A DNA stretch of 64,000 nucleotides from Lacibacter sp. H407. GTDB taxonomy: Bacteria > Bacteroidota > Bacteroidia > Chitinophagales > Chitinophagaceae. The position numbers and the translations under genes are program-made. Below the pieces are notes generated by a model. The model was not told the origin of the DNA, made no database searches, and saw only the letters and a list, made by a program, of their open reading frames with translations. This document shows, piece after piece, positions 1 to 64,000 of the stretch (positions within the stretch are counted from its first letter, which is position 1; each line of letters begins with the position of its first letter). The stretch spans positions 744,001 to 808,000 of the forward strand of contig NZ_JBBKTU010000001.1 in NCBI RefSeq assembly GCF_037892605.1, given 5' to 3'.

Positions 1-114
1 ATTCAACAGCTTCTTGTAAAGATCAAGTTCGATCTGTAACTGGCTTGGCAAAGAATCACTACCAAACCATTTAAACATCCGGTTAAATGCCAGATCAAAA
101 GGCTCCTGTTTCAT
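1..114 (-). CDS. N-terminal fragment of an unrecognised protein (cut by left edge)
   Basis: An open frame on the minus strand begins with ATG at 114 and is still open at position 1, giving 38 residues that start MKQEPFDLAFNRMFKW. The fragment has no signal peptide or membrane segment, so a cytoplasmic protein is likely. It is transcribed divergently from the haloperoxidase gene. A perfect TAnnTTTG element (TAGTTTTG on the minus strand, 222-215) lies about 100 bases upstream of its start. The fragment faintly recalls the N-terminus of Bacteroidota PAS/LuxR-type regulators, but it is too short to assign. Confidence 0.5.
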   Translation of the reverse strand, partial: MKQEPFDLAFNRMFKWFGSDSLPSQLQIELDLYKKLLN

Positions 115-421
115 AAACAACTTATTAGTGTATAAATGAAAAGAGACGGGTTATCCTTTTATTTCACAGAGTTTGGTGGTGATCAGGGGGAGAGGAGTAA
201 ACTGGTGTGAACGACAAAACTACCTATAAATCGGTATTTTTTATAGCTTTTATCAACCCTACATTTATATGTTATTCCTGGAAAAACGTACTTACTCCCT
301 GCAATCCCTTTCTTTCAAGAGAAAGTAATTTTTACGATTTACTTTCTGAAACTGCTTAACCGGATTTTATCCCCGTGAGCCTGATGAAAATCATTCGTCA
401 TCATCACTAAAACTTAAATCT
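115..421. promoter_or_regulatory. Divergent intergenic region with two dyads
   Basis: This 307-base gap has no gene. A short dyad, TACC (221-224) and GGTA (233-236) with 8 bases between, abuts a TAGTTTTG element that could be the -7 box of the leftward gene. Nearer the haloperoxidase gene, a perfect 9-bp inverted repeat, AGAAAGTAA (320-328) and TTACTTTCT (339-347), could form a hairpin. An overlapping CTTTC/GAAAG stem (312-325) would compete with it. Either dyad could be an operator or a 5' leader structure. Function is inferred only from symmetry and position. Confidence 0.35.
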
Positions 422-1789
422 ATGAGCAAAAAACTTCAAGGGGCGCTTTTTCTGTTGCTGTTCCTTTCCTTCGCTAATTTTTCCTGCCAAAAAGAAGTAA
501 GCGAAGATCTTGCACAGGAAAAAAATGTCAGCCCGTCGAACAAGACCGGTGTAAACGGCCATCTGCAGCAGGCCAAAACATTCTCTTCTGATGTAATTAT
601 CCGTTGGTTAAATATGCAAATGGAGATGCTACGATTGCCACTGCCCGCAGGAACAGGTGCTCAGGCTACGGATCGCAGCCAGGCGTATTGTGGTATTGCG
701 GCTTACGAGGCTGTTGTAAATGGTATGCCTGCTTATCAATCGCTCGAGAATCAATTAACGGACTTTCCGGAAATGCCAAAAACAGAACCCGGCAAAGCTT
801 ATCATTGGGCAGCAAGTGCCAATGCGGCGTTGGCTGAAATGAACAGGCGACTTTTTCCAACTACTTCAGCGGCCAATAAAACTGCGATGAATAATCTGGA
901 AAGCACCCTGCAAGCTACCTATGCTACCGAAGTAAACGATGCAACCTTGCAACGTTCCATTGCTTTTGGAAAAGAAGTCGCAATAAGAATTTTTGCGTGG
1001 GCAGCAACTGATGGTTCAGCAAATGTAAATCCACCATACGTTCCACCTGTTGGGATGGGTCTTTGGGTACCTACTGCAGCAACACCTGCAATAAATCCGT
1101 ATGCAAGTCAGCGCAGGTTACTTACACCTGCCTCAGCAAATGGCACAACACTTACACCATTACCGGCGTTTTCAACAGATCCATCGTCTGATTATTATGC
1201 CATGGTGAAAGAAGTGTATGATGCATCACTTACATTAACAACGGAGCAAAAAGCAATGGCTGATTATTTTAAGGATAATCCCGGCTATGGTGCGGGTGGC
1301 ACTTATGTAGCTGCATTTACACAAGCACTCAACATAGCACAATTCAAACTGGATATGGCAGCGCTGGCTTACGCCAAAGTTGGTATTGCTCAGCATGATG
1401 CTACGATTGTTTTGTTTATAAACAAATACATTTTCAATGTGATGCGTCCGATCACCTATATACGGTTATACATAAATCCTGCATGGAATACCTATATCCC
1501 AACTCCCAATCATCCTGAGTTTCCTTCAGGCCACGCAACAATAACAGGTGGTGCATTGACAATGATGAGCAATGTGTTTGGAGAAAAATTTCCCATGACG
1601 CTGCACACATACGATTACCTGAATTATCCTCCACGTAGTTACAGCACGTTCACACAAATGGGATTAGATATTGCCAACAGCAGAATATATGGTGGCTTGC
1701 ACTACAGGCTTACCTGCGAAAGAAGCATTGCACAGGGTAAAAAAGTAGCAGAAAATATCATCAGCACTGTAAAGTTTTTGAAAGAGTAA
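422..1789 (+). CDS. Vanadium-dependent haloperoxidase / PAP2-type acid phosphatase lipoprotein
   Basis: The 455-residue protein starts with a lipoprotein signal: a hydrophobic stretch then FANFSC with Cys22, so it is probably an outer-membrane or periplasmic lipoprotein. The C-terminal half has the vanadate/phosphate-binding site of the PAP2/vanadium-haloperoxidase superfamily: RP at 342-343, PEFPSGHA with catalytic His371, and SRIYGGLHY with Arg421 and His427. The family oxidises halides with peroxide or hydrolyses phosphate esters, and the two activities cannot be separated by eye. Length fits bacterial vanadium haloperoxidase-like proteins. It is transcribed alone, with a terminator about 90 bases downstream. 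Family is confident; substrate is unknown. Confidence 0.9.
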   Translation: MSKKLQGALFLLLFLSFANFSCQKEVSEDLAQEKNVSPSNKTGVNGHLQQAKTFSSDVIIRWLNMQMEMLRLPLPAGTGAQATDRSQAYCGIAAYEAVVNGMPAYQSLENQLTDFPEMPKTEPGKAYHWAASANAALAEMNRRLFPTTSAANKTAMNNLESTLQATYATEVNDATLQRSIAFGKEVAIRIFAWAATDGSANVNPPYVPPVGMGLWVPTAATPAINPYASQRRLLTPASANGTTLTPLPAFSTDPSSDYYAMVKEVYDASLTLTTEQKAMADYFKDNPGYGAGGTYVAAFTQALNIAQFKLDMAALAYAKVGIAQHDATIVLFINKYIFNVMRPITYIRLYINPAWNTYIPTPNHPEFPSGHATITGGALTMMSNVFGEKFPMTLHTYDYLNYPPRSYSTFTQMGLDIANSRIYGGLHYRLTCERSIAQGKKVAENIISTVKFLKE

Positions 1790-1875
1790 AAAGATATTCT
1801 TCATCTTTTCCGGTCATGTCCCGTCTTGTTTAATCAGCATTAAAGAAAACACCTGAAAAAATATACAGTTAACCA

Positions 1876-1901
1876 AGCCCCCGATCTATCGGGGGCTTTT
1901 C
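1876..1901 (+). terminator. Rho-independent terminator after haloperoxidase
   Basis: A perfect 10-bp stem, AGCCCCCGAT (1876-1885) pairing with ATCGGGGGCT (1888-1897), has a 2-base loop and is followed by TTTTCTTT. It lies about 90 bases past the stop codon at 1789 and separates that gene from the fasciclin gene. Confidence 0.85.
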
Positions 1902-2045
1902 TTTAAAAAATGTTTTGTTTTTAAATCCGCAATTACTGCAGCTCCGTAACTGTACTTGTATCTGAATCAACAAAAGCAGTATTAACCAACAACTGCTCGT
2001 CAGGTAACCCAGTATATCAATCATCAATTTATAAATCTAAGAAAC

Positions 2046-2627
2046 ATGAAAAGAGTAAAATTGTTAGCCTTGTCAATTGCAGCGGTTGTTACCGTAAGTA
2101 CAGTGAATGCACAAACTTCAACATCTAATAAGATGAAAGAAAAAACAGTGGAAGTTGGCGGTGCGCCCATGTACCCTTCAAAAAATATTGTGGAGAATGC
2201 AGTCAATTCAAATGATCACACAACATTGGTTGCAGCTGTTAAAGCAGCTGGCCTGGTTGAAACATTAATGAGTGCTGGCCCGTTTACCGTATTCGCTCCT
2301 ACTAATGCAGCGTTTGAAAAATTACCTGCAGGTACAGTTGAAACATTAGTAAAGCCTGAAAACAAAGCAACACTTACAGCAATACTCACGTATCATGTTG
2401 TAGCCGGCCGTTTGGATGCAAAAGAAATTGCACGCCTTATTAAAGAAGGAAATGGCAAAGCTGAATTAACAACTGTGCAAGGTGGAAAATTATGGTTATG
2501 GATGAAAGACAAAACACTCTGGATCAAAGATGAGAAGGGTGGAATGGCATCTGTAACAATCAAAGATGTTTATCAAAGTAATGGCGTTATCCATGTTATC
2601 GACGCCGTTGTTTTGCCGAAAGGCTAA
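2046..2627 (+). CDS. Fasciclin (FAS1) domain secreted protein
   Basis: This 193-residue protein has a cleavable signal peptide ending in VNAQ near residue 23. A single FAS1 domain spans roughly residues 50-191. It shows the family landmarks: TVFAPTNAAFEKLP, the HVV segment before the central helix (LTYHVVAGRL) and the C-terminal NGVIHVIDAVVLP. FAS1 domains act in adhesion or protein/ligand binding outside the cell; no enzymatic residues are expected. It forms its own transcription unit, with a terminator upstream (1876) and another downstream (2653). Its position between a haloperoxidase lipoprotein and DUF4331 proteins suggests a shared envelope or stress role, which is inference. Confidence 0.93.
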   Translation: MKRVKLLALSIAAVVTVSTVNAQTSTSNKMKEKTVEVGGAPMYPSKNIVENAVNSNDHTTLVAAVKAAGLVETLMSAGPFTVFAPTNAAFEKLPAGTVETLVKPENKATLTAILTYHVVAGRLDAKEIARLIKEGNGKAELTTVQGGKLWLWMKDKTLWIKDEKGGMASVTIKDVYQSNGVIHVIDAVVLPKG

Positions 2628-2652
2628 ATATGTAGTCCTGGTTTTGGTTTAC

Positions 2653-2686
2653 AAGAGGCTGGTTTCTACCAGCCTCTTTCTTTTTT
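2653..2686 (+). terminator. Rho-independent terminator after fasciclin gene
   Basis: The 10-bp stem AAGAGGCTGG (2653-2662) pairs with CCAGCCTCTT (2669-2678) over a 6-base loop and is followed by TCTTTTTT. It is 25 bases after the fasciclin stop codon. Confidence 0.9.
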
Positions 2687-2870
2687 CTGTTACTGCCAAA
2701 ATAAGATGTGATTCATTGATAGCAGAATAATCACTAATTATTTCTCTGTTCAAAATCCAATCGCACTTCATTCAACGTAAGTGTAGCATATCTGTTCCAC
2801 AAACACCTTGTGAGTAACATGAAAACGCATCATCAATCAAACTGAATTTTTAAATCAAAAAAATCAAACA

Positions 2871-3536
2871 ATGAAAAAGAGAAAAGTTTTACTGACTGTA
2901 CTGGCTGCAGTAGTAGCGGTAACCGGAGGCATCATTTACGCCGCCGATCACCTGGATGCACCAGCTGTATCAAACCAAACAACTGACATTACCGATGTGT
3001 ATGTCTTCAATGGTGAAAACACAAACAACCTTGTATTTGTCGCAAATACACAAGGTTTACTTTCACCATCAGCAACCGGTGCTGCAAAATTCGATGAAAA
3101 AACACTCATTGAATTCAATATCGACAACAACGGTGACAATGTTGAAGATCTTGTTTTGCAGGCAATTGTTATGAATGGAAAAATGCGTGTATACGGTCCT
3201 TACAGACCAGCCGCAACTGGAACAAGAAGTGTAATTGTGCCAAGTGCATTTACTGCGCAAGCTGACGTAACTCCTTACGGTCAAGCAGCGAAGATTGGCG
3301 AAGGAAATGGCATTAAAGTATTTGCCGGTCCACGTGATGATCCGTTCTTTTTTGATCTGAATCAATTCAAAAAAGTAATTGGCGGAACAGCGGCAGGTTT
3401 TAACAATCCCGGTGATGATACATTCAAAGGCACAAACGTAATGAGCGTTGTTATTGAAGTTCCCAAATCAAGATTGGGTGCAAGCAGCACAGGCGCATTA
3501 AGTGTATGGGCTGAATCAAAAAAAGCAATCAACTAA
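2871..3536 (+). CDS. DUF4331 domain exported protein (N-terminal-type half)
   Basis: This 221-residue protein has a basic start (MKKRK), a hydrophobic core and a YAA cleavage site before Asp26. The mature chain starts DHLDAP and continues TDITDVYVF, the landmark opening of DUF4331 proteins. It also carries the acidic NIDNNGDNVEDLV segment and FAGPRDDPFFFDL. DUF4331 has no agreed function; the Asp/Asn-rich turns could bind calcium, which is inference. The next gene carries sequence resembling the C-terminal half of the same family, so the two probably work together. It leads a likely four-gene operon (DUF4331, DUF4331-like, TPR, TonB receptor), although a hairpin at 4128 may attenuate the downstream part. 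Confidence 0.88.
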   Translation: MKKRKVLLTVLAAVVAVTGGIIYAADHLDAPAVSNQTTDITDVYVFNGENTNNLVFVANTQGLLSPSATGAAKFDEKTLIEFNIDNNGDNVEDLVLQAIVMNGKMRVYGPYRPAATGTRSVIVPSAFTAQADVTPYGQAAKIGEGNGIKVFAGPRDDPFFFDLNQFKKVIGGTAAGFNNPGDDTFKGTNVMSVVIEVPKSRLGASSTGALSVWAESKKAIN

Positions 3537-3570
3537 TCTCAACCATTCTTAATTCTAAAATTATAATCAG

Positions 3571-4098
3571 ATGAAACTTAAAATAGGTTTATACACAGTT
3601 CTCGCAGGCGCTATGTTTTTTGTAGCCTGTAAGAAAGGCGAAAACACACCTGCTACACAACAGGTTTACGAATTACAGGATCAAATGGCTCGTCCTGCTA
3701 TTAATACAGTATTCGTAGGCAGCGCCGATAAAGACGCTTTCAACGGAACCATTCCTTCAGCAATGAACGCTGCGTTCTTCACCAAGTTCAAAACAAATTT
3801 TCTTGCACTCAATCCAGGTTACACAACCAATGCATTGGGCCAAAATGTAGATCAGTTGATCGGTTTATTGGTAACAGATGTATTGAATGTATCAACTACC
3901 GCTCCTAAAACAACGTTTTTTGACGGTACCAATATTTTAACCGGTCGTGCACTGGGCGATGATGTAATTGATGTGGAATTATTGTTATTGTTTGGCGGTC
4001 CTGATGGAAGTTCAAACCCCGGCCTTACAAGCGATAAAGTAAGTATGAATGATAAAGCATTCCTTACTTCATTCCCTTACCTCGCAACACCTCATTAA
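3571..4098 (+). CDS. DUF4331-like lipoprotein (C-terminal-type half)
   Basis: The 175-residue protein has a lipoprotein signal (FFVAC, Cys20). The mature part includes DQMARPAINTVF, a Lys-Asp-Ala-Phe-Asn segment and a C-terminal GRALGDDVIDVELLLLFGG stretch, which resemble the second half of full-length DUF4331 proteins. It lacks the DHLDAP/TDITDVY opening present in the gene 34 bases upstream. The pair therefore looks like one DUF4331 fold carried on two chains, one soluble and one lipid-anchored. No catalytic motif is evident. Function is unknown. Confidence 0.8.
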   Translation: MKLKIGLYTVLAGAMFFVACKKGENTPATQQVYELQDQMARPAINTVFVGSADKDAFNGTIPSAMNAAFFTKFKTNFLALNPGYTTNALGQNVDQLIGLLVTDVLNVSTTAPKTTFFDGTNILTGRALGDDVIDVELLLLFGGPDGSSNPGLTSDKVSMNDKAFLTSFPYLATPH

Positions 4099-4127
4099 TC
4101 GTATAGACCGTACCAAGAGAATCAATA

Positions 4128-4158
4128 AAGGCGAAGGGGTTACAGCCTTCGCCTTTTT
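4128..4158 (+). terminator. Terminator or attenuator between DUF4331-like and TPR genes
   Basis: A 10-bp stem, AAGGCGAAGG (4128-4137) with CCTTCGCCTT (4146-4155), has an 8-base loop and a run of T. It lies 30 bases after one stop and 34 bases before the next start, so it probably lowers, rather than abolishes, expression of the TPR/TonB receptor genes, unless they have their own promoter. Confidence 0.8.
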
Positions 4159-4191
4159 AAAACCAAACCAATCAACTACAAATTTAATTTT

Positions 4192-5496
4192 ATGTACAAG
4201 TTATCTATCATCGCCTGCTGGTTTAGCTTTCTGTTTGCCTGCTCAACAAAAAATAATGCTGTTGTACAGGAAGAGATCGTCACAAATTTGATGGAACAGA
4301 AAAGCGCAAGTACTTCATCTGAAGTACTGAAAGCAGATATGCAGTTCTGGACAATGCGATTGGAAGAAAAAGCGAATGATGATTTGGTTGCACAAATCAA
4401 ACTTGCCGGATTGTACAGCAGAAGGTTTCAATACAGCGGCAATATCAACGACGTACATCAAAGTGATAGCTTGTATCGTATAGCCAATCAAATTCAACAC
4501 AAATTCGGTTCAGGTGTTTATCGTTCACTTGCCGCCAACTGTGTTACACAACACAAATTTTTACAGGCTGATCTTTATTTGGATTCTGCTGCCATCATGG
4601 GCGATGATCTCTATTTTACCAGACTGCAACAGTTTGATGTAAAACTGGAGCTGGGTCAAATGAAAGAAGCAGAAGCTATCCTCAACAGTCTTCGTTCAAA
4701 AACCAATTTCGATTACTACAGTCGTGCAGCCAAACTGGAAGATCACAAAGGAAACAGTGAAGCAAGTATCAGCTTTATGGAAAAAGCATACGCTGATGTG
4801 CTGGAATCAAAAAATGAGCAATTACTGCTTTGGGTAAAAACAAACCTGGCCGATATGTATGGCCACAACAACCGCATTCAGGAATCGTATCAACTCTATA
4901 CTGAAGTAATCAAAGAAAATCCTGACTATTTCCATGCATGGAAAGGAATTGCATGGATCGCCTATTCAAACGACAAGAACACAACCCTTGCGAAAAAAAT
5001 ATTGATCTGGTTACAGGAAAAACATCCTGTTCCCGACTACGATCTGCTGCTGAGTGAAATTGCTGCCTTTGAACAAAACAATGATGCAAAAAATAAATAC
5101 CTCGCTTCGTTTATTGACAAAGTAAGCAACCCGGCTTATGGTGATATGTACAACAAATACATGTTCAGCATTTTAAGTGATGAACTGAACGATCCAAAAG
5201 AAGCCATGAAAATTGCACAAACAGAAATTAATAACCGCCCCACTCCGCAATCGTACGAACTGTTTGCATGGGCACTCTATAAAAACGGACAATTAAACGA
5301 AGCAACACGTATTGCACAAAGCCGTATCATCAACAAAACATTTGAACCCGACGCTCTTTTCCATATCGGATTATTATTAAAACAAAGCGGCGATAAAACT
5401 GCAGCCAAACAATACTTAACGGAAGCATTGGAAAGTAGTTTTGAATTAGGCCCGCTGGTTACGAATGAAATTAAACAGGAATTAAAAACGCTATAA
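4192..5496 (+). CDS. Tetratricopeptide-repeat lipoprotein
   Basis: This 434-residue protein has a short lipoprotein signal (FLFAC, Cys17) followed by an all-helical chain of TPR-like units from about residue 60 to the end. Typical repeats include an alanine/tyrosine-rich pair near ANQIQHKFGSGVY and a clear C-terminal unit with ALFHIGLLLKQSGDKTAAKQYL. TPR proteins are scaffolds for protein complexes; no enzyme is suggested. It ends 18 bases before the TonB receptor gene, so the two are probably co-translated and may form an outer-membrane complex, the lipoprotein sitting on the periplasmic or surface face. This partnership is inference. Confidence 0.85.
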   Translation: MYKLSIIACWFSFLFACSTKNNAVVQEEIVTNLMEQKSASTSSEVLKADMQFWTMRLEEKANDDLVAQIKLAGLYSRRFQYSGNINDVHQSDSLYRIANQIQHKFGSGVYRSLAANCVTQHKFLQADLYLDSAAIMGDDLYFTRLQQFDVKLELGQMKEAEAILNSLRSKTNFDYYSRAAKLEDHKGNSEASISFMEKAYADVLESKNEQLLLWVKTNLADMYGHNNRIQESYQLYTEVIKENPDYFHAWKGIAWIAYSNDKNTTLAKKILIWLQEKHPVPDYDLLLSEIAAFEQNNDAKNKYLASFIDKVSNPAYGDMYNKYMFSILSDELNDPKEAMKIAQTEINNRPTPQSYELFAWALYKNGQLNEATRIAQSRIINKTFEPDALFHIGLLLKQSGDKTAAKQYLTEALESSFELGPLVTNEIKQELKTL

Positions 5497-5514
5497 CCTT
5501 TCATACTGCTGTTT

Positions 5515-7728
5515 ATGAAAACATATTTACTCACATTCATCTTGTCTGTGCTTACCATTTGCACAATGGCGCAAAGCACCATTACAGGTCGTATTGTTGA
5601 CAGTGTTACCAACGAACCGATTGAAGGTGCTGTATTGCAAACACGTTCCAAAATAACTACCTCGGGAAAAGATGGAAGTTTTTCGCTCAATGTACCAGGC
5701 GAAGAAGCAATTACCGTTTCAGCAATCGGTTATGCAAAGCAGGAACTCACCGCTTCTTCATCTTCAATTATCATTTCGCTTAGTCGTGCTGCATTTAATC
5801 TAAAAGAATTAGTGATCTCCGCAGGCAATGCCAGCAAAGTACATGCAACCATCAGCAAAATAGATCTCAATCAACGGCCGGTTAATTCTGCACAGGAATT
5901 TTTACGTTATGTACCGGGTTTGTTTATTGCACAACACCAGGGTGGTGGCAAAGCAGAACAAATATTTTTACGTGGCTTTGATGTAGATCATGGTACCGAT
6001 GTAAAGATTACAGTGGATGGAATGCCTGTGAACATGGTATCGCATGCACACGGGCAAGGTTATGCTGATATGCATTTTGTAATCCCTGAATTGGTAAGAG
6101 CCATTGATTATGGAAAAGGAAGTTACTATACTGAGCAAGGCAATTTTAATACAGCCGGTTATGTAGAGTTACAAACCGCAAATCGACTTACACAAAATAT
6201 TATACAAACAGAAGTGGGCATGTTCAACAGCTACCGCAATCTTGTAATGATGAATATGCTGCCGAAAAGCAATCAGAAACAGAATGCGTATGTAGCAGCT
6301 GAATATATTTATTCTGACGGGCCATTTGAAAGTGCACAACACTTTAACCGTTTCAACATCTGGAGCAAATACAATGTTGCATTGAACGACAACACAAAAC
6401 TATCGGTGCAGGCAAATGTATTCAACAGCAAATGGGATGCATCGGGTCAAATTCCTGAACGTGCCGTTGCTGATGGAACCATTACACGCTTTGGCGCCAT
6501 TGATAATACAGAAGGCGGCTATACAGGTCGAATCAACTTTAATACAAAACTTTCACAGCGTTTGCGAAACGATGATTTGTTGGAACATCAGTTGTATTAT
6601 TCACGCTATCACTTCAATCTTATTTCCAATTTCACCTTTTTCTTAATTGATCCGGTGAATGGTGATCAGATACGCCAGCAGGAAGCAAGAGATATTTATG
6701 GTGCACAATCCACCTGGCAACGAACAAGAGAAAAAGGTATTACCCGCTTTATCAGCAGCATTGGAAGCGGTGTGCGTTTTGATGCAACAACAAATTCAGA
6801 GTTATCACGTACAAAAAACAAAACAGAAACACTGGAAGCCATTCAACTGGGTAATGTAAAAGAAGCCAATGCCTGGTTGTATGCCGATGAAAAAATAGAA
6901 CGTGGCAACTGGCTGTTCAATATTGGAGCAAGAGCCGATTATTTTCATTTCGCTTATGCTGATCAACTGAATACTTCGTTACCATCGCAACAAAAAATGA
7001 TCGTAAGCCCGAAAGTGAACATTTATTATACGTTTTCTAAAAACTTTCAACTCTACTTTAAAAACGGAAAAGGTTTTCACAGCAACGATACAAGAGTGGT
7101 GTTGCCACAAACCGGCCGGCAAATTTTACCCGCCTCCTACGGATCTGATCTTGGCTTTATCTGGAAACCATTCAGTTCATTACTTATCAATGCAACAGCC
7201 TGGCATTTGTTTCTGGAGCAGGAGTTTGTATATGTAGGCGATGCAGGTATTGTGGAACCCGGTGGCAAAACAAGAAGAGTGGGTGCCGATGTATCAGTAC
7301 GTTGGCAACCCTCTAAACAATTCAGTGCAGATGCAAATATCAACTACGCACATGCAAGAAGCATTGAAGACCCGAAAGGAGAAAATTATATTCCGTTAGC
7401 TCCCACATTTACCAGCACCGGTGGAATTAACTATCAGCACAACAGCTGGAATGCAAGTATACGTTACCGTTACCTGGCAAACAGAGCCGCTACCGAAGAC
7501 TATAGCATTACAGCCAAAGGATATTTTGTAACCGATGCGTCGATCAGTTATGCATTCCGCAAATTTGAAATTGGTACAGTAATCGAAAATTTGTTTAATA
7601 CCGAATGGAACGAAGCACAGTTTGCTACAGAATCAAGATTACGCAATGAAACTGATCCTGTAAATGAATTGCACTACACACCAGGGAATCCGTTCTTCCT
7701 GAAACTGAAAATTGCATTTAAATTTTAA
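5515..7728 (+). CDS. TonB-dependent outer-membrane receptor with N-terminal CarboxypepD_reg domain
   Basis: This 737-residue protein has a signal peptide ending TMAQ (residue 20), a carboxypeptidase-regulatory-like domain (about 22-90), a plug (about 105-222) and a 22-strand-type barrel ending LKIAFKF with the terminal Phe of outer-membrane proteins. It lacks the size (about 1000 residues) and the SusD neighbour of SusC-type glycan receptors, so a small ligand such as a metal chelate or cofactor is more likely. The plug has a cluster of histidines: His159 in DVDHGTDVKI, then SHAHGQGYADMHF with His177, His179 and His187. This could touch a metal, which is inference. It closes the DUF4331 operon; a strong terminator follows. 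Confidence 0.92.
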   Translation: MKTYLLTFILSVLTICTMAQSTITGRIVDSVTNEPIEGAVLQTRSKITTSGKDGSFSLNVPGEEAITVSAIGYAKQELTASSSSIIISLSRAAFNLKELVISAGNASKVHATISKIDLNQRPVNSAQEFLRYVPGLFIAQHQGGGKAEQIFLRGFDVDHGTDVKITVDGMPVNMVSHAHGQGYADMHFVIPELVRAIDYGKGSYYTEQGNFNTAGYVELQTANRLTQNIIQTEVGMFNSYRNLVMMNMLPKSNQKQNAYVAAEYIYSDGPFESAQHFNRFNIWSKYNVALNDNTKLSVQANVFNSKWDASGQIPERAVADGTITRFGAIDNTEGGYTGRINFNTKLSQRLRNDDLLEHQLYYSRYHFNLISNFTFFLIDPVNGDQIRQQEARDIYGAQSTWQRTREKGITRFISSIGSGVRFDATTNSELSRTKNKTETLEAIQLGNVKEANAWLYADEKIERGNWLFNIGARADYFHFAYADQLNTSLPSQQKMIVSPKVNIYYTFSKNFQLYFKNGKGFHSNDTRVVLPQTGRQILPASYGSDLGFIWKPFSSLLINATAWHLFLEQEFVYVGDAGIVEPGGKTRRVGADVSVRWQPSKQFSADANINYAHARSIEDPKGENYIPLAPTFTSTGGINYQHNSWNASIRYRYLANRAATEDYSITAKGYFVTDASISYAFRKFEIGTVIENLFNTEWNEAQFATESRLRNETDPVNELHYTPGNPFFLKLKIAFKF

Positions 7729-7750
7729 TACGTGTCAGAACACTTACTGC

Positions 7751-7784
7751 AAAAGCCTTGATGAAACACATCAAGGCTTTTTTT
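7751..7784 (+). terminator. Rho-independent terminator after TonB receptor
   Basis: A 13-bp stem, AAAAGCCTTGATG (7751-7763) with CATCAAGGCTTTT (7769-7781), has a 5-base loop and a T tract. It lies 23 bases after the receptor stop and has A/T tracts on both flanks. Confidence 0.9.
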
Positions 7785-7792
7785 ATGAACTG

Positions 7793-7824
7793 CTTGCAGT
7801 TTTCTGATTTTATTTTTACCTTTT
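7793..7824 (+). promoter_or_regulatory. Candidate Bacteroidota promoter for cytochrome gene
   Basis: CTTG (7793-7796) and TACCTTTT (7817-7824) are spaced 20 bases apart and resemble the -33 TTTG and -7 TAnnTTTG elements of Bacteroidota primary sigma. Transcription would begin near 7830, giving a leader of about 45 bases. Confidence 0.4.
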
Positions 7825-7876
7825 CTATTGCAGAACGTTCATTCGTTTACACTCATCAACCCCAAAACCAACCATC

Positions 7877-8848
7877 ATGTTTAAAAAAATCCTGAAATGG
7901 ACAGGGCTCATCCTGTTGTTTCTCATTGCCGGCATTGCCATTATTACATTACTGAATCAGAACAAAACATTTGAAGCACCATTGCCTGCTATTAAAGCAT
8001 CTACCGACAGTGCTATTCTTGCAAGAGGCAAATATCTTGTTTATGGCCCAGCACATTGCGCCGATTGTCATGCAAAACCCGGAACAGAAGAGTTAGTCAA
8101 CAGTGGTGCAGAAGTTGATTTGCCTGGCGGAAGAGATTTTGCATTACCCATCGGCCATATCTATGTGAAAAATATTACACCCGATAAAGAAACCGGAATC
8201 GGCAGTTTATCGGATGAAACCATTGCACGTTCTTTACGCTATGGCGTTGGGCACGATGGCCGGGCACTTTTTGATTTCATGCCGTTTTATAATATCAGCG
8301 ATGCAGATCTTACAGCGATCATTTCGTATATCAGAACCATCAAGCCTGTAAAAAATGAAGTGCCAAAAAACAAGATGAATCCATTAGGCATGGTTTTAAA
8401 AGCATTCGTAATAAAACCTGTTGGACCAAATGGCACTCCACCTCAAACTGTACAACCCGATACAACGGTTGAATATGGACGATACATGGCCATGAGTGTT
8501 GCCAACTGTATAGGTTGCCATACCGATCGTGATTTAAAAACAGGTGCATTTATTGGTGAACCGTTTGCCGGTGGTTTTAAAATGGAATCGGTGACCGATC
8601 CTACAAAATTTGAATGTATGTCGCCCAATCTTACACCCGATAAAGAAACCGGTCGCATCTATGGTTGGAGCGAAGAACAATTTCGCAAACGAATTCGTGA
8701 TGGTAAGTTGATCAAACACAGCCCGATGGCATGGGGGCCTTTCAGTCGCATGAGCGACCTCGAAATAAAAGCCATCTACAAATTTCTGCAAACGGTAAAA
8801 CCGGTTCATAATAAAATTGAACAAACAGTTTACGAGAAGAAATCGTAA
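7877..8848 (+). CDS. Membrane-anchored diheme cytochrome c
   Basis: The 323-residue protein has an N-terminal membrane anchor (residues 8-26, no clear cleavage site) and two class I cytochrome c domains. Heme sites are CADCH at 61-65 and CIGCH at 211-215. Methionines near the end of each domain (the FMPFYNISDADL region around residue 135, and SPMAWGPFSRMSD near the C-terminus) are candidate axial ligands. It resembles the cytochrome subunits of periplasmic alcohol/aldehyde or sugar dehydrogenases, but no dehydrogenase gene is adjacent, so its electron donor is unknown. It is a single-gene unit between two terminators and follows the TonB receptor only by position. Confidence 0.9.
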   Translation: MFKKILKWTGLILLFLIAGIAIITLLNQNKTFEAPLPAIKASTDSAILARGKYLVYGPAHCADCHAKPGTEELVNSGAEVDLPGGRDFALPIGHIYVKNITPDKETGIGSLSDETIARSLRYGVGHDGRALFDFMPFYNISDADLTAIISYIRTIKPVKNEVPKNKMNPLGMVLKAFVIKPVGPNGTPPQTVQPDTTVEYGRYMAMSVANCIGCHTDRDLKTGAFIGEPFAGGFKMESVTDPTKFECMSPNLTPDKETGRIYGWSEEQFRKRIRDGKLIKHSPMAWGPFSRMSDLEIKAIYKFLQTVKPVHNKIEQTVYEKKS

Positions 8849-8855
8849 CCACGAA

Positions 8856-8892
8856 AGAAAGGCGAACAGAAACAGTTCGCCTTTCTTATTTT
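8856..8892 (+). terminator. Rho-independent terminator after cytochrome c gene
   Basis: A 12-bp perfect stem, AGAAAGGCGAAC (8856-8867) with GTTCGCCTTTCT (8875-8886), has a 7-base loop and then TATTTTC. It sits 7 bases after the cytochrome stop and 20 bases before the xth start. Confidence 0.88.
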
Positions 8893-8912
8893 CGCTGCAG
8901 AAAAAAATCAGT

Positions 8913-9683
8913 ATGCGTATTATTTCTTACAACGTAAACGGCATTCGTGCTGCCATTAAAAAAGGATTGATCGATTGGTTGAAAACTGATCCTGCCGATA
9001 TTATTTGCGTACAGGAAACGAAAGCGCAACTGGAAGATATTGACCAAGCTTTGTTTACTGATCTTGGTTATCATATTTACTGGTTCAGTGCGCAAAAGAA
9101 AGGATACAGCGGCGTGGCAGTATTTTCAAAAATAAAAGCCGATCATGTAGAAACAGGAAATGGCCATGGACCCAGTGATGATGAAGGCCGTGTTATACAA
9201 CTTGACTTTGGCGACATTCGTTTGATCAATACCTATTTCCCCAGCGGTACCAGTGGCGATGAACGACAGGCATTCAAATATGTATGGCTGGATGAATATT
9301 TCAAATGGCTCAATGAATTAAAAAAGAAACATCCCAAACTTATACTTTGCGGCGATTACAATATTGCACATAAAGAAATTGATATTCATGATCCCAAGGG
9401 CAATAAAAAATCAAGTGGCTTTTTACCGGAAGAACGTGAATGGATGACAAAGTTTTTTGAAAGCGGATGGGTGGATACGTTTCGTGAATTCCATCCCGAA
9501 CCACATCGTTACAGTTGGTGGAGCCAGCGTTTTCCAACTGTACGTTTGCAAAACAAAGGATGGCGTATTGATTACATCAGTGTTACAGAACCACTGAAGA
9601 ACAACGTAAAAGATGCAGAAATTTTTCCGGATGTAAAACACAGCGATCATTGTCCGGTTTATCTTGAATTAAAACTGAAATAA
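8913..9683 (+). CDS. xth: Exodeoxyribonuclease III (AP endonuclease)
   Basis: The 256-residue protein belongs to the exonuclease-endonuclease-phosphatase family and cleaves DNA 5' of abasic sites in base-excision repair. Family residues are present: Asn7 (SYNVNG), metal-binding Glu35 (VQETK), Tyr108, Asp148/Asn150 (CGDYN), Asp220 (WRIDY) and the C-terminal Asp245-His246 (HSDHCPV). ATG at 8913 is chosen because MRIISYNVNGIRA is the normal family start. A longer frame from 8817 would run through the cytochrome 3' end and the terminator. The gene ends one base before the DUF4286 gene starts, so the two are probably an operon. Confidence 0.96.
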   Translation: MRIISYNVNGIRAAIKKGLIDWLKTDPADIICVQETKAQLEDIDQALFTDLGYHIYWFSAQKKGYSGVAVFSKIKADHVETGNGHGPSDDEGRVIQLDFGDIRLINTYFPSGTSGDERQAFKYVWLDEYFKWLNELKKKHPKLILCGDYNIAHKEIDIHDPKGNKKSSGFLPEEREWMTKFFESGWVDTFREFHPEPHRYSWWSQRFPTVRLQNKGWRIDYISVTEPLKNNVKDAEIFPDVKHSDHCPVYLELKLK

Positions 9684-9684
9684 A

Positions 9685-9990
9685 ATGATCATATACAATG
9701 TTACTTCAAAAGTTGCCTGGGAAATAGAAGCTGAATGGGTGAAATGGATGCAGGAAGAACATCTGTCCGAAGTGGTATCAACCGGTTGTTTTACCAATGC
9801 ACAATTATTGCGTTTACTTGAATCGGATGATGAAGAGGGTGCCACGTACACCGCACAATATTTTGCAACCACCAAAGAACTGCAGGAAAAATACATTGCT
9901 GAATTCTCAGCATCCTTGCGTGAAAAAGCATTTGCAAAATGGGGTAATCGATTTATTTCATTCCGCAGTGTGATGGAGCTTGTGCAGTAA
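9685..9990 (+). CDS. DUF4286 family protein
   Basis: This 101-residue cytoplasmic protein has the DUF4286 pattern: an initial MIIYNVTSKV strand, EWVKWMQEEHL, then TGCFTNAQLLRLL and TYTAQYF. The fold is expected to be ferredoxin-like and resembles small dimeric alpha/beta-barrel proteins. No catalytic residues are known. It begins one base after the xth stop codon, an arrangement that implies translational coupling, but a DNA-repair role is not supported by anything else here. Confidence 0.88.
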   Translation: MIIYNVTSKVAWEIEAEWVKWMQEEHLSEVVSTGCFTNAQLLRLLESDDEEGATYTAQYFATTKELQEKYIAEFSASLREKAFAKWGNRFISFRSVMELVQ

Positions 9991-10040
9991 TTGTGGAAAA
10001 TAAATAACTGCGTTAGAAACATTGTATACACAATAATCAC

Positions 10041-10120
10041 CTGCTGAAACCCTTGCTGTACAAGCATTCCAGCAATCACTCTTCCGAAACCCTTGCTGCA
10101 CAGGCATTTCAGCAATTACA
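10041..10120. repeat. Two tandem copies of a 40-bp repeat
   Basis: Positions 10041-10080 and 10081-10120 are head-to-tail copies of a 40-base unit with about 7 mismatches. The conserved core is GAAACCCTTGCTG followed by CA and GCATT, then CAGCAAT. Each copy also contains TTGCTG and CAGCAA arms able to form a small hairpin. It lies in the 285-base gap between the DUF4286 gene and the HU promoter. The rest of that gap shows no other structure. Confidence 0.75.
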
Positions 10121-10223
10121 CTTCACTTATCATGTGATCCATAAAAAGATTTGTTTTTATGAAATCCTTTGCCCGTGCGGATTTGAGCGATTTCCTTACA
10201 GGTTTTCGTGATTCGAAAAAAAT

Positions 10224-10253
10224 TTTGTTGGAAAGCAAAAGCATCTATATTTG
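10224..10253 (+). promoter_or_regulatory. Promoter of HU gene (-33 TTTG / -7 TATATTTG)
   Basis: TTTG (10224-10227) and TATATTTG (10246-10253), 18 bases apart, match the Bacteroidota consensus TTTG/TAnnTTTG closely. Transcription should begin near 10260, about 15 bases before the ATG at 10276. Confidence 0.7.
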
Positions 10254-10275
10254 TCCCACTTAAAAAACTTCTCAC

Positions 10276-10545
10276 ATGAACAAAGCTGAATTAGTTGCAA
10301 AACTTTCCGAAGATGCAGAACTTTCAAAGACACAGGCAAATGCTGTATTGGATTCTTTCATTGAAGCAGTTACCAAAACATTAAAAGGTGGTGGTAAAGT
10401 AACATTGGTTGGTTTCGGTACTTTCTCTGTAACCAAGCGTGCTGCACGTACGGGTCGTAACCCACAAACAGGTGCAACTATCAAAATCAAAGCGAAAAAA
10501 GTTGCGAAATTTAAAGCAGGTAAAGAATTGGCTGCAAAACTCTAA
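10276..10545 (+). CDS. hup: HU family DNA-binding protein
   Basis: The 89-residue protein is a typical HU: two N-terminal helices ([10 protein letters not shown] to about residue 38), the GFGTF turn at 46-50, and the DNA-binding arm with GRNPQTG at 60-66. HU dimers bend and compact DNA. It has its own promoter and a strong terminator, so it is a monocistronic, probably highly expressed gene. Confidence 0.96.
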
Positions 10546-10560
10546 TTGTTTGCTTCGTAG

Positions 10561-10595
10561 AAAAAGCAAGAAACCCTACGTTTCTTGCTTTTTTT
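10561..10595 (+). terminator. Rho-independent terminator after HU gene
   Basis: A 14-bp stem, AAAAAGCAAGAAAC (10561-10574) with GTTTCTTGCTTTTT (10580-10593), has a 5-base loop and flanking A and T tracts. It starts 15 bases after the HU stop. Confidence 0.92.
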
Positions 10596-10668
10596 ATACT
10601 CAACTTCACAAAACAGGAGCTGTAATTGCTCCATCATCATTACTTTTACGTTTCAAATAAATTTTACT

Positions 10669-10788
10669 ATGGGCAGAGGTGATAAAAAAACAGCAAAAGG
10701 AAAACGCTTTTTAGGTTCATTCGGCAAGAGCCGTCCCGCAAAAGTTGTTAAGAAAGCAGCTCCTAAAAAAGCTGAGAAAAAAGACTAA
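10669..10788 (+). CDS. 30S ribosomal protein THX
   Basis: A 39-residue, very basic protein beginning MGRGDKKTAKGKRF, the signature of bacterial THX. THX sits in the head of the 30S subunit and packs between 16S rRNA helices. After GRGDKK(T/S)xKGK the chain continues with GSFGKSRP and a Lys/Ala-rich tail (KKAAPKKAEKKD). ATG at 10669 is chosen because it gives the canonical start; longer in-frame versions from 10585 are not THX-like. It is flanked by terminators on both sides, so it is expressed alone. Confidence 0.93.
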   Translation: MGRGDKKTAKGKRFLGSFGKSRPAKVVKKAAPKKAEKKD

Positions 10789-10809
10789 ACACAATGTTGA
10801 AAAGTTAAC

Positions 10810-10846
10810 AGGGTTGATAGGAACATCCTCATCAACCCTTTTTTCT
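10810..10846 (+). terminator. Rho-independent terminator after THX gene
   Basis: An extended stem, AGGGTTGAT plus AGGA, pairs with TCCT plus ATCAACCCT (arms 10810-10822 and 10826-10839, one bulged C) and is followed by TTTTTT. The convergent pdxH gene ends at 10870; on that strand no T tract follows the stem. Confidence 0.88.
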
Positions 10847-10869
10847 GTGCATTGCTTCGTCGTTGAAGG

Positions 10870-11511
10870 TCAAGGTGCTAATCGCTCAATTTTCCAATTA
10901 CCATTTTCCTGCAGCGAATATTGTAACCGGTCGTGTAAACGGCTGCTCCTTCCCTGCCAGAATTCAATGATCACCGGCTTTACACGGTAGCCACCCCAAT
11001 GCGATGGACGGGTAACAGATTCTGTACTGAATTTTTCTTCCAGCATTTTCACCTGCTTCTCTAACCAGCTGCGGTTTTCAATCACATGACTTTGTGGCGA
11101 TGCCCATGCACCTATTTGTGAACCCGTAGGGCGTGATAAAAAATATTCATCGCTTTCTGCAGCACTCACTTTTTCTACAATGCCCGTAATGCGGATCTGC
11201 CGTTCGAGCTCTTTCCAGAAAAACAACAAACTGGCTTTGGGATTTTCGGCCAGCTCTCTTCCTTTTGCACTTTCGTAATTGGTGTAAAATACAAACCCTT
11301 TTTCATCGTATCCTTTCAACAATACAATGCGTGCCGAAGGAACTGCTTCCAGTGACGCAGTTGCCAGCGTCATGGCATTCACTTCATCAATTTCTGATTC
11401 AATGGCTTGCTGCCACCAATCAGCAAATTGCAGAAACGGCGAATCGGCTACTTCGTCTTCATTCAATGTTTTGAGCGAATAATCTCTGCGGATATCAGCA
11501 ATGGACGACAT
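10870..11511 (-). CDS. pdxH: Pyridoxamine 5'-phosphate oxidase
   Basis: The 213-residue protein oxidises pyridoxine or pyridoxamine 5'-phosphate to pyridoxal 5'-phosphate with FMN. Family marks are visible: NAMTLATAS, PSARIVLLKG (FMN binding), FVFYTNYESAKGREL, the RPTGSQIGAWAS segment, and the C-terminal WGGYRVKP then EFWQGR and RLHDR. Length fits the family. It is convergent with the THX gene and starts 60 bases after the coiled-coil gene's stop. Confidence 0.96.
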   Translation of the reverse strand: MSSIADIRRDYSLKTLNEDEVADSPFLQFADWWQQAIESEIDEVNAMTLATASLEAVPSARIVLLKGYDEKGFVFYTNYESAKGRELAENPKASLLFFWKELERQIRITGIVEKVSAAESDEYFLSRPTGSQIGAWASPQSHVIENRSWLEKQVKMLEEKFSTESVTRPSHWGGYRVKPVIIEFWQGRSSRLHDRLQYSLQENGNWKIERLAP

Positions 11512-11571
11512 AAAACAGGTTGCTTTAGTGAGGCGCCAAAACTAAGGAAGGAATAGTGAACAAACGCTGAT

Positions 11572-12588
11572 TTATTGATTTTGATTGGAAGAAATCCTTG
11601 CGAGCATCGCTTCAATTTCAGAAAGGCGTGACAGTTGCGATTCCAGCTTTTTATTATGATCACTCACCTGCTGTAAATCTTTGTTCAGCTCTTCTAAAAA
11701 TTCATTCCGCTTATTGAGTTGCTGGCGTTGCATGTTCGATTCTTTCAACTTACTTTCCATTTCGATCACATGCTGCGACAAGCGGGAATTCTCTTCCACC
11801 AATTCACGTTGCTTGGTACGCATATCGTTTAACTCAACCGACAACATGTGATTGGCTTCTTCCAGTTCATCATTGTGCAACGAATGTGTTTGTGGCGATG
11901 ATAACTGCTGCTCCACTTTCATCAGCTTCGATTGAATTTCATTGAACTCATCATACGCTGTTTCCAATCGGTTCTTCATTTCCTGTGTAAGCACAGTTTG
12001 CTGACGGATGGTATTGAGCTCACCTTCTTTCTCCGTTAATGAACGACGCAACAATTGTAATTGTTCCGAGAGATATTGATTCTGCTGTAATGTATCCTGA
12101 TGTTTCTGCTCCACTTTTTCCAGCAGATCCACCTGGTTCAACAGTTTGGAAATATTTTGATTGTGCTGCAGCAAATGATCCTGTGCGGATTTTAATTGCG
12201 CCAGGTATTCAGCCGGACTTACATCTGCAGCAGCAACAACTGAAGAAGTTTGAACGATCACTTCCTGCGGACGTTGCTTTAATTCTTGTATCAATTCTTT
12301 CAACTCTTCAATTTCATCAACCAGCAATTGCTCATTCTCTCTTGCCTGCAGCAGATCTTTACTCAGGTGTTCACCCGATTCTTTCTGTTGCTCCAGTACA
12401 TTGTAATATTTCATGCGCCAGTCATGCGCTTCTTTCTCATATTTTTCTACATCAATATCCTGATCAAACTGACTGCCATTGCGCATGTTCCAGAAATAAT
12501 GGATCACAAAACCTAATACCAATGCACCTATCTGGAACATCACAATTTCTAAAACAGAAATCTGGATCGCAAGAAAAATAGACGGCAT
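11572..12588 (-). CDS. Single-pass membrane protein with long coiled coil
   Basis: This 338-residue protein of unknown function has one N-terminal membrane helix (about residues 12-33) followed by charged, Gln/Glu/Leu-rich sequence with heptad character nearly to the end, so a long cytoplasmic coiled coil is expected. The stretch from about residue 45 (EKYEKEAHDWRMKYYN) to the C-terminus has almost no Pro or Gly. ATG at 12588 is chosen because it places the membrane helix at the N-terminus; a frame from 12621 adds a less likely leader. It lies between pyrH and pdxH. A scaffold or cell-shape role is possible but unproven. Confidence 0.78.
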   Translation of the reverse strand: MPSIFLAIQISVLEIVMFQIGALVLGFVIHYFWNMRNGSQFDQDIDVEKYEKEAHDWRMKYYNVLEQQKESGEHLSKDLLQARENEQLLVDEIEELKELIQELKQRPQEVIVQTSSVVAAADVSPAEYLAQLKSAQDHLLQHNQNISKLLNQVDLLEKVEQKHQDTLQQNQYLSEQLQLLRRSLTEKEGELNTIRQQTVLTQEMKNRLETAYDEFNEIQSKLMKVEQQLSSPQTHSLHNDELEEANHMLSVELNDMRTKQRELVEENSRLSQHVIEMESKLKESNMQRQQLNKRNEFLEELNKDLQQVSDHNKKLESQLSRLSEIEAMLARISSNQNQ

Positions 12589-12715
12589 GGTTGTAAAATT
12601 TAGGTGCAACAAATTCTGCAAACGGATTGCAAAGGAAAGTTAGCTTCAATAAAAGAAGTGTGGAATAGTTGCAGGCGTATTTTTATCCCCAACCTTATAC
12701 CGAATGTGCAAAGGC

Positions 12716-13429
12716 TTACCCGTTTACGATGGTTCCAACATTCTCGCCGGTTACAACACGTTTCAGATTGTCCTGCTTATTCATGTCGAACACAATGATG
12801 GGTAAGTTATTTTCCATGCAGAGTGTAAACGCCGTCATATCCATTACACGAAGGTTTTTGCTCAGGCATTCCTGGAATGTAATATGTTCAAATTTGGTAG
12901 CAGTGGGATCTTTTTCGGGATCGGCCGTGTAAATGCCATCGACTCTTGTGCCTTTTAAAATTACATCGGCATTAATTTCAATGGCACGTAACGAACCGGC
13001 AGTGTCAGTTGTAAAATAAGGATTGCCTGTACCTGCACCAAAGATCACTACACGTCCTTTTTCCAAATGACGGATCGCTCTTCTGCGGATATAGGGTTCA
13101 GCAATTTGTTCCATTTTGATCGCACTTTGCAAACGGGTGTACACACCTGCTTTTTCAAGTCCGGCCTGTAACGCCATGCCATTGATCACCGTGGCCAGCA
13201 TGCCCATGTAATCGCCATGTGCCCGTTCAATACCTGTCTCTGCCTCGTTCATACCACGGTAAATGTTGCCGCCTCCAATAACAATGGCCACCTGCACACC
13301 CAGTTCAATAATCGATTTGATGCTTTTAGCGTATTGCGAAATAACGGTGGAATCCATTCCGAAATTCTTATCGCCCATTAATGACTCTCCGGAAAGTTTC
13401 AGCAGAATGCGTTTGTATTTTGGAAGCAT
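12716..13429 (-). CDS. pyrH: UMP kinase
   Basis: The 237-residue protein phosphorylates UMP to UDP in pyrimidine synthesis. It is an amino-acid-kinase-fold enzyme: LLKLSGESL at residues 9-17, GGGNIYRG for phosphate/nucleotide contact, the [13 protein letters not shown] motif, and an [15 protein letters not shown] segment. The C-terminal Asp/Asn contacts (IVFDMNK) are present. Length and motif order are normal. The frr gene that often follows pyrH in bacteria is not downstream here. Confidence 0.96.
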
Positions 13430-13693
13430 GCTGCGAAGATAGAAGATTTGCCGTGACGGGAAAAAATGAATGCGGTTTTTGGGTGACTGGCGGTGGTGCT
13501 GCTATGACACTTTCGTTGCGTCGCACTCTTGTGCGGCATTGCATAGAGCAGCTATTCTTTAGGCCTAACCATTGACTTATACATTCCTCAATTCTAGAGA
13601 TGTCTCCTGCCGTCGACATGACGGCGTAAGTGTTTGAGTAATCTTAAAGTTCCATTTAATCGGAGTGCGTCATTTCGAACTCCGCCAGTTTAA
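13430..13693. repeat. Intergenic palindromic repeat elements
   Basis: No gene is visible in this 264-base gap. CGCAC (13522-13526 region) and GTGCG form a short perfect hairpin with a TCTT loop inside a GCGTCGCACTCTTGTGCGGC stretch. Further on, GAGATGTCTCCTGCCGTCGA then CATGACGG (about 13597-13624), and TCATTTCGAACTCCG (about 13670-13684) in inverted sense, look like two halves of an imperfect palindrome. Such GTCGACATGACG-type sequences recur in other Bacteroidota gaps as I recall; copy number here cannot be checked. Confidence 0.4.
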
Positions 13694-14092
13694 TTAATAA
13701 CGTTCTGCCCATTTTAGAGAATCAGGAAAAGGATACTTTAGTTTTTCAAAATCATTTTTACTAATCATCAACCTGTTCACATCGGGTTCGTCTTCAATAT
13801 ATATAATAGAAACATCCTGATAAAATAGTTCGCTACAAACAGTGCTTCCTAATTCATAATAACTTTGTTTCCCTTTGAACATCTTGCCTGAAACAATGAA
13901 CGTATAATCGACAATAACACCAGCACCTTTTGATCTGCTATTACAATCTATAATTTTTGCTTTCCCCACAATACCTTGCCGCTTCAATTTATTAATACGA
14001 CTTTCGTCACAAGAAGTAAAACCAAGTATCCCTAAAAGCATCATAATTAAAATCGTATAGTCTACAATCCCATTATTTGACATGAACTCCAT
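13694..14092 (-). CDS. Small hypothetical membrane/lipoprotein-like protein
   Basis: This 132-residue protein has a hydrophobic N-terminus followed by FTSC at Cys28, which could be a lipobox or the end of a membrane helix; the lack of basic residues before it argues against a classic lipoprotein signal. The rest is a compact beta-rich domain: GKAKIIDCNSRSKG, VDYTFIVSGKMFKG, then a conserved-looking VSIIYIEDEPDVNRL. The pattern recalls DUF3592-type domains, but I cannot assign it. Two starts are possible, 14092 and 14083. The acyl-CoA ligase gene upstream ends at 14106. Confidence 0.6.
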   Translation of the reverse strand: MEFMSNNGIVDYTILIMMLLGILGFTSCDESRINKLKRQGIVGKAKIIDCNSRSKGAGVIVDYTFIVSGKMFKGKQSYYELGSTVCSELFYQDVSIIYIEDEPDVNRLMISKNDFEKLKYPFPDSLKWAERY

Positions 14093-14105
14093 TTAGTACA
14101 ATCGT

Positions 14106-15899
14106 TTACAAATAAATCCGCTCAATCGCATCCCGATATTTCTCCATGATCACCTTCCGTTTTAGTTTCAATGTGGGAGTTAACTCACCACCATCCACCG
14201 TCCATTCATTGGCACAGAGTTCAAATTTTTTGATTTGCTCCACATGGTTAAACTCCCGGTTGTATTCTTCTACAATGTTCTTATACATTTCCAGTACTGC
14301 GGGGTTGCGGATGAGATCATGCACTGTTCCAAAGCTCACATTATTCTGACCGGCCCATACCTTCAGATTTTCAAATGAAGGAACGATCAACGCACCTGCA
14401 AATTTCCGTTCCGATCCCACCACCATCATCTGTTCAATGAATTTGCTTTCTTTCATTTTGTTTTCAATCGGCTGTGGTGCCACATATTTACCACCACTTG
14501 TTTTAAAGATCTCTTTCTTGCGATCTGTGATCTTTAAAAATTTACCTCCTTCCAGCACACCAATATCACCGGTGTGGAAATAACCATCACTGTCAATTAC
14601 TTCAGCCGTCAGATCCGGGCGTTTGTAATAACCCATCATCACATTATCACCTTTGCAACAGATCTCGCCATCTTCCGCCAGTTTTACTTCCACTCCATTG
14701 ATCACCGGACCTACTGTTCCAAACCGTCGTCCTTTTTCACTGAATTGATTCACTGCAATCACCGGCGATGTTTCTGTTAAACCATACCCTTCCATGATCA
14801 CCATTTTGCCTGCGGTGAACACACGCAACAAACGTACCTGACAAGCAGCGGCACCTGTAACAATAGCTTTCACTTTCCCACCCAACCCTTCACGCCATTT
14901 TTTAAAGATGAGTTTATTGGCAATGGCGAGTTTGAGATTGTAGAAGAAGCCCCGGTTCCGTCCAACATCATAATGACTGCCCACGTCTACTGCCCAGAAA
15001 AATAATTTTTTCTTTAGCCCTGTTAACTCCTGCCCTTTTCCCATAATACGTTCGTACACTTTTTCGAGCAAGCGGGGAACAGTTGTAAATACAGAAGGTT
15101 GTACTTCTTTTAAATTATCGCCGATCTTTTCCAAACTTTCTGCATACCAGATCGACACACCATTGAACAGATAGATGTACGTGACCATCCGTTCAAAAAT
15201 ATGATTGAGCGGAAGAAAACTCAACGCTTTATCACCGGGCACACAAAACTCATCAAACACCATAGTGCTCGATACTACATTGCTGAGAATATTTTTATGG
15301 CTGAGCATTACACCTTTTGGTGTTCCGGTAGTACCTGATGTGTAAATGATCGTTACCATATCGTCGTAACGAATAGAGTCCGCCGCCAATGCCAATTGTT
15401 TGAAATCTGCATCGGTTGCTTTGCTCATTATTTCTTTCCAATGCAACGATGGCTGTAAATAATCGAATGTAAACACGGCCTGCACACTTGGTACTTTGGC
15501 ACGTGCAATTTGTACTTTATCGTAGAGATCCTGATCACTTACAAACACCAGCTTTACTGCCGCATCATTCAAAACAAACTCAAGTTCAGCAATTGCCAAT
15601 GTAGGATAAATGGGCACCAACACAGCACCTGTTTTTTGCACAGCCAGATCAAGCAACATCCACTCAGGCCGGTTATTACTGATGATGGCGATCTTATCTC
15701 GCTTCTCCACACTCATATCGTTGGCGCTGACGCCGAGATGGATCAACCCGGCTGCTAAGCGATCAACCGTTGTTTTTACTTCGGCCGTGCTGTATTTTTT
15801 CCAGATGCCGCCTTCTTCTTTGGCAGCAAACATTGCTTCCTGTGGAAATTTTGCTAACTGTACATCAATACAATCAAATAAACGTTTGGGACTCGTCAT
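14106..15899 (-). CDS. fadD: Long-chain fatty acid--CoA ligase (AMP-forming)
   Basis: The 597-residue ANL-superfamily enzyme activates fatty acids with ATP and CoA. The P-loop YTSGTTGTPKG lies at residues 186-196, followed by the A5-type GYGLTETSP and, near the C-terminus, YFHTGDIG and a hinge DRKKEIFKTSGGKYVAP segment with the catalytic lysine. The size and the linker between adenylation and C-terminal domains match FACL-type long-chain ligases of about 600 residues rather than the shorter acetyl-CoA group. No fatty-acid oxidation genes are adjacent. Confidence 0.92.
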   Translation of the reverse strand: MTSPKRLFDCIDVQLAKFPQEAMFAAKEEGGIWKKYSTAEVKTTVDRLAAGLIHLGVSANDMSVEKRDKIAIISNNRPEWMLLDLAVQKTGAVLVPIYPTLAIAELEFVLNDAAVKLVFVSDQDLYDKVQIARAKVPSVQAVFTFDYLQPSLHWKEIMSKATDADFKQLALAADSIRYDDMVTIIYTSGTTGTPKGVMLSHKNILSNVVSSTMVFDEFCVPGDKALSFLPLNHIFERMVTYIYLFNGVSIWYAESLEKIGDNLKEVQPSVFTTVPRLLEKVYERIMGKGQELTGLKKKLFFWAVDVGSHYDVGRNRGFFYNLKLAIANKLIFKKWREGLGGKVKAIVTGAAACQVRLLRVFTAGKMVIMEGYGLTETSPVIAVNQFSEKGRRFGTVGPVINGVEVKLAEDGEICCKGDNVMMGYYKRPDLTAEVIDSDGYFHTGDIGVLEGGKFLKITDRKKEIFKTSGGKYVAPQPIENKMKESKFIEQMMVVGSERKFAGALIVPSFENLKVWAGQNNVSFGTVHDLIRNPAVLEMYKNIVEEYNREFNHVEQIKKFELCANEWTVDGGELTPTLKLKRKVIMEKYRDAIERIYL

Positions 15900-15984
15900 A
15901 TAGCATGCAATTGAATAAGAAAATAGAACAGGGATATCCTGCTGTTGTAACAGTAAGTTAAGGAGAAAAGCGCAATGAAACGAA

Positions 15985-16018
15985 CTAAAAAATCCTCCGT
16001 GATGCGGAGGATTTTCAT
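15985..16018 (-). terminator. Rho-independent terminator after TPR gene (minus strand)
   Basis: AAAATCCTCCG (15989-15999) and CGGAGGATTTT (16005-16015) form an 11-bp stem with a 5-base loop, followed on the minus strand by TTTTTTAG. It lies 8 bases past the stop of the TPR gene. Confidence 0.9.
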
Positions 16019-16022
16019 TGTG

Positions 16023-17039
16023 TTAGTTACTGTTTTTATAATACTGCCCGTTGGGCACTTTAAATAATTTTGATTTTTGAAAACGTGTAAACTCGCTGTA
16101 CTGTTCTGCATTGAGTTTGGTCCAGCTTTCATATTTTGCCAGATCACCGGCTGCTTCAAAGATCCATTGATTGTAGGCATCAAACATTCCTTCCTGCAGC
16201 AATTGTTTTTGATGATCGAACAATCGGAACGGGAATTTTGCAGCATAGTCTTTATTCCAATCCAGTAAAAAGCGTGTACGCAGCATCGTTAGTGATTCGC
16301 TGGTAATGCCATTGTTCACCACACTGCTGTTACGGTTCATCACCGCCATAAATGCTTCTGTAAATTCGTTCTTTTCTTTGGTAGGTTTTGCTTTTGGATC
16401 AACCACAAAGAATTTTTTATAACTGTCGAGCAACAGGTTTTTGATCTCAGCCGTGCGGCTGCTGTAACTTTCCATGTTCACAAAAATTTCGCCATAGAGC
16501 AGTGCCCATACTTTATCGGTTGTGAAATAGTAATAACGTGCAGCGAAATAATAGTTGCCTGCATAACCGGGATCGTTCTTGATACCCAACTCCCATTGTT
16601 CAATGCTGGTAAAATTTTCATTCATCATCCATAACAACTCACCGTACTCTGCATACAACGGACCGCTGGTTGGATATTTTTTCAACGCCTTCTTGTACAT
16701 TTTCTCCGCTTCCTTCCGCTCCTGCAATGCCTTGTACACATTACCTCCGATCTGGTATGCCTGAACATCTGCATCATCTTTATCAACCAATGGTTTGATG
16801 ATCTCACGTGCTTTTGCAAAGTCACGTTGATAGTAATAAGTCATTGCCAGATCTTTCAAGATCAAAATATTCTGCGGTTCTTTCTGCAATGCTTTGTTGA
16901 GAACGAGTACGGCATTGGCCCAATCGCCACTACGCATAAACTGTTTGCCTGTTTCGTGCAGTTGCGATGCATCAGGGTCCTGTGCTGTAGCAAAAAGACT
17001 CAGCAAAACAAAACAAAGTGTAAGGAGTTGTTTATTCAT
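16023..17039 (-). CDS. Secreted tetratricopeptide-repeat protein
   Basis: The 338-residue protein has a cleavable signal peptide ending ATAQ (residue 20) and several TPR units in its first half: SGDWANAVLVLNKALQKEPQ (about 37-56), a following unit ending DKDDADVQ, and KEAEKMYKKALKKYPTSGP. The second half lacks clear repeats and is helix-rich. It probably acts as a periplasmic scaffold. It is preceded by a 64-base gap after the DUF1015 gene and followed by a strong terminator, so it may be the last gene of the serC operon. Confidence 0.85.
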   Translation of the reverse strand: MNKQLLTLCFVLLSLFATAQDPDASQLHETGKQFMRSGDWANAVLVLNKALQKEPQNILILKDLAMTYYYQRDFAKAREIIKPLVDKDDADVQAYQIGGNVYKALQERKEAEKMYKKALKKYPTSGPLYAEYGELLWMMNENFTSIEQWELGIKNDPGYAGNYYFAARYYYFTTDKVWALLYGEIFVNMESYSSRTAEIKNLLLDSYKKFFVVDPKAKPTKEKNEFTEAFMAVMNRNSSVVNNGITSESLTMLRTRFLLDWNKDYAAKFPFRLFDHQKQLLQEGMFDAYNQWIFEAAGDLAKYESWTKLNAEQYSEFTRFQKSKLFKVPNGQYYKNSN

Positions 17040-17103
17040 ATCAGCGTCAAAAATAATTCAAAAGAGACGATTGTACGGTTGCCTCTCCGATATTCTGTTT
17101 TTA

Positions 17104-18342
17104 TTATGATTCATAGATGAGGTGCGTCAGTAATCCATCTCTCAACTTCGGTTCAAACCAGGTGCTCTTCGGTGGCATAACATTACCGCTGTCGGCAATA
17201 TCAAACAGTTGCTCCATTGTAACAGGGTACAAACTGAAAGCAACCTGCATGTCACCATTGTCAACACGTTTCTGCAATTCACCTAATCCGCGGATACCAC
17301 CTACAAAATCGATCCGTTTATCAGTACGTTGATCTTTAATACCAAGATGTTTATCAAGAATATTATCAGATAAGATGGTTACATCCAGCACACCAATGGG
17401 ATCTGTTTGATAGGTTCCTTCTTTTGCCGTGAGTTGATACCAGTTCTTGTCAAGATACATGCCAAAGCTGTGCAACTGTGTTGGCTTTACCGGATCTTTC
17501 CCCACCAATGCCACATCAAAATCGGCTTTGATCTTTTCCAGCAGTTCATCAGCCGATAAACCGTTGAGGTCTTTTACGACACGATTGTAATCGAGTATCT
17601 GCAATTCACTGGCAGGAAACAAAGTGGTTAAAAAATAATTGCTTTCTTCCGTTGCGGCATCCCATAATGCGGCACGAACTTTAGCCGCAGATGCTGCACG
17701 ATGATGTCCATCGGCAATATAGGTTTGTGGTACCTGTTGCTCAAATAACGTGCTGATGGTTCTGATGGATGTATCATCATTCACCACCCAGATCGTATGT
17801 TGGATACCATCATCAGCAGTAAAATCGTAGATCGGATTTTTTTCTGTTTTCCATTTAGCGATCAGTTCATTCATCTGCTCTACATCACGATAGGCTAAAA
17901 ACACATTGCCTGTTTGTGCGCCACTGATCTTGATATGATTGATACGATCGTTCTCTTTTTCAGGACGTGTAAACTCGTGTTTCTTGATCACATCGTTTTC
18001 ATAATCAACAACAGCACTCCCACACACCAAGCCAGTTTGACTTCGACCATTCATGATCAACCGATAGATATAATAACAGGGTTTGCTTTCACGAAACAAA
18101 ATATCACGCTGCATAAAAGCGGCAAGATTTTCTTTTGCTTTGAGATACACTTCCGGTGCATAATGATCTGTTTCTTCGGGCAGATCAATTTCGGGTTTGG
18201 TAACGTGCAGAAACGAATAAGGATTGCCTTGTGCTTCTTCTTTTGCCTCTTTGCTGTTGAGCACATCGTAAGGACGTGCTGCCACTTGCTTGGCGAACTG
18301 GGCCTGCGGACGCAGTGCCTTAAACGGAACGATTATAGCCAT
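17104..18342 (-). CDS. DUF1015 family protein
   Basis: This 412-residue cytoplasmic protein opens with MAIIVPFKALRP and shows family segments such as RPYDVLNSKEAKE, the central ADGHHRAASA histidine pair, and GGIRGLGELQKRV. The HH in ADGHHR suggests a metal or catalytic site, but no activity is established. ATG at 18342 gives the family start; the longer open frame from 18561 would run back into the serC 3' end. In many Bacteroidota this gene follows serC and serA; here it directly follows serC. Confidence 0.9.
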   Translation of the reverse strand: MAIIVPFKALRPQAQFAKQVAARPYDVLNSKEAKEEAQGNPYSFLHVTKPEIDLPEETDHYAPEVYLKAKENLAAFMQRDILFRESKPCYYIYRLIMNGRSQTGLVCGSAVVDYENDVIKKHEFTRPEKENDRINHIKISGAQTGNVFLAYRDVEQMNELIAKWKTEKNPIYDFTADDGIQHTIWVVNDDTSIRTISTLFEQQVPQTYIADGHHRAASAAKVRAALWDAATEESNYFLTTLFPASELQILDYNRVVKDLNGLSADELLEKIKADFDVALVGKDPVKPTQLHSFGMYLDKNWYQLTAKEGTYQTDPIGVLDVTILSDNILDKHLGIKDQRTDKRIDFVGGIRGLGELQKRVDNGDMQVAFSLYPVTMEQLFDIADSGNVMPPKSTWFEPKLRDGLLTHLIYES

Positions 18343-18419
18343 ATATTTTTTTCTTACTAACCGGCTGCAAAGAAACGGAAATTTCAGGTGGTATCGGGAT
18401 AAATTGCAGCCTGCTCTGC

Positions 18420-19490
18420 TTACCCGATTTTCTGTGAAAAGTCCCGCAGCAATGCAACCATCGCCTCCACACTTTCCATTTGTAACGCATTGTACAAGCT
18501 GATGCGGAATCCGCCTACACTGCGATGACCTTTTACACCATACATACCACTCTCTTTGCACATCTTCATAAACAGCGCTTCTTTTTCAGGATCATCCATG
18601 GTAAACACCACATTCATTTTACTCCGGTCAGCTGTTGCCACCGGTAAATTGATGAAAGGAATTGATTCCAATGTGCTGTACAGCAACGCTGCTTTTTGAT
18701 CATTGATGGTTTCAATAGCTGCTACACCACCTTGTGCTTTTAACCAACGCAACGTAAGCATCGCTACATACACGGCAAATACAGGCGGCGTATTGAGCAT
18801 ACTGCCTTCTTTGATATGATTGCGGTAATCGAGAATGGTTGGAATGTTACGTTCAACCTTACCCAAAATATTTTTATTGACGATCACCAGGTTTACCCCT
18901 GCTGCTCCCATGTTTTTTTGTGCGCCGGCATAGATGATATCGAATTTATTAAAATCCAGTACACGGCTCAAAATATCACTACTCATGTCAGCAACAATCG
19001 GCACACCGCAATCGTAAGGTAATTGATGCCATTGTGTACCGGCAATGGTTTCGTTCGTAGTGATGTGCAAATAAGCAGCCGTTGCAGGAACAGCCAACTC
19101 ATGCGGCATTGTCGTATAGTTAGTGTCTTTGGATGAACCCACAATTTCAACATGCCCAAACAACTTTGCTTCTTTAATGGCCTTACCTGCCCATGTTCCG
19201 GTTTCGGTATAAGCAGCCATTTCGTTTTCGTTCAACAGGTTCATGGGAACTTGCATAAACTGCGTAGTAGCGCCGCCATGCAGAAACAATACTTCATGCT
19301 CATCGTCCAGTTGCATCAATTCCTTCACGAGCAAACGGGCTTCCTGCATTACGTCTTCAAATAACGGTGTGCGGTGACCGATTTCAAGAATCGACAAACC
19401 GCTGTTATGAAAATTAAGAATCGCCTCACTTGCCTGCTGAAAAACTTCCTTCGGTAAAATAGAAGGACCTGCGTTGAAATTGTGCATCAT
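18420..19490 (-). CDS. serC: Phosphoserine aminotransferase
   Basis: The 356-residue PLP enzyme converts 3-phosphohydroxypyruvate to phosphoserine in serine synthesis. Landmarks are HNFNAGPSILP at the start, LHGGATTQF (residues 70-78) and the PLP lysine Lys192 in YAGAQKNMG. Arginine RNHIKEGSMLNTPP matches the family. Two adjacent ATGs (19490, 19487) give MMHN or MHN; a longer frame to 19553 is rejected because it adds an unrelated leader over a hairpin. It heads a minus-strand unit with DUF1015 and TPR. Confidence 0.95.
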   Translation of the reverse strand: MMHNFNAGPSILPKEVFQQASEAILNFHNSGLSILEIGHRTPLFEDVMQEARLLVKELMQLDDEHEVLFLHGGATTQFMQVPMNLLNENEMAAYTETGTWAGKAIKEAKLFGHVEIVGSSKDTNYTTMPHELAVPATAAYLHITTNETIAGTQWHQLPYDCGVPIVADMSSDILSRVLDFNKFDIIYAGAQKNMGAAGVNLVIVNKNILGKVERNIPTILDYRNHIKEGSMLNTPPVFAVYVAMLTLRWLKAQGGVAAIETINDQKAALLYSTLESIPFINLPVATADRSKMNVVFTMDDPEKEALFMKMCKESGMYGVKGHRSVGGFRISLYNALQMESVEAMVALLRDFSQKIG

Positions 19491-19539
19491 GATGGCGAAA
19501 TTAATTGATTTGAAAGGAACAATTGTTAGGAGCTTACTG

Positions 19540-19566
19540 CCCCGTCTGACCAAAGGTCGGCCGGGG
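19540..19566 (-). promoter_or_regulatory. Strong hairpin in the serC leader
   Basis: CCCCG (19540-19544) pairs with CGGGG (19562-19566), and inside it GACC (19548-19551) pairs with GGTC (19555-19558) over an AAA loop. It lies about 50 bases upstream of the serC start. No T tract follows, so it looks like a leader or repeat structure rather than a terminator. Confidence 0.45.
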
Positions 19567-19613
19567 ATTCAAAGGGCTGCCAACCTTTAACACAAAATCG
19601 TTCATTGAAAAGA

Positions 19614-19645
19614 TTGGCAACCATTCATTCCCGTTTTTATCTTTA
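19614..19645 (+). promoter_or_regulatory. Candidate promoter of zinc-ribbon/HhH gene
   Basis: TTG (19614-19616) and TATCTTTA (19638-19645), 21 bases apart, resemble the -33/-7 elements; the start codon is 19 bases further. The -33 element lies inside a GGTTGGCAACC repeat copy. Confidence 0.35.
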
Positions 19646-19663
19646 TCCAAAATCAGATCACAC

Positions 19664-19960
19664 ATGCCAACAACAAAAGGAACACTTCGCAGTTGCAAAA
19701 AAGGGCATCAGTATTATAAAAGCAGCGATTGCCCGGTTTGTCCCATTTGTGCGGCCGAAGAAAAACCGGAAGATGGATTTCTCTCGATGATCAGTTCACC
19801 GGCACGAAGAGCCTTGCAAGGCCAAGGCATCAACACCATCCAGCAACTGGCAACATGGAATAAAAAAGAGTTGTTGAAACTACATGGGTTCGGCCCGTCA
19901 GCCATTCCAAAGTTGTTAGTGGAATTACAGAAACATGGGCTTTCATTTGCTGATGACTAA
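19664..19960 (+). CDS. Zinc-ribbon plus helix-hairpin-helix mini-protein (RNA polymerase alpha CTD-like)
   Basis: The 98-residue protein has a putative zinc site (Cys11, His15, Cys23, Cys26, Cys29) in its first third. An HhH domain follows (about residues 43-95), with ARRALQGQGINTIQQLATW and LLKLHGFGPSAIPKLLVELQ. The HhH half resembles the C-terminal domain of the RNA polymerase alpha subunit, so it probably contacts DNA or polymerase. It is a single gene with palindromic repeats on both sides. Its biological role is unknown. Confidence 0.82.
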   Translation: MPTTKGTLRSCKKGHQYYKSSDCPVCPICAAEEKPEDGFLSMISSPARRALQGQGINTIQQLATWNKKELLKLHGFGPSAIPKLLVELQKHGLSFADD

Positions 19961-20024
19961 GGAAATATGTGTTCATCGGTCTAAGCATTGAAGGTTGGCA
20001 ACCCTGCTAATACTTTCTACACTG

Positions 20025-20056
20025 TTTTTACGTTTCTCTTTCGAATAGTATCTTTA
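20025..20056 (+). promoter_or_regulatory. Candidate promoter of DUF6089 gene
   Basis: TATCTTTA (20049-20056) lies 24 bases before the ATG at 20080, with a T-rich -33-like stretch about 20 bases upstream. This resembles the Bacteroidota -7 element with the final G replaced by A. Confidence 0.35.
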
Positions 20057-20079
20057 GGCCTCTATCCAACTATCGATGT

Positions 20080-20934
20080 ATGAAAAAACTCTTCTTTTTG
20101 TTTTGTCTTTTACCTGTATTGCTGCAAGCGCAGAACTTTCATTTATCATTTCGTGGAGGACTGGCCAATTACCAGGGCGATCTGCAGAAGAAAGCCTTCA
20201 CGTTCAATCAATCAAAATTTGTAGGCAGTATTGGTGCCCGTTATGATTTGACGGAACATTTAGTGGCACGAACGCATTTCAGTTTGGGGATGTTGCGTGC
20301 TGCCGATGCAAAAAGCAAAAGCGCTTCGTTGCAAAGCCGTAACCTCAGTTTTCAAACCAACTTGTTTGAATGGGAACTCGGCGCACAATACAATATTTTT
20401 AATCTGAATTATAAATGGTGGACGCCTTACGTGTTTGCAGGTGGTGCGTTATATCGCATTAAACCATTTACGGCTGATAACAGCGGCACCAAAGTTTTTC
20501 TGCAACCATTAAGTACCGAAGGACAGGGAATTCTTCCCGGCAAGAAAGCATACAAGTCAACACAATTCTCTATTCCGTTTGGCATTGGTGCTGAATATTT
20601 ATTGACGGAAGATTTGCGTGTTGGTTTGGAACTGGGCTATCGCAAAACGTTCACCGATTATATTGATGATGTAAGTACAAGTTATGTTGATCAGGCAACC
20701 TTGCTTGCAGCCCGTGGACAAACTGCTGTTGACATGGCTTATCGTGGCAGTGGTACCTATCCAACCGGTGGCAGTTTACGTGGCAGTGAAAAAAATAAAG
20801 ACGCTTATTATTTTGTACAGCTAACTATTATCTGGCGCCCATTTGTGGATTGGTACGAACGCACATCGGGCATTGCATCATTCAAGAAAAATAAAAAAGT
20901 GGGATGTCCCGGTGTTAGAGAGAAAGGGTACTGA
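20080..20934 (+). CDS. DUF6089 outer-membrane beta-barrel protein
   Basis: The 284-residue protein has a signal peptide ending LQAQ (residue 18) and alternating hydrophobic/aromatic strands through to the C-terminus: FHLSFRGGLANYQGDLQ, then ARYDLTEHLVARTHFSLG, then WTPYVFAGGALYRI. This matches DUF6089, a Bacteroidota outer-membrane porin-like family of unknown function. The last 25 residues (after WRPFVDWYER) are basic and unlike a strand, a common family feature. It is a single gene facing the carotenoid operon. Confidence 0.85.
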   Translation: MKKLFFLFCLLPVLLQAQNFHLSFRGGLANYQGDLQKKAFTFNQSKFVGSIGARYDLTEHLVARTHFSLGMLRAADAKSKSASLQSRNLSFQTNLFEWELGAQYNIFNLNYKWWTPYVFAGGALYRIKPFTADNSGTKVFLQPLSTEGQGILPGKKAYKSTQFSIPFGIGAEYLLTEDLRVGLELGYRKTFTDYIDDVSTSYVDQATLLAARGQTAVDMAYRGSGTYPTGGSLRGSEKNKDAYYFVQLTIIWRPFVDWYERTSGIASFKKNKKVGCPGVREKGY

Positions 20935-20935
20935 T

Positions 20936-21006
20936 AGAGTCGCAGATGACACAGATTTAAATGATGAGCACAGATTTTTTGTGCCTTCTTCGATCTTCTT
21001 TGCGCC
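20936..21006. repeat. Bacteroidota-type interspersed tag sequence
   Basis: The gap between convergent genes holds GACACAGATTT (20948-20958) and GCACAGATTT (20968-20977), then CTTTGCGCC and GACTTTGCG. These short motifs (CACAGATTT and CTTTGCG) are familiar as recurring intergenic tags in this phylum. No terminator hairpin is evident. Confidence 0.35.
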
Positions 21007-21729
21007 TTAGCGACTTTGCGGCGATCCATTCCGCAATCGCTCAAACAACGCTACGTTCATCATGATCAATAACATGCCGTAAAAAATATCTTCAAACGGA
21101 ATATTGTTCATCGGCCAGGGGAGAAATGAAAAAATACGAAAGCCGAGATTCTCTACATCGTTATACAACACAACCGGAATGCCTGTTAAAAAACCATTCA
21201 CCACTAAGAAGGGAATCACAATTACCAGATACGAAACAAGAAACGAAGACGCATCAAATCCCTTGAACCACTTTTTAAAAATAAACAAGGCTGCAATAAA
21301 CAATGCATTGAAGAGTGAAGTGTAAAACGTATACGCTTTCCCGTATGTAAAAACAGCAGCGATCAAAAACACAATACCCATCAACAACAATACCTTGTTC
21401 CCCCACTTCCTGTTTCTCACCGATGGAAAATAACTGATGATACATTCGTACACAAACACACAGCAATATGGAACAACAAAAAAGAACAACACTTCTTCAA
21501 GCGGTAGTGCTGATAGTTTCAACCCCGTAATATGTGTTTCACTGAAACTCCATACGCCTGCCTTTGTTTTTACATCATCCCAGATCAGAAAAAAGAGAGC
21601 AGGTAACAGCAACGCAGGAAACAAATACTTCCACTTTTTATAGTACGCTACTTTTTTATCAAAGCTCAACAGCAAGGGGCCGGCAAGAGAAGCCGCCAGA
21701 ATAAAAAAGTAAGTGTAATGTGAATTCAA
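21007..21729 (-). CDS. crtY: Lycopene cyclase, fused CrtYc-CrtYd type
   Basis: This 240-residue membrane protein has about six to seven transmembrane helices and two copies of the cyclase signature: LPLEE (residues 75-79) and IPFED (210-214). That identifies a fused CrtYc-CrtYd, which cyclises lycopene ends to beta-ionone rings. It ends the carotenoid operon, starting 5 bases after the crtZ stop. The start is TTG (21729-21727): family members begin with NxHYTYF and no ATG is available upstream or nearby. Whether it cyclises one or both ends cannot be read from sequence. Confidence 0.92.
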   Translation of the reverse strand: MNSHYTYFFILAASLAGPLLLSFDKKVAYYKKWKYLFPALLLPALFFLIWDDVKTKAGVWSFSETHITGLKLSALPLEEVLFFFVVPYCCVFVYECIISYFPSVRNRKWGNKVLLLMGIVFLIAAVFTYGKAYTFYTSLFNALFIAALFIFKKWFKGFDASSFLVSYLVIVIPFLVVNGFLTGIPVVLYNDVENLGFRIFSFLPWPMNNIPFEDIFYGMLLIMMNVALFERLRNGSPQSR

Positions 21730-21734
21730 TTGTA

Positions 21735-22217
21735 TTATCTGATGTTGGGATTGAGTTGCTTTTCTTTCCGCACTTTTTCCCAGTATTTTTTATGCACGAA
21801 GAGCATTCCGAAACTTTCACCATGTTCTTTATCCATGTGCTTGTGGTGCATTTTATGCGCCCAGCGGATAGCACGTACATAGGTACTGTTCCACCTGCTG
21901 AAAATTTTAAACCGTTGGTGAATAATAATATCGTGAACAATAAAGTAAGCCAACCCGTACATGGCGATACCGGCACCAATACTTACCACCCAATAAACCT
22001 GGTTCATTAAACCAAGCATAATACACAGCCAACTGGGAATAGCGAAAATTAGAAAAAACGCATCATTCTTTTCCAAAAAATGACCCTTGGGTTGGTGATG
22101 ATCTTCGTGGAGATACCACAAAAAACCATGCATCACAAATTTATGCGTGAGCCAGGTAATGCCTTCCATCGTGAAGAACACAACAAATGCCAGTAAGATG
22201 TAAACGATTAAACTCAT
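21735..22217 (-). CDS. crtZ: Beta-carotene hydroxylase (CrtZ family)
   Basis: The 160-residue di-iron membrane hydroxylase has the histidine boxes His25/His30 (THKFVMH), His37/His40/His41 (LHEDHH), His95/His100 (HDIIIH) and His121/His124/His125 (HKMHH). CrtZ hydroxylates C3 of beta-ionone rings to give zeaxanthin-type ends. It overlaps the cruF-like gene by 4 bp (ATGA), implying coupled translation. Length is typical. Confidence 0.94.
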   Translation of the reverse strand: MSLIVYILLAFVVFFTMEGITWLTHKFVMHGFLWYLHEDHHQPKGHFLEKNDAFFLIFAIPSWLCIMLGLMNQVYWVVSIGAGIAMYGLAYFIVHDIIIHQRFKIFSRWNSTYVRAIRWAHKMHHKHMDKEHGESFGMLFVHKKYWEKVRKEKQLNPNIR

Positions 22218-22903
22218 AATACGGTGCGTAAGATTAAAAAAAACATAAACTGGATCAATAACAAATTTACAGCAAATTGGTTTTGTTTCGGGAACGATAA
22301 AAGCCGGAACAGCAACATTAACAGGGCACTGACTCCAAACCAGCTGAGATAGTTAAGCAAAGGGATCGATCCATCGCCCAGCCACTGCCAATAGCCAAGC
22401 TTTACAGCAATGGGCTCCATTACCCAATCGAAAAAAGTAGCCAGTAAAGCACCATCAATGATGATCGCAAAAAAGCCAACGTTATTTCGCTGCGGCTGAT
22501 CTTCATCCTTCAGTTTATTCCACATAAAGTTGAGGAAGTGTTGAATGGTTACTCCGCAACAATACATCATAATAAACCAGTTAACACCAATCACCAGCGG
22601 AACATTACCAACCTGCAAACCCATGGCAGGTAAATACCGGTATTCTCCAAATAACAATTGATAATTCACTCCGATATATTCTACTCCGAAACCAACGATG
22701 TAACAAATCAACACAAACAGAAAAAAATGTTTGTTCCGTTCGCTTTGTGTATAGATCAATAATCCGGCAGAAAGTAACAGGTTCATGGGTGTAAGCGAAG
22801 CAAACAACGCAGCATCATACAACAAAATACCAGCTAAGCCAATGCAGTGAAATAACACGGCAATAGCAGTTGCGATCTGTTGTTTACTGAACTGTTGTAA
22901 CAT
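22214..22903 (-). CDS. cruF: CruF-like carotenoid 1,2-hydratase family protein
   Basis: This 229-residue protein has about seven membrane helices and matches the carotenoid biosynthesis (DUF422) family that includes CruF and bisanhydrobacterioruberin hydratase. Conserved features seen are EYIGVNYQLLFGEYRY, with acidic and polar residues in a helix, and GALLATFFDWVMEPIA. These enzymes add water across the 1',2' double bond of an acyclic carotenoid end. It lies between the crtD-like gene (2-base gap) and crtZ (4-bp overlap), the pairing expected for a 1'-hydroxy, 3',4'-didehydro carotenoid end. The family is well supported; exact substrate is inferred. Confidence 0.85.
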   Translation of the reverse strand: MLQQFSKQQIATAIAVLFHCIGLAGILLYDAALFASLTPMNLLLSAGLLIYTQSERNKHFFLFVLICYIVGFGVEYIGVNYQLLFGEYRYLPAMGLQVGNVPLVIGVNWFIMMYCCGVTIQHFLNFMWNKLKDEDQPQRNNVGFFAIIIDGALLATFFDWVMEPIAVKLGYWQWLGDGSIPLLNYLSWFGVSALLMLLFRLLSFPKQNQFAVNLLLIQFMFFLILRTVL

Positions 22904-22905
22904 GA

Positions 22906-24399
22906 TTAATGAACCGGGTGTTTTAAAAAATCTTCTTTGATCAAGTCCGTTGCAATTTGAGCACTTTTAAAACAAAGCGGAATACCACCACCCGGATGAA
23001 CACTGCCGCCACAGAAATACAATCCCTGAATTTTCTTTGTAAAGTTTGGATGGCGAAGAAAAGCTGCCATTTTCCCATTGCTGCTGGTACCGTATAATGA
23101 GCCCATGAAAGAACCGGTACGTTCTTCAATACGAATGGGATCGAGATATTCTTCCACAGCAATGGCTTCTTCAATATTCGTTTGTAAGATCCTGCTTAGT
23201 TTATCAATTACCTGTTGCCGCAATTGCACACGCATCGCTTCCCAGTTTTGACCCACATTCGATGGTGCGTTAATGAGCACAAACCAATTTTCCATTCCTT
23301 TTGGTGCCAACCCGTTTTCCATTTTTGAAGTGATGTTTACATACACCGTGGGATCATTGTACAAACGTTGTTGTTTAAACAGCGCTGTAAACTCAGACGC
23401 ATAATTTTTACTGAAGAAAATATTATGCAGATGCAGATTTGAAAACTCCCGGTTCATACCCCAGTAAAAAATAACTCCGCTGCAACTGCGTTCCTGCTTC
23501 AATACTTTTTTGGTTTGATAATGATCGTCGAGTAATTGCTGATACGTGAAATACACATCAGCATTACTCACCACTACATCAGCTGCAATATTTTCATCAG
23601 CTGCCACTACCCCTTTCACTTCGCCTTGGTGATGGATGATGCTTTGTACAGCTGTGTTGTAATGAATACGAACGCCTTTTTTCTCTGCCAGTTTCACCAA
23701 GGCATTCGTGATGCTGATCATTCCACCTTTCGGATAAAACGTTCCTTCATTCAATTCCAAATGAGGAATTAAACTCATCATACCCGGTGTTTGATAAGGA
23801 TTACTTCCGTTGTACGTTGCAAAACGATCAAATAACTGAACAGCTTCGTTTGTTTTAAACGCAGCTTGATTAAATCCATGCAAGGTGCCTGTAAGATGTG
23901 AAGGCCGAACAGTTTGCAAGGCTTTGAGTATTGACTTTTGTAACCACGTAGAACGTTTGTGCAACGAATGATTCAAAAAAATACGACCGATATTGTTATA
24001 AAGCGTTTCGCTTTTGTGGAGATAATTTTTAACGGCTTCTTTGTCTTCGCCCAATTGCTCATGCAATTCATCAGCTAACTGTTCTGCATTTGTCCACGCA
24101 CTTACCTGCTTCCCGTTTTCATAAAAGTATTTGCATGAAAGTGGCACTTGTTGATATTGGAAATAATCTTCGATCGGTTCACCTGCAAAAGCGAATAACT
24201 CTTCTACATTCTGCGGTTGCGTGAATAACGATGGGCCTGCATCAAAAAGAAATCCATCTTTCTCAAAAAAGGAAAGTTTGCCGCCGGCATATGCATTGCG
24301 TTCAAACACATCTACTTCAAAACCCTGTACAGTTAACCGTATAGCAGCCGCTAAACCTGCTACACCACTACCGATCACTACTGCTTTAGGCTGCCGCAT
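22906..24399 (-). CDS. crtD: CrtD-like carotenoid 3',4'-desaturase
   Basis: The 497-residue FAD-dependent desaturase has the dinucleotide site GSGVAGLAA (residues 10-18) and the C-terminal FAD-contact motif GGSVHPGGGIPL. It is a paralogue of the crtI gene but clearly diverged. Its adjacency to cruF-like suggests CrtD activity (3',4'-desaturation of a 1'-hydroxy end) rather than a second phytoene desaturase. ATG at 24399 is chosen since MRQPKAVVIGSG is the expected start; its frame overlaps the idi stop by 14 bases. Assignment as CrtD rather than CrtI is inference from context. Confidence 0.8.
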   Translation of the reverse strand: MRQPKAVVIGSGVAGLAAAIRLTVQGFEVDVFERNAYAGGKLSFFEKDGFLFDAGPSLFTQPQNVEELFAFAGEPIEDYFQYQQVPLSCKYFYENGKQVSAWTNAEQLADELHEQLGEDKEAVKNYLHKSETLYNNIGRIFLNHSLHKRSTWLQKSILKALQTVRPSHLTGTLHGFNQAAFKTNEAVQLFDRFATYNGSNPYQTPGMMSLIPHLELNEGTFYPKGGMISITNALVKLAEKKGVRIHYNTAVQSIIHHQGEVKGVVAADENIAADVVVSNADVYFTYQQLLDDHYQTKKVLKQERSCSGVIFYWGMNREFSNLHLHNIFFSKNYASEFTALFKQQRLYNDPTVYVNITSKMENGLAPKGMENWFVLINAPSNVGQNWEAMRVQLRQQVIDKLSRILQTNIEEAIAVEEYLDPIRIEERTGSFMGSLYGTSSNGKMAAFLRHPNFTKKIQGLYFCGGSVHPGGGIPLCFKSAQIATDLIKEDFLKHPVH

Positions 24400-24925
24400 G
24401 TGATGATTTATTTTGTTGCATCCATTCTTCCAGTAACGGAAAAGCGATCTTGAACCATTCAGTATAATCACCGGCGTTGTGCTCCAGTTCAACTTTTATA
24501 TCGGTCATGCTTTTATAGCAAACTTCACTTACTTCCTCTTCATTCAATTGCATGTCACCTTCATACTCACCTACAAACACATGATCGAATTCATGCTCCG
24601 TTAATCCATTATCAAATGCTGCTTTGTACGTAAAATGAAATGCTTTGCTGATGGCAACTGTAAATCCCAACTCTTCCTGCAACCGGCGGAGAGCTGCCTG
24701 CTCTGTTGTTTCGCCGGGCATTGGATGACTGCAACAGGCATTGGTCCACAATGATGGACTGTGATATTTTGTTGCCGCCCTTTTTTGCAACAGCATGTTT
24801 CCTTTTTTATCGTACAGGAATACACTGAAAGCACGGTGCAGCAAAGCTTTTTCGTGTGCTTCCATTTTTTCCATGGAACCAATAGCTTCATCGATCTCAT
24901 TCACGAGAATTACTTCATGCATCAT
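24386..24925 (-). CDS. idi: Isopentenyl-diphosphate delta-isomerase, type 1
   Basis: The 179-residue Nudix-fold enzyme interconverts IPP and DMAPP, supplying precursors for carotenoids. The catalytic cysteine is Cys65 in NACCSHP, and metal/active-site glutamates lie in ALRRLQEELG (residues 78-87). Histidine His30 precedes the conserved AFSVFL. Start could be 24925 or 24922. It is 22 bases after crtB and overlaps the crtD-like gene, so it is embedded in the carotenoid operon. Confidence 0.93.
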   Translation of the reverse strand: MMHEVILVNEIDEAIGSMEKMEAHEKALLHRAFSVFLYDKKGNMLLQKRAATKYHSPSLWTNACCSHPMPGETTEQAALRRLQEELGFTVAISKAFHFTYKAAFDNGLTEHEFDHVFVGEYEGDMQLNEEEVSEVCYKSMTDIKVELEHNAGDYTEWFKIAFPLLEEWMQQNKSSHAAA

Positions 24926-24947
24926 TCAAAAATAAGTGATTACAGGA

Positions 24948-25784
24948 TTACATGATATTTAACTGGCTGCGTACGCCTGCTCTTACAAGGATCATCACTT
25001 TGTGATAATCGGGAATACGCACCCGCTCCTGCATAATAACGGCGGGTTGCAGTTTTTTGATCTTTCGAAACAGCGAGAGATAATATTTATACGCTACGTA
25101 TACACCAAAGCGTGCCTTGCCGGGCAACTGCATGATGCCTTCGTAGGCGTGATCAAAATCTTTTTGAATATCGGCTTCAATTTCACGTTTCTGACGCTCG
25201 GTGAAATTGGAAAAATCAAGTCCGGGGAAATAAGTGCGGTCCAATTGGTTGTAATCGGCCTGCACATCACGTAAAAAGTTTACTTTCTGGAACGCTGCAC
25301 CTAACGAACGGGCGGCCGGTTTGAGTCGCTCAAATTCAGCTTTATTTCCTTCGAGGAAAACATACAAACACATCAATCCCACCACTTCGGCACTGCCGTA
25401 AATATAATCGTTGTAACCCTGCTCTGTATAATTGGTGCGTTGCAAGTCCATCTCCATGCTATTAAAAAACGCATGGATCAACTCGTGATCAATTTCAAAT
25501 TGATTCACCGTTATCTGAAAGCTATGAAGAATGGGGTTAAGGCTGATGCCACGGTCAATTGCATCAAAAGTTTGTTTTCTGAAATCAGCAATAAGAGCGG
25601 CTTTGTCATGCTCATGAAATGTATCAACGATCTCATCAGCAAAACGAACCAATCCATAAATATTGTAAATAGGCTGACGCAGATCCTGGTGCAACAACCG
25701 AATGGCTGATGAAAAGGAAGTACTATACCGCTCGGTTGTATTGCGGCTGCACAATTCACATACTTCATGAAAAACCTTCATCAT
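24948..25784 (-). CDS. crtB: Phytoene synthase
   Basis: The 278-residue squalene/phytoene synthase condenses two geranylgeranyl diphosphates to phytoene. Both Mg-binding DxxxD motifs are present: DEIVD (residues 50-54) and DVQAD (173-177). YSTSFSSAIRLL and the FQKVNFLRD segment are typical. Start ATG at 25784 overlaps the crtI stop by 4 bp (ATGA). The two adjacent ATGs differ by one codon. Confidence 0.95.
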   Translation of the reverse strand: MMKVFHEVCELCSRNTTERYSTSFSSAIRLLHQDLRQPIYNIYGLVRFADEIVDTFHEHDKAALIADFRKQTFDAIDRGISLNPILHSFQITVNQFEIDHELIHAFFNSMEMDLQRTNYTEQGYNDYIYGSAEVVGLMCLYVFLEGNKAEFERLKPAARSLGAAFQKVNFLRDVQADYNQLDRTYFPGLDFSNFTERQKREIEADIQKDFDHAYEGIMQLPGKARFGVYVAYKYYLSLFRKIKKLQPAVIMQERVRIPDYHKVMILVRAGVRSQLNIM

Positions 25785-27280
25785 AAATGCACCTTTGTTT
25801 GAACAGATTTTGAGAAATGCTTACTCACCAGATTTGCCACCACTTCACCACTGATCAAACTTGGCGGAACCCCGGGTCCCGGCACCGTTAACTGCCCTGT
25901 GTAGTACAAATTAGTGACTTTTTTGCTCCTGCACGATGGTTTTAAAACAGCCGTTTGAAGAAGCGTATTCGCTAACCCGTAAGCATTCCCTTTAAACGCA
26001 TTGTAATCCGTTACGAAATCACTTACTGAATAAGATTTTTTATAAACAATCGATTGCTGAATTTGTTCACCAATACGCTGCTCAAATCGATTTAAAATTT
26101 GACAGAAGTATTGATCACGAAGTTCCTCGGTATCGCCGCTAAGACCGGCAGCAACAGGAATCAGGAAAAATAAATTCTCATGTCCTTCAGGAGCCCCACC
26201 CGGATCAGTAGCGGTGGTGGCACTTACATAAAACAAGGGATCGGTAGGCCATTTCGGATCGCTGTAAATTTCTTTTCCATGCCGTTCAAAATCGGCATCG
26301 AAGAACAATGTGTGGTGTGGACTGTTCTTCAACCGCTTGTTCAAGCCTACATAATAAAGTAAACAGGAGGGAGCCATTACACGGTTACTCCAGTAGGCAT
26401 CTGAATAAGCCTGATCGTGATGGTGTAGCAGTTTTGTTTCGGTGAAATGATAATCAGCGCCGCTGATGATCACATCGGCTTCATACAAAACATCATCCAC
26501 CATTATTCCGGTTGCAATACCATCGTTTGTTTTGATGGATTGTACATCTTTGTTGAATTCAAATTTCACACCCAGCTCAACAGCCAGACTATGCATAGCT
26601 TCCACAATTTTATACATACCGCCAACAGGATACCAGGTGCCCAGTTTAACATCAGCATAGTTCATCAAACTGTAAAGCGCAGGAATTTTTTCAGGTAATG
26701 CACCGAGAAATAACACAGGGAACTCCATCAGTTCACGTAAGCGTGGATCGGTAAAATGTTTATGTACATGTGTTTTCATGGAAGCAAACACATCCAGGCG
26801 AAGAATGCCCTTGAGCAGATCCATTTCTGCAAATTCAGTGAGTGATTGTCCGGGTTTGAAAACAAGTTTGTTGATGCCTACTTCATATTTGTAAGCTGCT
26901 TCATCCATAAAATGGTCAAGCTTTGCAGCACTGCCGGGTTCGATCCGTTCAAACAAGTTACGCAACGCATCGTAATCGGCAGGAATATCAACCACATCGT
27001 TATTATAATATATGCGGTACGAAGGATCCAACCGCTTGAGTTGATAATAATCACTTACCTTTTTCCCGAATTGACGGAAGTATCGTTCAAACACATCCGG
27101 CATCCAGTACCAGCTCGGGCCCATATCAAATGTAAAACCGTCGGCTTTCAATTGACGGGCACGGCCACCGGGTTGTTCATGCTTTTCAAATACAGTCACT
27201 TTCCACCCGCTACGGGCAAGAAATGAGGCAGCCGACATACCGGCAAAGCCGCTACCAATAACGATTGCTTGTTGGGCCAA
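25781..27280 (-). CDS. crtI: Phytoene desaturase
   Basis: The 499-residue FAD enzyme desaturates phytoene toward lycopene. It shows the N-terminal FAD site IGSGFAGMSAA (residues 8-18), GGRARQLKADGF and the C-terminal GQLTVPGPGVPPSLISG. It is directly upstream of crtB, the standard pairing. The start is a TTG codon at 27280-27278, 12 bases after the sigma factor stop; no ATG exists upstream in frame, and the sequence downstream is already inside the FAD fold. Confidence 0.94.
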   Translation of the reverse strand: MAQQAIVIGSGFAGMSAASFLARSGWKVTVFEKHEQPGGRARQLKADGFTFDMGPSWYWMPDVFERYFRQFGKKVSDYYQLKRLDPSYRIYYNNDVVDIPADYDALRNLFERIEPGSAAKLDHFMDEAAYKYEVGINKLVFKPGQSLTEFAEMDLLKGILRLDVFASMKTHVHKHFTDPRLRELMEFPVLFLGALPEKIPALYSLMNYADVKLGTWYPVGGMYKIVEAMHSLAVELGVKFEFNKDVQSIKTNDGIATGIMVDDVLYEADVIISGADYHFTETKLLHHHDQAYSDAYWSNRVMAPSCLLYYVGLNKRLKNSPHHTLFFDADFERHGKEIYSDPKWPTDPLFYVSATTATDPGGAPEGHENLFFLIPVAAGLSGDTEELRDQYFCQILNRFEQRIGEQIQQSIVYKKSYSVSDFVTDYNAFKGNAYGLANTLLQTAVLKPSCRSKKVTNLYYTGQLTVPGPGVPPSLISGEVVANLVSKHFSKSVQTKVHL

Positions 27281-27292
27281 AGTAGAAATTGT

Positions 27293-27793
27293 TTAATACC
27301 TGCTGATTTGTTCCTTCAGCAATTTACGGGCAAAATGGATACGGCTCTTGATTGTTCCAAGTGGCTCTTGTAAAACATGGGCTATTTCATGATACTTGAA
27401 ACCTTCAAAATACAACATGAAAGGCTGTTTGAAAATATCGGGGAGTTGATGGATGGCTTTTTGGATCTCTTTCATCTTCATACTCGTTTCAGCTTCATTG
27501 GCTACGGTTGCCTGCTGAAAATCCAGAAAGAAATCATTGGGTGTAGAATCAAAAATGGTATTCTGTTTCACCTTGCGGCGATAGTTATTAATAAAAATAT
27601 TACGCATAATGGTGTACAGCCAGGCTTTGATGTTGGTGCCCACATTATACTTTTCACGGTTCGACAATGCCCGAAACATGGTTTCCTGTAACAGGTCCTT
27701 TGCCGTTTCATTATCCCTCGTCAACGTAAAGGCAAAGGGCTTCAGAAAATCGGTATTGTTCAAAAGCATTTGATTAAATTCTACAGTTGACAT
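27293..27793 (-). CDS. ECF-type RNA polymerase sigma factor
   Basis: The 166-residue protein has sigma region 2 (LKPFAFTLTRDNETAKDLLQ then RALSNREKY and IKAWLYTIMRNIFINNYRR) and region 4 (LPDIFKQPFMLYFEGFKYHEIAHVL then GTIKSRIHFARKLL). That is the minimal region 2 plus 4 layout of ECF factors. It is the first gene of the carotenoid operon, 12 bases before crtI, so it probably drives its own transcription and that of the pigment genes. No adjacent anti-sigma gene is present in the window. Confidence 0.93.
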   Translation of the reverse strand: MSTVEFNQMLLNNTDFLKPFAFTLTRDNETAKDLLQETMFRALSNREKYNVGTNIKAWLYTIMRNIFINNYRRKVKQNTIFDSTPNDFFLDFQQATVANEAETSMKMKEIQKAIHQLPDIFKQPFMLYFEGFKYHEIAHVLQEPLGTIKSRIHFARKLLKEQISRY

Positions 27794-27799
27794 AAAATC

Positions 27800-27887
27800 G
27801 TGTTTAATAATTTATAGTGTAAAGTTAAACAAATCAATGTTAGCACACCAAATTTTTGTTTAATTATTTTTTAAAAAGATTAAACAC
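27800..27887 (-). promoter_or_regulatory. Candidate operator of the carotenoid operon: duplicated GTTTAA/TTAAAC inverted pairs
   Basis: Upstream of the sigma gene, GTTTAA (27802-27807) and TTAAAC (27825-27830) form one inverted pair with 17 bases between. A second pair, GTTTAA (27858-27863) and TTAAAC (27880-27885), has 16 bases between. The outermost arms extend to a perfect 9-bp match, GTGTTTAAT (27800-27808) and ATTAAACAC (27879-27887). The area is AT-rich, so chance matches are possible, but the repeated geometry suits a dimeric or tetrameric regulator such as the MerR protein encoded upstream. Confidence 0.4.
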
Positions 27888-27909
27888 TTTGCAGCCAACC
27901 AGTTATAAT

Positions 27910-27935
27910 GAAAAATCCCCCGGAGTACGGGGGAT
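27910..27935 (-). terminator. Rho-independent terminator after MerR gene
   Basis: ATCCCCCG (27915-27922) and CGGGGGAT (27928-27935) form an 8-bp stem with a 5-base loop. On the minus strand a TTTTTC tract follows. It separates the regulator gene (stop at 27961) from the sigma-crt operon. Confidence 0.85.
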
Positions 27936-27960
27936 ATACGTATAAAAACAGTTGGAAAGA

Positions 27961-28845
27961 TTATGACAATGTGCCTAAAAGTTCATTTACTTCGGCAAGT
28001 GATTTCAGAAAACGGATGTTTGAAGGAACTACTTTTTTCTCGAATGTTTGTGCCAGCAATCCTGAAATAAGGATCTGTTGCTGTGGGAAACGCATCTTCA
28101 GATTGTTGAGGAATTTGTCAAAATTAAACTCCTTCATTACCGTGGTAAGATGCGTATAGATATAATCAGGCTTCTTCAGTCCCACTACATATTCCAGATC
28201 TTTCACCGGCACGTTCGATCCAAGATAGATCACTTCTACACCTCTGCTTTTTAATAAAAACTGGAGGAAAAGCAATCCAACTTCATGATGTTCATTTTCC
28301 GGCAAGAAAAGCAGCATTTTAGTTTTGAGTGAAAGCGGCGTAACAACACTATCGATACCCACGATCAATTTTTGACGGATGATATTCGTCATCAAATGTT
28401 CCTGTGCCGGGTTGATATGATCCGTCATCCACAAAATACCTATCCGCTCCATGAAAGGAAAAATGATATAAGTGATCGTCTTTTCAATACCACGGGCAGC
28501 AATATGCTGATCAATTACTTTCTCAAAACCATCCAACTCCATGTCAACCATGTGCTGGATCAATTCATTGATAATACGCTCCTGCTGTGCCTGCGGACCG
28601 GTTAGTGTCAATGTTTTCTCCCGCAACTCTTCATTGCTCATACGATTGATATGAGAAATTTTATACCCGTACTTATTCAGCAAGGATATATTCAGCAACA
28701 TTTTTAATTCCTGGTTGCTGTAGTAGCGGATATTCGTAGCTGTACGTTGCGGCTTAAGAAATGAATAGCGCTGCTCCCATATCCGTATGGTGTGCGCTTT
28801 TATTCCGCTGAGATTTTCAAGGTCTTTAATTGTAAACTTGTTCAT
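27961..28845 (-). CDS. MerR-family regulator with cobalamin-binding domain (CarH/LitR-like)
   Basis: This 294-residue protein has a MerR DNA-binding head (residues 3-70; NKFTIKDLENLSGIKAHTIRIWEQRY), then a helical B12-binding region and a Rossmann-like cobalamin domain. Both hallmarks of light-sensing CarH are intact: the Wx9EH motif with Trp139 and Glu149-His150, and ExHxxG with Glu185, His187 and Gly190. Such proteins bind adenosylcobalamin in the dark, repress carotenoid genes and release DNA on illumination. It lies directly upstream of the carotenoid operon on the same strand. ATG at 28845 gives the family start; a longer open frame to 29046 is rejected. Confidence 0.9.
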   Translation of the reverse strand: MNKFTIKDLENLSGIKAHTIRIWEQRYSFLKPQRTATNIRYYSNQELKMLLNISLLNKYGYKISHINRMSNEELREKTLTLTGPQAQQERIINELIQHMVDMELDGFEKVIDQHIAARGIEKTITYIIFPFMERIGILWMTDHINPAQEHLMTNIIRQKLIVGIDSVVTPLSLKTKMLLFLPENEHHEVGLLFLQFLLKSRGVEVIYLGSNVPVKDLEYVVGLKKPDYIYTHLTTVMKEFNFDKFLNNLKMRFPQQQILISGLLAQTFEKKVVPSNIRFLKSLAEVNELLGTLS

Positions 28846-28921
28846 CGTTTTCGTTGCTCCGGGAATAATTACAACTGCAAAATAAAAAAGTTCAGTAGAA
28901 CAAAAAGAAGGGGAAAAAAGA

Positions 28922-30124
28922 TCAGGAACCAGGCAAAAAGGACTTGTACAAAGCTGCAAGTTCAGCCGTTTCAACCTGCTTGGATAAACGGGCTTGGGCT
29001 TCTGCCGCCGCCGCTGTTGAAAGCTGTTGCTGCAAACCAACATCATTGATGAGCCTTGTTAACTGGGCAACCAATCCTTGTTGATCAGCGGCCAGCAAAC
29101 CCGTTCGCCCATCTTCGATCAACTCCGGAATGCCACCCACGTTTGTACTTACGATGGGTTTACCCGCCGCCATAGCTTCCATAAGCGAAACAGGTGTTCC
29201 TTCATTGAGTGAGGTAAGCATCACAATATCCAAACCGGCAAATACACGGTCCATATCGGTGCGCCAGGATGTAAATACAAACGGAATATTCTCCGACGAT
29301 GCATCAGCTGTAATGGAGTATGCTAACTGTTTGGCCGAAAGTATTTCCTGCAGCATTTTTTTCTCCGTACCATCGCCCACAATAAAAAAACGCAGCTTTT
29401 TTGTTGCAGCATGTGTATGTAAGATTTCTTCGGCCACTTCAATAAAAAGACGATGTTGTTTCACCGGAACCAACCTCCCTGCAATACCAATTGCAACAAC
29501 ATCTTCCTGCAATCCAAACTCATCCCGAAACTGTTTGCGCTTGTGCCGATCACCATCTCGGTAAAGATTTGTTTCGATGCCCAGTCGGATCAGTCTTATT
29601 TTTTTTTCGGCAGCGATCCGGTATTGATAAATCAATTCCTGTTGCAGAGTTTGATTGATAGCGATCAATACTGTTGAATAAGTTGCCAGCCAACGTTCGA
29701 TCCGTACAATTAAATCTGATATAAAAGAGGAGAAATAAGAATGAAATACATGTCCGTGAAATGTATGAATTACCACGGGCACTTTACTTCGATGTGCCGC
29801 CAATCGTCCCAATACGCCCGGCTTGGCACCGTGTGTATGAACAATATGTGGTTGAAAGGAGCGAATTATCTTTTTTAATTCATTGTATGCCCGCCAATCG
29901 TTTCCCGGAATAACCGAACGTTTCATAGAGGCTATTTTCTGCACACGGAATCCTTTGTATTGTTCGAGTAAATAATCCGCTTCCTGTTCATCTGCATTGG
30001 GTGCACCGGCAACCAACAAAATATCAAACTGATCAGCTAACAACGATGCAGCACTGATGGTATTGGAAGCAGGGCCTCCTACAGAAAGACGATTGAGAAC
30101 TATGAGTAAGCGGGGCTTGTGCAA
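28922..30124 (-). CDS. Glycosyltransferase family 4 protein
   Basis: The 400-residue GT-B enzyme has an N-terminal VLNRLSVGGPASN motif, HTHGAKPGVLGRLAA, and the nucleotide-sugar domain with IAGRLVPVKQHRLFIEVA and the EX7E segment NEGTPVSLMEAMAAGKPIV. Its start is TTG at 30124-30122, 6 bases after the CpsB-like gene; no ATG occurs near. It and the phosphatase upstream form a short unit that also precedes merR, suggesting a polysaccharide function; the acceptor cannot be predicted. Confidence 0.88.
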   Translation of the reverse strand: MHKPRLLIVLNRLSVGGPASNTISAASLLADQFDILLVAGAPNADEQEADYLLEQYKGFRVQKIASMKRSVIPGNDWRAYNELKKIIRSFQPHIVHTHGAKPGVLGRLAAHRSKVPVVIHTFHGHVFHSYFSSFISDLIVRIERWLATYSTVLIAINQTLQQELIYQYRIAAEKKIRLIRLGIETNLYRDGDRHKRKQFRDEFGLQEDVVAIGIAGRLVPVKQHRLFIEVAEEILHTHAATKKLRFFIVGDGTEKKMLQEILSAKQLAYSITADASSENIPFVFTSWRTDMDRVFAGLDIVMLTSLNEGTPVSLMEAMAAGKPIVSTNVGGIPELIEDGRTGLLAADQQGLVAQLTRLINDVGLQQQLSTAAAAEAQARLSKQVETAELAALYKSFLPGS

Positions 30125-30130
30125 GTAAAC

Positions 30131-30883
30131 TTAAAGCGTAGAGTTGAGAATGAGATTTGTTTGCAACGCATGTTGTACATCTTTTACTAATTGTGGATGT
30201 TGTAATGCATCGAGATGACGCTGGTGATGAAGATCGGTACCGATCAGATCAACCAACTTATGTTCTACGAGATAATGTGCTGCATCCTGTACGCCCTTTC
30301 CATAATACCCACTGAGCGAAAGAAGATTTATCTGCAACAAACATCCCTGGTCTTTGAAGCGATGATAGGCTTCTTTACGGCTATGATAAAAATTATATCG
30401 CTCCGGATGTGCAAGTACAGGTTGATATCCTTTCACGATCAGTTCAAACAATATGTGCTTCAGATCAGTTGGTGCCTGCATAAACGATATCTCTACCAAT
30501 ACATAATTTTTATGAAAGGTTAAAAGGGGTTCATCATTTTTCAATCGGTCGGCAAACAGATCATCAATAAAATATTCAGCCGCCGCATGCACTTCCACAT
30601 CAATACCTTCTTCTTTCAATTTTTCTGTTAAGCGTTGATGTGCTGCCAGGATGGTTTCTCTTGTGTTGGGATAAAGGTCTGGATAAATATGGGGTGTGGT
30701 GATGAACTTACGATAGCCCAGCTCCATCATTTTTTTGATATAACTTACCGATGTAGCTGCATCAGGCGATCCATCATCAATACCCGGCAACAAATGCGAA
30801 TGCATATCCACCCCCAAACCACTGTAATCAATTCCAGCAGCAGATGGTGTTTCTTCTTTCTTCTTTTTAAATAATCCAAACAT
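30131..30883 (-). CDS. CpsB/YwqE-like tyrosine-protein phosphatase (PHP domain)
   Basis: The 250-residue PHP-family metalloenzyme shows DMHSHLLPGIDDG (residues 26-38, with metal ligands His28, His30), TTPHIYPDLYPN, the VLAHPERY histidine, and IGTDLHH near the end. CpsB/YwqE enzymes dephosphorylate the tyrosine kinase that controls capsule and EPS assembly. The first 15 residues are a basic tail (KKKKEE). Its place at the edge of the glycan locus fits regulation of export, but no BY-kinase gene (wzc) is in the window. Confidence 0.9.
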   Translation of the reverse strand: MFGLFKKKKEETPSAAGIDYSGLGVDMHSHLLPGIDDGSPDAATSVSYIKKMMELGYRKFITTPHIYPDLYPNTRETILAAHQRLTEKLKEEGIDVEVHAAAEYFIDDLFADRLKNDEPLLTFHKNYVLVEISFMQAPTDLKHILFELIVKGYQPVLAHPERYNFYHSRKEAYHRFKDQGCLLQINLLSLSGYYGKGVQDAAHYLVEHKLVDLIGTDLHHQRHLDALQHPQLVKDVQHALQTNLILNSTL

Positions 30884-31113
30884 AACTTCTGGATAGTAAA
30901 TTAATAGTCTACTGAAAATAAAAAGTAAAATGCGGCTGCTATAACAGAATACATTTAATCAAACTGATGAACAGAGGATGTTGAATGATCTTCCAAAGTA
31001 ATTCACCACAGTAGCAACACAACCAAATCAAGGCGCTTGCCGGAACATGGGGGTAATATGTTCCGGCTTGACTTTTTGGTTCTTTTGTGTCAAGACAAAA
31101 GAACAAGAATAAC
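30884..31113. repeat. Intergenic region with two perfect hairpins
   Basis: This 230-base gap contains no gene. GCCGGAACAT (31039-31048) and ATGTTCCGGC (31058-31067) make a 10-bp stem with a 9-base loop; GTTCTTTTGT (31079-31088) and ACAAAAGAAC (31095-31104) make another with a 6-base loop. They follow the fcl stop on the minus strand. The second motif (a GTTCTTTTGT/ACAAAAGAAC hairpin beside CAAAAAGTCAAG) is known to me as a recurring intergenic element of this phylum. Neither is followed by a T tract on the minus strand. Confidence 0.55.
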
Positions 31114-32043
31114 TTAAAACCCCAACGACTTTACTTCCTGATACACTTTTTCAACTCCTTCTCTCAACCCGATCTTCGCCTGCCACCCACGACTGTGCAG
31201 CTTCGAAACATCCAGCAACTTACGTGGGGTACCATCGGGCTTTTCGGTGTTAAACGTTAACTCGCCTTCGTATCCCACAATAGCCCGGATCATTTCCGCC
31301 AGTTCTTTGATTGATATATCTTCACCTACACCAATATTCACAAGTCCGCCTTCATCGTAACCCTGCATTAAAAAATAACAGGCATCTGCGAGGTCATCTA
31401 CATGCAGAAACTCACGGCGTGGCATACCCGAACCCCAGATTTCGACCGATGGTTGTTGTGTACGTTTGGCAACGATCATCTTTCGTAACAAAGCAGGCAG
31501 CACATGAGAGTTCTGCAGATCATAATTATCATTCGGACCATACAGATTGGTCGGCATAGCAGAAATAAAATTGCTGCCGTACTGACTGCGATACGCATCA
31601 CACAATTTCAACCCTGCAATTTTTGCAATAGCGTACGGCTCATTGGTATGTTCCAGCAAACCTGTAAGCAGGTATTCTTCTTTGATAGGTTGCTCTGCAA
31701 ACTTTGGATAAATACAGGATGAACCGAGGAACAATAACTTCGTTACACTATGCTTATGTGCCGAATGAATGACATTATTCTGGATCATCAGGTTATCATA
31801 CAAAAACTCTGCACGAAAGGTATTGTTGGCAACAATACCACCCACCTTTGCTGCTGCCAGAAACACATGATCGGGTTTATATTCTTTAAAGAACCGATCG
31901 GTTGCTTCCTGGTTCCGCAGATCCAGTTCGGCTGATGTGCGAAGTACAAGATTATCATATCCCTCTTGCTGCAATTTGCGTACTATCGCAGAACCCACCA
32001 TTCCTCTGTGACCCGCTACATAAATTTTATCGTTCTTCTCCAT
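31114..32043 (-). CDS. fcl: GDP-L-fucose synthase
   Basis: The 309-residue SDR enzyme epimerises and reduces GDP-4-keto-6-deoxymannose to GDP-L-fucose. It has the NADP site [10 protein letters not shown] (residues 10-19), the active-site serine/cysteine SSCIYP (108-113) and the YxxxK pair Tyr137/Lys141 (YAIAK). The [11 protein letters not shown] and RREFLHVDD segments are typical. It overlaps gmd by one base, making a conventional gmd-fcl GDP-fucose operon. Confidence 0.95.
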
Positions 32044-33155
32044 TATTCAAATTGATTTTTGATCTTAAAGCCACTTTCATGCAACAGTTTTTCTTTCTTG
32101 AAAATATCAAGATCGGCTGCTACCATTTCTTTTACTAATCCGTTAAGATCATATTTTGGTTTCCAACCAAGTTTGGTATTTGCTTTTGTTGGGTCGCCGA
32201 TCAATAATTCCACTTCTGTTGGACGGAAATAACGTGGATCAACCGCCACGACTTCTGTACCAATGGCCAATTGATAATCGGCATTCGAACATGACTTCAC
32301 AATGCCGATTTCATTCTGTAACTCACCTTTAAATTCAATTTCAACGCCCACTTCTGCAAAAGCCATCCGCACAAATTCACGAACCTCTGTTGTAACGCCC
32401 GTAGCAATCACAAAATCTTCCGGTTTCTCCTGCTGCAACATCAACCACATCGCTTCTACATAATCTTTTGCATGGCCCCAGTCACGTTGTGCATTCAGGT
32501 TACCCAACCACAATTTATCCTGCATGCCTAATGCAATTTTTGCAACGGCACGGGTGATCTTTCTGGTAACAAATGTTTCACCACGCAAAGGTGACTCATG
32601 ATTAAATAAAATCCCGTTACATGCAAACATATTATACGCTTCACGATAATTGACCGTGATCCAGAACCCATACATCTTTGCAACAGCATATGGCGAACGT
32701 GGGTAGAATGGTGTCCGTTCACTTTGCGGAACTTCCTGTACCAATCCATACAATTCAGAAGTAGATGCCTGGTAAATTCTTGTCTTTTCGGTTAAGCCCA
32801 GTAAACGCACCGCTTCCAAAATACGCAATGTACCTACAGCGTCTGTATTGGCTGTGTATTCAGGAATATCGAAACTTACTTTCACATGACTCATAGCACC
32901 GAGATTGTAAATTTCATCGGGCTGCACTTCCTGGATAATGCGAATGAGATTGGAGCTGTCAGTGAGATCACCATAGTGCAACACAAAATGACGGTTGTCA
33001 ATATGCGGATCTTCATACAAATGATCGATACGATCGGTATTGAACAAACTAGAACGGCGTTTGATGCCATGCACTTCATATCCTTTCTTCAACAGAAGAT
33101 CAGATAAATAAGCGCCGTCCTGTCCGGTAACCCCTGTAATTAATGCTTTTTTCAT
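32043..33155 (-). CDS. gmd: GDP-mannose 4,6-dehydratase
   Basis: The 370-residue SDR enzyme makes GDP-4-keto-6-deoxy-D-mannose, the first step to GDP-L-fucose. Features are [10 protein letters not shown] (residues 7-16), ASTSELYG (130-137) and catalytic Tyr156/Lys160 in [22 protein letters not shown] is the family GDP-binding stretch. It starts about 100 bases after the GT2 gene's stop, in a gap of low-complexity repeats. Confidence 0.96.
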
Positions 33156-33254
33156 TGATTGCTTTTCGTAATTTATAATAGTTGTTATCGTTATTTATTT
33201 TTTAACTTTTCAACTAACTCCTTCTTCCAAATTCCCAACTCCTAATCCCCCATG

Positions 33255-34022
33255 CTATCCATTCGCTCTCTTCTTCCGCAAAAACTCACTCACCTTCACA
33301 AAATACCTCGAATACAAACGAATATAACTTGATGGCATTTGATGCTCTTTCAATATTTGTTTCAGTTCTTTATTGATCTTGATCGTACTGCTGATTCCAT
33401 TGGTACTCTTGCCGCCCATATTCATCCGCACCAACATCTGGGGAATATAAACCGTAAATAATTTGTGCTTCCGTAAAAAACGTAAGAGCAGATCAAAGTC
33501 GGCTGCAATTTCCAGATCAGTCCGGTAGTATCCAAATTGTTCAAAAAAACGGCGATAACAAAAGAACGTTGGATGCGCCGGCATAAAACCAAACTTGAAT
33601 AAATTAGTTTTGAAAATAGCGGATGAATAATAACGGATGATCTTATGTGAATGATCCGCATGTACAAAACCAACATCACCATACACCGCATCCACCACCG
33701 GGTTCTCTTGAAATTTTTCAACAATGATTTGGATCACCTGCTCATTGGTAAATTCATCATCTGCATGAAGGATACCAACGATATCACCTGTCGCCAATTG
33801 AATCCCTTTGTTCAACGCATCATACATACCGCTGTCTTTTTCCGATACAATGGTTGCAATGCGGTCGCTGTACTGCTGCACCACTTCCATGGTCGCATCG
33901 GTGGATGCACCATCGATGATGATGTATTCGATCTGCTGATACGATTGATTGAGTACAGACCTTATAGCCCGTTCAATGGTAGCAGCCCGATTGTACACAA
34001 CAGTAATAATGGAAACTTTCAT
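33255..34022 (-). CDS. Glycosyltransferase family 2 protein
   Basis: The 255-residue GT-A enzyme begins KVSIITVVYNRAATIERAI and has a DGASTDATMEVV acidic pair, the DSGMYDALNKGI motif and the metal-binding DXD-like HADDE (about residues 93-97). A later EIAADFDLLLRF segment is typical of WcaA-type enzymes. ATG at 34022 is chosen because it gives the family start MKVSIITVVYN. It starts 4 bases after the carbamoyltransferase stop. Confidence 0.9.
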   Translation of the reverse strand: MKVSIITVVYNRAATIERAIRSVLNQSYQQIEYIIIDGASTDATMEVVQQYSDRIATIVSEKDSGMYDALNKGIQLATGDIVGILHADDEFTNEQVIQIIVEKFQENPVVDAVYGDVGFVHADHSHKIIRYYSSAIFKTNLFKFGFMPAHPTFFCYRRFFEQFGYYRTDLEIAADFDLLLRFLRKHKLFTVYIPQMLVRMNMGGKSTNGISSTIKINKELKQILKEHQMPSSYIRLYSRYFVKVSEFLRKKRANG

Positions 34023-34026
34023 CAGA

Positions 34027-35754
34027 TTATCGCTCCACAATAATATTTTCCATCACTAACATGTCCATCTGTGTACGCAGGAAACAATCCAATGCTTCTG
34101 CCGGTGAATTCACAATCGGTTCATTTTCATTGAACGATGTATTTAGTAAAATTGGCACACCTGTTTTTTCACGAAACGCATCGATCAATGCATAGTATCG
34201 TGGTGAAACAGATTTGTCAACTGATTGCAAACGACCTGTTCCATCCACATGCGTAACAGCAGGTATCAATGATTTTTTTTCTTCTTTGATCGGGAATACT
34301 TTCTCCATAAACGGCACTACATCGCTCACCGTAAAATATTCTTCTACATATTCTTTAAGGATGGAAGGTGCAAAAGGACGAAAACTTTCTCTTCGTTTAA
34401 TTTTTGCATTCAACAGATCTTTTGCATCGTTGCGTCGTGGATCTGCAAGTATAGATCGTCCACCCAATGCTCTCGGACCAAACTCACTTCTGCCACTGAA
34501 CCATCCAACTACACCTGCATTCACCAAACGATTCGCCACATATTCATACAGTTCAGTATCAGACAATTTTTTATAACTGATATTTCTTGATTGCAGATAC
34601 GTTTCAATTTCATCATTGCTGAAATGGCTCCCGGTATAAGCACTCCAGATAGCAGGTTGACGTGGTTGCTTCAATGTTTGATTGTGAACATACAACGCAG
34701 CACCCATCGAAATACCTGCATCATGTCCCGCACTGGGGATATAAACATTTGTAAACGGAGTGTTGCGTGTGATCTTTCCATTGGCAACAGAATTCTGCGC
34801 AACACCACCCGCAATACAAACATTCTTTAACCCTGTTCGTTTTTGCAAAGCCGTTAAAATATGAAAGATCAATTCTTCTGTAAACCGTTGTACCGATGCC
34901 GCCATATCTTTATGAAACTGCGTCAACTCTTCACTCTTCTGTCTCGCCTTGCCCAACTTCGTTTCAAAATAATCAGTAAACAACGTGGCTACAACCGGAA
35001 TATGATCATCACCATACGTGATAATTCCTTTTGTGGGGTTTCTGAAGTATGGAAGATTCAATTTGAATAATCCATCAGGAGTAAATTGTATAAGATCTCT
35101 TAGCTGATCTACATACTTTGCTTCACCATATGGTGCAAGCCCCATCACTTTGTACTCATCACCATAATGAGGAAAGCCCAACCACTGCGTCATGGCTGTA
35201 TAAAAAATACCAACCGAATGAGGAAAGTCAACCGAATCGATCACTTCGATGTGATTGCCACGACCAATACCGATCATAGTGGTGGTGAAATCACCGGAAC
35301 CATCAATCGATAACAACGCCGCTTCTTCAAAGGGTGACGCAAAAAATGCAGAAGCTAAATGACTGCGGTGATGTTCTACGTTATGAATTTTCTTTTTCAG
35401 TTCAGCTTTATCAATAGCTTCGATCTGTACAAACTCATCTTCAAGGGTTGATACTTTTTTTGCATTGCTGAGTCGGTTCTTTACAGCAGCTACACTGCCG
35501 CCCGGGTTCTGTAACAGAAACAATAATTTCTTTCCCAACTTGGCCCAGGGATCACGGCCAATGGCAATATGATCCACTTCTTTCAAACTCACACCAGCTT
35601 CTTTCAAGCAAAATGCAACCGACATACTCGGGAAACCTGCCCAATGTTTTACACGACGAAAGCGTTCTTCTTCAATCGCAGCGATCATCACCCCATCCAC
35701 AAAAATGGCAGCGCTGCTATCGGCATGGTAAGCATTAATTCCTAAAACGATCAT
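34027..35754 (-). CDS. Carbamoyltransferase (NodU/CmcH family)
   Basis: The 575-residue enzyme transfers the carbamoyl group from carbamoyl phosphate (via a carbamoyl adenylate) onto a sugar hydroxyl. N-terminal ASKHA-like fold marks are GINAYHADSSAA, EEERFRRVKHWAGFP and VEHHRSHLASAFFASPF; the C-terminal YrdC-like part includes GGRSILADPR and NTSFNENEPIV. It probably adds a carbamate to the repeat unit or a precursor. It lies between two glycosyltransferases and has a TAnnTTTG element upstream. Confidence 0.92.
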   Translation of the reverse strand: MIVLGINAYHADSSAAIFVDGVMIAAIEEERFRRVKHWAGFPSMSVAFCLKEAGVSLKEVDHIAIGRDPWAKLGKKLLFLLQNPGGSVAAVKNRLSNAKKVSTLEDEFVQIEAIDKAELKKKIHNVEHHRSHLASAFFASPFEEAALLSIDGSGDFTTTMIGIGRGNHIEVIDSVDFPHSVGIFYTAMTQWLGFPHYGDEYKVMGLAPYGEAKYVDQLRDLIQFTPDGLFKLNLPYFRNPTKGIITYGDDHIPVVATLFTDYFETKLGKARQKSEELTQFHKDMAASVQRFTEELIFHILTALQKRTGLKNVCIAGGVAQNSVANGKITRNTPFTNVYIPSAGHDAGISMGAALYVHNQTLKQPRQPAIWSAYTGSHFSNDEIETYLQSRNISYKKLSDTELYEYVANRLVNAGVVGWFSGRSEFGPRALGGRSILADPRRNDAKDLLNAKIKRRESFRPFAPSILKEYVEEYFTVSDVVPFMEKVFPIKEEKKSLIPAVTHVDGTGRLQSVDKSVSPRYYALIDAFREKTGVPILLNTSFNENEPIVNSPAEALDCFLRTQMDMLVMENIIVER

Positions 35755-35776
35755 TATAGTATTGTATTAAGGGCCG

Positions 35777-35784
35777 CAAAGATA
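35777..35784 (-). promoter_or_regulatory. TATCTTTG -7 element before carbamoyltransferase
   Basis: On the minus strand TATCTTTG (35784-35777) matches TAnnTTTG exactly and lies 22 bases upstream of the ATG at 35754. A clear -33 TTTG is not visible, so confidence is moderate. It would give an internal transcription start within the glycan locus. Confidence 0.4.
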
Positions 35785-35799
35785 ACCGTTCAGGTTCCT

Positions 35800-36954
35800 T
35801 CAGGCCGTAGTAAATAAAGTTTGATAATGCTGACGTATAGCGTCCACCTCAACAAAATCCCGTGCAAACAAAGCCGCCCCTTCACAATAAGAAGCAAACT
35901 GTTCATTGTTCATACCCGCAAACTGTTCAATTGCAACCGGTAATTGCTCTTCCAGCTTACTCACTTGCACTGTAAAACCGGCATTTGCTTTCTGCAGATC
36001 CTTAAACGGTGTGGTATCGGTTGTGATCACCGGTTTACCTGCACTCAATGCTTCCAGTAATGCATGACCAAAATTTTCACTTTTGCTCGGCATAATAAAG
36101 AGTTGGATCTGTTGCATCGCATTGATCAATTGGGTGGGCGGTAATTCGCCGTGATAATGAACCGTGATATGCGAAGGGAGTTGCCCGATGAGTTGCTCAC
36201 ACGCTTTCCAATAAAGAGCATCTTTCACCGGACCATAAATATGCCAGGAAATGTTTGATGAAACCTGCTTCAATGCGTTGAGTATAGCCAAATGATTTTT
36301 CATGGGGCTGATCAAGGCTACCGTGCCCATTATGAGTTTATTTTCTTTCTTGTAAGGTCCCTCAGTTACTGGAAGAAAATTCGGGAAGTTGCCTGCAACA
36401 GCCACTTGGATGTTATTGCCAAATTGTTGATATATGTATTGCTGCTCCTGCATATCCGTAGCATGCCACAGCAATTGTTTCTGCCATCCCATCATTTGAA
36501 ACAAGGATAGAAATAATTTTTTCTTCAGCGCCTTTTGCGACAAAGCCCCGGGATGAAGCATACCTCTTGCTGATAAGATCAGTTTGCAATCCTGTTGCTG
36601 CTTGCAATAATCAACAGCATATTGAACAGGTAGAATATTAAAGTAAAGTGAAAACAAGCCATTGATATAGATCACATCCGGCGCAACAGACTTGATCAGC
36701 TCGATTAATTGAGAACGCCTATTCCAACCATAGTCCATGTAATAAACCCTGGCCTTCCCTTCCCAATCATTCCATTCGTTGGTAACGATACCTGATAAAG
36801 CGGCTGTTTCATTCATCTCATGCGGTTTGCATACCACATAAAAATCATGGTCCTTGCACAATTCCCGCACCAGATTCACCAGCGATTGCACAGGCCCCCC
36901 TGCTTTCCAGGCCGGATAAAAATGATCGTAAAAAATGAGGATACGCTTGTTCAA
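35800..36954 (-). CDS. Glycosyltransferase family 4 protein
   Basis: The 384-residue GT-B enzyme begins KRILIFYDHFYPAWKAGGPVQSL, followed in its C-terminal domain by VALISPMKNHLAILNAL and the SKSENFGHALLEALSAGKPVIT nucleotide-sugar motif. The start codon is TTG at 36954-36952 (reads TTGAACAAGCG); no upstream ATG is in frame and the family start fits. It is separated from the Wzy-like gene by a 231-base repeat-rich gap, so it may begin a new transcription unit. Confidence 0.87.
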   Translation of the reverse strand: MNKRILIFYDHFYPAWKAGGPVQSLVNLVRELCKDHDFYVVCKPHEMNETAALSGIVTNEWNDWEGKARVYYMDYGWNRRSQLIELIKSVAPDVIYINGLFSLYFNILPVQYAVDYCKQQQDCKLILSARGMLHPGALSQKALKKKLFLSLFQMMGWQKQLLWHATDMQEQQYIYQQFGNNIQVAVAGNFPNFLPVTEGPYKKENKLIMGTVALISPMKNHLAILNALKQVSSNISWHIYGPVKDALYWKACEQLIGQLPSHITVHYHGELPPTQLINAMQQIQLFIMPSKSENFGHALLEALSAGKPVITTDTTPFKDLQKANAGFTVQVSKLEEQLPVAIEQFAGMNNEQFASYCEGAALFARDFVEVDAIRQHYQTLFTTA

Positions 36955-37185
36955 AATAACAGTCTCTTCAGCCTTAAACTTAACCTTACTCTCAACCTAT
37001 CAACTTATTAACCTATCAACTTTTCAACTTACTACTTCTTCCCTAATTCCCAATTCCACCCCTTGCCCACTCGCTTTCCCCATGAACCATGATCTATGAA
37101 CCATAACGACTGCCCTTCCCTTTCAACTTACTAACTTCTTAACCTCTCAACTCCTTTTAACCTTAAACCCTTAACCCTTAACTTC
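36955..37185. repeat. Low-complexity intergenic repeat block
   Basis: This 231-base gap has no gene. It contains AACCTATCAACTT twice (36994-37006 and 37010-37022, period 16), ATGAACCAT twice (37082-37090 and 37096-37104), and a CCTTAAA/CCTTAAC 7-base run three times near 37161-37181. Several TCAACTT copies occur throughout. The minus strand is purine-rich. Two shorter blocks of similar composition lie at 33190-33245 and 39720-39795. Confidence 0.6.
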
Positions 37186-38565
37186 CTACAACTTCAACCG
37201 CAAAAACCGATCTGCGGCCCAATAACAAAAAGCCACAAAAAACATATTCTTGATTAAAGAGTTCAAACACATCAAAATATCTGTTTCAATTTGTACCGAA
37301 TTCAGAAAAAGTATAGGAAACCATAAAATCAGCGTCGGCTTTTTCTTTACATAACCCATTAACAACACAATCAGGAACGCAAAGAATAACCCGTAAAGCA
37401 GCATGAAAAAGATCCCACCCTCAACACCATAATTACCGTAAGCCTCACCCATAGGACTGATATTCATACTATACCCTTCAATCTTAAAGCCAGTAAACCG
37501 CAACATATTTTGATGCCCGCCCGACTCTGGTTTATCCGGCCATAAAACCCGCGGCACAAAGGTTGCTGCCAACGACTTAAAGATAGTTTCTCCCTCGGCA
37601 AAAGGCTCCCGCTTAGGCACATGATCCAATACCTTACCCACAATCATCCCTTGGTTAAAACGGTTCACAGTGGGGAACATTAGATCAATATCAAAAAATC
37701 GTCCCGGCTCCGCTAGACGCTCAAGAATCAATGTAAAAAAGGCGCCGGTATTGGTCTGATCACCCTTTCCTTGGCCACGCCAGGCGATTGCACGATAATC
37801 GGCCTTTACACTTTGCAAAAGAAGAATAAAGAAAAAACCGGTAATGGCTAACCCGAATTTCAGCGGACTACTAACTTTTCGGCCCAGCATCACCAATAAA
37901 AACACAAGCAACATGATATATACTAGTTCGCCAAACATACCCAATCCGATTGCCTGACCAACAATGACCACCGTGCCGCCGATCAAATACAAAAACCTTT
38001 GCTTATGGTCAGAAAAGAACGTGTAGAGAACTCCAACATACAAAAGCAAACTAAACAGGTACGCAATATATTGTAGTTGACCACTGATAAAACTTTTCAT
38101 AATGGTGGTCACAAACCCGATCAGAATTAACAACACACCTAAATTTCCCTTACCCTCAAGGTGTTTTCGCACAGTTACTACGGCATGCAAAAATTTTTGT
38201 TGATACGACGGTTGAAGTAAAGGCGGCAGCTTCATTCCAATGGCCATTGCAACCACCGCCGGAAACATAAAACTATAATAAGTTTCGGCCGATACACCCA
38301 TATCATATTTTAGCGCAATTACCAACGCATCATCATTATACACATGAAATACCACGATGGGCATCAGCAGACATTGAAATAATGCCAGCAGAATGGGAAT
38401 ATCCAGAATATTATAGTTCTTACCAATGGAATCAATAAAATCGAGTAGAAAATAAACAAAAATCCCGATTGACAGAATCTCCTCGATCATCATACCTTCT
38501 ACCAATGTGAATAACACAGCAGTAATAAAGGCAAGCAATCCAAATAAGATCTTATTGTAGTTCAT
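37186..38565 (-). CDS. wzy: O-antigen/EPS polymerase, Wzy-like
   Basis: The 459-residue membrane protein has about ten to twelve transmembrane helices and a large loop with charged residues (QSVKADYRAIAWRGQGKGD) before FVPRVLWPDKPESGG. The PRVLWPDKP pattern and the late SPMGEAYGNYG loop are shared with oligosaccharide-repeat-unit polymerases. It would link repeat units in the periplasm. It overlaps the next glycosyltransferase gene by 4 bp. The Wzx flippase normally paired with it is not in the window. Confidence 0.8.
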   Translation of the reverse strand: MNYNKILFGLLAFITAVLFTLVEGMMIEEILSIGIFVYFLLDFIDSIGKNYNILDIPILLALFQCLLMPIVVFHVYNDDALVIALKYDMGVSAETYYSFMFPAVVAMAIGMKLPPLLQPSYQQKFLHAVVTVRKHLEGKGNLGVLLILIGFVTTIMKSFISGQLQYIAYLFSLLLYVGVLYTFFSDHKQRFLYLIGGTVVIVGQAIGLGMFGELVYIMLLVFLLVMLGRKVSSPLKFGLAITGFFFILLLQSVKADYRAIAWRGQGKGDQTNTGAFFTLILERLAEPGRFFDIDLMFPTVNRFNQGMIVGKVLDHVPKREPFAEGETIFKSLAATFVPRVLWPDKPESGGHQNMLRFTGFKIEGYSMNISPMGEAYGNYGVEGGIFFMLLYGLFFAFLIVLLMGYVKKKPTLILWFPILFLNSVQIETDILMCLNSLIKNMFFVAFCYWAADRFLRLKL

Positions 38566-39719
38566 ATCAATTCTTCAGTAACAGCTGCAATTCGTTCAAA
38601 GGAAAATGACTTAATCATAGATTGGCTCAAATTACCCATCTCCACCAAAGCTTCCCGGTGTTCTGCAAAGAAAAGCATTGTATTGTATAAGGCATGCAAA
38701 TCACCTGCACGAAAAGCTTTGCCATTCCCGCTTATCAATTCTCCTGCACAACCACACCGGTCACTTACAATAACAGGCCGTCCACTGGCCATCGCTTCAT
38801 TTACACATAAGCCCCATGTTTCTCCCGGCCCTTTAGAGGGCAACACAAAAACATCTCCCAATCGGTAAATCACCGGCATTTGTTGCTGATTCTGAAAACC
38901 CAGAAACACAATACGGGAATCATCGGCTGCTTTCTGTTTCAACTCCTGTTCAAGAACACCATTACCTACCATAATCAAGCGAACCTGATGTTGTGACAAT
39001 CTCAAAAAAGCATCGATCAGCAAACCAGGGTCTTTCTTTGGTTCGAGCTTACCGGCAAAAAGAAAAACCAACTCGTCTTGAGCTATACCTAATTCATTCC
39101 GCAAAGCCTTTGCATTGGAAGTATATACTCCATCAGCATCAAAGAACCGGTCATTGTCAACCGCATGGCCCGCATACACAAGTTGAGTATCATCCACTCC
39201 ATGCACTTTATAGTAAGCCTTATTGGCCTCTCCTGTATACATGGCTATATCAATATGACGGTAAACCCATCGCAGAAACAGGCGGCGTAGTATTTTTTTT
39301 GGCGAGACCCCTTGCTTCTCATCCAATAAATTGGAATCGCCTCGAAAAAGGATCTTCTTTTTTCCATTATAGCGCCGCAATACCTGCAGATGACTGTGAA
39401 AACTCCAGCCAAAAACCAACAACGCATCAGGATTGTATCGATCGATACGTTGAAATATATCTGCATTTTTAATTCCTTTAAATTCACCTGCACTGGGTTG
39501 TTTCGAAATATTTTCAACGAATTCCTTATCATATCCATCAAGCAACGGAATATCCCATTTAAACTCCTTCTTAAAGTCAGGATCATATACAAACCCGTGC
39601 TCTGTTTGTCCCCAAGTATAAAATACTTTTAAATCAATGTTCTTACGTTCCGCCAACAATCGGAACAATGGCGCATTGTATTGAATTGGATGAGATGTAA
39701 CAATCGCTAATTTTTTCAT
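38562..39719 (-). CDS. Glycosyltransferase family 4 (paralogue A)
   Basis: The 385-residue GT-B enzyme begins KKLAIVTSHPIQYNAPLFRLL and shares KVFYTWGQ, WDIPLLDGYD, LFRGDSNLL and FAGKLEPKKDPGLLIDAF with the next gene, a clear paralogue. The C-terminal SKGPGETWGLCVNEAMASGRPVIVSD segment holds the donor-binding motif. It is coupled to the Wzy-like gene by a 4-bp overlap. Acceptor and linkage are unknown. Confidence 0.87.
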   Translation of the reverse strand: MKKLAIVTSHPIQYNAPLFRLLAERKNIDLKVFYTWGQTEHGFVYDPDFKKEFKWDIPLLDGYDKEFVENISKQPSAGEFKGIKNADIFQRIDRYNPDALLVFGWSFHSHLQVLRRYNGKKKILFRGDSNLLDEKQGVSPKKILRRLFLRWVYRHIDIAMYTGEANKAYYKVHGVDDTQLVYAGHAVDNDRFFDADGVYTSNAKALRNELGIAQDELVFLFAGKLEPKKDPGLLIDAFLRLSQHQVRLIMVGNGVLEQELKQKAADDSRIVFLGFQNQQQMPVIYRLGDVFVLPSKGPGETWGLCVNEAMASGRPVIVSDRCGCAGELISGNGKAFRAGDLHALYNTMLFFAEHREALVEMGNLSQSMIKSFSFERIAAVTEELI

Positions 39720-39795
39720 ACCTGTCGTACTTCCTGCATAATAAATCCTAATTTAACTCATCGGCCACCCTAATCAACTTTAAACCCCTTATTTA

Positions 39796-40950
39796 TCAAC
39801 TCAAAACTGCTTCTTCCACCACCTCGGCCACCCGCTCGAGCGAAAATTTCTGAATATAGGCAAATGCATTCTTCCCCATCTCTCTTGCAATGCCACGATC
39901 ATCAAACTTCTCCATCACCTGCAAAAGACTCAAACCATCACCACTTCGAAAAACAAACCCCGTTTCCCCATCTATTATCAATTCAGGCGCACAGCCACAA
40001 GCATCACTCACAATTGCAGGCCTTCCACAAGCCATTGCCTCATTCACCCCAAGCCCCCATGTTTCACTTTTGCTGGGTAATACAAAAATATCTCCCACGC
40101 GATACAGTGTAGGCATCTCACTTTGGTTACGAAAAGCTTGAAAAAGAATCCGGTCATCACTCGCAGCCGCTGCACGTAGTTGTTCTTCCTGTTCACCATT
40201 ACCAACAAGAAGTAATCGGTAATGCTCCCCTTTCAACTGCTGAAATGAAGTAAGTAAGAGTTGTAGTTGTTTCACTTCATAAAACTTGCCGGCATAAAGA
40301 AAAACAATACAGTTGTCCGGAATGGAAAGTTGTTCCCGTTCTACACGTGCATTCGTTTCCCGCTTGTCTGCATCCATAGAAAATCGCTCGTTATCGATCG
40401 AATGCGGAGCGTAAGCCAATTGCTCTTGTCGAATTCCATAGTGCAGATAATAGGCTTTGTTATGCTCTCCCACATACAGCGCTTTATCTACCCGCCCATA
40501 AACCAATCGAAACAATCGTTTCTTTACAAACACCTTAAAACCTCTGTTCTGCACATGTAACAAATGTGAATCACCACGAAACAATAGTTTAGGGTATCCT
40601 CCAAATGAACGGAGTATCCGCAGGTGACTGAACAGGCTCCAGCGGTAAACCAGGATCGCATCAAATTGCGCTTCTTTTAATTGTTTGATCAGCCCCGGAT
40701 TAATAACGCCAAAAAATCGGTTTGAATCCGGTTTGCCGGAAATGTTTTTTACAAACTCGTAATCGTAACCTTCCAGTAAGGGAATATCCCAACTCCGCTT
40801 CATTCCAAATTTTGCATCATACACTTGCTCTTTCGATTGTCCCCAGGTATAAAATACTTTTACAGCAATATGCTGCCGTTCATGCAAGAGGCGAAACAAT
40901 GGAGCATTGTATTGGATGGGATGGGTAGTGATGATGGCAAGGCGTTTCAA
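39796..40950 (-). CDS. Glycosyltransferase family 4 (paralogue B)
   Basis: This 384-residue enzyme is homologous along its length to the gene at 38562-39719, with the same HPIQYNAPLFRLL, KVFYTWGQ, WDIPLLEGYD and LFRGDSHLL stretches. It keeps the donor motif SKSETWGLGVNEAMACGRPAIVSDACG. The start is TTG (40950-40948) with no ATG near, 4 bases after the methyltransferase stop. The duplicate pair probably adds two related sugars. Confidence 0.87.
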   Translation of the reverse strand: MKRLAIITTHPIQYNAPLFRLLHERQHIAVKVFYTWGQSKEQVYDAKFGMKRSWDIPLLEGYDYEFVKNISGKPDSNRFFGVINPGLIKQLKEAQFDAILVYRWSLFSHLRILRSFGGYPKLLFRGDSHLLHVQNRGFKVFVKKRLFRLVYGRVDKALYVGEHNKAYYLHYGIRQEQLAYAPHSIDNERFSMDADKRETNARVEREQLSIPDNCIVFLYAGKFYEVKQLQLLLTSFQQLKGEHYRLLLVGNGEQEEQLRAAAASDDRILFQAFRNQSEMPTLYRVGDIFVLPSKSETWGLGVNEAMACGRPAIVSDACGCAPELIIDGETGFVFRSGDGLSLLQVMEKFDDRGIAREMGKNAFAYIQKFSLERVAEVVEEAVLS

Positions 40951-40954
40951 AAAA

Positions 40955-41587
40955 TTATTTAATTGCTTCTAAACCGAAACCATCGTTAAAACGATATTCA
41001 TCGTCAACGATATGAAAGTGTTTGTCTGCAGAGTCTTTGTAAACCGCTTCCCGAACAGACGAGAATCCTGCATTTTTCAATTCACGGGCAAGTGCATAAC
41101 GATCCCACATCCATAAATGATGAGAATGACCGAGGAGGCTTACGGCAAGTCCCTTTAATCCCACTTTACGCTCAACTTGTCCAAGTAAAACCGCATGCAT
41201 AAACTCAATAGATGCATCTTCATTTTGTTCCAAACGCATACGATTATACTTAGCAATAAATGCTTCAAGGTCGGGAAGAATACAACGAAAAACACCGCCG
41301 GGTTTTAAATAAGAATAGCTCATTGCAATAGCCCGTCTGCAATCATTTAATGAAAGGTGCTCCAATACATGTGAAGAATAAATTCCATCGCAGCTTTCCG
41401 TTTTAATCCCCGGCAACCCTTCCACAATGTTGCCAACTTTTACACCGGTTGGGAAAGTGACCATGTTCCGGGTAAGCAGCTTGCCAATTAAAGGAATGCG
41501 TTGAATACGCAACGTGGGCGATGCGTCAAAATTTAACCATCCATCGGGAGCATTTAAGCCGCAGCCGAATTGTACATATTGAGTCAT
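40955..41587 (-). CDS. Class I SAM-dependent methyltransferase
   Basis: The 210-residue enzyme has VQFGCGLNAPDGWLNFDASP (SAM motif I region, starting at residue 5), SSHVLEHL (motif II-like, HVLEHL) and LKPGGVFRCILPDL. It may methylate a sugar of the repeat unit, or link to the adjacent glycosyltransferase pair. It has a possible TATCTTTG promoter element at 41617-41610. Confidence 0.85.
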   Translation of the reverse strand: MTQYVQFGCGLNAPDGWLNFDASPTLRIQRIPLIGKLLTRNMVTFPTGVKVGNIVEGLPGIKTESCDGIYSSHVLEHLSLNDCRRAIAMSYSYLKPGGVFRCILPDLEAFIAKYNRMRLEQNEDASIEFMHAVLLGQVERKVGLKGLAVSLLGHSHHLWMWDRYALARELKNAGFSSVREAVYKDSADKHFHIVDDEYRFNDGFGLEAIK

Positions 41588-41609
41588 CGTATTTTGGGTT
41601 TACATTTTA

Positions 41610-41617
41610 CAAAGATA
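41610..41617 (-). promoter_or_regulatory. TATCTTTG -7 element before methyltransferase gene
   Basis: TATCTTTG (41617-41610 on the minus strand) fits TAnnTTTG exactly and is 22 bases from the ATG at 41587. It lies in the 44-base gap after the GT2 gene. A -33 TTTG is not clear. Confidence 0.4.
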
Positions 41618-41631
41618 GATTCTGGTAAAAG

Positions 41632-42453
41632 TTATCGCGGCGTAATATTAAACTCTTCCCGTAAACGCTTGGTAAGTGGCACAAACCTGACGATCCGTTT
41701 TACAATGGCCTTCAGTCTGAAACCGAATTCTTTTCTACCAATTTGGGAAATATTTGATTGATGAACAACGTACACAACCATTGCTTGCTTAACAGGATAA
41801 ATTTCTACATTCATTTCTATCTTCATTCTGTCTTTTATCCAGCCATGATCTGTAAAAAGATTAAAGTCCTCCCAAACAAGTGATTGAAAGTCGGGAATTG
41901 TAACCAGATCTGTATGGAGCACATGTGTTGAACCGTTCAGAAAACGCATATTTTTCGGAATCCGAATCAGGTAATTTGAAGGAGCTCGATAGAGATATCC
42001 TTTCTCCAGATACCAACCTTTTCTTGTGTGTTTCTGCAGGTCTGCTGTCAAATATTCAAAAAAACTGTTCGACAAACGATCATCTGCGTCAAGAGCCATG
42101 ATAAAGTCACAACCTGATTCCTTTGCTAATTTTGAAGCATAGCAAAGTTTACGGGCTTTGTCCCAACGACGTACAACCAGTTTCTTAGATTTGAATTTTC
42201 CCAATAGTAAATCTCTGTTTTCCATCTCTTCATATTCCTGATAGCCATACGGGAATAAATCATACCTTATACGGGAATCATCGATCTGAAAGTCGGGCGC
42301 ATCGGTATAAACAACAAAAATATGGACGCTTTCATAAGTTTGCCTTAACACTGAATAGATTGTTTCTCGCAGAAGAGAACTTTCCTTGACCCAATCAACG
42401 GATTCTGCCTTTGGACGAAACGGAATGATTACTGCAAATTTTGGCAACTGCAT
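41632..42453 (-). CDS. Glycosyltransferase family 2 protein
   Basis: The 273-residue GT-A enzyme opens with FAVIIPFRPKAESVDW, has the acidic D-A-D-D catalytic/metal stretch MALDADDRLSNSF, and a long basic C-terminus rich in Arg. It differs from the other GT2 genes here in having RETIYSVLRQTYESVHIFVV. It starts 3 bases after the GT56-like gene. The acceptor is unknown. Confidence 0.85.
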   Translation of the reverse strand: MQLPKFAVIIPFRPKAESVDWVKESSLLRETIYSVLRQTYESVHIFVVYTDAPDFQIDDSRIRYDLFPYGYQEYEEMENRDLLLGKFKSKKLVVRRWDKARKLCYASKLAKESGCDFIMALDADDRLSNSFFEYLTADLQKHTRKGWYLEKGYLYRAPSNYLIRIPKNMRFLNGSTHVLHTDLVTIPDFQSLVWEDFNLFTDHGWIKDRMKIEMNVEIYPVKQAMVVYVVHQSNISQIGRKEFGFRLKAIVKRIVRFVPLTKRLREEFNITPR

Positions 42454-42456
42454 CTC

Positions 42457-43482
42457 TTAATTACTGCTGTTTTGATTTGAATAAAATAAACGGGTTAGCT
42501 GCGTCTTATAGTTTTCGGGCGTAAAATACTGCTTCATGGATTGAATATTTTCTTTCCGTGTTTCCGGATCAATATCGGTAAGCGTAAACTCTTTTATATC
42601 ATAAAGTGTTACACCCAAATCCTTGAATGCACCCCAAGTTGTAACGTCCTTCCGCAGAAATACCTTTTTCCCATAAGAAAGTAACGTAATAATGTTACCC
42701 AACCCTTGCTGCCTCCCATGATTAAAAATGCCGATTTGTATTTCCGTCAACATCTTTTTATATTGATCCAGAGGAATGAAATCGAGTAACGGCTTGAAAT
42801 GATCACCAAATAACTCGGCACCTTTTTCTACGACATCATTTCTATAACTTTCGTTCCCGTAACTCAGAGGAACAATCACTTCAATACCAGCGTCCTTGAA
42901 GGGCAGCAGTATTTCAAAAATTTGAAGATGATTATTCGAAGGATCTGCAGAATTACCGACCAGAATTTTGATTGACTCCTCTTTCCCAGCAGTTCTTTTT
43001 CGGACAAGCTCTTCAAAAAAAGCAACAGTATAAAGGATCGATTCATGAAACTCACCTGCTGCGCCATACTTTTCTCGCACAAACTCATAATCACCCCTTA
43101 CAAACCCCACAAAGTGTTGCAGCTTTTTAATGAGCCGCTTCTTTGAAACCGTTTCGCTATCGTAATAATAAAAATCACCGCCCCACATCATCCAGTAACA
43201 TTTTTTTATGAGCCATGGCTGTAACAAAAGTAAACGGATAACTCCCTCGTGCCAAAGACCGTGCAGAATAATCCGCTGCGATCGATTAATGGCAAACACA
43301 AACTTCAAAAGCTTATAATAATTATCAACAATGGTAACATTCGGTAGATTGTCAAGATTATACTTTTTATAATCCTTTCCAACAATATAAAAGTGATGAT
43401 CTCTTACATCAAATTCCTTCACCACAAATTCAATATATCCCCGAATGAATTTTTCAAAGATCATGATGTGGACTATACGCAT
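42457..43482 (-). CDS. GT56-like TDP-Fuc4NAc:lipid II transferase (WecF family)
   Basis: The 341-residue protein resembles the WecF/GT56 group, which uses TDP-N-acetylfucosamine. Visible features are MRIVHIMIFEKFI at the start, YWMMWGGDFYYYDS, KILVGNSADPSNNHL and FNHGRQQGLGNIITLLSYGKKVF. ATG at 43482 is preferred; a longer frame would need a TTG at 43503. No TDP-Fuc4NAc synthesis genes are visible, so it may transfer a different sugar. Confidence 0.72.
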   Translation of the reverse strand: MRIVHIMIFEKFIRGYIEFVVKEFDVRDHHFYIVGKDYKKYNLDNLPNVTIVDNYYKLLKFVFAINRSQRIILHGLWHEGVIRLLLLQPWLIKKCYWMMWGGDFYYYDSETVSKKRLIKKLQHFVGFVRGDYEFVREKYGAAGEFHESILYTVAFFEELVRKRTAGKEESIKILVGNSADPSNNHLQIFEILLPFKDAGIEVIVPLSYGNESYRNDVVEKGAELFGDHFKPLLDFIPLDQYKKMLTEIQIGIFNHGRQQGLGNIITLLSYGKKVFLRKDVTTWGAFKDLGVTLYDIKEFTLTDIDPETRKENIQSMKQYFTPENYKTQLTRLFYSNQNSSN

Positions 43483-43546
43483 AATGTGTTCTGTGTTTTT
43501 CAATTTTATATGAGCTGATGAACAAACTATTCAGAGATAGGATAAA

Positions 43547-44290
43547 TTAATTTTTGATAAACAACATTGTTGTATATAAAACGGAGGTAAGACCGTAGGG
43601 GCAATGCCCTTGGAATTCTTTCGGAATCCACTTGTTTGAACTCAGTAATTCAGGGAATGATTGAAGGTAATATTGACGATCTGCATTATCAATCAACAAC
43701 ATTCCCCCACGTTTTACTTTCACTATAGAATGGGCTATGCAAGAAGGGCGAGCTCTCCCATCAACCACCACCAGATCAAAAGACGAATCGGCATATTCAT
43801 CAATTGCTTCGGCATAGGCGACAAACCTCATGCCTTTATATTCAGTGAAACACGACAAGTAATTTTGAGGATCAGTACAATCTGCTTCTGCCATTTCAAC
43901 AGTTACTTCAGGTTCAATAATCGAATATCTGATGTTCAATAAATTCAAGTCCTTTATTGCCGAAGCTACCTTGTCATACCACTCCGGGTTATGCTCAATA
44001 GAAACAACAGCTGCTGCCCTTTCAGAAAAAAATAATGTTGACCCTCCCGAACCATATTCAAAAACACGCATTTGTTTGTTCACTTTTTTTTCAAGGAAAG
44101 AAATTGAACTAAATACCAACCACGGAATACGATAATGTAAAATTCCCTCTCCGGAAGTTTTATAAAAACGCCATTGGCCAAAATAAGAAAGGTCATTTAT
44201 AAACTGAAGAAGTTTCCCCCGCAACAGCAGGTACCTTACTGAAGTAAAACTGTAAATAAAAAAATCAAAAAAAGCACTTCGTTTTTTCAT
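43547..44290 (-). CDS. Class I SAM-dependent methyltransferase
   Basis: The 247-residue enzyme has the SAM-binding motif VFEYGSGGSTLFFSE (Glu78 region), followed by SIEHNPEWYDKV and DLVVVDGRARPSCIAHSIVKVKRGG. The VVDGRAR stretch is a strong class I motif IV equivalent. It sits between two glycosyltransferases of unlike kind and probably methylates a sugar of the glycan. Confidence 0.84.
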   Translation of the reverse strand: MKKRSAFFDFFIYSFTSVRYLLLRGKLLQFINDLSYFGQWRFYKTSGEGILHYRIPWLVFSSISFLEKKVNKQMRVFEYGSGGSTLFFSERAAAVVSIEHNPEWYDKVASAIKDLNLLNIRYSIIEPEVTVEMAEADCTDPQNYLSCFTEYKGMRFVAYAEAIDEYADSSFDLVVVDGRARPSCIAHSIVKVKRGGMLLIDNADRQYYLQSFPELLSSNKWIPKEFQGHCPYGLTSVLYTTMLFIKN

Positions 44291-44345
44291 GAATAGTGGT
44301 TGCTTATATACTGCTGCAAAAGCCGGTCCTCACAAATTGAATTAG

Positions 44346-45614
44346 TTATATTATTTGATCGAACAGTTTAGCAAGCTTTGCAGTTACAGCTTTTGCAGAA
44401 TATTGTTCAAATATTTTTTGACCCACATCCGATGGCTGAAACTGTTTCGTATACTCACAAAAATAATTCCAGATCGTTAGCCAGCGGGAAGCAATCTGAT
44501 CGATCTCTTCTTCGCCGTTAAACCCTAATACCAACCCTGCATTCGCATCTTCCAGCACTTGCACCGCTGTGCTTGCACTGTGTAATACCGCAAGTATAGG
44601 CTTACCACTTAATACTGCCTGGTACGATTTACTGGGAGTATAATGCGGCTCGGTACTGCCAAGAATAAATACAGCATCAACTGCTGTAAGATGTACCAAT
44701 ACATCCAGGTATGGAATGCGTTTGGGATACTCAAAAACGACACGCTCCCACAAACCATATTTTTCTGCCAATGGTTTGATATTATACCCATTGGCATCAT
44801 TGGGCGATTTACCCGTACCGATAAAATGAAATTCAACTTCGGCAAATTGTTCTTTATGCGCTGCAATGGCTTTGAATATCTCCTCAAGTGGCCGGTATGC
44901 TTTTGGCAACATGGCGCCGGCATAAAGAAATTGCAGTTTCTTGTTTTTTTGAAACAAATAGGGCTTTAATAACAGATCCTTCATTCGTTCATGATCCTGC
45001 GCTTCGCCGCCATAAGGCATAGCTCCAAATAAACAGCTTTTTGTTAAATGCGGATTACGTTCAATCACCGCTTTGTAATAACCTTCAGCAACACCTGTAA
45101 TTAGCGCCGCTTGTTTTACAGCCTTTGGTTCCAACCACCTCGCCAGTCGTGTACTGAACCAATGCCGGGAAAATAACTGACCAGATCCGGGAAATACATG
45201 CACCCATGGATCAATATAATCAATACCATATTTTACACCTGTTTTCCGATGCAGGTAGGGCCCGATCAACGAAACATAAAACGATGGGATTGGGATATAC
45301 ACAAAATCGATTTGTTCCGTTTGAACTAAGTCCAGGGCCCGCTTTCGTAATTGATAAAAAGCACGCAGTCCGATATCGCCAATCAACCTTGGCTTCGTTA
45401 CATTGTGAGCTTGTACCTTCTCAATACGCTGTTCTTCGGGCAAAAGCTTATGCAGGTTCCAATCCAATTCCTCCTCATAGAAATCTTCATGCACAGTTAA
45501 GATCACTGGCGTCCATCCAAAACTCGGTAAATGCTGCGCAAATAATCGGCTTCGGTGCACAGCTGCCAAGTTGGAGGGCGGATAATGTGGTGTTATAATG
45601 AGAATAGTTTTCAA
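44346..45614 (-). CDS. Glycosyltransferase family 4-like protein
   Basis: The 422-residue GT-B enzyme begins KTILIITPHYPPSNLAAVHRSRLFA, a start typical of enzymes with an N-terminal glycine-poor lobe. The C-terminal half includes FLYAGAMLPKAYRPLEEIF and HYTPSKSYQAVLSGKPILAVLH, the donor-binding part. The start is TTG (45614-45612) with no in-frame ATG. The gene is flanked by gaps on both sides and could have its own promoter. Confidence 0.83.
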   Translation of the reverse strand: MKTILIITPHYPPSNLAAVHRSRLFAQHLPSFGWTPVILTVHEDFYEEELDWNLHKLLPEEQRIEKVQAHNVTKPRLIGDIGLRAFYQLRKRALDLVQTEQIDFVYIPIPSFYVSLIGPYLHRKTGVKYGIDYIDPWVHVFPGSGQLFSRHWFSTRLARWLEPKAVKQAALITGVAEGYYKAVIERNPHLTKSCLFGAMPYGGEAQDHERMKDLLLKPYLFQKNKKLQFLYAGAMLPKAYRPLEEIFKAIAAHKEQFAEVEFHFIGTGKSPNDANGYNIKPLAEKYGLWERVVFEYPKRIPYLDVLVHLTAVDAVFILGSTEPHYTPSKSYQAVLSGKPILAVLHSASTAVQVLEDANAGLVLGFNGEEEIDQIASRWLTIWNYFCEYTKQFQPSDVGQKIFEQYSAKAVTAKLAKLFDQII

Positions 45615-45690
45615 TTTACATATTTACGGAATTATTGACTGATACTAGTTTGTTTTTTAACAGTACCTGTACTCGTTGAAATTATTTTTC

Positions 45691-46530
45691 TCAAATGCTT
45701 TGGTTGTTCTTTTGTATTATCTCTAATGGGATATTTCCAATCTTTGCTGCAATGTCAGAATAGGAACTCCAATAAGATCCATAAATTTTACAGGTGCGGG
45801 ATAATGAATACAAATCAACCATGGCATCTGTCATACCTTCAACTGTATTTCTGCTTAAAACTGCATTTGCGTAATATACCCGTTCACCAAACTCTGTTAT
45901 TAATTCCTCTTTTACGTGCGGGTCATCGGTTGCAACATAAAACGACACTTGTTTGTTATATGCAACTTCATCACGCATTTTCAGTTTAAAATATTCTGTA
46001 GGGCTTTCATAAATACTGGTTTGATGGTCTCCCCTTCGAATATGAATACCAACCGTGTTATTCGTAAAATGTTTCGTATTTGCATTTATTTTAGCCTGAA
46101 TAAGATCAGATGGCATGAAATACTGCAAATTTTCTCCTTGAAAGTAAAAATCGTTGCAGGCTTTTATATAAATATCCTTATTAAGTTGATCAAATTTCGA
46201 AACATCAATTACCCCGTTAGGCGCACACCAAACATACTCCCGCATATTTACATCATACATAATAAAACCAATACCCAGTAACTTTGAAATAGTTGCAACA
46301 AGCACTGGTTTTGCCCTCACTTTATCCAGGATATCTGTTCGCATGCTTCGTTGAACAATGTGCAGTGCTGGGTGCCTTTGAAACAGATCATAGAAATTAC
46401 AATTTAATCCCTTCTCCCGCTCCCATACAATTTTTACGTCACAACCTATTCGCTTGCCAAGGCTGATTGCCGAAACCATGACCCGTATTCTGTTGGCAAG
46501 TCCTGAATGCGGCTTTACGATAACGTTCAT
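45691..46530 (-). CDS. Fucosyltransferase-like protein (HxRRGD family)
   Basis: The 279-residue protein has an N-terminal SGLANRIRVM stretch (residues 9-18) and an IHIRRGDH motif (162-169) with His163, Arg165, Arg166 and Asp168. These recall NodZ/GT23 and GT11 fucosyltransferases, where the Arg of HxRRGD contacts GDP-fucose. Together with gmd and fcl in the same locus this makes a fucose-transferring role plausible, but the family assignment is by motif only. It begins 64 bases before the SGNH-like gene's end. Confidence 0.6.
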   Translation of the reverse strand: MNVIVKPHSGLANRIRVMVSAISLGKRIGCDVKIVWEREKGLNCNFYDLFQRHPALHIVQRSMRTDILDKVRAKPVLVATISKLLGIGFIMYDVNMREYVWCAPNGVIDVSKFDQLNKDIYIKACNDFYFQGENLQYFMPSDLIQAKINANTKHFTNNTVGIHIRRGDHQTSIYESPTEYFKLKMRDEVAYNKQVSFYVATDDPHVKEELITEFGERVYYANAVLSRNTVEGMTDAMVDLYSLSRTCKIYGSYWSSYSDIAAKIGNIPLEIIQKNNQSI

Positions 46531-46594
46531 GTATATAATTATTAGAGTTTATTGTTGCCAACGACGACTCGGTATTTCATGATTGCTTTTGTAG

Positions 46595-47503
46595 CTATTT
46601 TGCTCCCGCTGCATATAGGGCACTGTCAAGTTTTGGCGATAGTATACCAGCTCCCCTTCTGTTCAGGTGATGGTAGTCATAAAATCCCTCGTCAGGTAGA
46701 GGGTAACTTGAAAAATCAATAACTGTATAGTTACTATACTTTGTACGATAAACGGAATGCCATACAGAATCATACCCCCCCATACCAAAGTCCCGATGCA
46801 CAGGCGACCTTAGCAAAATTAATCTCACCTTTTTTTGGTTACATAATTCTGCAATCGCATCAAGATAAACAAGATCGGGTGAGCTGTCGCTCACCATGAG
46901 CCCCTTTTTTGGATTTTGATTATTCTGATCACGTTTAAAATCAACCAATGAACTATCATGAACAAGATAACCACCAAAATTTCGGGAGCTGAAGATCGTT
47001 TGCTTTGGTTTCAGCAATAAAAGTAAATTTTGCTTTGTAGTCAGCGGCAGTGTGTTCAAATACTCTTTGGTATTACGTTGCAGAAGCTGGCAATGTTGTT
47101 TGAGTGTAATAAGCGGACCATAATTTGGTAAATGATGCTGAATAAATCCATTTCCGTTAGTCCATTCATTTGTCTGCCTCTCGCTCATATGAATTTCTGA
47201 CAATTCAACAACAATCGTTTTTACTTGTGGATTGGCTGAAAGTAATTTATCTACTTTGGCACTCGTAAAAAAATAAGGCTCGGCCGTATTTGCAAAATTG
47301 CGAACCCGTGGAATGAGTGAATCATTATATGCATAAGCAGTTCGGGAATGCCCAAACAGGAAAATGGTTTTCCCGGCCACGGTTCGGTAAAGAGATGTTT
47401 CAGACGCAGCCTTATTACCAAGTAAAATAAGCGCTAATGCCAAACTAATTACACCCGCAAAAAAAACAAACAGGCGAACGATAAACTGTTTAATTGTTTT
47501 CAT
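46595..47503 (-). CDS. SGNH-hydrolase-like accessory protein 1 (DltD/AlgJ-type)
   Basis: This 302-residue protein has an N-terminal membrane anchor (about residues 8-28) and a periplasmic SGNH-like domain. The catalytic-type motif is FGHSR (Ser53), and near the end YDYHHLN (Asp276, His279) provides the D/H part. Such proteins partner with MBOAT O-acyltransferases to acylate polysaccharides. ATG at 47503 is chosen: it overlaps the upstream gene by 14 bases, and the longer frame to 47623 lies inside that gene. A second, diverged SGNH-like gene directly precedes it. Confidence 0.7.
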   Translation of the reverse strand: MKTIKQFIVRLFVFFAGVISLALALILLGNKAASETSLYRTVAGKTIFLFGHSRTAYAYNDSLIPRVRNFANTAEPYFFTSAKVDKLLSANPQVKTIVVELSEIHMSERQTNEWTNGNGFIQHHLPNYGPLITLKQHCQLLQRNTKEYLNTLPLTTKQNLLLLLKPKQTIFSSRNFGGYLVHDSSLVDFKRDQNNQNPKKGLMVSDSSPDLVYLDAIAELCNQKKVRLILLRSPVHRDFGMGGYDSVWHSVYRTKYSNYTVIDFSSYPLPDEGFYDYHHLNRRGAGILSPKLDSALYAAGAK

Positions 47504-48521
47504 TGGGTTGTCCATAGATCCTGTACATAATTGAATCGGCCACATGAGGACGATAGTGTGAATCTTCGTAATAGTTTTCAATGGTTTCAGTGAATGCATT
47601 TTTGCCCGAAAAATCGAATACATTTATTGTACCAAACAACTCCTGCAGGTACAACAGATCAACAGGGGCTAATTTTAGTTGATCATAAAGTGGTGATACA
47701 ACGATTTTATAATTTGTTTGATGTTTATCAAATACTTGTTTGATGCCGGTTAACAATTTTTTTTGTGCTCGCCCGATCACCGGCGCTACGTTAACAGCTA
47801 AGCTATCCCGTTTGTAAAATACAGGCTTCCGCTTTAGGTAATACTGCTCTTTGTTTGTTCGGATCTGCTGCTCAAGGAACTCCATGCGTTGTTCGTTCGT
47901 AACTGGATCATACAGCATTGGTATGGATTGAAAAATGCCGCCTGCTGCCGAATCCGGTTTAACGGAAAAAACAAAGGCTGGAATAAACTCTTTGAGAAAT
48001 GCATAATTAAGAAATGCCTTAAAAAAGGTGATCTGAAACTTCAGCCGGCTTTCACCGGACACAGCCGGGTGTTTGATCCGAAAATATTTTTTTTGATTCT
48101 TAGTTTCTTCCAGTAGTACTTTATCAATAACAAGCAGCACATGTTTGATCTGGCAATTGTTATTATCTAGAAATCGAATTTTTTTGGCAACACCATAAAG
48201 GTTTTCACCGTATGCATCAAAATGATAGCAGCGGTCAGCGGGCTCACCAGTCAGTTGACCCCACGTATTTACTTCGTAATAAATTGAGCGTGAATTACCC
48301 AATACATAACTGGTATATTGTTGCCTGGGATAGCGGTTGATAAAATTCTCTGTTGAAACATAATCCTTGTTTAGTGTAACATAATTATTACCGCCGGATT
48401 CATAGTAGCTATTATAATGTCTTAGTACCTTAAACGGATCGTATAAAAAATATAAAACCATAAGCACTAACAGTGGCGAACAAAACAAAAGCAGTTTCGA
48501 CAAAAGTCGTTTCATCTGCAT
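47490..48521 (-). CDS. SGNH-hydrolase-like accessory protein 2
   Basis: The 343-residue protein has a membrane anchor at residues 6-27 and a VLGNSRS motif (Ser77), with a C-terminal YEDSHYRPHVADS carrying Asp320 and His322. The layout equals that of the neighbouring protein, though the sequences are far apart. It starts 3 bases after the MBOAT stop. Two start codons, 48521 and 48515, differ by two residues. A role as acyl-transfer partner is inferred from position. Confidence 0.7.
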   Translation of the reverse strand: MQMKRLLSKLLLFCSPLLVLMVLYFLYDPFKVLRHYNSYYESGGNNYVTLNKDYVSTENFINRYPRQQYTSYVLGNSRSIYYEVNTWGQLTGEPADRCYHFDAYGENLYGVAKKIRFLDNNNCQIKHVLLVIDKVLLEETKNQKKYFRIKHPAVSGESRLKFQITFFKAFLNYAFLKEFIPAFVFSVKPDSAAGGIFQSIPMLYDPVTNEQRMEFLEQQIRTNKEQYYLKRKPVFYKRDSLAVNVAPVIGRAQKKLLTGIKQVFDKHQTNYKIVVSPLYDQLKLAPVDLLYLQELFGTINVFDFSGKNAFTETIENYYEDSHYRPHVADSIMYRIYGQPNENN

Positions 48522-48524
48522 GAT

Positions 48525-49970
48525 TTAGAACTGGAAATAAATAAAGGTCTCTTCTTTACCACTGTACATAAATATAAGAATAGCAAGCAGGTAATAAAAC
48601 GACCAGCGAAGCAGTTTTGGCCAGCCCGTCCCGAATTTCTGTAATGCATAGTGCTGCTCCCTTCCCAGCCATTCCACAACCATAAAGAACAGAATAAACA
48701 GGAGCGGTTCTTTTGGAAATAACTGCAACGGTTCCAGGAACGAGGACGAAAAAATAGTGCTCACAATATCCCAGGCCTGCGTAAGATTAGCCGACCGGAA
48801 AAAGATCCATGCAAAGACCGTTAGTGTAAACGTCAACAGAATACGACCTGCATCGGGAATGGAAGGCAATAGTTTGCCCTGCGCAACAATCGTAATATGA
48901 TCCCGGTTTTTGTTCGATAGTAGTAATGGCAGAAAATACAAAGCATTGAGCAGGCCCCAAACAATAAAGGTCCAGTTGGCTCCATGCCAAAAACCACTCA
49001 CAAGAAAAATGATGAATGTATTCCTCACCTTCATCCATGTACCACCCTTACTTCCGCCAAGTGGAATGTATAAATAATCCCTGAACCACGTGGAAAGAGA
49101 GATATGCCACCTTCTCCAGAACTCAGCAATATCTCTTGAAAAATAAGGGAAGGCAAAATTGCGCAGAAGTTCTATACCAAACAGTTTTGACACTCCCAAT
49201 GCGATATCCGAATAACCGGAAAAGTCGCCATAGATCTGGAAAGTAAATAGTAACGCACCTAAGAACAACGTACTGCCATTGTAATCGGCACTTCCGTCAA
49301 AAATTATATTAACATATTCGGCGCAGGTATCGGCAATCACCACTTTCTTAAAAAGCCCCCACAATATTTGTCGTAACCCATCAATCGCCTGCTGGTAATT
49401 GAATTTACGGGGCACTTCCAGTTGCGGTAATAAATGTGTAGCACGTTCAATAGGACCTGCAACCAGCAACGGAAAATAACTTACAAACAACGCATAATTC
49501 ACGAAATTGTAAACCGCCGGTATCCGTTTTTTATAAATATCGATGATGTAGGAAAGCCCGTGAAACGTATAAAACGAAATACCTACCGGCAGAATGATTT
49601 GAACAATTTTAAATGTGTACTTATCTACCTGTAATCCAAGGCTCGTCAAAAGACTTGTAAACTCAACAACAAAAAAATTGTAATACTTGAATACAGCTAA
49701 AAACCCTAAATTAATCCCGATACTCAGCACCAGCCAAAACTTTCGTTTTGCCTTACTCTCCGTTTCATGGATCTTAATACCGGAGAAATAATCCAGTAAA
49801 GTGGAAAACAATAATAAAAACAAAAAACGCCAATCCCACCAGCCGTAAAACACATAGCTCATCAACAGTAACATACTGTTTTGCAACCACAATTTTTTAT
49901 TGGTTACAAACCAATAGAGCACAAAAACAATTGGCAGGAAAAAAGCAAAGTCTAAAGAGTTAAAGAGCAT
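48525..49970 (-). CDS. MBOAT-family O-acyltransferase (AlgI-like)
   Basis: The 481-residue polytopic membrane enzyme has the family's conserved histidine His329 in FLVSGFWHGANW and His289 in FWRRWHISLSTWFRDYLYIPLGG. It resembles AlgI and DltB, which move acyl groups across the membrane onto periplasmic polysaccharides. With the two SGNH-like genes downstream it forms an acylation module. It overlaps the upstream glycosyltransferase by 11 bases. Confidence 0.92.
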   Translation of the reverse strand: MLFNSLDFAFFLPIVFVLYWFVTNKKLWLQNSMLLLMSYVFYGWWDWRFLFLLLFSTLLDYFSGIKIHETESKAKRKFWLVLSIGINLGFLAVFKYYNFFVVEFTSLLTSLGLQVDKYTFKIVQIILPVGISFYTFHGLSYIIDIYKKRIPAVYNFVNYALFVSYFPLLVAGPIERATHLLPQLEVPRKFNYQQAIDGLRQILWGLFKKVVIADTCAEYVNIIFDGSADYNGSTLFLGALLFTFQIYGDFSGYSDIALGVSKLFGIELLRNFAFPYFSRDIAEFWRRWHISLSTWFRDYLYIPLGGSKGGTWMKVRNTFIIFLVSGFWHGANWTFIVWGLLNALYFLPLLLSNKNRDHITIVAQGKLLPSIPDAGRILLTFTLTVFAWIFFRSANLTQAWDIVSTIFSSSFLEPLQLFPKEPLLFILFFMVVEWLGREQHYALQKFGTGWPKLLRWSFYYLLAILIFMYSGKEETFIYFQF

Positions 49971-51219
49971 TTGGCGAATCGGGTTCAGTTAAATATTGGT
50001 TCGACGATAAAACACGCATCCATTGATTCGATACGTACATTAATTCCAAATCTGAAGAAAAAGAACTGGCATTCATAAATCGGGTCAATGCCTGCTGCCT
50101 GATCTCCTTCTTACAATTAATCAGTTGACGGATTCCTTTCTCCAAAACTTCGGTTGAAAGTTGCGTTATAATGCCGTGTCCCGGATTTTGAGAAAGAAAG
50201 TCAATTTGTGCTTTCGTGTTTGATGCAAAAAGAAACAAACCGGCTTGGTAGTAAGCAAGCAGTTTATTTGTGATACAGAGATCTCTGTTTTCGTTTGACG
50301 CAGCATCCTCTAATGCAACTCCCACATCGTAGCTTCCCAGCAAGGCATGCAATTCGTACTGCGCCAAGGGTTTGTGTACAACAACATTTACCACATGCTG
50401 GATATGGCTATGAAAAAATGCCCCGTCTAAATGGCCATACAAATGCAACTCTGCCTCGTTAGCAAAAGAACCAATGGCTCGCAACAATTGCTCCAGTCCT
50501 CTCCCCGCTGCTATATGTTGTGAAAACCAAACAAACCGAAACCGGTGTTCACTAACAGCAACTGGTGCTACAAACTCAGCAGCTTCAAAATAATTGAGAA
50601 CCGTTGCTATCTGTTTCAGGCTTCCGTTACAATCCTTTTGCACTTCTTTCAGTATAAGTGGTGCTGCGGTTGTGATATAAGAAGCATAAGGCAATGTAGC
50701 CTGAATCAATTCTTTCATACGTTGCCGGCTCCGCTCATCTGTATATTCACCGGGGTGATAATCTTCCACATCAACACCAAAGGGAATGTGATGCTTTTGG
50801 GCATAATATTGAACAGGATAAAAACTTCCGGGATTATGAGCAACTACTAGGTCTGCTTTACCTTGCAAACGGCGCAACACATATAACAATAGAATCGTAC
50901 GTTTTTGCAGAGCTTGGGAAAGAATAGGTTTCGTGCGAACACCTAGCCATACCAGCCCCTTACAAACTATCTGGGTCACAGTGCTGATAAGCCAGGGTAT
51001 AAACGGTTTACGATCAGCAGAAATTTCCACCAGTTTTACCGCATCGCCAAATCGCTTTTTTAACCGATCATTTAACGGCCTACTCCAGTTCTCAAAACTA
51101 AATGCCACTACCACAACGCTATAACCGAGAGAAACGGCCAGCTCAACCTCTTTTACCAATCGTGGATTGGTGGCCAGACTGGAGGTTGTAACAAATACAA
51201 TTTGTTTAGGTGGTATCAA
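49960..51219 (-). CDS. Glycosyltransferase (GT4-like)
   Basis: The 419-residue protein begins PPKQIVFVTTSSLATNPRLVKEV and has LVVAHNPGSFYPVQYYAQ, DVEDYHPGEY and the C-terminal part with FVWFSQHIAAGRGLEQLL and CITNKLLAYYQAGLFLFAS. The N-terminal ATNPRLVKE is characteristic of a group of Bacteroidota transferases of unknown specificity. The start is TTG (51219-51217), overlapping the GT2 stop as TTGA. Confidence 0.8.
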   Translation of the reverse strand: MIPPKQIVFVTTSSLATNPRLVKEVELAVSLGYSVVVVAFSFENWSRPLNDRLKKRFGDAVKLVEISADRKPFIPWLISTVTQIVCKGLVWLGVRTKPILSQALQKRTILLLYVLRRLQGKADLVVAHNPGSFYPVQYYAQKHHIPFGVDVEDYHPGEYTDERSRQRMKELIQATLPYASYITTAAPLILKEVQKDCNGSLKQIATVLNYFEAAEFVAPVAVSEHRFRFVWFSQHIAAGRGLEQLLRAIGSFANEAELHLYGHLDGAFFHSHIQHVVNVVVHKPLAQYELHALLGSYDVGVALEDAASNENRDLCITNKLLAYYQAGLFLFASNTKAQIDFLSQNPGHGIITQLSTEVLEKGIRQLINCKKEIRQQALTRFMNASSFSSDLELMYVSNQWMRVLSSNQYLTEPDSPNAL

Positions 51220-52196
51220 TTAAAAGGTAATTTTCGGTACCCTGCTCTTCGCAAGTATCCTTTCAGCAGTTTTGCCCGCTTCCAGCCAAACAAAAATGAA
51301 ATACTTTGAAAAACAAGTCCTCCATCCATCTTGCGTTTGCTGCCGCCGAGGGTGCTCACCTTTTCTGCCACCAGTTGTTCAAGTTCCGCATCGGCTGGAT
51401 AAATGCGGAATAACCATTCTTTATATCGGTCGGCACAAAGTTGTTGAGTAACCCTGCTGTTTTCTTTTGCGAGCAAATAACCACAACCAAGATCGGTAGA
51501 AAGTACTGCTGCTTTGAAAGCCGGCACCGATGGACGTTGCGACAGCGATGGCAAACCCGATCGGTAATACAACAACGCATCGCTAGCAAATAACACCTCA
51601 TTTACATGCGTTAACAAACGCATACTGAACTCGAAATCATTGTTGAGTGAAAGACGTTCGTCCCAACCGCCTGTTTTGGTGATCACGGATCGTGGAATTA
51701 ACCACAACCATGCACCCATCATATCATATTTCTGCGCCATTGATATCTTGATCCAATCCAGGCTTGGCAAATCTTTCCAAACAGGTTCAGGTGTAAAGAT
51801 GGCTGAAGCAGGCTTGCCATCGTAGAAACGACCCCACGCACAGGATGCCAGAGCATCAGTACGACCTTCCATCCGTTTAACCTGTGCTTCCAGATGCATC
51901 GGATTCATCAAATCGTCCGCATCAAAAAATTTGATATAATCGCCGTTTGCAACAGACAATCCGAAATTTGATGCCGCACATTGTCCTTTATTTTCCTGGT
52001 AATAATAACGGATGCGGGAATCGTTGAAGCGATGAATGATGGTTGCCGTTTCATCGGTTGATCCGTCATTCACTAAAATCAATTCAAAATTACGGTGGGT
52101 CTGCTGTAACACACTTTGAATTGCCTGCTGCAGAAAGGCTTCTGCATTATAACAAGGAACGATAACACTTATTAAAGAAACATTACAAGCAGTCAT
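51216..52196 (-). CDS. Glycosyltransferase family 2 protein
   Basis: The 326-residue GT-A enzyme starts LISVIVPCYNAEAFLQQAIQSVLQQ and has NDGSTDETATII, the DXD region KFFDADDLM and WDERLSLNNDFEFSMRLL. It lies between a methyltransferase (2-base gap) and the GT4-like gene (4-bp overlap). Donor and acceptor are unknown. Confidence 0.9.
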   Translation of the reverse strand: MTACNVSLISVIVPCYNAEAFLQQAIQSVLQQTHRNFELILVNDGSTDETATIIHRFNDSRIRYYYQENKGQCAASNFGLSVANGDYIKFFDADDLMNPMHLEAQVKRMEGRTDALASCAWGRFYDGKPASAIFTPEPVWKDLPSLDWIKISMAQKYDMMGAWLWLIPRSVITKTGGWDERLSLNNDFEFSMRLLTHVNEVLFASDALLYYRSGLPSLSQRPSVPAFKAAVLSTDLGCGYLLAKENSRVTQQLCADRYKEWLFRIYPADAELEQLVAEKVSTLGGSKRKMDGGLVFQSISFLFGWKRAKLLKGYLRRAGYRKLPFN

Positions 52197-52198
52197 GC

Positions 52199-52975
52199 CT
52201 AAAAATCAATCGATGTTTTCCCAAGTTTTCGAGTGATCATATTGCGAAACCTGACCGCCAATTTTATGGGCTGTAAACCCAGAGCCCAATCTCGTAGCTC
52301 AGTTTGATGTGTATAATGAAAGCACTCAGAAACAGCAAAGCCTTCTGCTTCAATCAATCGTTCTGTCAAATCTTCTCTCAAAGCGGGTTTATCGAAAACT
52401 GAACCGGCTTTCACATAATCGATAGTATTGGTTTTGTACCACATTCCAACATTAACATGATGTCGAAACTGGCCACGGATTGTATCTGCAATAACAAAGT
52501 GATTTGCCTGAAAATCTTTATACCAGTCCAGATGAGTCCTGCAGTTGATATGCCCATCGCCGCTTTGTTTTGGTACAGCAGCAGAAAACACAACAACATC
52601 TGCGACTCCCGTCATCCACTTTATTAAAGAGAAAGAAATTGTCGGCTGGAGATGCTCTGCTACTTCAAGTGATACTGCAAGATCATATGTTTCGTTTAAT
52701 TGACTTAAAAATTGCGAAACCCCGGTTTCATCATTCAAATCAAGTGATTGAAACTTTATAGAATCATAACCACTAAAATCCGGTTTTGCATAGCCATCCA
52801 AAGCAAGAACTGCTACACCTCGCTTTCCAAGCGCTTTACTTAACTGTCCGCTTCCGCAGCCAAACTCAATAATTTTTTTTGGATTGTATGATTTTACTAT
52901 AGCATCAGCTATTGGCGCATAGTCATACTGAAAGATGGGAGAATTGAAATATTTTTCCTGATAAAATTTATTCAT
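52199..52975 (-). CDS. Class I SAM-dependent methyltransferase
   Basis: The 258-residue enzyme has the SAM motif IIEFGCGSGQLSKAL (about residues 35-49), followed by SLDLNDETG and DLAVSLEVAEHL, which are motifs II and III of class I. It resembles O-methyltransferases acting on glycans or small substrates. It is tightly linked to the GT2 gene after it. Confidence 0.87.
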   Translation of the reverse strand: MNKFYQEKYFNSPIFQYDYAPIADAIVKSYNPKKIIEFGCGSGQLSKALGKRGVAVLALDGYAKPDFSGYDSIKFQSLDLNDETGVSQFLSQLNETYDLAVSLEVAEHLQPTISFSLIKWMTGVADVVVFSAAVPKQSGDGHINCRTHLDWYKDFQANHFVIADTIRGQFRHHVNVGMWYKTNTIDYVKAGSVFDKPALREDLTERLIEAEGFAVSECFHYTHQTELRDWALGLQPIKLAVRFRNMITRKLGKTSIDF

Positions 52976-53026
52976 ACATTCTTTTTTAATTTACTCTGAT
53001 ATTTCAATGGTCGGAGTAAGAATAGA

Positions 53027-53899
53027 TTAATTAATGTGAAATACCCCGTTAACAAAGTTCATCAAAGAAAACTCTGTTTTTTTTATAACTTTTATTGTTT
53101 TTTTTAAATTAAATCCTCTAAAAAAAAACATAGCCAAATTTACAACCATTCTGCGGTCATTTTTTTTCAGAATCCACCTTTTCGCATCTTCTGTAATTGG
53201 AAGATTTAATTCTTTTATCGCATCTCGTAGATACAAATATCCATTCGATAGATATGAAAATTGGTTATTTATCTCTTGCCCTTCATGTCTTCGATAAATC
53301 ATGAAATCGAAGGGTAATTTCACAATTGAGGCTTGTGATGCAGCTTTAAGATTGTAATACATATCATTTGCAGGACCATACTTAGTTGGATATTCGCCTA
53401 TAGATTTGAAAAAACTACGCTTTTGAATAGTACCACCTGGGCCGCAAACAAGAAAGGGTTGGTCAAAAAAATGTTCGTGAATTGCCTTTGTTGGGTTTAT
53501 CAGAACGGGGTTACTTGTATCTGATCCCTTAACATGAATCCCAAAACCAGCCTCTGGAAACATTTGCATTGCACTCACACAGAGTTCAATTCCGTTATAC
53601 AATATTTGATCGTCGGAATCAACATACATCAAATAATCCCCTTTTGCAAATGAAGCAGCTTTATTTCTGTTACCATAGTCTCCGAGATTCCTTTCATTTT
53701 TATACACCCTTATTCGTTGATCTTTAGCCGCAAACGATTGTGCAATTTCAACAGTTCCATCAACTGATAAATCATCAACAATTATCAATTCAAAATTTGT
53801 ATATGTTGACGCAAGGACACTTTCAATAGCCTCGCCGATAAATTTTTCTCTGTTGTAAGCCGTCATCAATACACTCACCAATAGTTGTTCAGCTTGCAT
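53027..53899 (-). CDS. Glycosyltransferase family 2 protein
   Basis: The 290-residue GT-A enzyme starts SVLMTAYNREKFIGEAIESVLAST and shows VDDLSVDGTVEIA, the DXD stretch MYVDSDDQI and the C-terminal IYRRHEGQEI. ATG at 53899 is chosen; a longer open frame reaches 53974 but overlaps the previous gene more. It overlaps the previous GT2 gene by 11 bases. Sequence after residue 250 is basic with an aromatic patch. Confidence 0.88.
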   Translation of the reverse strand: MQAEQLLVSVLMTAYNREKFIGEAIESVLASTYTNFELIIVDDLSVDGTVEIAQSFAAKDQRIRVYKNERNLGDYGNRNKAASFAKGDYLMYVDSDDQILYNGIELCVSAMQMFPEAGFGIHVKGSDTSNPVLINPTKAIHEHFFDQPFLVCGPGGTIQKRSFFKSIGEYPTKYGPANDMYYNLKAASQASIVKLPFDFMIYRRHEGQEINNQFSYLSNGYLYLRDAIKELNLPITEDAKRWILKKNDRRMVVNLAMFFFRGFNLKKTIKVIKKTEFSLMNFVNGVFHIN

Positions 53900-54671
53900 G
53901 TTGTGCCTTCCCCTTTTTTTGTTCCAGATGAAGAATATTTTTTTTGTAATCTCCCCTTGAGAAAAATTTCTCAATGAAACAATACATTAAAATAAAAAAA
54001 TAACGGCTACCCATTTCCCTGATCTTGAGTTTTGAAACACCTGCTTTACGGTTTCGCCACGAATTTGGCACAACCGTATAACTATATCCACGCACGATCG
54101 TTTTTAACGAAAGTTCAATTGTTAGATTGAAATGTGGCGCCATTAATGGCTGTATTCCTGCAATAGTTTCTTTTTTGTATAACTTAAACGCATTGGTTGC
54201 ATCATTATAACGGGTGCCAATCACCATACGTATTATTGTGTTAGCCATGCGGTTGATCACCAGTTTATGAAACGGATAATCAATGAGCTTACCACCCTTT
54301 ATAAAACGGGATCCAAATACACAATCCACATTATCTTCCAACATACGATGATAAAAACGTACAAGGTCAAGCGGATCATCAGAGAGGTCAGCCATCATCA
54401 CAGCCACACAGTCACCGGTGAATTTTTCCAACCCATAGCGTACTGCATAACCAAAACCATTCGGTCCTTTATTTGTATAGTAAACCAACGAATGAACCTG
54501 CTCCTGCAACCCCTGCAATACCTGTATAGTATTGTCTTTTGAATTATCATTGATCACAACAATTTCATGATCAATTTTATACTTCTGCAATACCTCGAAA
54601 AGAGTTTGCACAGTTTCTGCAATGGATCCTTCTTCGTTATAGGCAGGTATTACTATGGAAAGTTTGAGCAT
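53889..54671 (-). CDS. Glycosyltransferase family 2, DPM1-like
   Basis: The 260-residue enzyme has SIVIPAYNEEGSIAETVQTLFE, the INDNSKDNT pair and the catalytic DXD-like MADLSDDP, and GSRFIKGGKLIDYP, all typical of dolichol/polyprenyl-phosphate sugar synthases. The C-terminal 40 residues lack extra membrane helices, so it is the soluble type. It may make a polyprenyl-linked sugar for the GT39-like enzyme encoded nearby. Confidence 0.9.
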   Translation of the reverse strand: MLKLSIVIPAYNEEGSIAETVQTLFEVLQKYKIDHEIVVINDNSKDNTIQVLQGLQEQVHSLVYYTNKGPNGFGYAVRYGLEKFTGDCVAVMMADLSDDPLDLVRFYHRMLEDNVDCVFGSRFIKGGKLIDYPFHKLVINRMANTIIRMVIGTRYNDATNAFKLYKKETIAGIQPLMAPHFNLTIELSLKTIVRGYSYTVVPNSWRNRKAGVSKLKIREMGSRYFFILMYCFIEKFFSRGDYKKNILHLEQKKGKAQHAS

Positions 54672-54693
54672 ACTTGTATAAAGATTTTTAAAA

Positions 54694-55410
54694 TCAGATT
54701 CGCTTAAACATCAACTCTTCGAAATCACCAAACCCATGTTTGATCTTAGCGCTTATTACAAATCCACTATTTTGTAACAGCAAATCGATCTCCTCAGCTT
54801 TAACTGCCTTTAGATACATATCATCATGATGCTGTTCAAGTTGAATGAATTGAATCGTAGCGGTATTTCCTTCAAATAATCCTTCCAGACATTTAAGCTC
54901 GTGCCCCTCGGTATCAATTTTAACCACGTCAATAAAATCAAGCGATTCTTCTTTTATGAATGCATTCAGGGTAATCACATCTACCTCATAAGAAGCTGCA
55001 ACTACTTCTTCAGGCTTTACACCAAGTACCTTTGCCTTCATTTTCAGGTAATCAGAATCGTAATTCAATTCTTCAAACGTTGATGTTTCGTCTGTAACCG
55101 TTTCTTTTAACAGCAACTTTCCACTCTGGTTACTTACACCTTTATTAATAAGTTTTACATTTTCTAAGTGGCCGAATTTTTTCTTCAGAACCTGGTACAA
55201 CCGGGGATTAGGTTTAAATGCAAAGATCTTTGCCTCAGGGAATAAATTTAGAAAGAAGCTGATGGTCTGCCCTTTGTTAGCGCCCACATCAAATATAACC
55301 GGTTTCTTAACCTCAACATGTTTACGGTAATAGTTCGAAAGCCTTGGATAAAAGATCAGCTTCTCATTAATATCGATCAGAAACTGAATAAGTTTTATAC
55401 GTAATGACAT
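54694..55410 (-). CDS. FkbM-family methyltransferase
   Basis: The 238-residue enzyme has the FkbM SAM motif IFDVGANKGQTISFF, with the next motif AFKPNPRLY (Lys in place of the common Glu), and FIDVVKIDTEGHELKCLEGL, the family signature. FkbM enzymes O-methylate sugars and small metabolites. It is followed, after a 22-base gap, by the GT2 gene and preceded by the SDR gene with a 15-base gap. Confidence 0.92.
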   Translation of the reverse strand: MSLRIKLIQFLIDINEKLIFYPRLSNYYRKHVEVKKPVIFDVGANKGQTISFFLNLFPEAKIFAFKPNPRLYQVLKKKFGHLENVKLINKGVSNQSGKLLLKETVTDETSTFEELNYDSDYLKMKAKVLGVKPEEVVAASYEVDVITLNAFIKEESLDFIDVVKIDTEGHELKCLEGLFEGNTATIQFIQLEQHHDDMYLKAVKAEEIDLLLQNSGFVISAKIKHGFGDFEELMFKRI

Positions 55411-55425
55411 AAGGAATAGTAGTGC

Positions 55426-56487
55426 TTAGATACGTGAACGTAATGCATTGAACATTTCTTCAAGTGTAACAGTGAGATCAAACTTCCAGTTCCACTCAGG
55501 ATAATGCTGTTTAAACTTAGAAAGATCACTGATGTACCAGATATGGTCGCCAATACGATTTGTATCAGAATAAGTATAATTCATTTTATTGCCGCTTACG
55601 CTTTCGCAGAGTGCAATTGCTTCCAGCATCGAGCAGTTGGCAAAACGTCCGCCTCCCGCATTGTAAACTTCGCCGGGTCTGGGGTTCTGATAGAAATGCC
55701 AGAACATATTTACCAAGTCGTTACTGTGAATATTATCACGCACCTGTTTTCCTTTGTAACCAAAGATGGTGTATTGATTACCGGTAATGGCACACTTCAT
55801 AAGATAGGCCAGGAACCCATGTAGCTGCGCACCTGAATGGTTGGGACCTGTTAAACAACCGCCACGAAATACAGCTGTCTTCATACCAAAGTATTTGCCA
55901 TACTCCTGCACCAGTACATCAGCAGCAACTTTAGATGCGCCAAACAAAGAGTGCTTTGTATGATCGATACTCATGTGTTCATCAATACCATGCTCGTAAT
56001 AAGCATGTGAGGAATCGATCTCCCATCTCGTATCTGTTTCTACTAAGGGCAGGTAATTGGGCGTATCACCATACACTTTATTGGTAGAGGTAAAAATGAA
56101 AACAGCTTCAGGACAAAATTGTCTTGTCATTTCAAGCATGTTCAACGTGCCCGTTGCATTAACGGAAAAATCAGTAAGCGGCTCACGTGCAGCCCAATCA
56201 TGACTAGGTTGCGCAGCTGCATGAATGATAAGCTGAACGGCACTTCCATACGCTTCAAATACTTTTTGCAAAGCAGTTGTGTCTCTGATGTCAACCGTAT
56301 AATGTTTATAGTTGTCGTATTGATTGGCGAGTCGTTCCCTGTTCCATTTGGTACTACCATCTTCGCCAAAAAAATACTGACGCAGGTTATTATCGATCCC
56401 CACAACAGTATCAAATTTATCTGCCAAAAAACTTACGGATTCACTTCCGATCAATCCTGCTGATCCTGTTACAATAGCTACTGACAT
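55426..56487 (-). CDS. NAD-dependent sugar epimerase/dehydratase (SDR), Phe in place of catalytic Tyr
   Basis: The 353-residue SDR protein has the cofactor site GSAGLIGS (residues 8-15) and the [14 protein letters not shown] active-site region, but the YxxxK pair reads Phe182-Gly-Ala-Ser-Lys186 (HSLFGASK). It resembles the CDP-paratose-2-epimerase-like group, where the same change may occur. It lies one base after the neighbouring SDR gene, whose YGATK is intact. The two could act in sequence or as a heteromer; this is inference. Confidence 0.85.
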
Positions 56488-56488
56488 G

Positions 56489-57556
56489 TTAATATAAAAT
56501 TGGTTTTAGTTGTTCTTCATGATCTCTTATCCATGCATAGATTTCCTGCATGATCTTTTCAGGTGTGTACAATGGTTGCCATCCCGTGTTTGCAGTGATG
56601 GCTGTATTATCAGTGATGTATAATCGTACATCTGCTTTTCTGTTTTCAGGTATAGGTGTTATCGTAATACTGTTCCCGGTGATACGTTCGCAGATAGCTG
56701 TGAGTTCTTTCAGTGATACACTGCAATCAAATCCTCCTCCTACATTCTTGATCTGGCCGTTGATCGCATCAATATGTTGAATTTGCCAATCAATTAAACG
56801 AAACAAGTCGTGAATATGCAGCATGTCTCTTACCTGTTTTCCCATTCCGCCATAACCATTGTAGGTAAGATTCCGTTTCCAGAAATGACGGGCCATCCAC
56901 AATACAATGACACCCTGATCCACCTTACCCATTTGCCACGGACCGGTAAGCACACCACAACGGTTGACGACAGCTTTCAATCCAAGAAATTCAATATACT
57001 CAGTGATCAATAATTCTGAAGCAAGTTTTGTAGCACCATAGAGTGACCTCGCACCTTCAATAGGGAACTCAGTAGTGATGCCTTTTGATGAAACACCTTT
57101 TATCGTTTGTTCATTGCTGAAATGAAACCGGGTATCACTTTCTGTATAAGCCGCTTCATCAAGCAAACCAAAAGGATAGATACGACTGGTTGATAAAAAG
57201 ATGATACCTGCTTTTTGCTTTACAGCATAATTTAAACAATTGATGGTGCCAAGCAAGTTGGTGTTCACTACATAATCAGGTGTGCTATCAATCCCGGCAA
57301 GTACCGAAGGTTCTGCTGCCGCTTCAATAATAAAATCAACCTTCCCCACTTCATCAAAATCTTCTTTGTTGCGGATATCACCATGTATAAACTCAATACC
57401 TGCTGCCTTCAATCGGCCAAGACTTAACTCAGAGCCACGACGTTTGAGATTATCAAACGCTATAATACTTGCGTCAGGATAAGCAGCCTTAAAATAAAGT
57501 GCCAGGTTTGACCCTGCAAAACCGCAACCGCCGGTGATTAGAATTGATGTAAGCAT
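56489..57556 (-). CDS. NAD-dependent sugar epimerase/dehydratase (SDR)
   Basis: The 355-residue SDR enzyme has [15 protein letters not shown] (residues 5-19), [11 protein letters not shown] and the intact catalytic pair Tyr173/Lys177 (SLYGATK). [16 protein letters not shown] and [16 protein letters not shown] match the CDP-paratose/tyvelose epimerase-like branch. It is separated from the next SDR by one base. The substrate is probably a nucleotide sugar for the glycan. Confidence 0.87.
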
Positions 57557-57562
57557 AATTAG

Positions 57563-59119
57563 TTACCAAAAAAAATTATAGTACTTATTTGTTTCAGGAT
57601 AATGGGAAACAGAAATTGTTTTGTAGCGTTCAGTAAAAATACCCTGGTAATTTGCTGGCAAAACATTCAGAGAATCGTCACTTACAATACATAACATCAC
57701 AATTGGCAGGCCACCGGCAAGTTTTTTGATTCCTTCCGCCTTACCATTTGTCACGTACTCCGCCTCATTCAGGTTTATGCTTCTGCATTTAAAATAAAAA
57801 CCGATGTAGGGGTCTCTTGAATTCTGTACCACAACAATTACATCATTCGGCTTTGGCTGAATGGGTAAACGATTTAACTGGCTGTAAACACCTGGCTCTG
57901 GTTTATTTTTAATTATCTGGTGTCGAAAAGCATATGAACGGTATAATCCAAAAACAAAGAATAGCAACAATACAGCCCAACCGCTTACCCTCGCAAACCT
58001 ATTTTTTGCACTGACCACTACCCAAAACATATATCCAAAAAAGAGGTACAAAAACAAAATATTAGCTGTACTATAATATGTATGGATGAAAAAAAGATTG
58101 AAGAAAAAAAACAATGGAGCCAGATACAACAAAAGTAAACTGAGTGCGGCTAGCTTTTGTTTTTTATCTGAAAGAACTGAGAATAATACAAACAAAATAC
58201 CAACAAGCATATAAGAGCTTAAATGCGAAAGCATCGAATATGTAAAATACTGTTTCCAGTTGTTGATAGATAACCGTTGTTCAAGTGTTCCAAAATTCCA
58301 TGTTCTTGTGGCAGATGATGTCCACATGGCGGATAAAGGGTTTCCCTGTTTTACAGCATCGGCATATTTCACCCACATAAACGTAATGAAAAAAGCCAGT
58401 ACGAAACCTGTTGTAGCCAACAGGAAAAAACGCAATTTTGTGAGGCTGAGTCGTAGTGGTTTGGCAAAAACCGACTGTCTGTTTGCATAGTAAAAAAACA
58501 AAAGAGCTGTTGCAGGGGCTAAAATTCCAATAAACGTAGTGCTTTTACTTAAGCCGCATAGTGTGCCAAATATTGTAAAGAAAAAAAGCGATGTATACTT
58601 TTTTGAATAGTGAAACCATTCGCACAGAAAATATATAGCCTGAAGACAAAGAGTTAGCGAAAATGTATCGATCAAAAAAACCGTATCAAATACGAGATAG
58701 AAAGGGAATAAATTATAAAAAATCAAAGCGATGTAAACTGCTGCAGAAGAAATGTTCAATCGTTTGCCGATTGCCAGCAGCAGCAGGTTGTTAATGATGT
58801 GCGCACTGATGTTGATGACCTTACCTGCAACAATTAAATCTATGCCGGAAAATTTATGAATGACTAAGGCCAAATATTGATACAGCGGAAACTCCATAGG
58901 CACTGTCCATGGAGAACCCATGATAGGAGTAAGATAACTCAGTTTAAATTCTGATAGTGAAAGATACAGTGACGTTATAGCCGTTTGCGATTGGCGGTAA
59001 TGATGAATGGTTAGGTTGGGAGATAACGAAATAAGTGTAACTGCTAAAAAAGCAACTGCACTCAGCACCCATAGCCAACGAAAAAGAACTACCTGCTTGT
59101 CTTCTGTAATCGTTATCAT
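57563..59119 (-). CDS. GT39-like membrane glycosyltransferase
   Basis: The 518-residue protein has about ten to twelve membrane helices and a periplasmic C-terminal part (after about residue 400) with DVIVVVQNSRDPYIGFYF. The N-terminal loop has HHYRQSQTAI and the helix-rich GT-C shape seen in PMT/ArnT-type enzymes, which take a sugar from a polyprenyl carrier. The catalytic aspartate of GT-C enzymes is not certain by eye. It overlaps the next gene by 4 bp. Confidence 0.72.
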   Translation of the reverse strand: MITITEDKQVVLFRWLWVLSAVAFLAVTLISLSPNLTIHHYRQSQTAITSLYLSLSEFKLSYLTPIMGSPWTVPMEFPLYQYLALVIHKFSGIDLIVAGKVINISAHIINNLLLLAIGKRLNISSAAVYIALIFYNLFPFYLVFDTVFLIDTFSLTLCLQAIYFLCEWFHYSKKYTSLFFFTIFGTLCGLSKSTTFIGILAPATALLFFYYANRQSVFAKPLRLSLTKLRFFLLATTGFVLAFFITFMWVKYADAVKQGNPLSAMWTSSATRTWNFGTLEQRLSINNWKQYFTYSMLSHLSSYMLVGILFVLFSVLSDKKQKLAALSLLLLYLAPLFFFFNLFFIHTYYSTANILFLYLFFGYMFWVVVSAKNRFARVSGWAVLLLFFVFGLYRSYAFRHQIIKNKPEPGVYSQLNRLPIQPKPNDVIVVVQNSRDPYIGFYFKCRSINLNEAEYVTNGKAEGIKKLAGGLPIVMLCIVSDDSLNVLPANYQGIFTERYKTISVSHYPETNKYYNFFW

Positions 59120-60282
59120 TTAAGTTTTTTAGTTAATTGTAACACCATTCTTGTTGAATAAACAATGAAATTGGGAATACCGGGCTGATCAAGTATACTT
59201 CCATATACTTTCACTTTTTTTATGCTGCTTCGTTTTTGACTATGCTGCAATAGAAACTGTTCAATATTGGCTGTACAACGTGCAGCATCAAATATAATGT
59301 TGGCATATTGCATTGCAGCCGTTGTTAAGGCCTGCACCTCTTCTGGATGCAGTTGAAGTTTCTGAAACACTTTTACATATCCATCAATTTTATTTCCTTC
59401 AATTAACACCCCCCGCTCATTTCTACCAATCAACTCTTGTACACCTCCGGGCAAATTATTGACTATTGCGAGCACGCCTGCTTTCATTGCTTCAATGATT
59501 GTAACAGGCATCCCTTCTGCAATTGTTGGCAATACTAAAAAATCAAAACGTGGTAGTTCGTTGAGCATTTGAGCACTGGGTATAACTCCATAAAAAGTAA
59601 CATTACTTTGAGCTCCCCATACCGATTGATTTTCACAGTTGTCAGACCCTTCCCCAAAAATGTGCCATTCAAAATGATGACCTTTCGTTCGTAATTGTTC
59701 ATCAATAAGTGGTAGTAAAAAATAACCTTTCCCTTCCTCACATCGTCCGATGAATACAATCCGACTACCTGACTTTCTGCTGGCAAAGGCGTTTATACCT
59801 GGTACAGGCAACTCTACGTAAGTGATATCATTTGTACGTGCAGGAAGCTGCTGTTGTAATTTTTTTTTAATGGCCGATGCCACACATGCAAATGCGTTTA
59901 CCGACGTAACATGCTTAATGGCGAGCCGGTAATAATATTCATAATCGCCATGTAAAAACATAATTACAGGATTTGCCAAACCGAGCTGTGATACCATACC
60001 TAACTCGAGCCAATCATGCGCAACAATTACAGCTTGCTCATCAGGTAGCAGTTTTGAAAGCTGTCGGCATGTGTAGTAGAAATTCCAGCGAGGCGAGTAA
60101 TAAAACACTTGCTCACTGGCCGCACCAACTAAACCCGGAAGCTGAAAATTTTTTACCAGATCCTTATTGATTGTATAAATTACATGATTCTCAATTTCAT
60201 TATGCTGCCTGTACAACAACAGGTTTCTGATAACGGATAATACTCCACCGCCTGCTCCGTTATGAAAATGGATGATTCGCAT
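59116..60282 (-). CDS. Glycosyltransferase family 4 protein
   Basis: The 388-residue GT-B enzyme has a short N-terminal RIIHFHNGAGGGVLSVIRNLL, VAHDWLELGMVSQ and the C-terminal RIVFIGRCEEGKGYF, with TIAEGMPVTIIEAMKAGVLAIV as the donor motif. It is coupled to the GT39-like gene (4-bp overlap) and starts 5 bases after the upstream GT4 gene's stop. Confidence 0.88.
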   Translation of the reverse strand: MRIIHFHNGAGGGVLSVIRNLLLYRQHNEIENHVIYTINKDLVKNFQLPGLVGAASEQVFYYSPRWNFYYTCRQLSKLLPDEQAVIVAHDWLELGMVSQLGLANPVIMFLHGDYEYYYRLAIKHVTSVNAFACVASAIKKKLQQQLPARTNDITYVELPVPGINAFASRKSGSRIVFIGRCEEGKGYFLLPLIDEQLRTKGHHFEWHIFGEGSDNCENQSVWGAQSNVTFYGVIPSAQMLNELPRFDFLVLPTIAEGMPVTIIEAMKAGVLAIVNNLPGGVQELIGRNERGVLIEGNKIDGYVKVFQKLQLHPEEVQALTTAAMQYANIIFDAARCTANIEQFLLQHSQKRSSIKKVKVYGSILDQPGIPNFIVYSTRMVLQLTKKLK

Positions 60283-60287
60283 TGCTG

Positions 60288-61511
60288 TTATGGCACAGGT
60301 ATTTTCATCACGGATCTGTAAATACTTTCTGTTTCCAGAATAAATAATTCGTTATTCATATTTTGAATTTTTTTCCGGCCCGCCGTTGCAATCTGTAAAC
60401 GAAACACTTTATTTGTAATCAGCTCATTGATTGAATTAACAATGGAAGAAACATGTTTGGGTTCAAAGAGCAAACCTGTTTGGCGATCTTTAATAATTTC
60501 AGGAATCCCCCCACGATCCGATGCAGCTACTGCACAACCGGCGGCCATTGCTTCCAGTACTACTGTTGGATAATTCTCCCACAAACTTGGCACTACTGCA
60601 ATATCGCTTTTGGCTAACTCCTGTTTTACCTGAGCACCTGTAAGAGCGCCGGTAAAACGCACCCGCTTGGCGACGGTGCGAAGCTCCTGCTGCATCCACC
60701 CTTTCATGGAGGGCATCTCTTCCGACACAGATTCATCTCTTCCAATAATAATCGCTGAATAATCCGGATGCTGCTCAAGAATGATTTTAAGCGCCGGAGT
60801 AAACGTAAACATTCCTTTCAGTATGGTGAGTTTGCCCACAAAACAAATCGTCTTTGTTTCACGATCAATAGGAAACTGAAACAATTCGCTGTCAGCTGTA
60901 AAGGGATTTGCCAGTAGCTTGATTTTTTCCTGCGGTAATTTCCAATAGGATATTCCCCAATCTCGCAAAGCCTTTGATGGCGTTAGAATCAGGTCGGCTT
61001 GCGTACAAATAATATATTCGGGATTCTGGTGCTTGTTGCTATCTGTTTTATTCCAGTAACCAAAATCGATGCGTCCTCGAAGAAATGCGCCCGCTACAAA
61101 ACGCAATTTCGTGAGGAACGGTTGATAAGTATTCGACACTTTTGTAATCAACACACCGGGTGTATGCATTTTTACCAGCAATGGAATAAACGGATACTTC
61201 AACTTTATATCCAATCCACAAGCCCCTACCTCAGGGCTTTCCATTAAATCAACTTCATGGGCGTTAAAATATTGTTCAAAAACTGCTAATGCCCGGGCTC
61301 GAAATTGATTCGGGTCTGCCACAGGAACCAGATAATTGATACAAAACTCACGCTGCACAATCGACTCCTTGTTATGGTAATAAGTAGCCGATATTACCGA
61401 CACCTTGTGCCCTTTCCGATAAAGCAAATTTGCCAAATGATTCATATACGAACCAATGCCACCTGTTGCCATCGCTGGCGGAAATTCATACGTTACAAGT
61501 AAAATATGCAT
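60288..61511 (-). CDS. Glycosyltransferase family 4 protein
   Basis: The 407-residue GT-B enzyme begins HILLVTYEFPPAMATGGIGSYMNHL with a glycine-rich loop and has TICFVGKLTILKGMFTF and PSLWENYPTVVLEAMAAGCAVAASDRGG in the C-terminal lobe, the donor site. It shares a single base (TGATG) with the GT2 gene before it. Acceptor unknown. Confidence 0.9.
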   Translation of the reverse strand: MHILLVTYEFPPAMATGGIGSYMNHLANLLYRKGHKVSVISATYYHNKESIVQREFCINYLVPVADPNQFRARALAVFEQYFNAHEVDLMESPEVGACGLDIKLKYPFIPLLVKMHTPGVLITKVSNTYQPFLTKLRFVAGAFLRGRIDFGYWNKTDSNKHQNPEYIICTQADLILTPSKALRDWGISYWKLPQEKIKLLANPFTADSELFQFPIDRETKTICFVGKLTILKGMFTFTPALKIILEQHPDYSAIIIGRDESVSEEMPSMKGWMQQELRTVAKRVRFTGALTGAQVKQELAKSDIAVVPSLWENYPTVVLEAMAAGCAVAASDRGGIPEIIKDRQTGLLFEPKHVSSIVNSINELITNKVFRLQIATAGRKKIQNMNNELFILETESIYRSVMKIPVP

Positions 61512-62374
61512 CAGTTCTTACCTAGGATTCTGCCAAAGATTGATTTGGCTTTGCTCACCCATACTGGTTCCGTCATCTCCTGCACCTGTTTTTTTGTCCA
61601 CCATTGCCAGTCATGGTCAAATTCAATTCCGAATTTTTCAACTATTCGGTTATAACTGGCTGTTAAACGTTCCTCACTGTAGCGCTGCTTTACGGCCTCT
61701 TTATCTGAACTGCTTTTTTGATACTGGTGATCATGGATCAACCGGATTGTATTGATATGGTACACTGCAAATGCTCCCTTTTCAGAAAGTATTGCACGTA
61801 AAGCAAATTCATAATCCTCAAATCCAACAAACATCCCTTCGTCAAACAGCCCGTATTGTTCAAACACTGCTCGTTGAATGAAAGAGGCCCCGCCGGGAAA
61901 ACAATTTGTAACAGCAAAACTCCCCGCATCCACAAACACCTTGCTATTTTCTACTCGCACTCTTAACTGGTCGCTGTTACACTGTTCATGAACATTATAA
62001 ATTTGCGGTACAATGATCGCAGTATCCGGATGCCCGGCTGTAAATTCCTGGAACAAATGCAGCCAGCTTTGAACAGGTTCAATAGTAATATCATTATCTA
62101 CGCTCAGGAGCCATGGTGCCCGGGTATGCTGTATCAGAAAATTACGACCTCCCGATACGCCGAGATTTTTACCTGCATCCAGTAGATGAACTTGCGGATT
62201 GCTTGCATAAAACCGGGATAGCTTTTTAAGCTGCTGCTCATCCGAGCCATTGTTCAACACATAAATATGCTGACCAGAGGGCAAAAAACTATTGATGCAG
62301 TCAATTGTCTGATCAACTTTATTATAAAATAAGATAAGAATATCTACTAAACCCCCTTGAATCGATTCTCCCAT
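61511..62374 (-). CDS. Glycosyltransferase family 2 (rhamnosyltransferase-like)
   Basis: The 287-residue GT-A enzyme has VDILILFYNKVDQTIDCINSF, LDAGKNLGVSGGRNFLI, the DXD stretch LLSVDNDITIEP and CFPGGASFIQRAVFEQYG then EDYEFALRAI. The GVSGGRN-DND-GGASF layout is typical of GT2 rhamnosyl-type transferases. Its 5' end overlaps the previous GT2 gene by 28 bases, and no later start is better. Confidence 0.88.
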   Translation of the reverse strand: MGESIQGGLVDILILFYNKVDQTIDCINSFLPSGQHIYVLNNGSDEQQLKKLSRFYASNPQVHLLDAGKNLGVSGGRNFLIQHTRAPWLLSVDNDITIEPVQSWLHLFQEFTAGHPDTAIIVPQIYNVHEQCNSDQLRVRVENSKVFVDAGSFAVTNCFPGGASFIQRAVFEQYGLFDEGMFVGFEDYEFALRAILSEKGAFAVYHINTIRLIHDHQYQKSSSDKEAVKQRYSEERLTASYNRIVEKFGIEFDHDWQWWTKKQVQEMTEPVWVSKAKSIFGRILGKN

Positions 62375-63282
62375 TTTAATTTCTTTTTATAACTGATTCC
62401 CGCAAGTGCTAATAAAACATGCAGCAGGTTCTTTCCGTTTTTTTTGATCAGGAAACGCTGCCAGAGCCAGTACAGTGGACGAAAACCGCCATGCATATAC
62501 AAGCTGATACTTTTGCGGTAGATATATTCTTTGAGGTAAGTGTCTGCCTCTTGATCAAACCCAAGGTGTTTTTCAGCAGTGCGAAGTTCAGCATCCTGGT
62601 AAGCAGGCGATTTTTGCTGATACATGGATGTACGGTGGATGCGGTATTGTACCACCGGCGTTGCAATGCCCTTGATCAGATATTGTTTCGACATACGCAG
62701 CCACATATCCCAATCTTCAAAATGCAATTCCTCATCAAACCGTAATGCTTGCAAAACTGAAGTACGGATGAGTGTGCTTGCTGCAGGTATAAAGCAGAGT
62801 TGTGCCAACTGGGCAAATAATTTACCCGATGGTACATCAGCATCAGTAAGCCAGTTCCGTTCTTCAAAAGGTGTACTGCCAAATAACTGCCCGTTTTCAT
62901 CAATGGTTTCCACGTTTGCATACAGCATGGCATATTCTGCAGACAATGGATCAAGCTCCCCAACAAGTGTACTGATACAATGGGGAAGTAATCGGTCATC
63001 GCAGGCAATCACTTTTAAATAAGTTCCGCTTGCACGGTCACTCCCTTCGTTCAACGATTTTGAAACGCCGCAGTTAACAGTATGCGGAATAAATTCCCAG
63101 TTCAGTTGATGTTGCTGTAACCATTGCTGAATCACCAACACCGAATCATCGGTTGAACAATCGTCAATAATGATCACTTCAAGATTTGAGTAATCCTGCT
63201 GCCGGATGCTTTCCAGTGTTTCAGTTACATACCGGCTGTGGTTGTAACAAAGTGCTGTTACCGTTACTAAGGGAACCTGCAT
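62347..63282 (-). CDS. Glycosyltransferase family 2 protein
   Basis: The 311-residue GT-A enzyme begins VPLVTVTALCYNHSRYVTETLESI and has the IIDDCSTDDSVLVI pair, KVIACDDRLLPHC and FEDWDMWLRMSKQY. ATG at 63282 is chosen; a longer open frame to 63351 overlaps the aminotransferase. It shares one base with the aminotransferase stop. Residues after about 240 are basic and may contact membrane or acceptor. Confidence 0.88.
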   Translation of the reverse strand: MQVPLVTVTALCYNHSRYVTETLESIRQQDYSNLEVIIIDDCSTDDSVLVIQQWLQQHQLNWEFIPHTVNCGVSKSLNEGSDRASGTYLKVIACDDRLLPHCISTLVGELDPLSAEYAMLYANVETIDENGQLFGSTPFEERNWLTDADVPSGKLFAQLAQLCFIPAASTLIRTSVLQALRFDEELHFEDWDMWLRMSKQYLIKGIATPVVQYRIHRTSMYQQKSPAYQDAELRTAEKHLGFDQEADTYLKEYIYRKSISLYMHGGFRPLYWLWQRFLIKKNGKNLLHVLLALAGISYKKKLKWENRFKGV

Positions 63283-64000
63283 CAGCTTGCAAAAAATTGT
63301 TGAATGCTGGCTGCTACAAATTGCGTTTGCTCCTTCTGCATACCCGGCCATACAGGCAAGCTCAGGCAGGTATCAGCCAATTGTTCTGCTATGGGAAAGT
63401 CGCCTTTTGTATAACCAAGGCTGCTGTATGCTTCCTGTAAATGTACAGGTATGGGATAATGGATCAATGTACCGATTCCCTGTTGGTGCAGGTATTGTTG
63501 CAGTGAGTCCCGTTGTTGCGTACGTATTACATAGAGGTGATACACATGGCTTGCTCCGGTTGCCACATAAGGGGTTATAATATCACCCACTCCTGCCAGT
63601 AGTTCGTTATACCAGGAAGCGATCTCCTGCCGCTGCTTTGTCCATTGCTGCAGATACTTCAGTTTAACACTTAAAAAGGCCGCCTGCATTTCATCAAGCC
63701 TTTGGTTATAACCAATTATCTCATGTTTGTATTTCTGTACCGAACCATAATTACGAAACATGGCTGCTTTTGCAGCAAGTGCAAGATCGTTTGTAGTAAC
63801 AGCACCGGCATCACCTAATGCACCCAGGTTTTTACCAGGGTAAAAACTGGTAGCGTTGATATGCCCCCAGCTACCGGTTAGTTTCCCGTTCCACACGGCG
63901 GCATGCGCCTGCGCATTATCTTCAATTACAAACAATTTATGTTTTTCGGCTATGGTCATTATAGCCTCCATATTACATGCCTGCCCGTATAAATGCACCG
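63282..64000 (-). CDS. DegT/DnrJ/EryC1/StrS aminotransferase, C-terminal part (cut by right edge)
   Basis: At least 239 residues of a PLP-dependent sugar aminotransferase are present; the N-terminus lies beyond 64000. [11 protein letters not shown]-type sequence precedes [11 protein letters not shown] (PLP-contact Asp) and the catalytic lysine is in [41 protein letters not shown] is the family's sugar-binding segment. It would add an amino group to a 3- or 4-keto nucleotide sugar, consistent with the keto-sugar SDR enzymes nearby. Confidence 0.92.

Follow-up and report, generated by a model that had tools for sequence, protein, structure and literature searches.

The window, that is the whole stretch of DNA analysed here (64,000 nucleotides of Lacibacter sp. 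H407, contig NZ_JBBKTU010000001.1, positions 744,001 to 808,000), carries on its minus strand the gene of a CarH-like regulator and, 167 bp downstream, the gene of an ECF sigma factor that opens an apparent carotenoid (crt) operon. Along that strand, the following features are found (coordinates of the window):

27961 to 28845, minus strand: CarH-like regulator, 294 aa, with MerR helix-turn-helix, B12-binding four-helix and Rossmann domains
27915 to 27935, minus strand: terminator-like hairpin between the regulator and ECF genes, 8 pairs (6 G-C) followed by a T-rich stretch
27857 to 27886: distal inverted repeat TGTTTAA-N16-TTAAACA, proposed operator 1
27848 to 27852, minus strand: TTTGG, proposed -33 element of a Bacteroidota sigma-A promoter, from sequence and promoter logo, weakly conserved
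27820 to 27827, minus strand: TAACTTTA, proposed -7 element (TAnnTTTG type), 21 nt past TTTG and overlapping the proximal repeat
27801 to 27831: proximal inverted repeat TGTTTAA-N17-TTAAACA, proposed operator 2, 7 nt ahead of the ECF start codon
27293 to 27793, minus strand: ECF sigma factor gene, 166 aa, heading the apparent crt operon
25781 to 27280, minus strand: crtI-type phytoene desaturase, above the NF058655 cut-off
24948 to 25784, minus strand: crtB-like phytoene/squalene synthase, under equivalog cut-offs
24386 to 24925, minus strand: idi, isopentenyl-diphosphate delta-isomerase, passing its NCBIfam cut-off
22906 to 24492, minus strand: crtD-type desaturase, passing its NCBIfam cut-off, start codon uncertain
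22214 to 22903, minus strand: CruF-like carotenoid hydratase, under the NCBIfam cut-off
21735 to 22217, minus strand: probable crtZ-type hydroxylase, without NCBIfam match
21007 to 21729, minus strand: lycopene cyclase of CarR-domain type, the CarR-type domain passing its NCBIfam cut-off

Sigma regions 2 and 4 are both present in the ECF protein (Pfam), and the genes that follow are tightly packed, from crtI, whose ORF has a TTG start 12 bp downstream of the ECF gene, through the crtB-like gene, idi, crtD, the CruF-like gene and the ORF which we take, from its sequence, to be crtZ, down to the CarR-type cyclase. The initial annotation had described the regulator and ECF genes as neighbours, with the ECF gene first in a crt operon and no anti-sigma gene adjacent, and this description holds, the last point because the two genes are flanked by crtI and by an ORF that looks, by eye, like a glycosyltransferase.

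Regarding the regulator, its N-terminal DNA-binding domain is recognized by PF13411 (MerR_1, 52.9 bits for a cut-off of 21.6); PF02607 (B12-binding_2) scores 36.4 bits for a cut-off of 23, and PF02310 (B12-binding) remains under threshold (26 vs 32.1 bits). Thermus thermophilus CarH entries are its best matches in a sequence search of solved proteins (E about 1e-20) and CarH is also the top Foldseek match of an AlphaFold2 model (mean pLDDT 89.4), across both the four-helix and Rossmann domains, with a TM by target reaching about 0.75 over the B12 domain. A check of the sequence placed the sensor residues exactly where they had been annotated, with the Wx9EH motif formed by Trp139 and Glu149-His150 and the second motif by Glu185-x-His187-xx-Gly190. 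W139, E149, H150, E185 and H187 are invariant across a 34-row family alignment (members 42-81% identical to the window regulator, itself one row); they are likewise invariant in a second, 39-row set save for E149 (90% or more), and the five-residue set is complete in 84 of the 89 homologues gathered, being broken in loci L077, L092, L108, L113 and L154. From the longer signature ExHxxGx41SxV/Tx22-27GG, the protein keeps ExHxxG, while the classic SxV/T...GG portion reads TxV (T234-V236, two residues late) and SG (S261-G262). In T. thermophilus CarH, the His that follows the Trp serves as upper ligand once the protein is illuminated (PMC8156234); this residue is Met in the window regulator and His in only 3 of the 89 homologues. 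The closest regulators found belong to two Chitinophagaceae assemblies (75-76% identity), then to Lacibacter luteus (73%), in a search that may omit the genome itself. An adenosyltransferase (PF01923) is encoded in the same genome, as in 142 of the 147 genomes of the family, together with four further proteins containing a B12-binding domain. The best reading of this protein is a predicted Bacteroidota form of the adenosylcobalamin (AdoCbl)-dependent, class I, LitR/CarH photosensors, and at those residues that are open to testing it appears to work like them. We speak of a Bacteroidota variant instead of CarH because the score for the CarH equivalog is missed (NF052513, 104 bits of the 400 required) and because the tandem operator of CarH is missing, as described below.

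Between the two genes, the hairpin suggests that they may be transcribed separately, so that the crt operon would not begin with the regulator gene. In a congener locus (L007) the same stem is found with a changed loop (by eye). Taken alone this hairpin is weak evidence, since such structures are about as frequent as in shuffled sequence (2 in the 1.8 kb scanned vs 1.8 expected); a simple operon uniting regulator and ECF gene was rejected on account of the hairpin and of the promoter-like elements in between. The exact inverted repeat occurs twice in the window, where 0.01 occurrence is expected, and as the pattern was picked only after being seen, it was tested in other genomes. The -33 and -7 labels assume the Bacteroidota promoter consensus, TTTG/TAnnTTTG. 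Among 73 aligned promoters with a spacer of 17, the left box extends as TGTTTAA-n-TT-T-A/G, with T at +8 and +9 in 73/73 and A or G at +11 in 73/73, and with a weaker TTTGG some 21 nt further upstream; the conservation of the extended left box is not demanded by symmetry with the right box and would be explained by a -7 element of the TAnnTTTG type. We thus propose that the proximal repeat spans the -7 element and the probable start site and that the distal repeat abuts the -33 element upstream, an overlap with the promoter which points to repression. A second, upstream repeat (at most 1 mismatch) accompanies the proximal one in 84 of 135 promoters and the two are 54-58 bp apart, centre to centre, in 82 of these 84. 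Among the loci outside the family, those of f8 have distances of 44 or 63-64 bp and f7 has 52 bp. The spacing is suggestive of both sites lying on one helix face.

The CarH recognition element has been described as nAnnTnnACAn, in 3-4 tandem copies (PMC8156234). It is matched by 131/135 left and 94/135 right half-sites of the proximal repeat; among the four half-sites of the window, two are perfect and two have 4 of the 5 bases, and an additional perfect element lies within the proximal pair. As a positive control, scanning the carH region of T. thermophilus HB8 returned exactly three elements in 11-bp steps. The same scan found no tandem 11-bp array in the window, for which a tandem operator was hence rejected, and found inverted pairs instead, with 23-24 bp separating the half-site centres. 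Inverted-pair operators built of the CarH element would be new relative to the known CarH operators.

A search for the regulator beside ECF-crt genes, proposed in the initial annotation, showed the arrangement to be recurrent: among the best 80 of 586 GTDB matches to the regulator profile (named loci, viewed up to 5 kb either side), an ECF orthologue lies near the regulator in 69, on the same strand in 67 and with crtI in 64, a neighbourhood beyond chance. Strains carrying the module include Sediminibacterium salmoneum NBRC 103935 (L173) and Hydrotalea sandarakina DSM 23241 (L191), as well as Niastella sp. OAS944 (L223), in which crtI does not adjoin it. In the family itself, 103 of 147 genomes contain an ECF orthologue (E 1e-30 or better) and 93 a regulator homologue (E 0.001, paralogues counted). 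In a tree of the regulators, the window protein belongs to a clade of 75 sequences (support 0.935), distinct from a paralogue clade (support 0.977) and from a few others. Sorted accordingly, the 103 ECF genomes comprise 68 with the orthologous regulator adjacent on the same strand, 7 with it elsewhere, 7 with another homologue only and 21 with none. When exact boxes with a spacer of 14-19, within the 220 bp that precede the ECF start, were required, the repeat was found in 56/68, 5/7, 3/7 and 1/21 of these groups, respectively; with at most 2 mismatches, which is a weak criterion, the counts are 66/68, 7/7, 4/7 and 4/21. Exact repeats are thus associated with the orthologue both against the genomes without any homologue (61/75 vs 1/21, Fisher p 1.1e-10) and against these plus the homologue-only genomes (61/75 vs 4/28, p 5e-10), and the association persists where the regulator is located elsewhere (5/7 vs 1/21, p 0.0012), namely about 1.7 kb off and divergent in genome G039 and on a different contig or megabases apart in the other six. 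The named set, which partly overlaps the family set, gives 55/69. Throughout the 80 named loci (764 kb), only two exact sites fall outside the 220 bp preceding an ECF gene, one upstream of the regulator (L176) and one on a contig that stops before any ECF gene could appear (L246), and the control pattern has 0 occurrences. Genome-wide, the 75 genomes with orthologue and ECF gene hold 108 repeats, of which 77 precede the ECF gene, for 8 reversed controls (spacer 16-17), and the remaining 72 genomes hold 27 repeats vs 19 controls (spacer 16-17).

The joint retention and loss of repeats and regulator is strong though not perfect. The exact repeat is absent from 14 of the 75 regulator-positive genomes, 73 of which have it with at most 2 mismatches; in one of them with an adjacent regulator (G036), the sensor residues are lost, there is no repeat and crtI is not beside the ECF gene. 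Conversely, an exact repeat was seen where no regulator orthologue was found in G112 (69% complete) and in G023 and G122, where 325 and 82 nt, respectively, separate the ECF gene from the end of its contig. A true exception is G106, a 99% complete genome with an exact repeat and only a regulator homologue of the paralogue clade, which breaks the pairing unless its paralogue binds the repeat. On a tree of the ECF proteins from the 103 genomes, 4 of the 18 orthologue-negative clades have an exact repeat (G106, G023, G122, G112), and 1 of 15 (G106) when G023, G122 and G112 are set aside as truncated or incomplete assemblies; these counts of independent losses are approximate, the tree being built on a short protein. 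That the repeats merely track crtI was rejected by the genomes without crtI beside the ECF gene, where the exact repeat is found in 6/12 regulator-positive and 1/18 regulator-free cases (11/12 and 3/18 with at most 2 mismatches). Three regulator-free genomes do have crtI beside the ECF gene (G015, G059, G142), with 0 exact repeats and a single 2-mismatch one. In regulator-free genomes, inspection by eye of the sequence ahead of the ECF gene revealed no conspicuous ECF-type promoter element. The regulator very likely controls the ECF promoter, since the repeats largely track its presence, also in genomes where its gene is not adjacent, and have mostly disappeared along with it.

Outside the family, 78 of 395 genomes of the phylum match the regulator profile (E 1e-30), and the loci of 30 were examined, 11 within the family and 19 outside (L281-L299). 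An ECF homologue (37-51% identity) is present in 12 of these 19 and is preceded in all 12 by a repeat with no more than 1 mismatch (families f7, f8, f9); crtI lies in the stretch in 11 of the 12. Among the 7 loci whose stretch contains no ECF gene, a repeat is found in L286 only and none in L290, L291 and L295-L298.

The regulator homologues of G106 and G078 both fall outside the orthologous clade. Homologues outside this clade adjoin, by eye, lepB-like, cytidine-deaminase-like and response-regulator genes; photolyase genes were confirmed beside a paralogue in L160, and in L167 and L168 a paralogue directly precedes crtI with no ECF gene (by eye). Among the matches listed, extra repeats occur just upstream of the regulator in G008, G025, G043, G047, G063, G070 and G141, which suggests autoregulation in these genomes; upstream of the window's own regulator gene, neither inspection by eye nor the search found a repeat.

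The ECF gene also persists without crtI at its side. crtI is not beside it in 18/21 regulator-free and 12/75 regulator-positive genomes, so that its job is probably not pigment alone and the ECF factor probably has targets beyond crt. In regulator-positive loci without adjacent crtI, an idi-like gene often comes next (by eye: L051, L052, L062, L091, L113, L221, L223, L231), as it does in L115, the locus of G106 (by eye), and in L132 nothing follows the ECF gene on that strand. A search of 12 such genomes, picked by a regulator identity cut of 41% before the tree-based sorting, found no crtI match at E 1e-60 genome-wide in 7 (G069, G124, G030, G074, G076, G055, G102).

From these data, we consider it likely that the regulator acts as an AdoCbl-bound repressor of the whole ECF-crt unit in the dark and is released by light, through two inverted-pair operators. 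In the dark, the AdoCbl-loaded protein would bind both operators at the ECF-crt promoter, operator 1 upstream of -33 and operator 2 over -7 and into the leader, and RNA polymerase would be blocked. Light would break the Co-C bond and the regulator would leave the DNA, upon which the housekeeping polymerase could transcribe the ECF gene, crtI, crtB, idi and the remaining genes together. The ECF factor, made only after this release and having no adjacent anti-sigma, might then amplify the response or regulate additional genes in trans. LitR/CarH proteins have been described as negative regulators (PMC6739363). As the crt genes come straight after the ECF gene and appear to share its operon, they would be released directly by the regulator. 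The initial annotation had suggested a cascade from cobalamin and light to the sigma gene and from there to pigment; of this, a control of the sigma gene by the regulator is supported indirectly, by the co-occurrence of repeats and regulator, while for the step to pigment, nothing found shows the ECF factor driving the crt genes, which lie immediately behind it. More tentatively, and without leaning on it, we suggest that a class I B12 photosensor reads the CarH half-site as two inverted pairs (mostly 54-58 bp apart; 44 or 63-64 bp in f8) placed around a Bacteroidota TTTG/TAnnTTTG promoter, which a tetramer would clamp, and that the core target is the ECF gene and not the carotenoids, because the switch survives before the ECF gene alone or ECF-idi in lineages without crtI.

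A strict cascade, in which the regulator would control the ECF gene only and the ECF factor would turn on crt from a separate promoter, has a precedent in Streptomyces, where LitR controls litS, an ECF gene, and LitS transcribes crtE (PMC12705666). It would also suit G136, whose ECF gene stands alone behind the repeat (the next ORF is on the opposite strand) and whose crtI, located elsewhere, has no exact repeat upstream, only a 2-mismatch one. We nevertheless judge it unlikely, given that crtI lies 12 bp past the ECF gene in the window and within 700 bp behind it, on the same strand, in 57 of the 68 regulator-adjacent genomes, and that in G078, where crtI stands apart, it has its own exact repeat about 40 bp upstream (with the regulator homologue of another clade). 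Quite unlikely is a sensor of B12 level, in which AdoCbl would bring about repression and light would play no meaningful part in this lineage. The protein does lack the His that switches ligand in T. thermophilus CarH and the adenosyltransferase is near-universal in the family, but Wx9EH, which caps the photolabile Ado group, is kept, carotenoids are photoprotective, and light-induced carotenoids are reported in a Bacteroidota species, Chryseobacterium lacus (PMC7064467, which reports no car or lit genes, identifies no regulator and states the mechanism to be unknown). Very unlikely, in our view, is a classical MerR-type activator that would remodel the promoter upon a change of ligand state; the protein is of the MerR type, with a site inside a promoter of 21-nt spacer, and Streptomyces LitR is described as promoting litS transcription in light (PMC12705666), but the proximal repeat spans the proposed -7 and the likely start site, and the characterized CarH relatives are repressors. 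Finally, a CarA-like B12-independent repressor, relieved by another protein such as a CarS-like anti-repressor or a LOV partner (as for class II LitR; PMC9758184), is most improbable with Wx9EH, reported missing in CarA (PMC8156234), kept here and all five residues in 84/89 homologues, even if two homologues with altered E149/H150 (G045 and G084; loci L092 and L108) keep exact repeats, which makes B12-independent binding possible and argues that B12 is not always required for binding.

This module is a concrete candidate for the light control of pigments in Bacteroidota; among the matches listed in the open-access literature, none describes a Bacteroidota CarH-ECF circuit. The predicted operator bears on the plasticity of DNA recognition by CarH, and the module predicts an ECF regulon answering to light and vitamin B12, even in the absence of crtI. 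Should the inverted-pair clamp with the ECF gene as core target prove true, it would be a missing light regulator of pigmented Bacteroidota, in control of an ECF regulon.

Among known systems, T. thermophilus CarH shares with the window regulator its domain order, Wx9EH, ExHxxG, fold, the nAnnTnnACAn element and an operator at the promoter. It differs by its upper-ligand His, missing in the window regulator, and by its operator since, in T. thermophilus as in Bacillus megaterium, the two best-known CarH operators consist of 3-4 tandem 11-bp direct repeats, unlike the two inverted pairs found here. Moreover, the gene after T. thermophilus carH is ldrP, and the annotation of the 5.6 kb of pTT27 examined shows no ECF gene. 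In Myxococcus xanthus, an ECF factor (CarQ) and MerR regulators with a B12 domain (CarA/CarH) likewise serve carotenoid control, but as separate systems, whereas their counterparts are neighbours here. CarQ has an anti-sigma factor, CarR, and no adjacent anti-sigma gene of the CarQ type is present in the window. The class II LitR proteins of Pseudomonas (PplR1, PmlR2) recognize paired-box operators, over the -35 region and after the start (PMC9758184), a two-site, two-box layout shared with the window repeats. They differ by their box, TGTACA-N12-TGTACA instead of TGTTTAA/TTAAACA, and by their reportedly incomplete B12 domain and LOV protein partner (PMC9758184).

The pairing of CarH-type and ECF regulators, to which the initial annotation had drawn attention by contrast with Myxococcus, is not new, as Streptomyces LitR controls litS (PMC12705666). 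Both circuits link the gene of an AdoCbl-type MerR photosensor to ECF and carotenoid genes, and the ECF gene adjoins the regulator gene in the window as in the LitR-LitS pair, LitR and LitS being likened here by description. The Streptomyces circuit belongs to another phylum and to another promoter type, and LitS acts at a separate crtE promoter, while here the crt genes lie within the apparent ECF operon. The operator of Streptomyces LitR, as far as is known, also differs from these inverted pairs. What would set the Bacteroidota module apart from the Streptomyces circuit is hence its inverted-pair operators made of CarH elements, its Bacteroidota promoter, its presumably shared operon and a switch that survives without crt.

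Regarding the wider distribution of the CarH-like MerR regulator across the Chitinophagaceae genomes compared, its module with the ECF sigma gene and idi also occurs without an adjoining crtI (L051, L052, L062, L091, L221, L231 and L223, the last from Niastella sp. OAS944), and all of these loci except L231 contain an exact copy of the proposed regulator operator, the inverted pair TGTTTAA-N16/17-TTAAACA. In two of the genomes from which these loci come (G071 and G029), crtI was found at a separate location. At L167 (G071) and L168 (G049), a homologue lies directly 5' of crtI with repeats present and the ECF gene absent. CarH-like homologues were located in other gene settings as well (L149-L157, L160, L166-L168), including one adjoining photolyases (L160), and by eye some adjoin lepB-, cytidine-deaminase- or response-regulator-like genes. 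In G062, an orthologous regulator separated from its ECF gene adjoins genes that look, by eye, ketosynthase-, dehydratase- and reductase-like (L339:3422-7756), perhaps an aryl-polyene or flexirubin-type cluster and hence another pigment.

Exceptions to the pairing of regulator and repeat, and to the Wx9EH motif of B12 and light sensing, were also encountered. G106 (L115, L166), a genome 99% complete, has an exact repeat upstream of its ECF gene and the only regulator found there belongs to the paralogue clade; either this paralogue would be able to recognise that site, or the repeat would be a relic. In G045 (L092) and G084 (L108), the regulator has an altered Wx9EH and yet exact repeats are kept upstream of the ECF gene, so that these proteins are possibly natural B12-independent variants.

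In the genome of Lacibacter sp. H407, the sole further exact repeat lies outside the window, between an rpoD-like housekeeping sigma gene and a START_2-domain gene, and a repeat with a different spacer occupies the corresponding position in the congener G083 and also in G034, from another genus.

Repeats near the rpoD-like gene
L159:4009-4039 (genome of Lacibacter sp. H407, outside the window)
L251:1501-1530
G034:C13:132289-132319

An exact repeat was present at 2 of the 30 rpoD loci scanned (G000 and G034), plus that of G083. Separately, one relative (G058) carries an exact repeat immediately upstream of a cob(I)alamin adenosyltransferase gene (L255:1501-1531), an arrangement that would tie adenosylcobalamin supply to the same switch.

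Finally, two gene sets flank the regulator and ECF gene in the window.

Flanking genes in the window
28922-40950, upstream of the regulator gene and in its orientation: extended series of genes resembling those for glycosyltransferases, sugar epimerases/dehydratases and carbamoyltransferases (by eye)
21007-27280: crt set of CrtI, CrtB-like, Idi, CrtD, CruF-like, CrtZ-like and CarR-type cyclase

The former resembles, on inspection by eye, a polysaccharide cluster. The crt set appears suited to making a hydroxylated carotenoid with a single ring, of the saproxanthin or myxol type.
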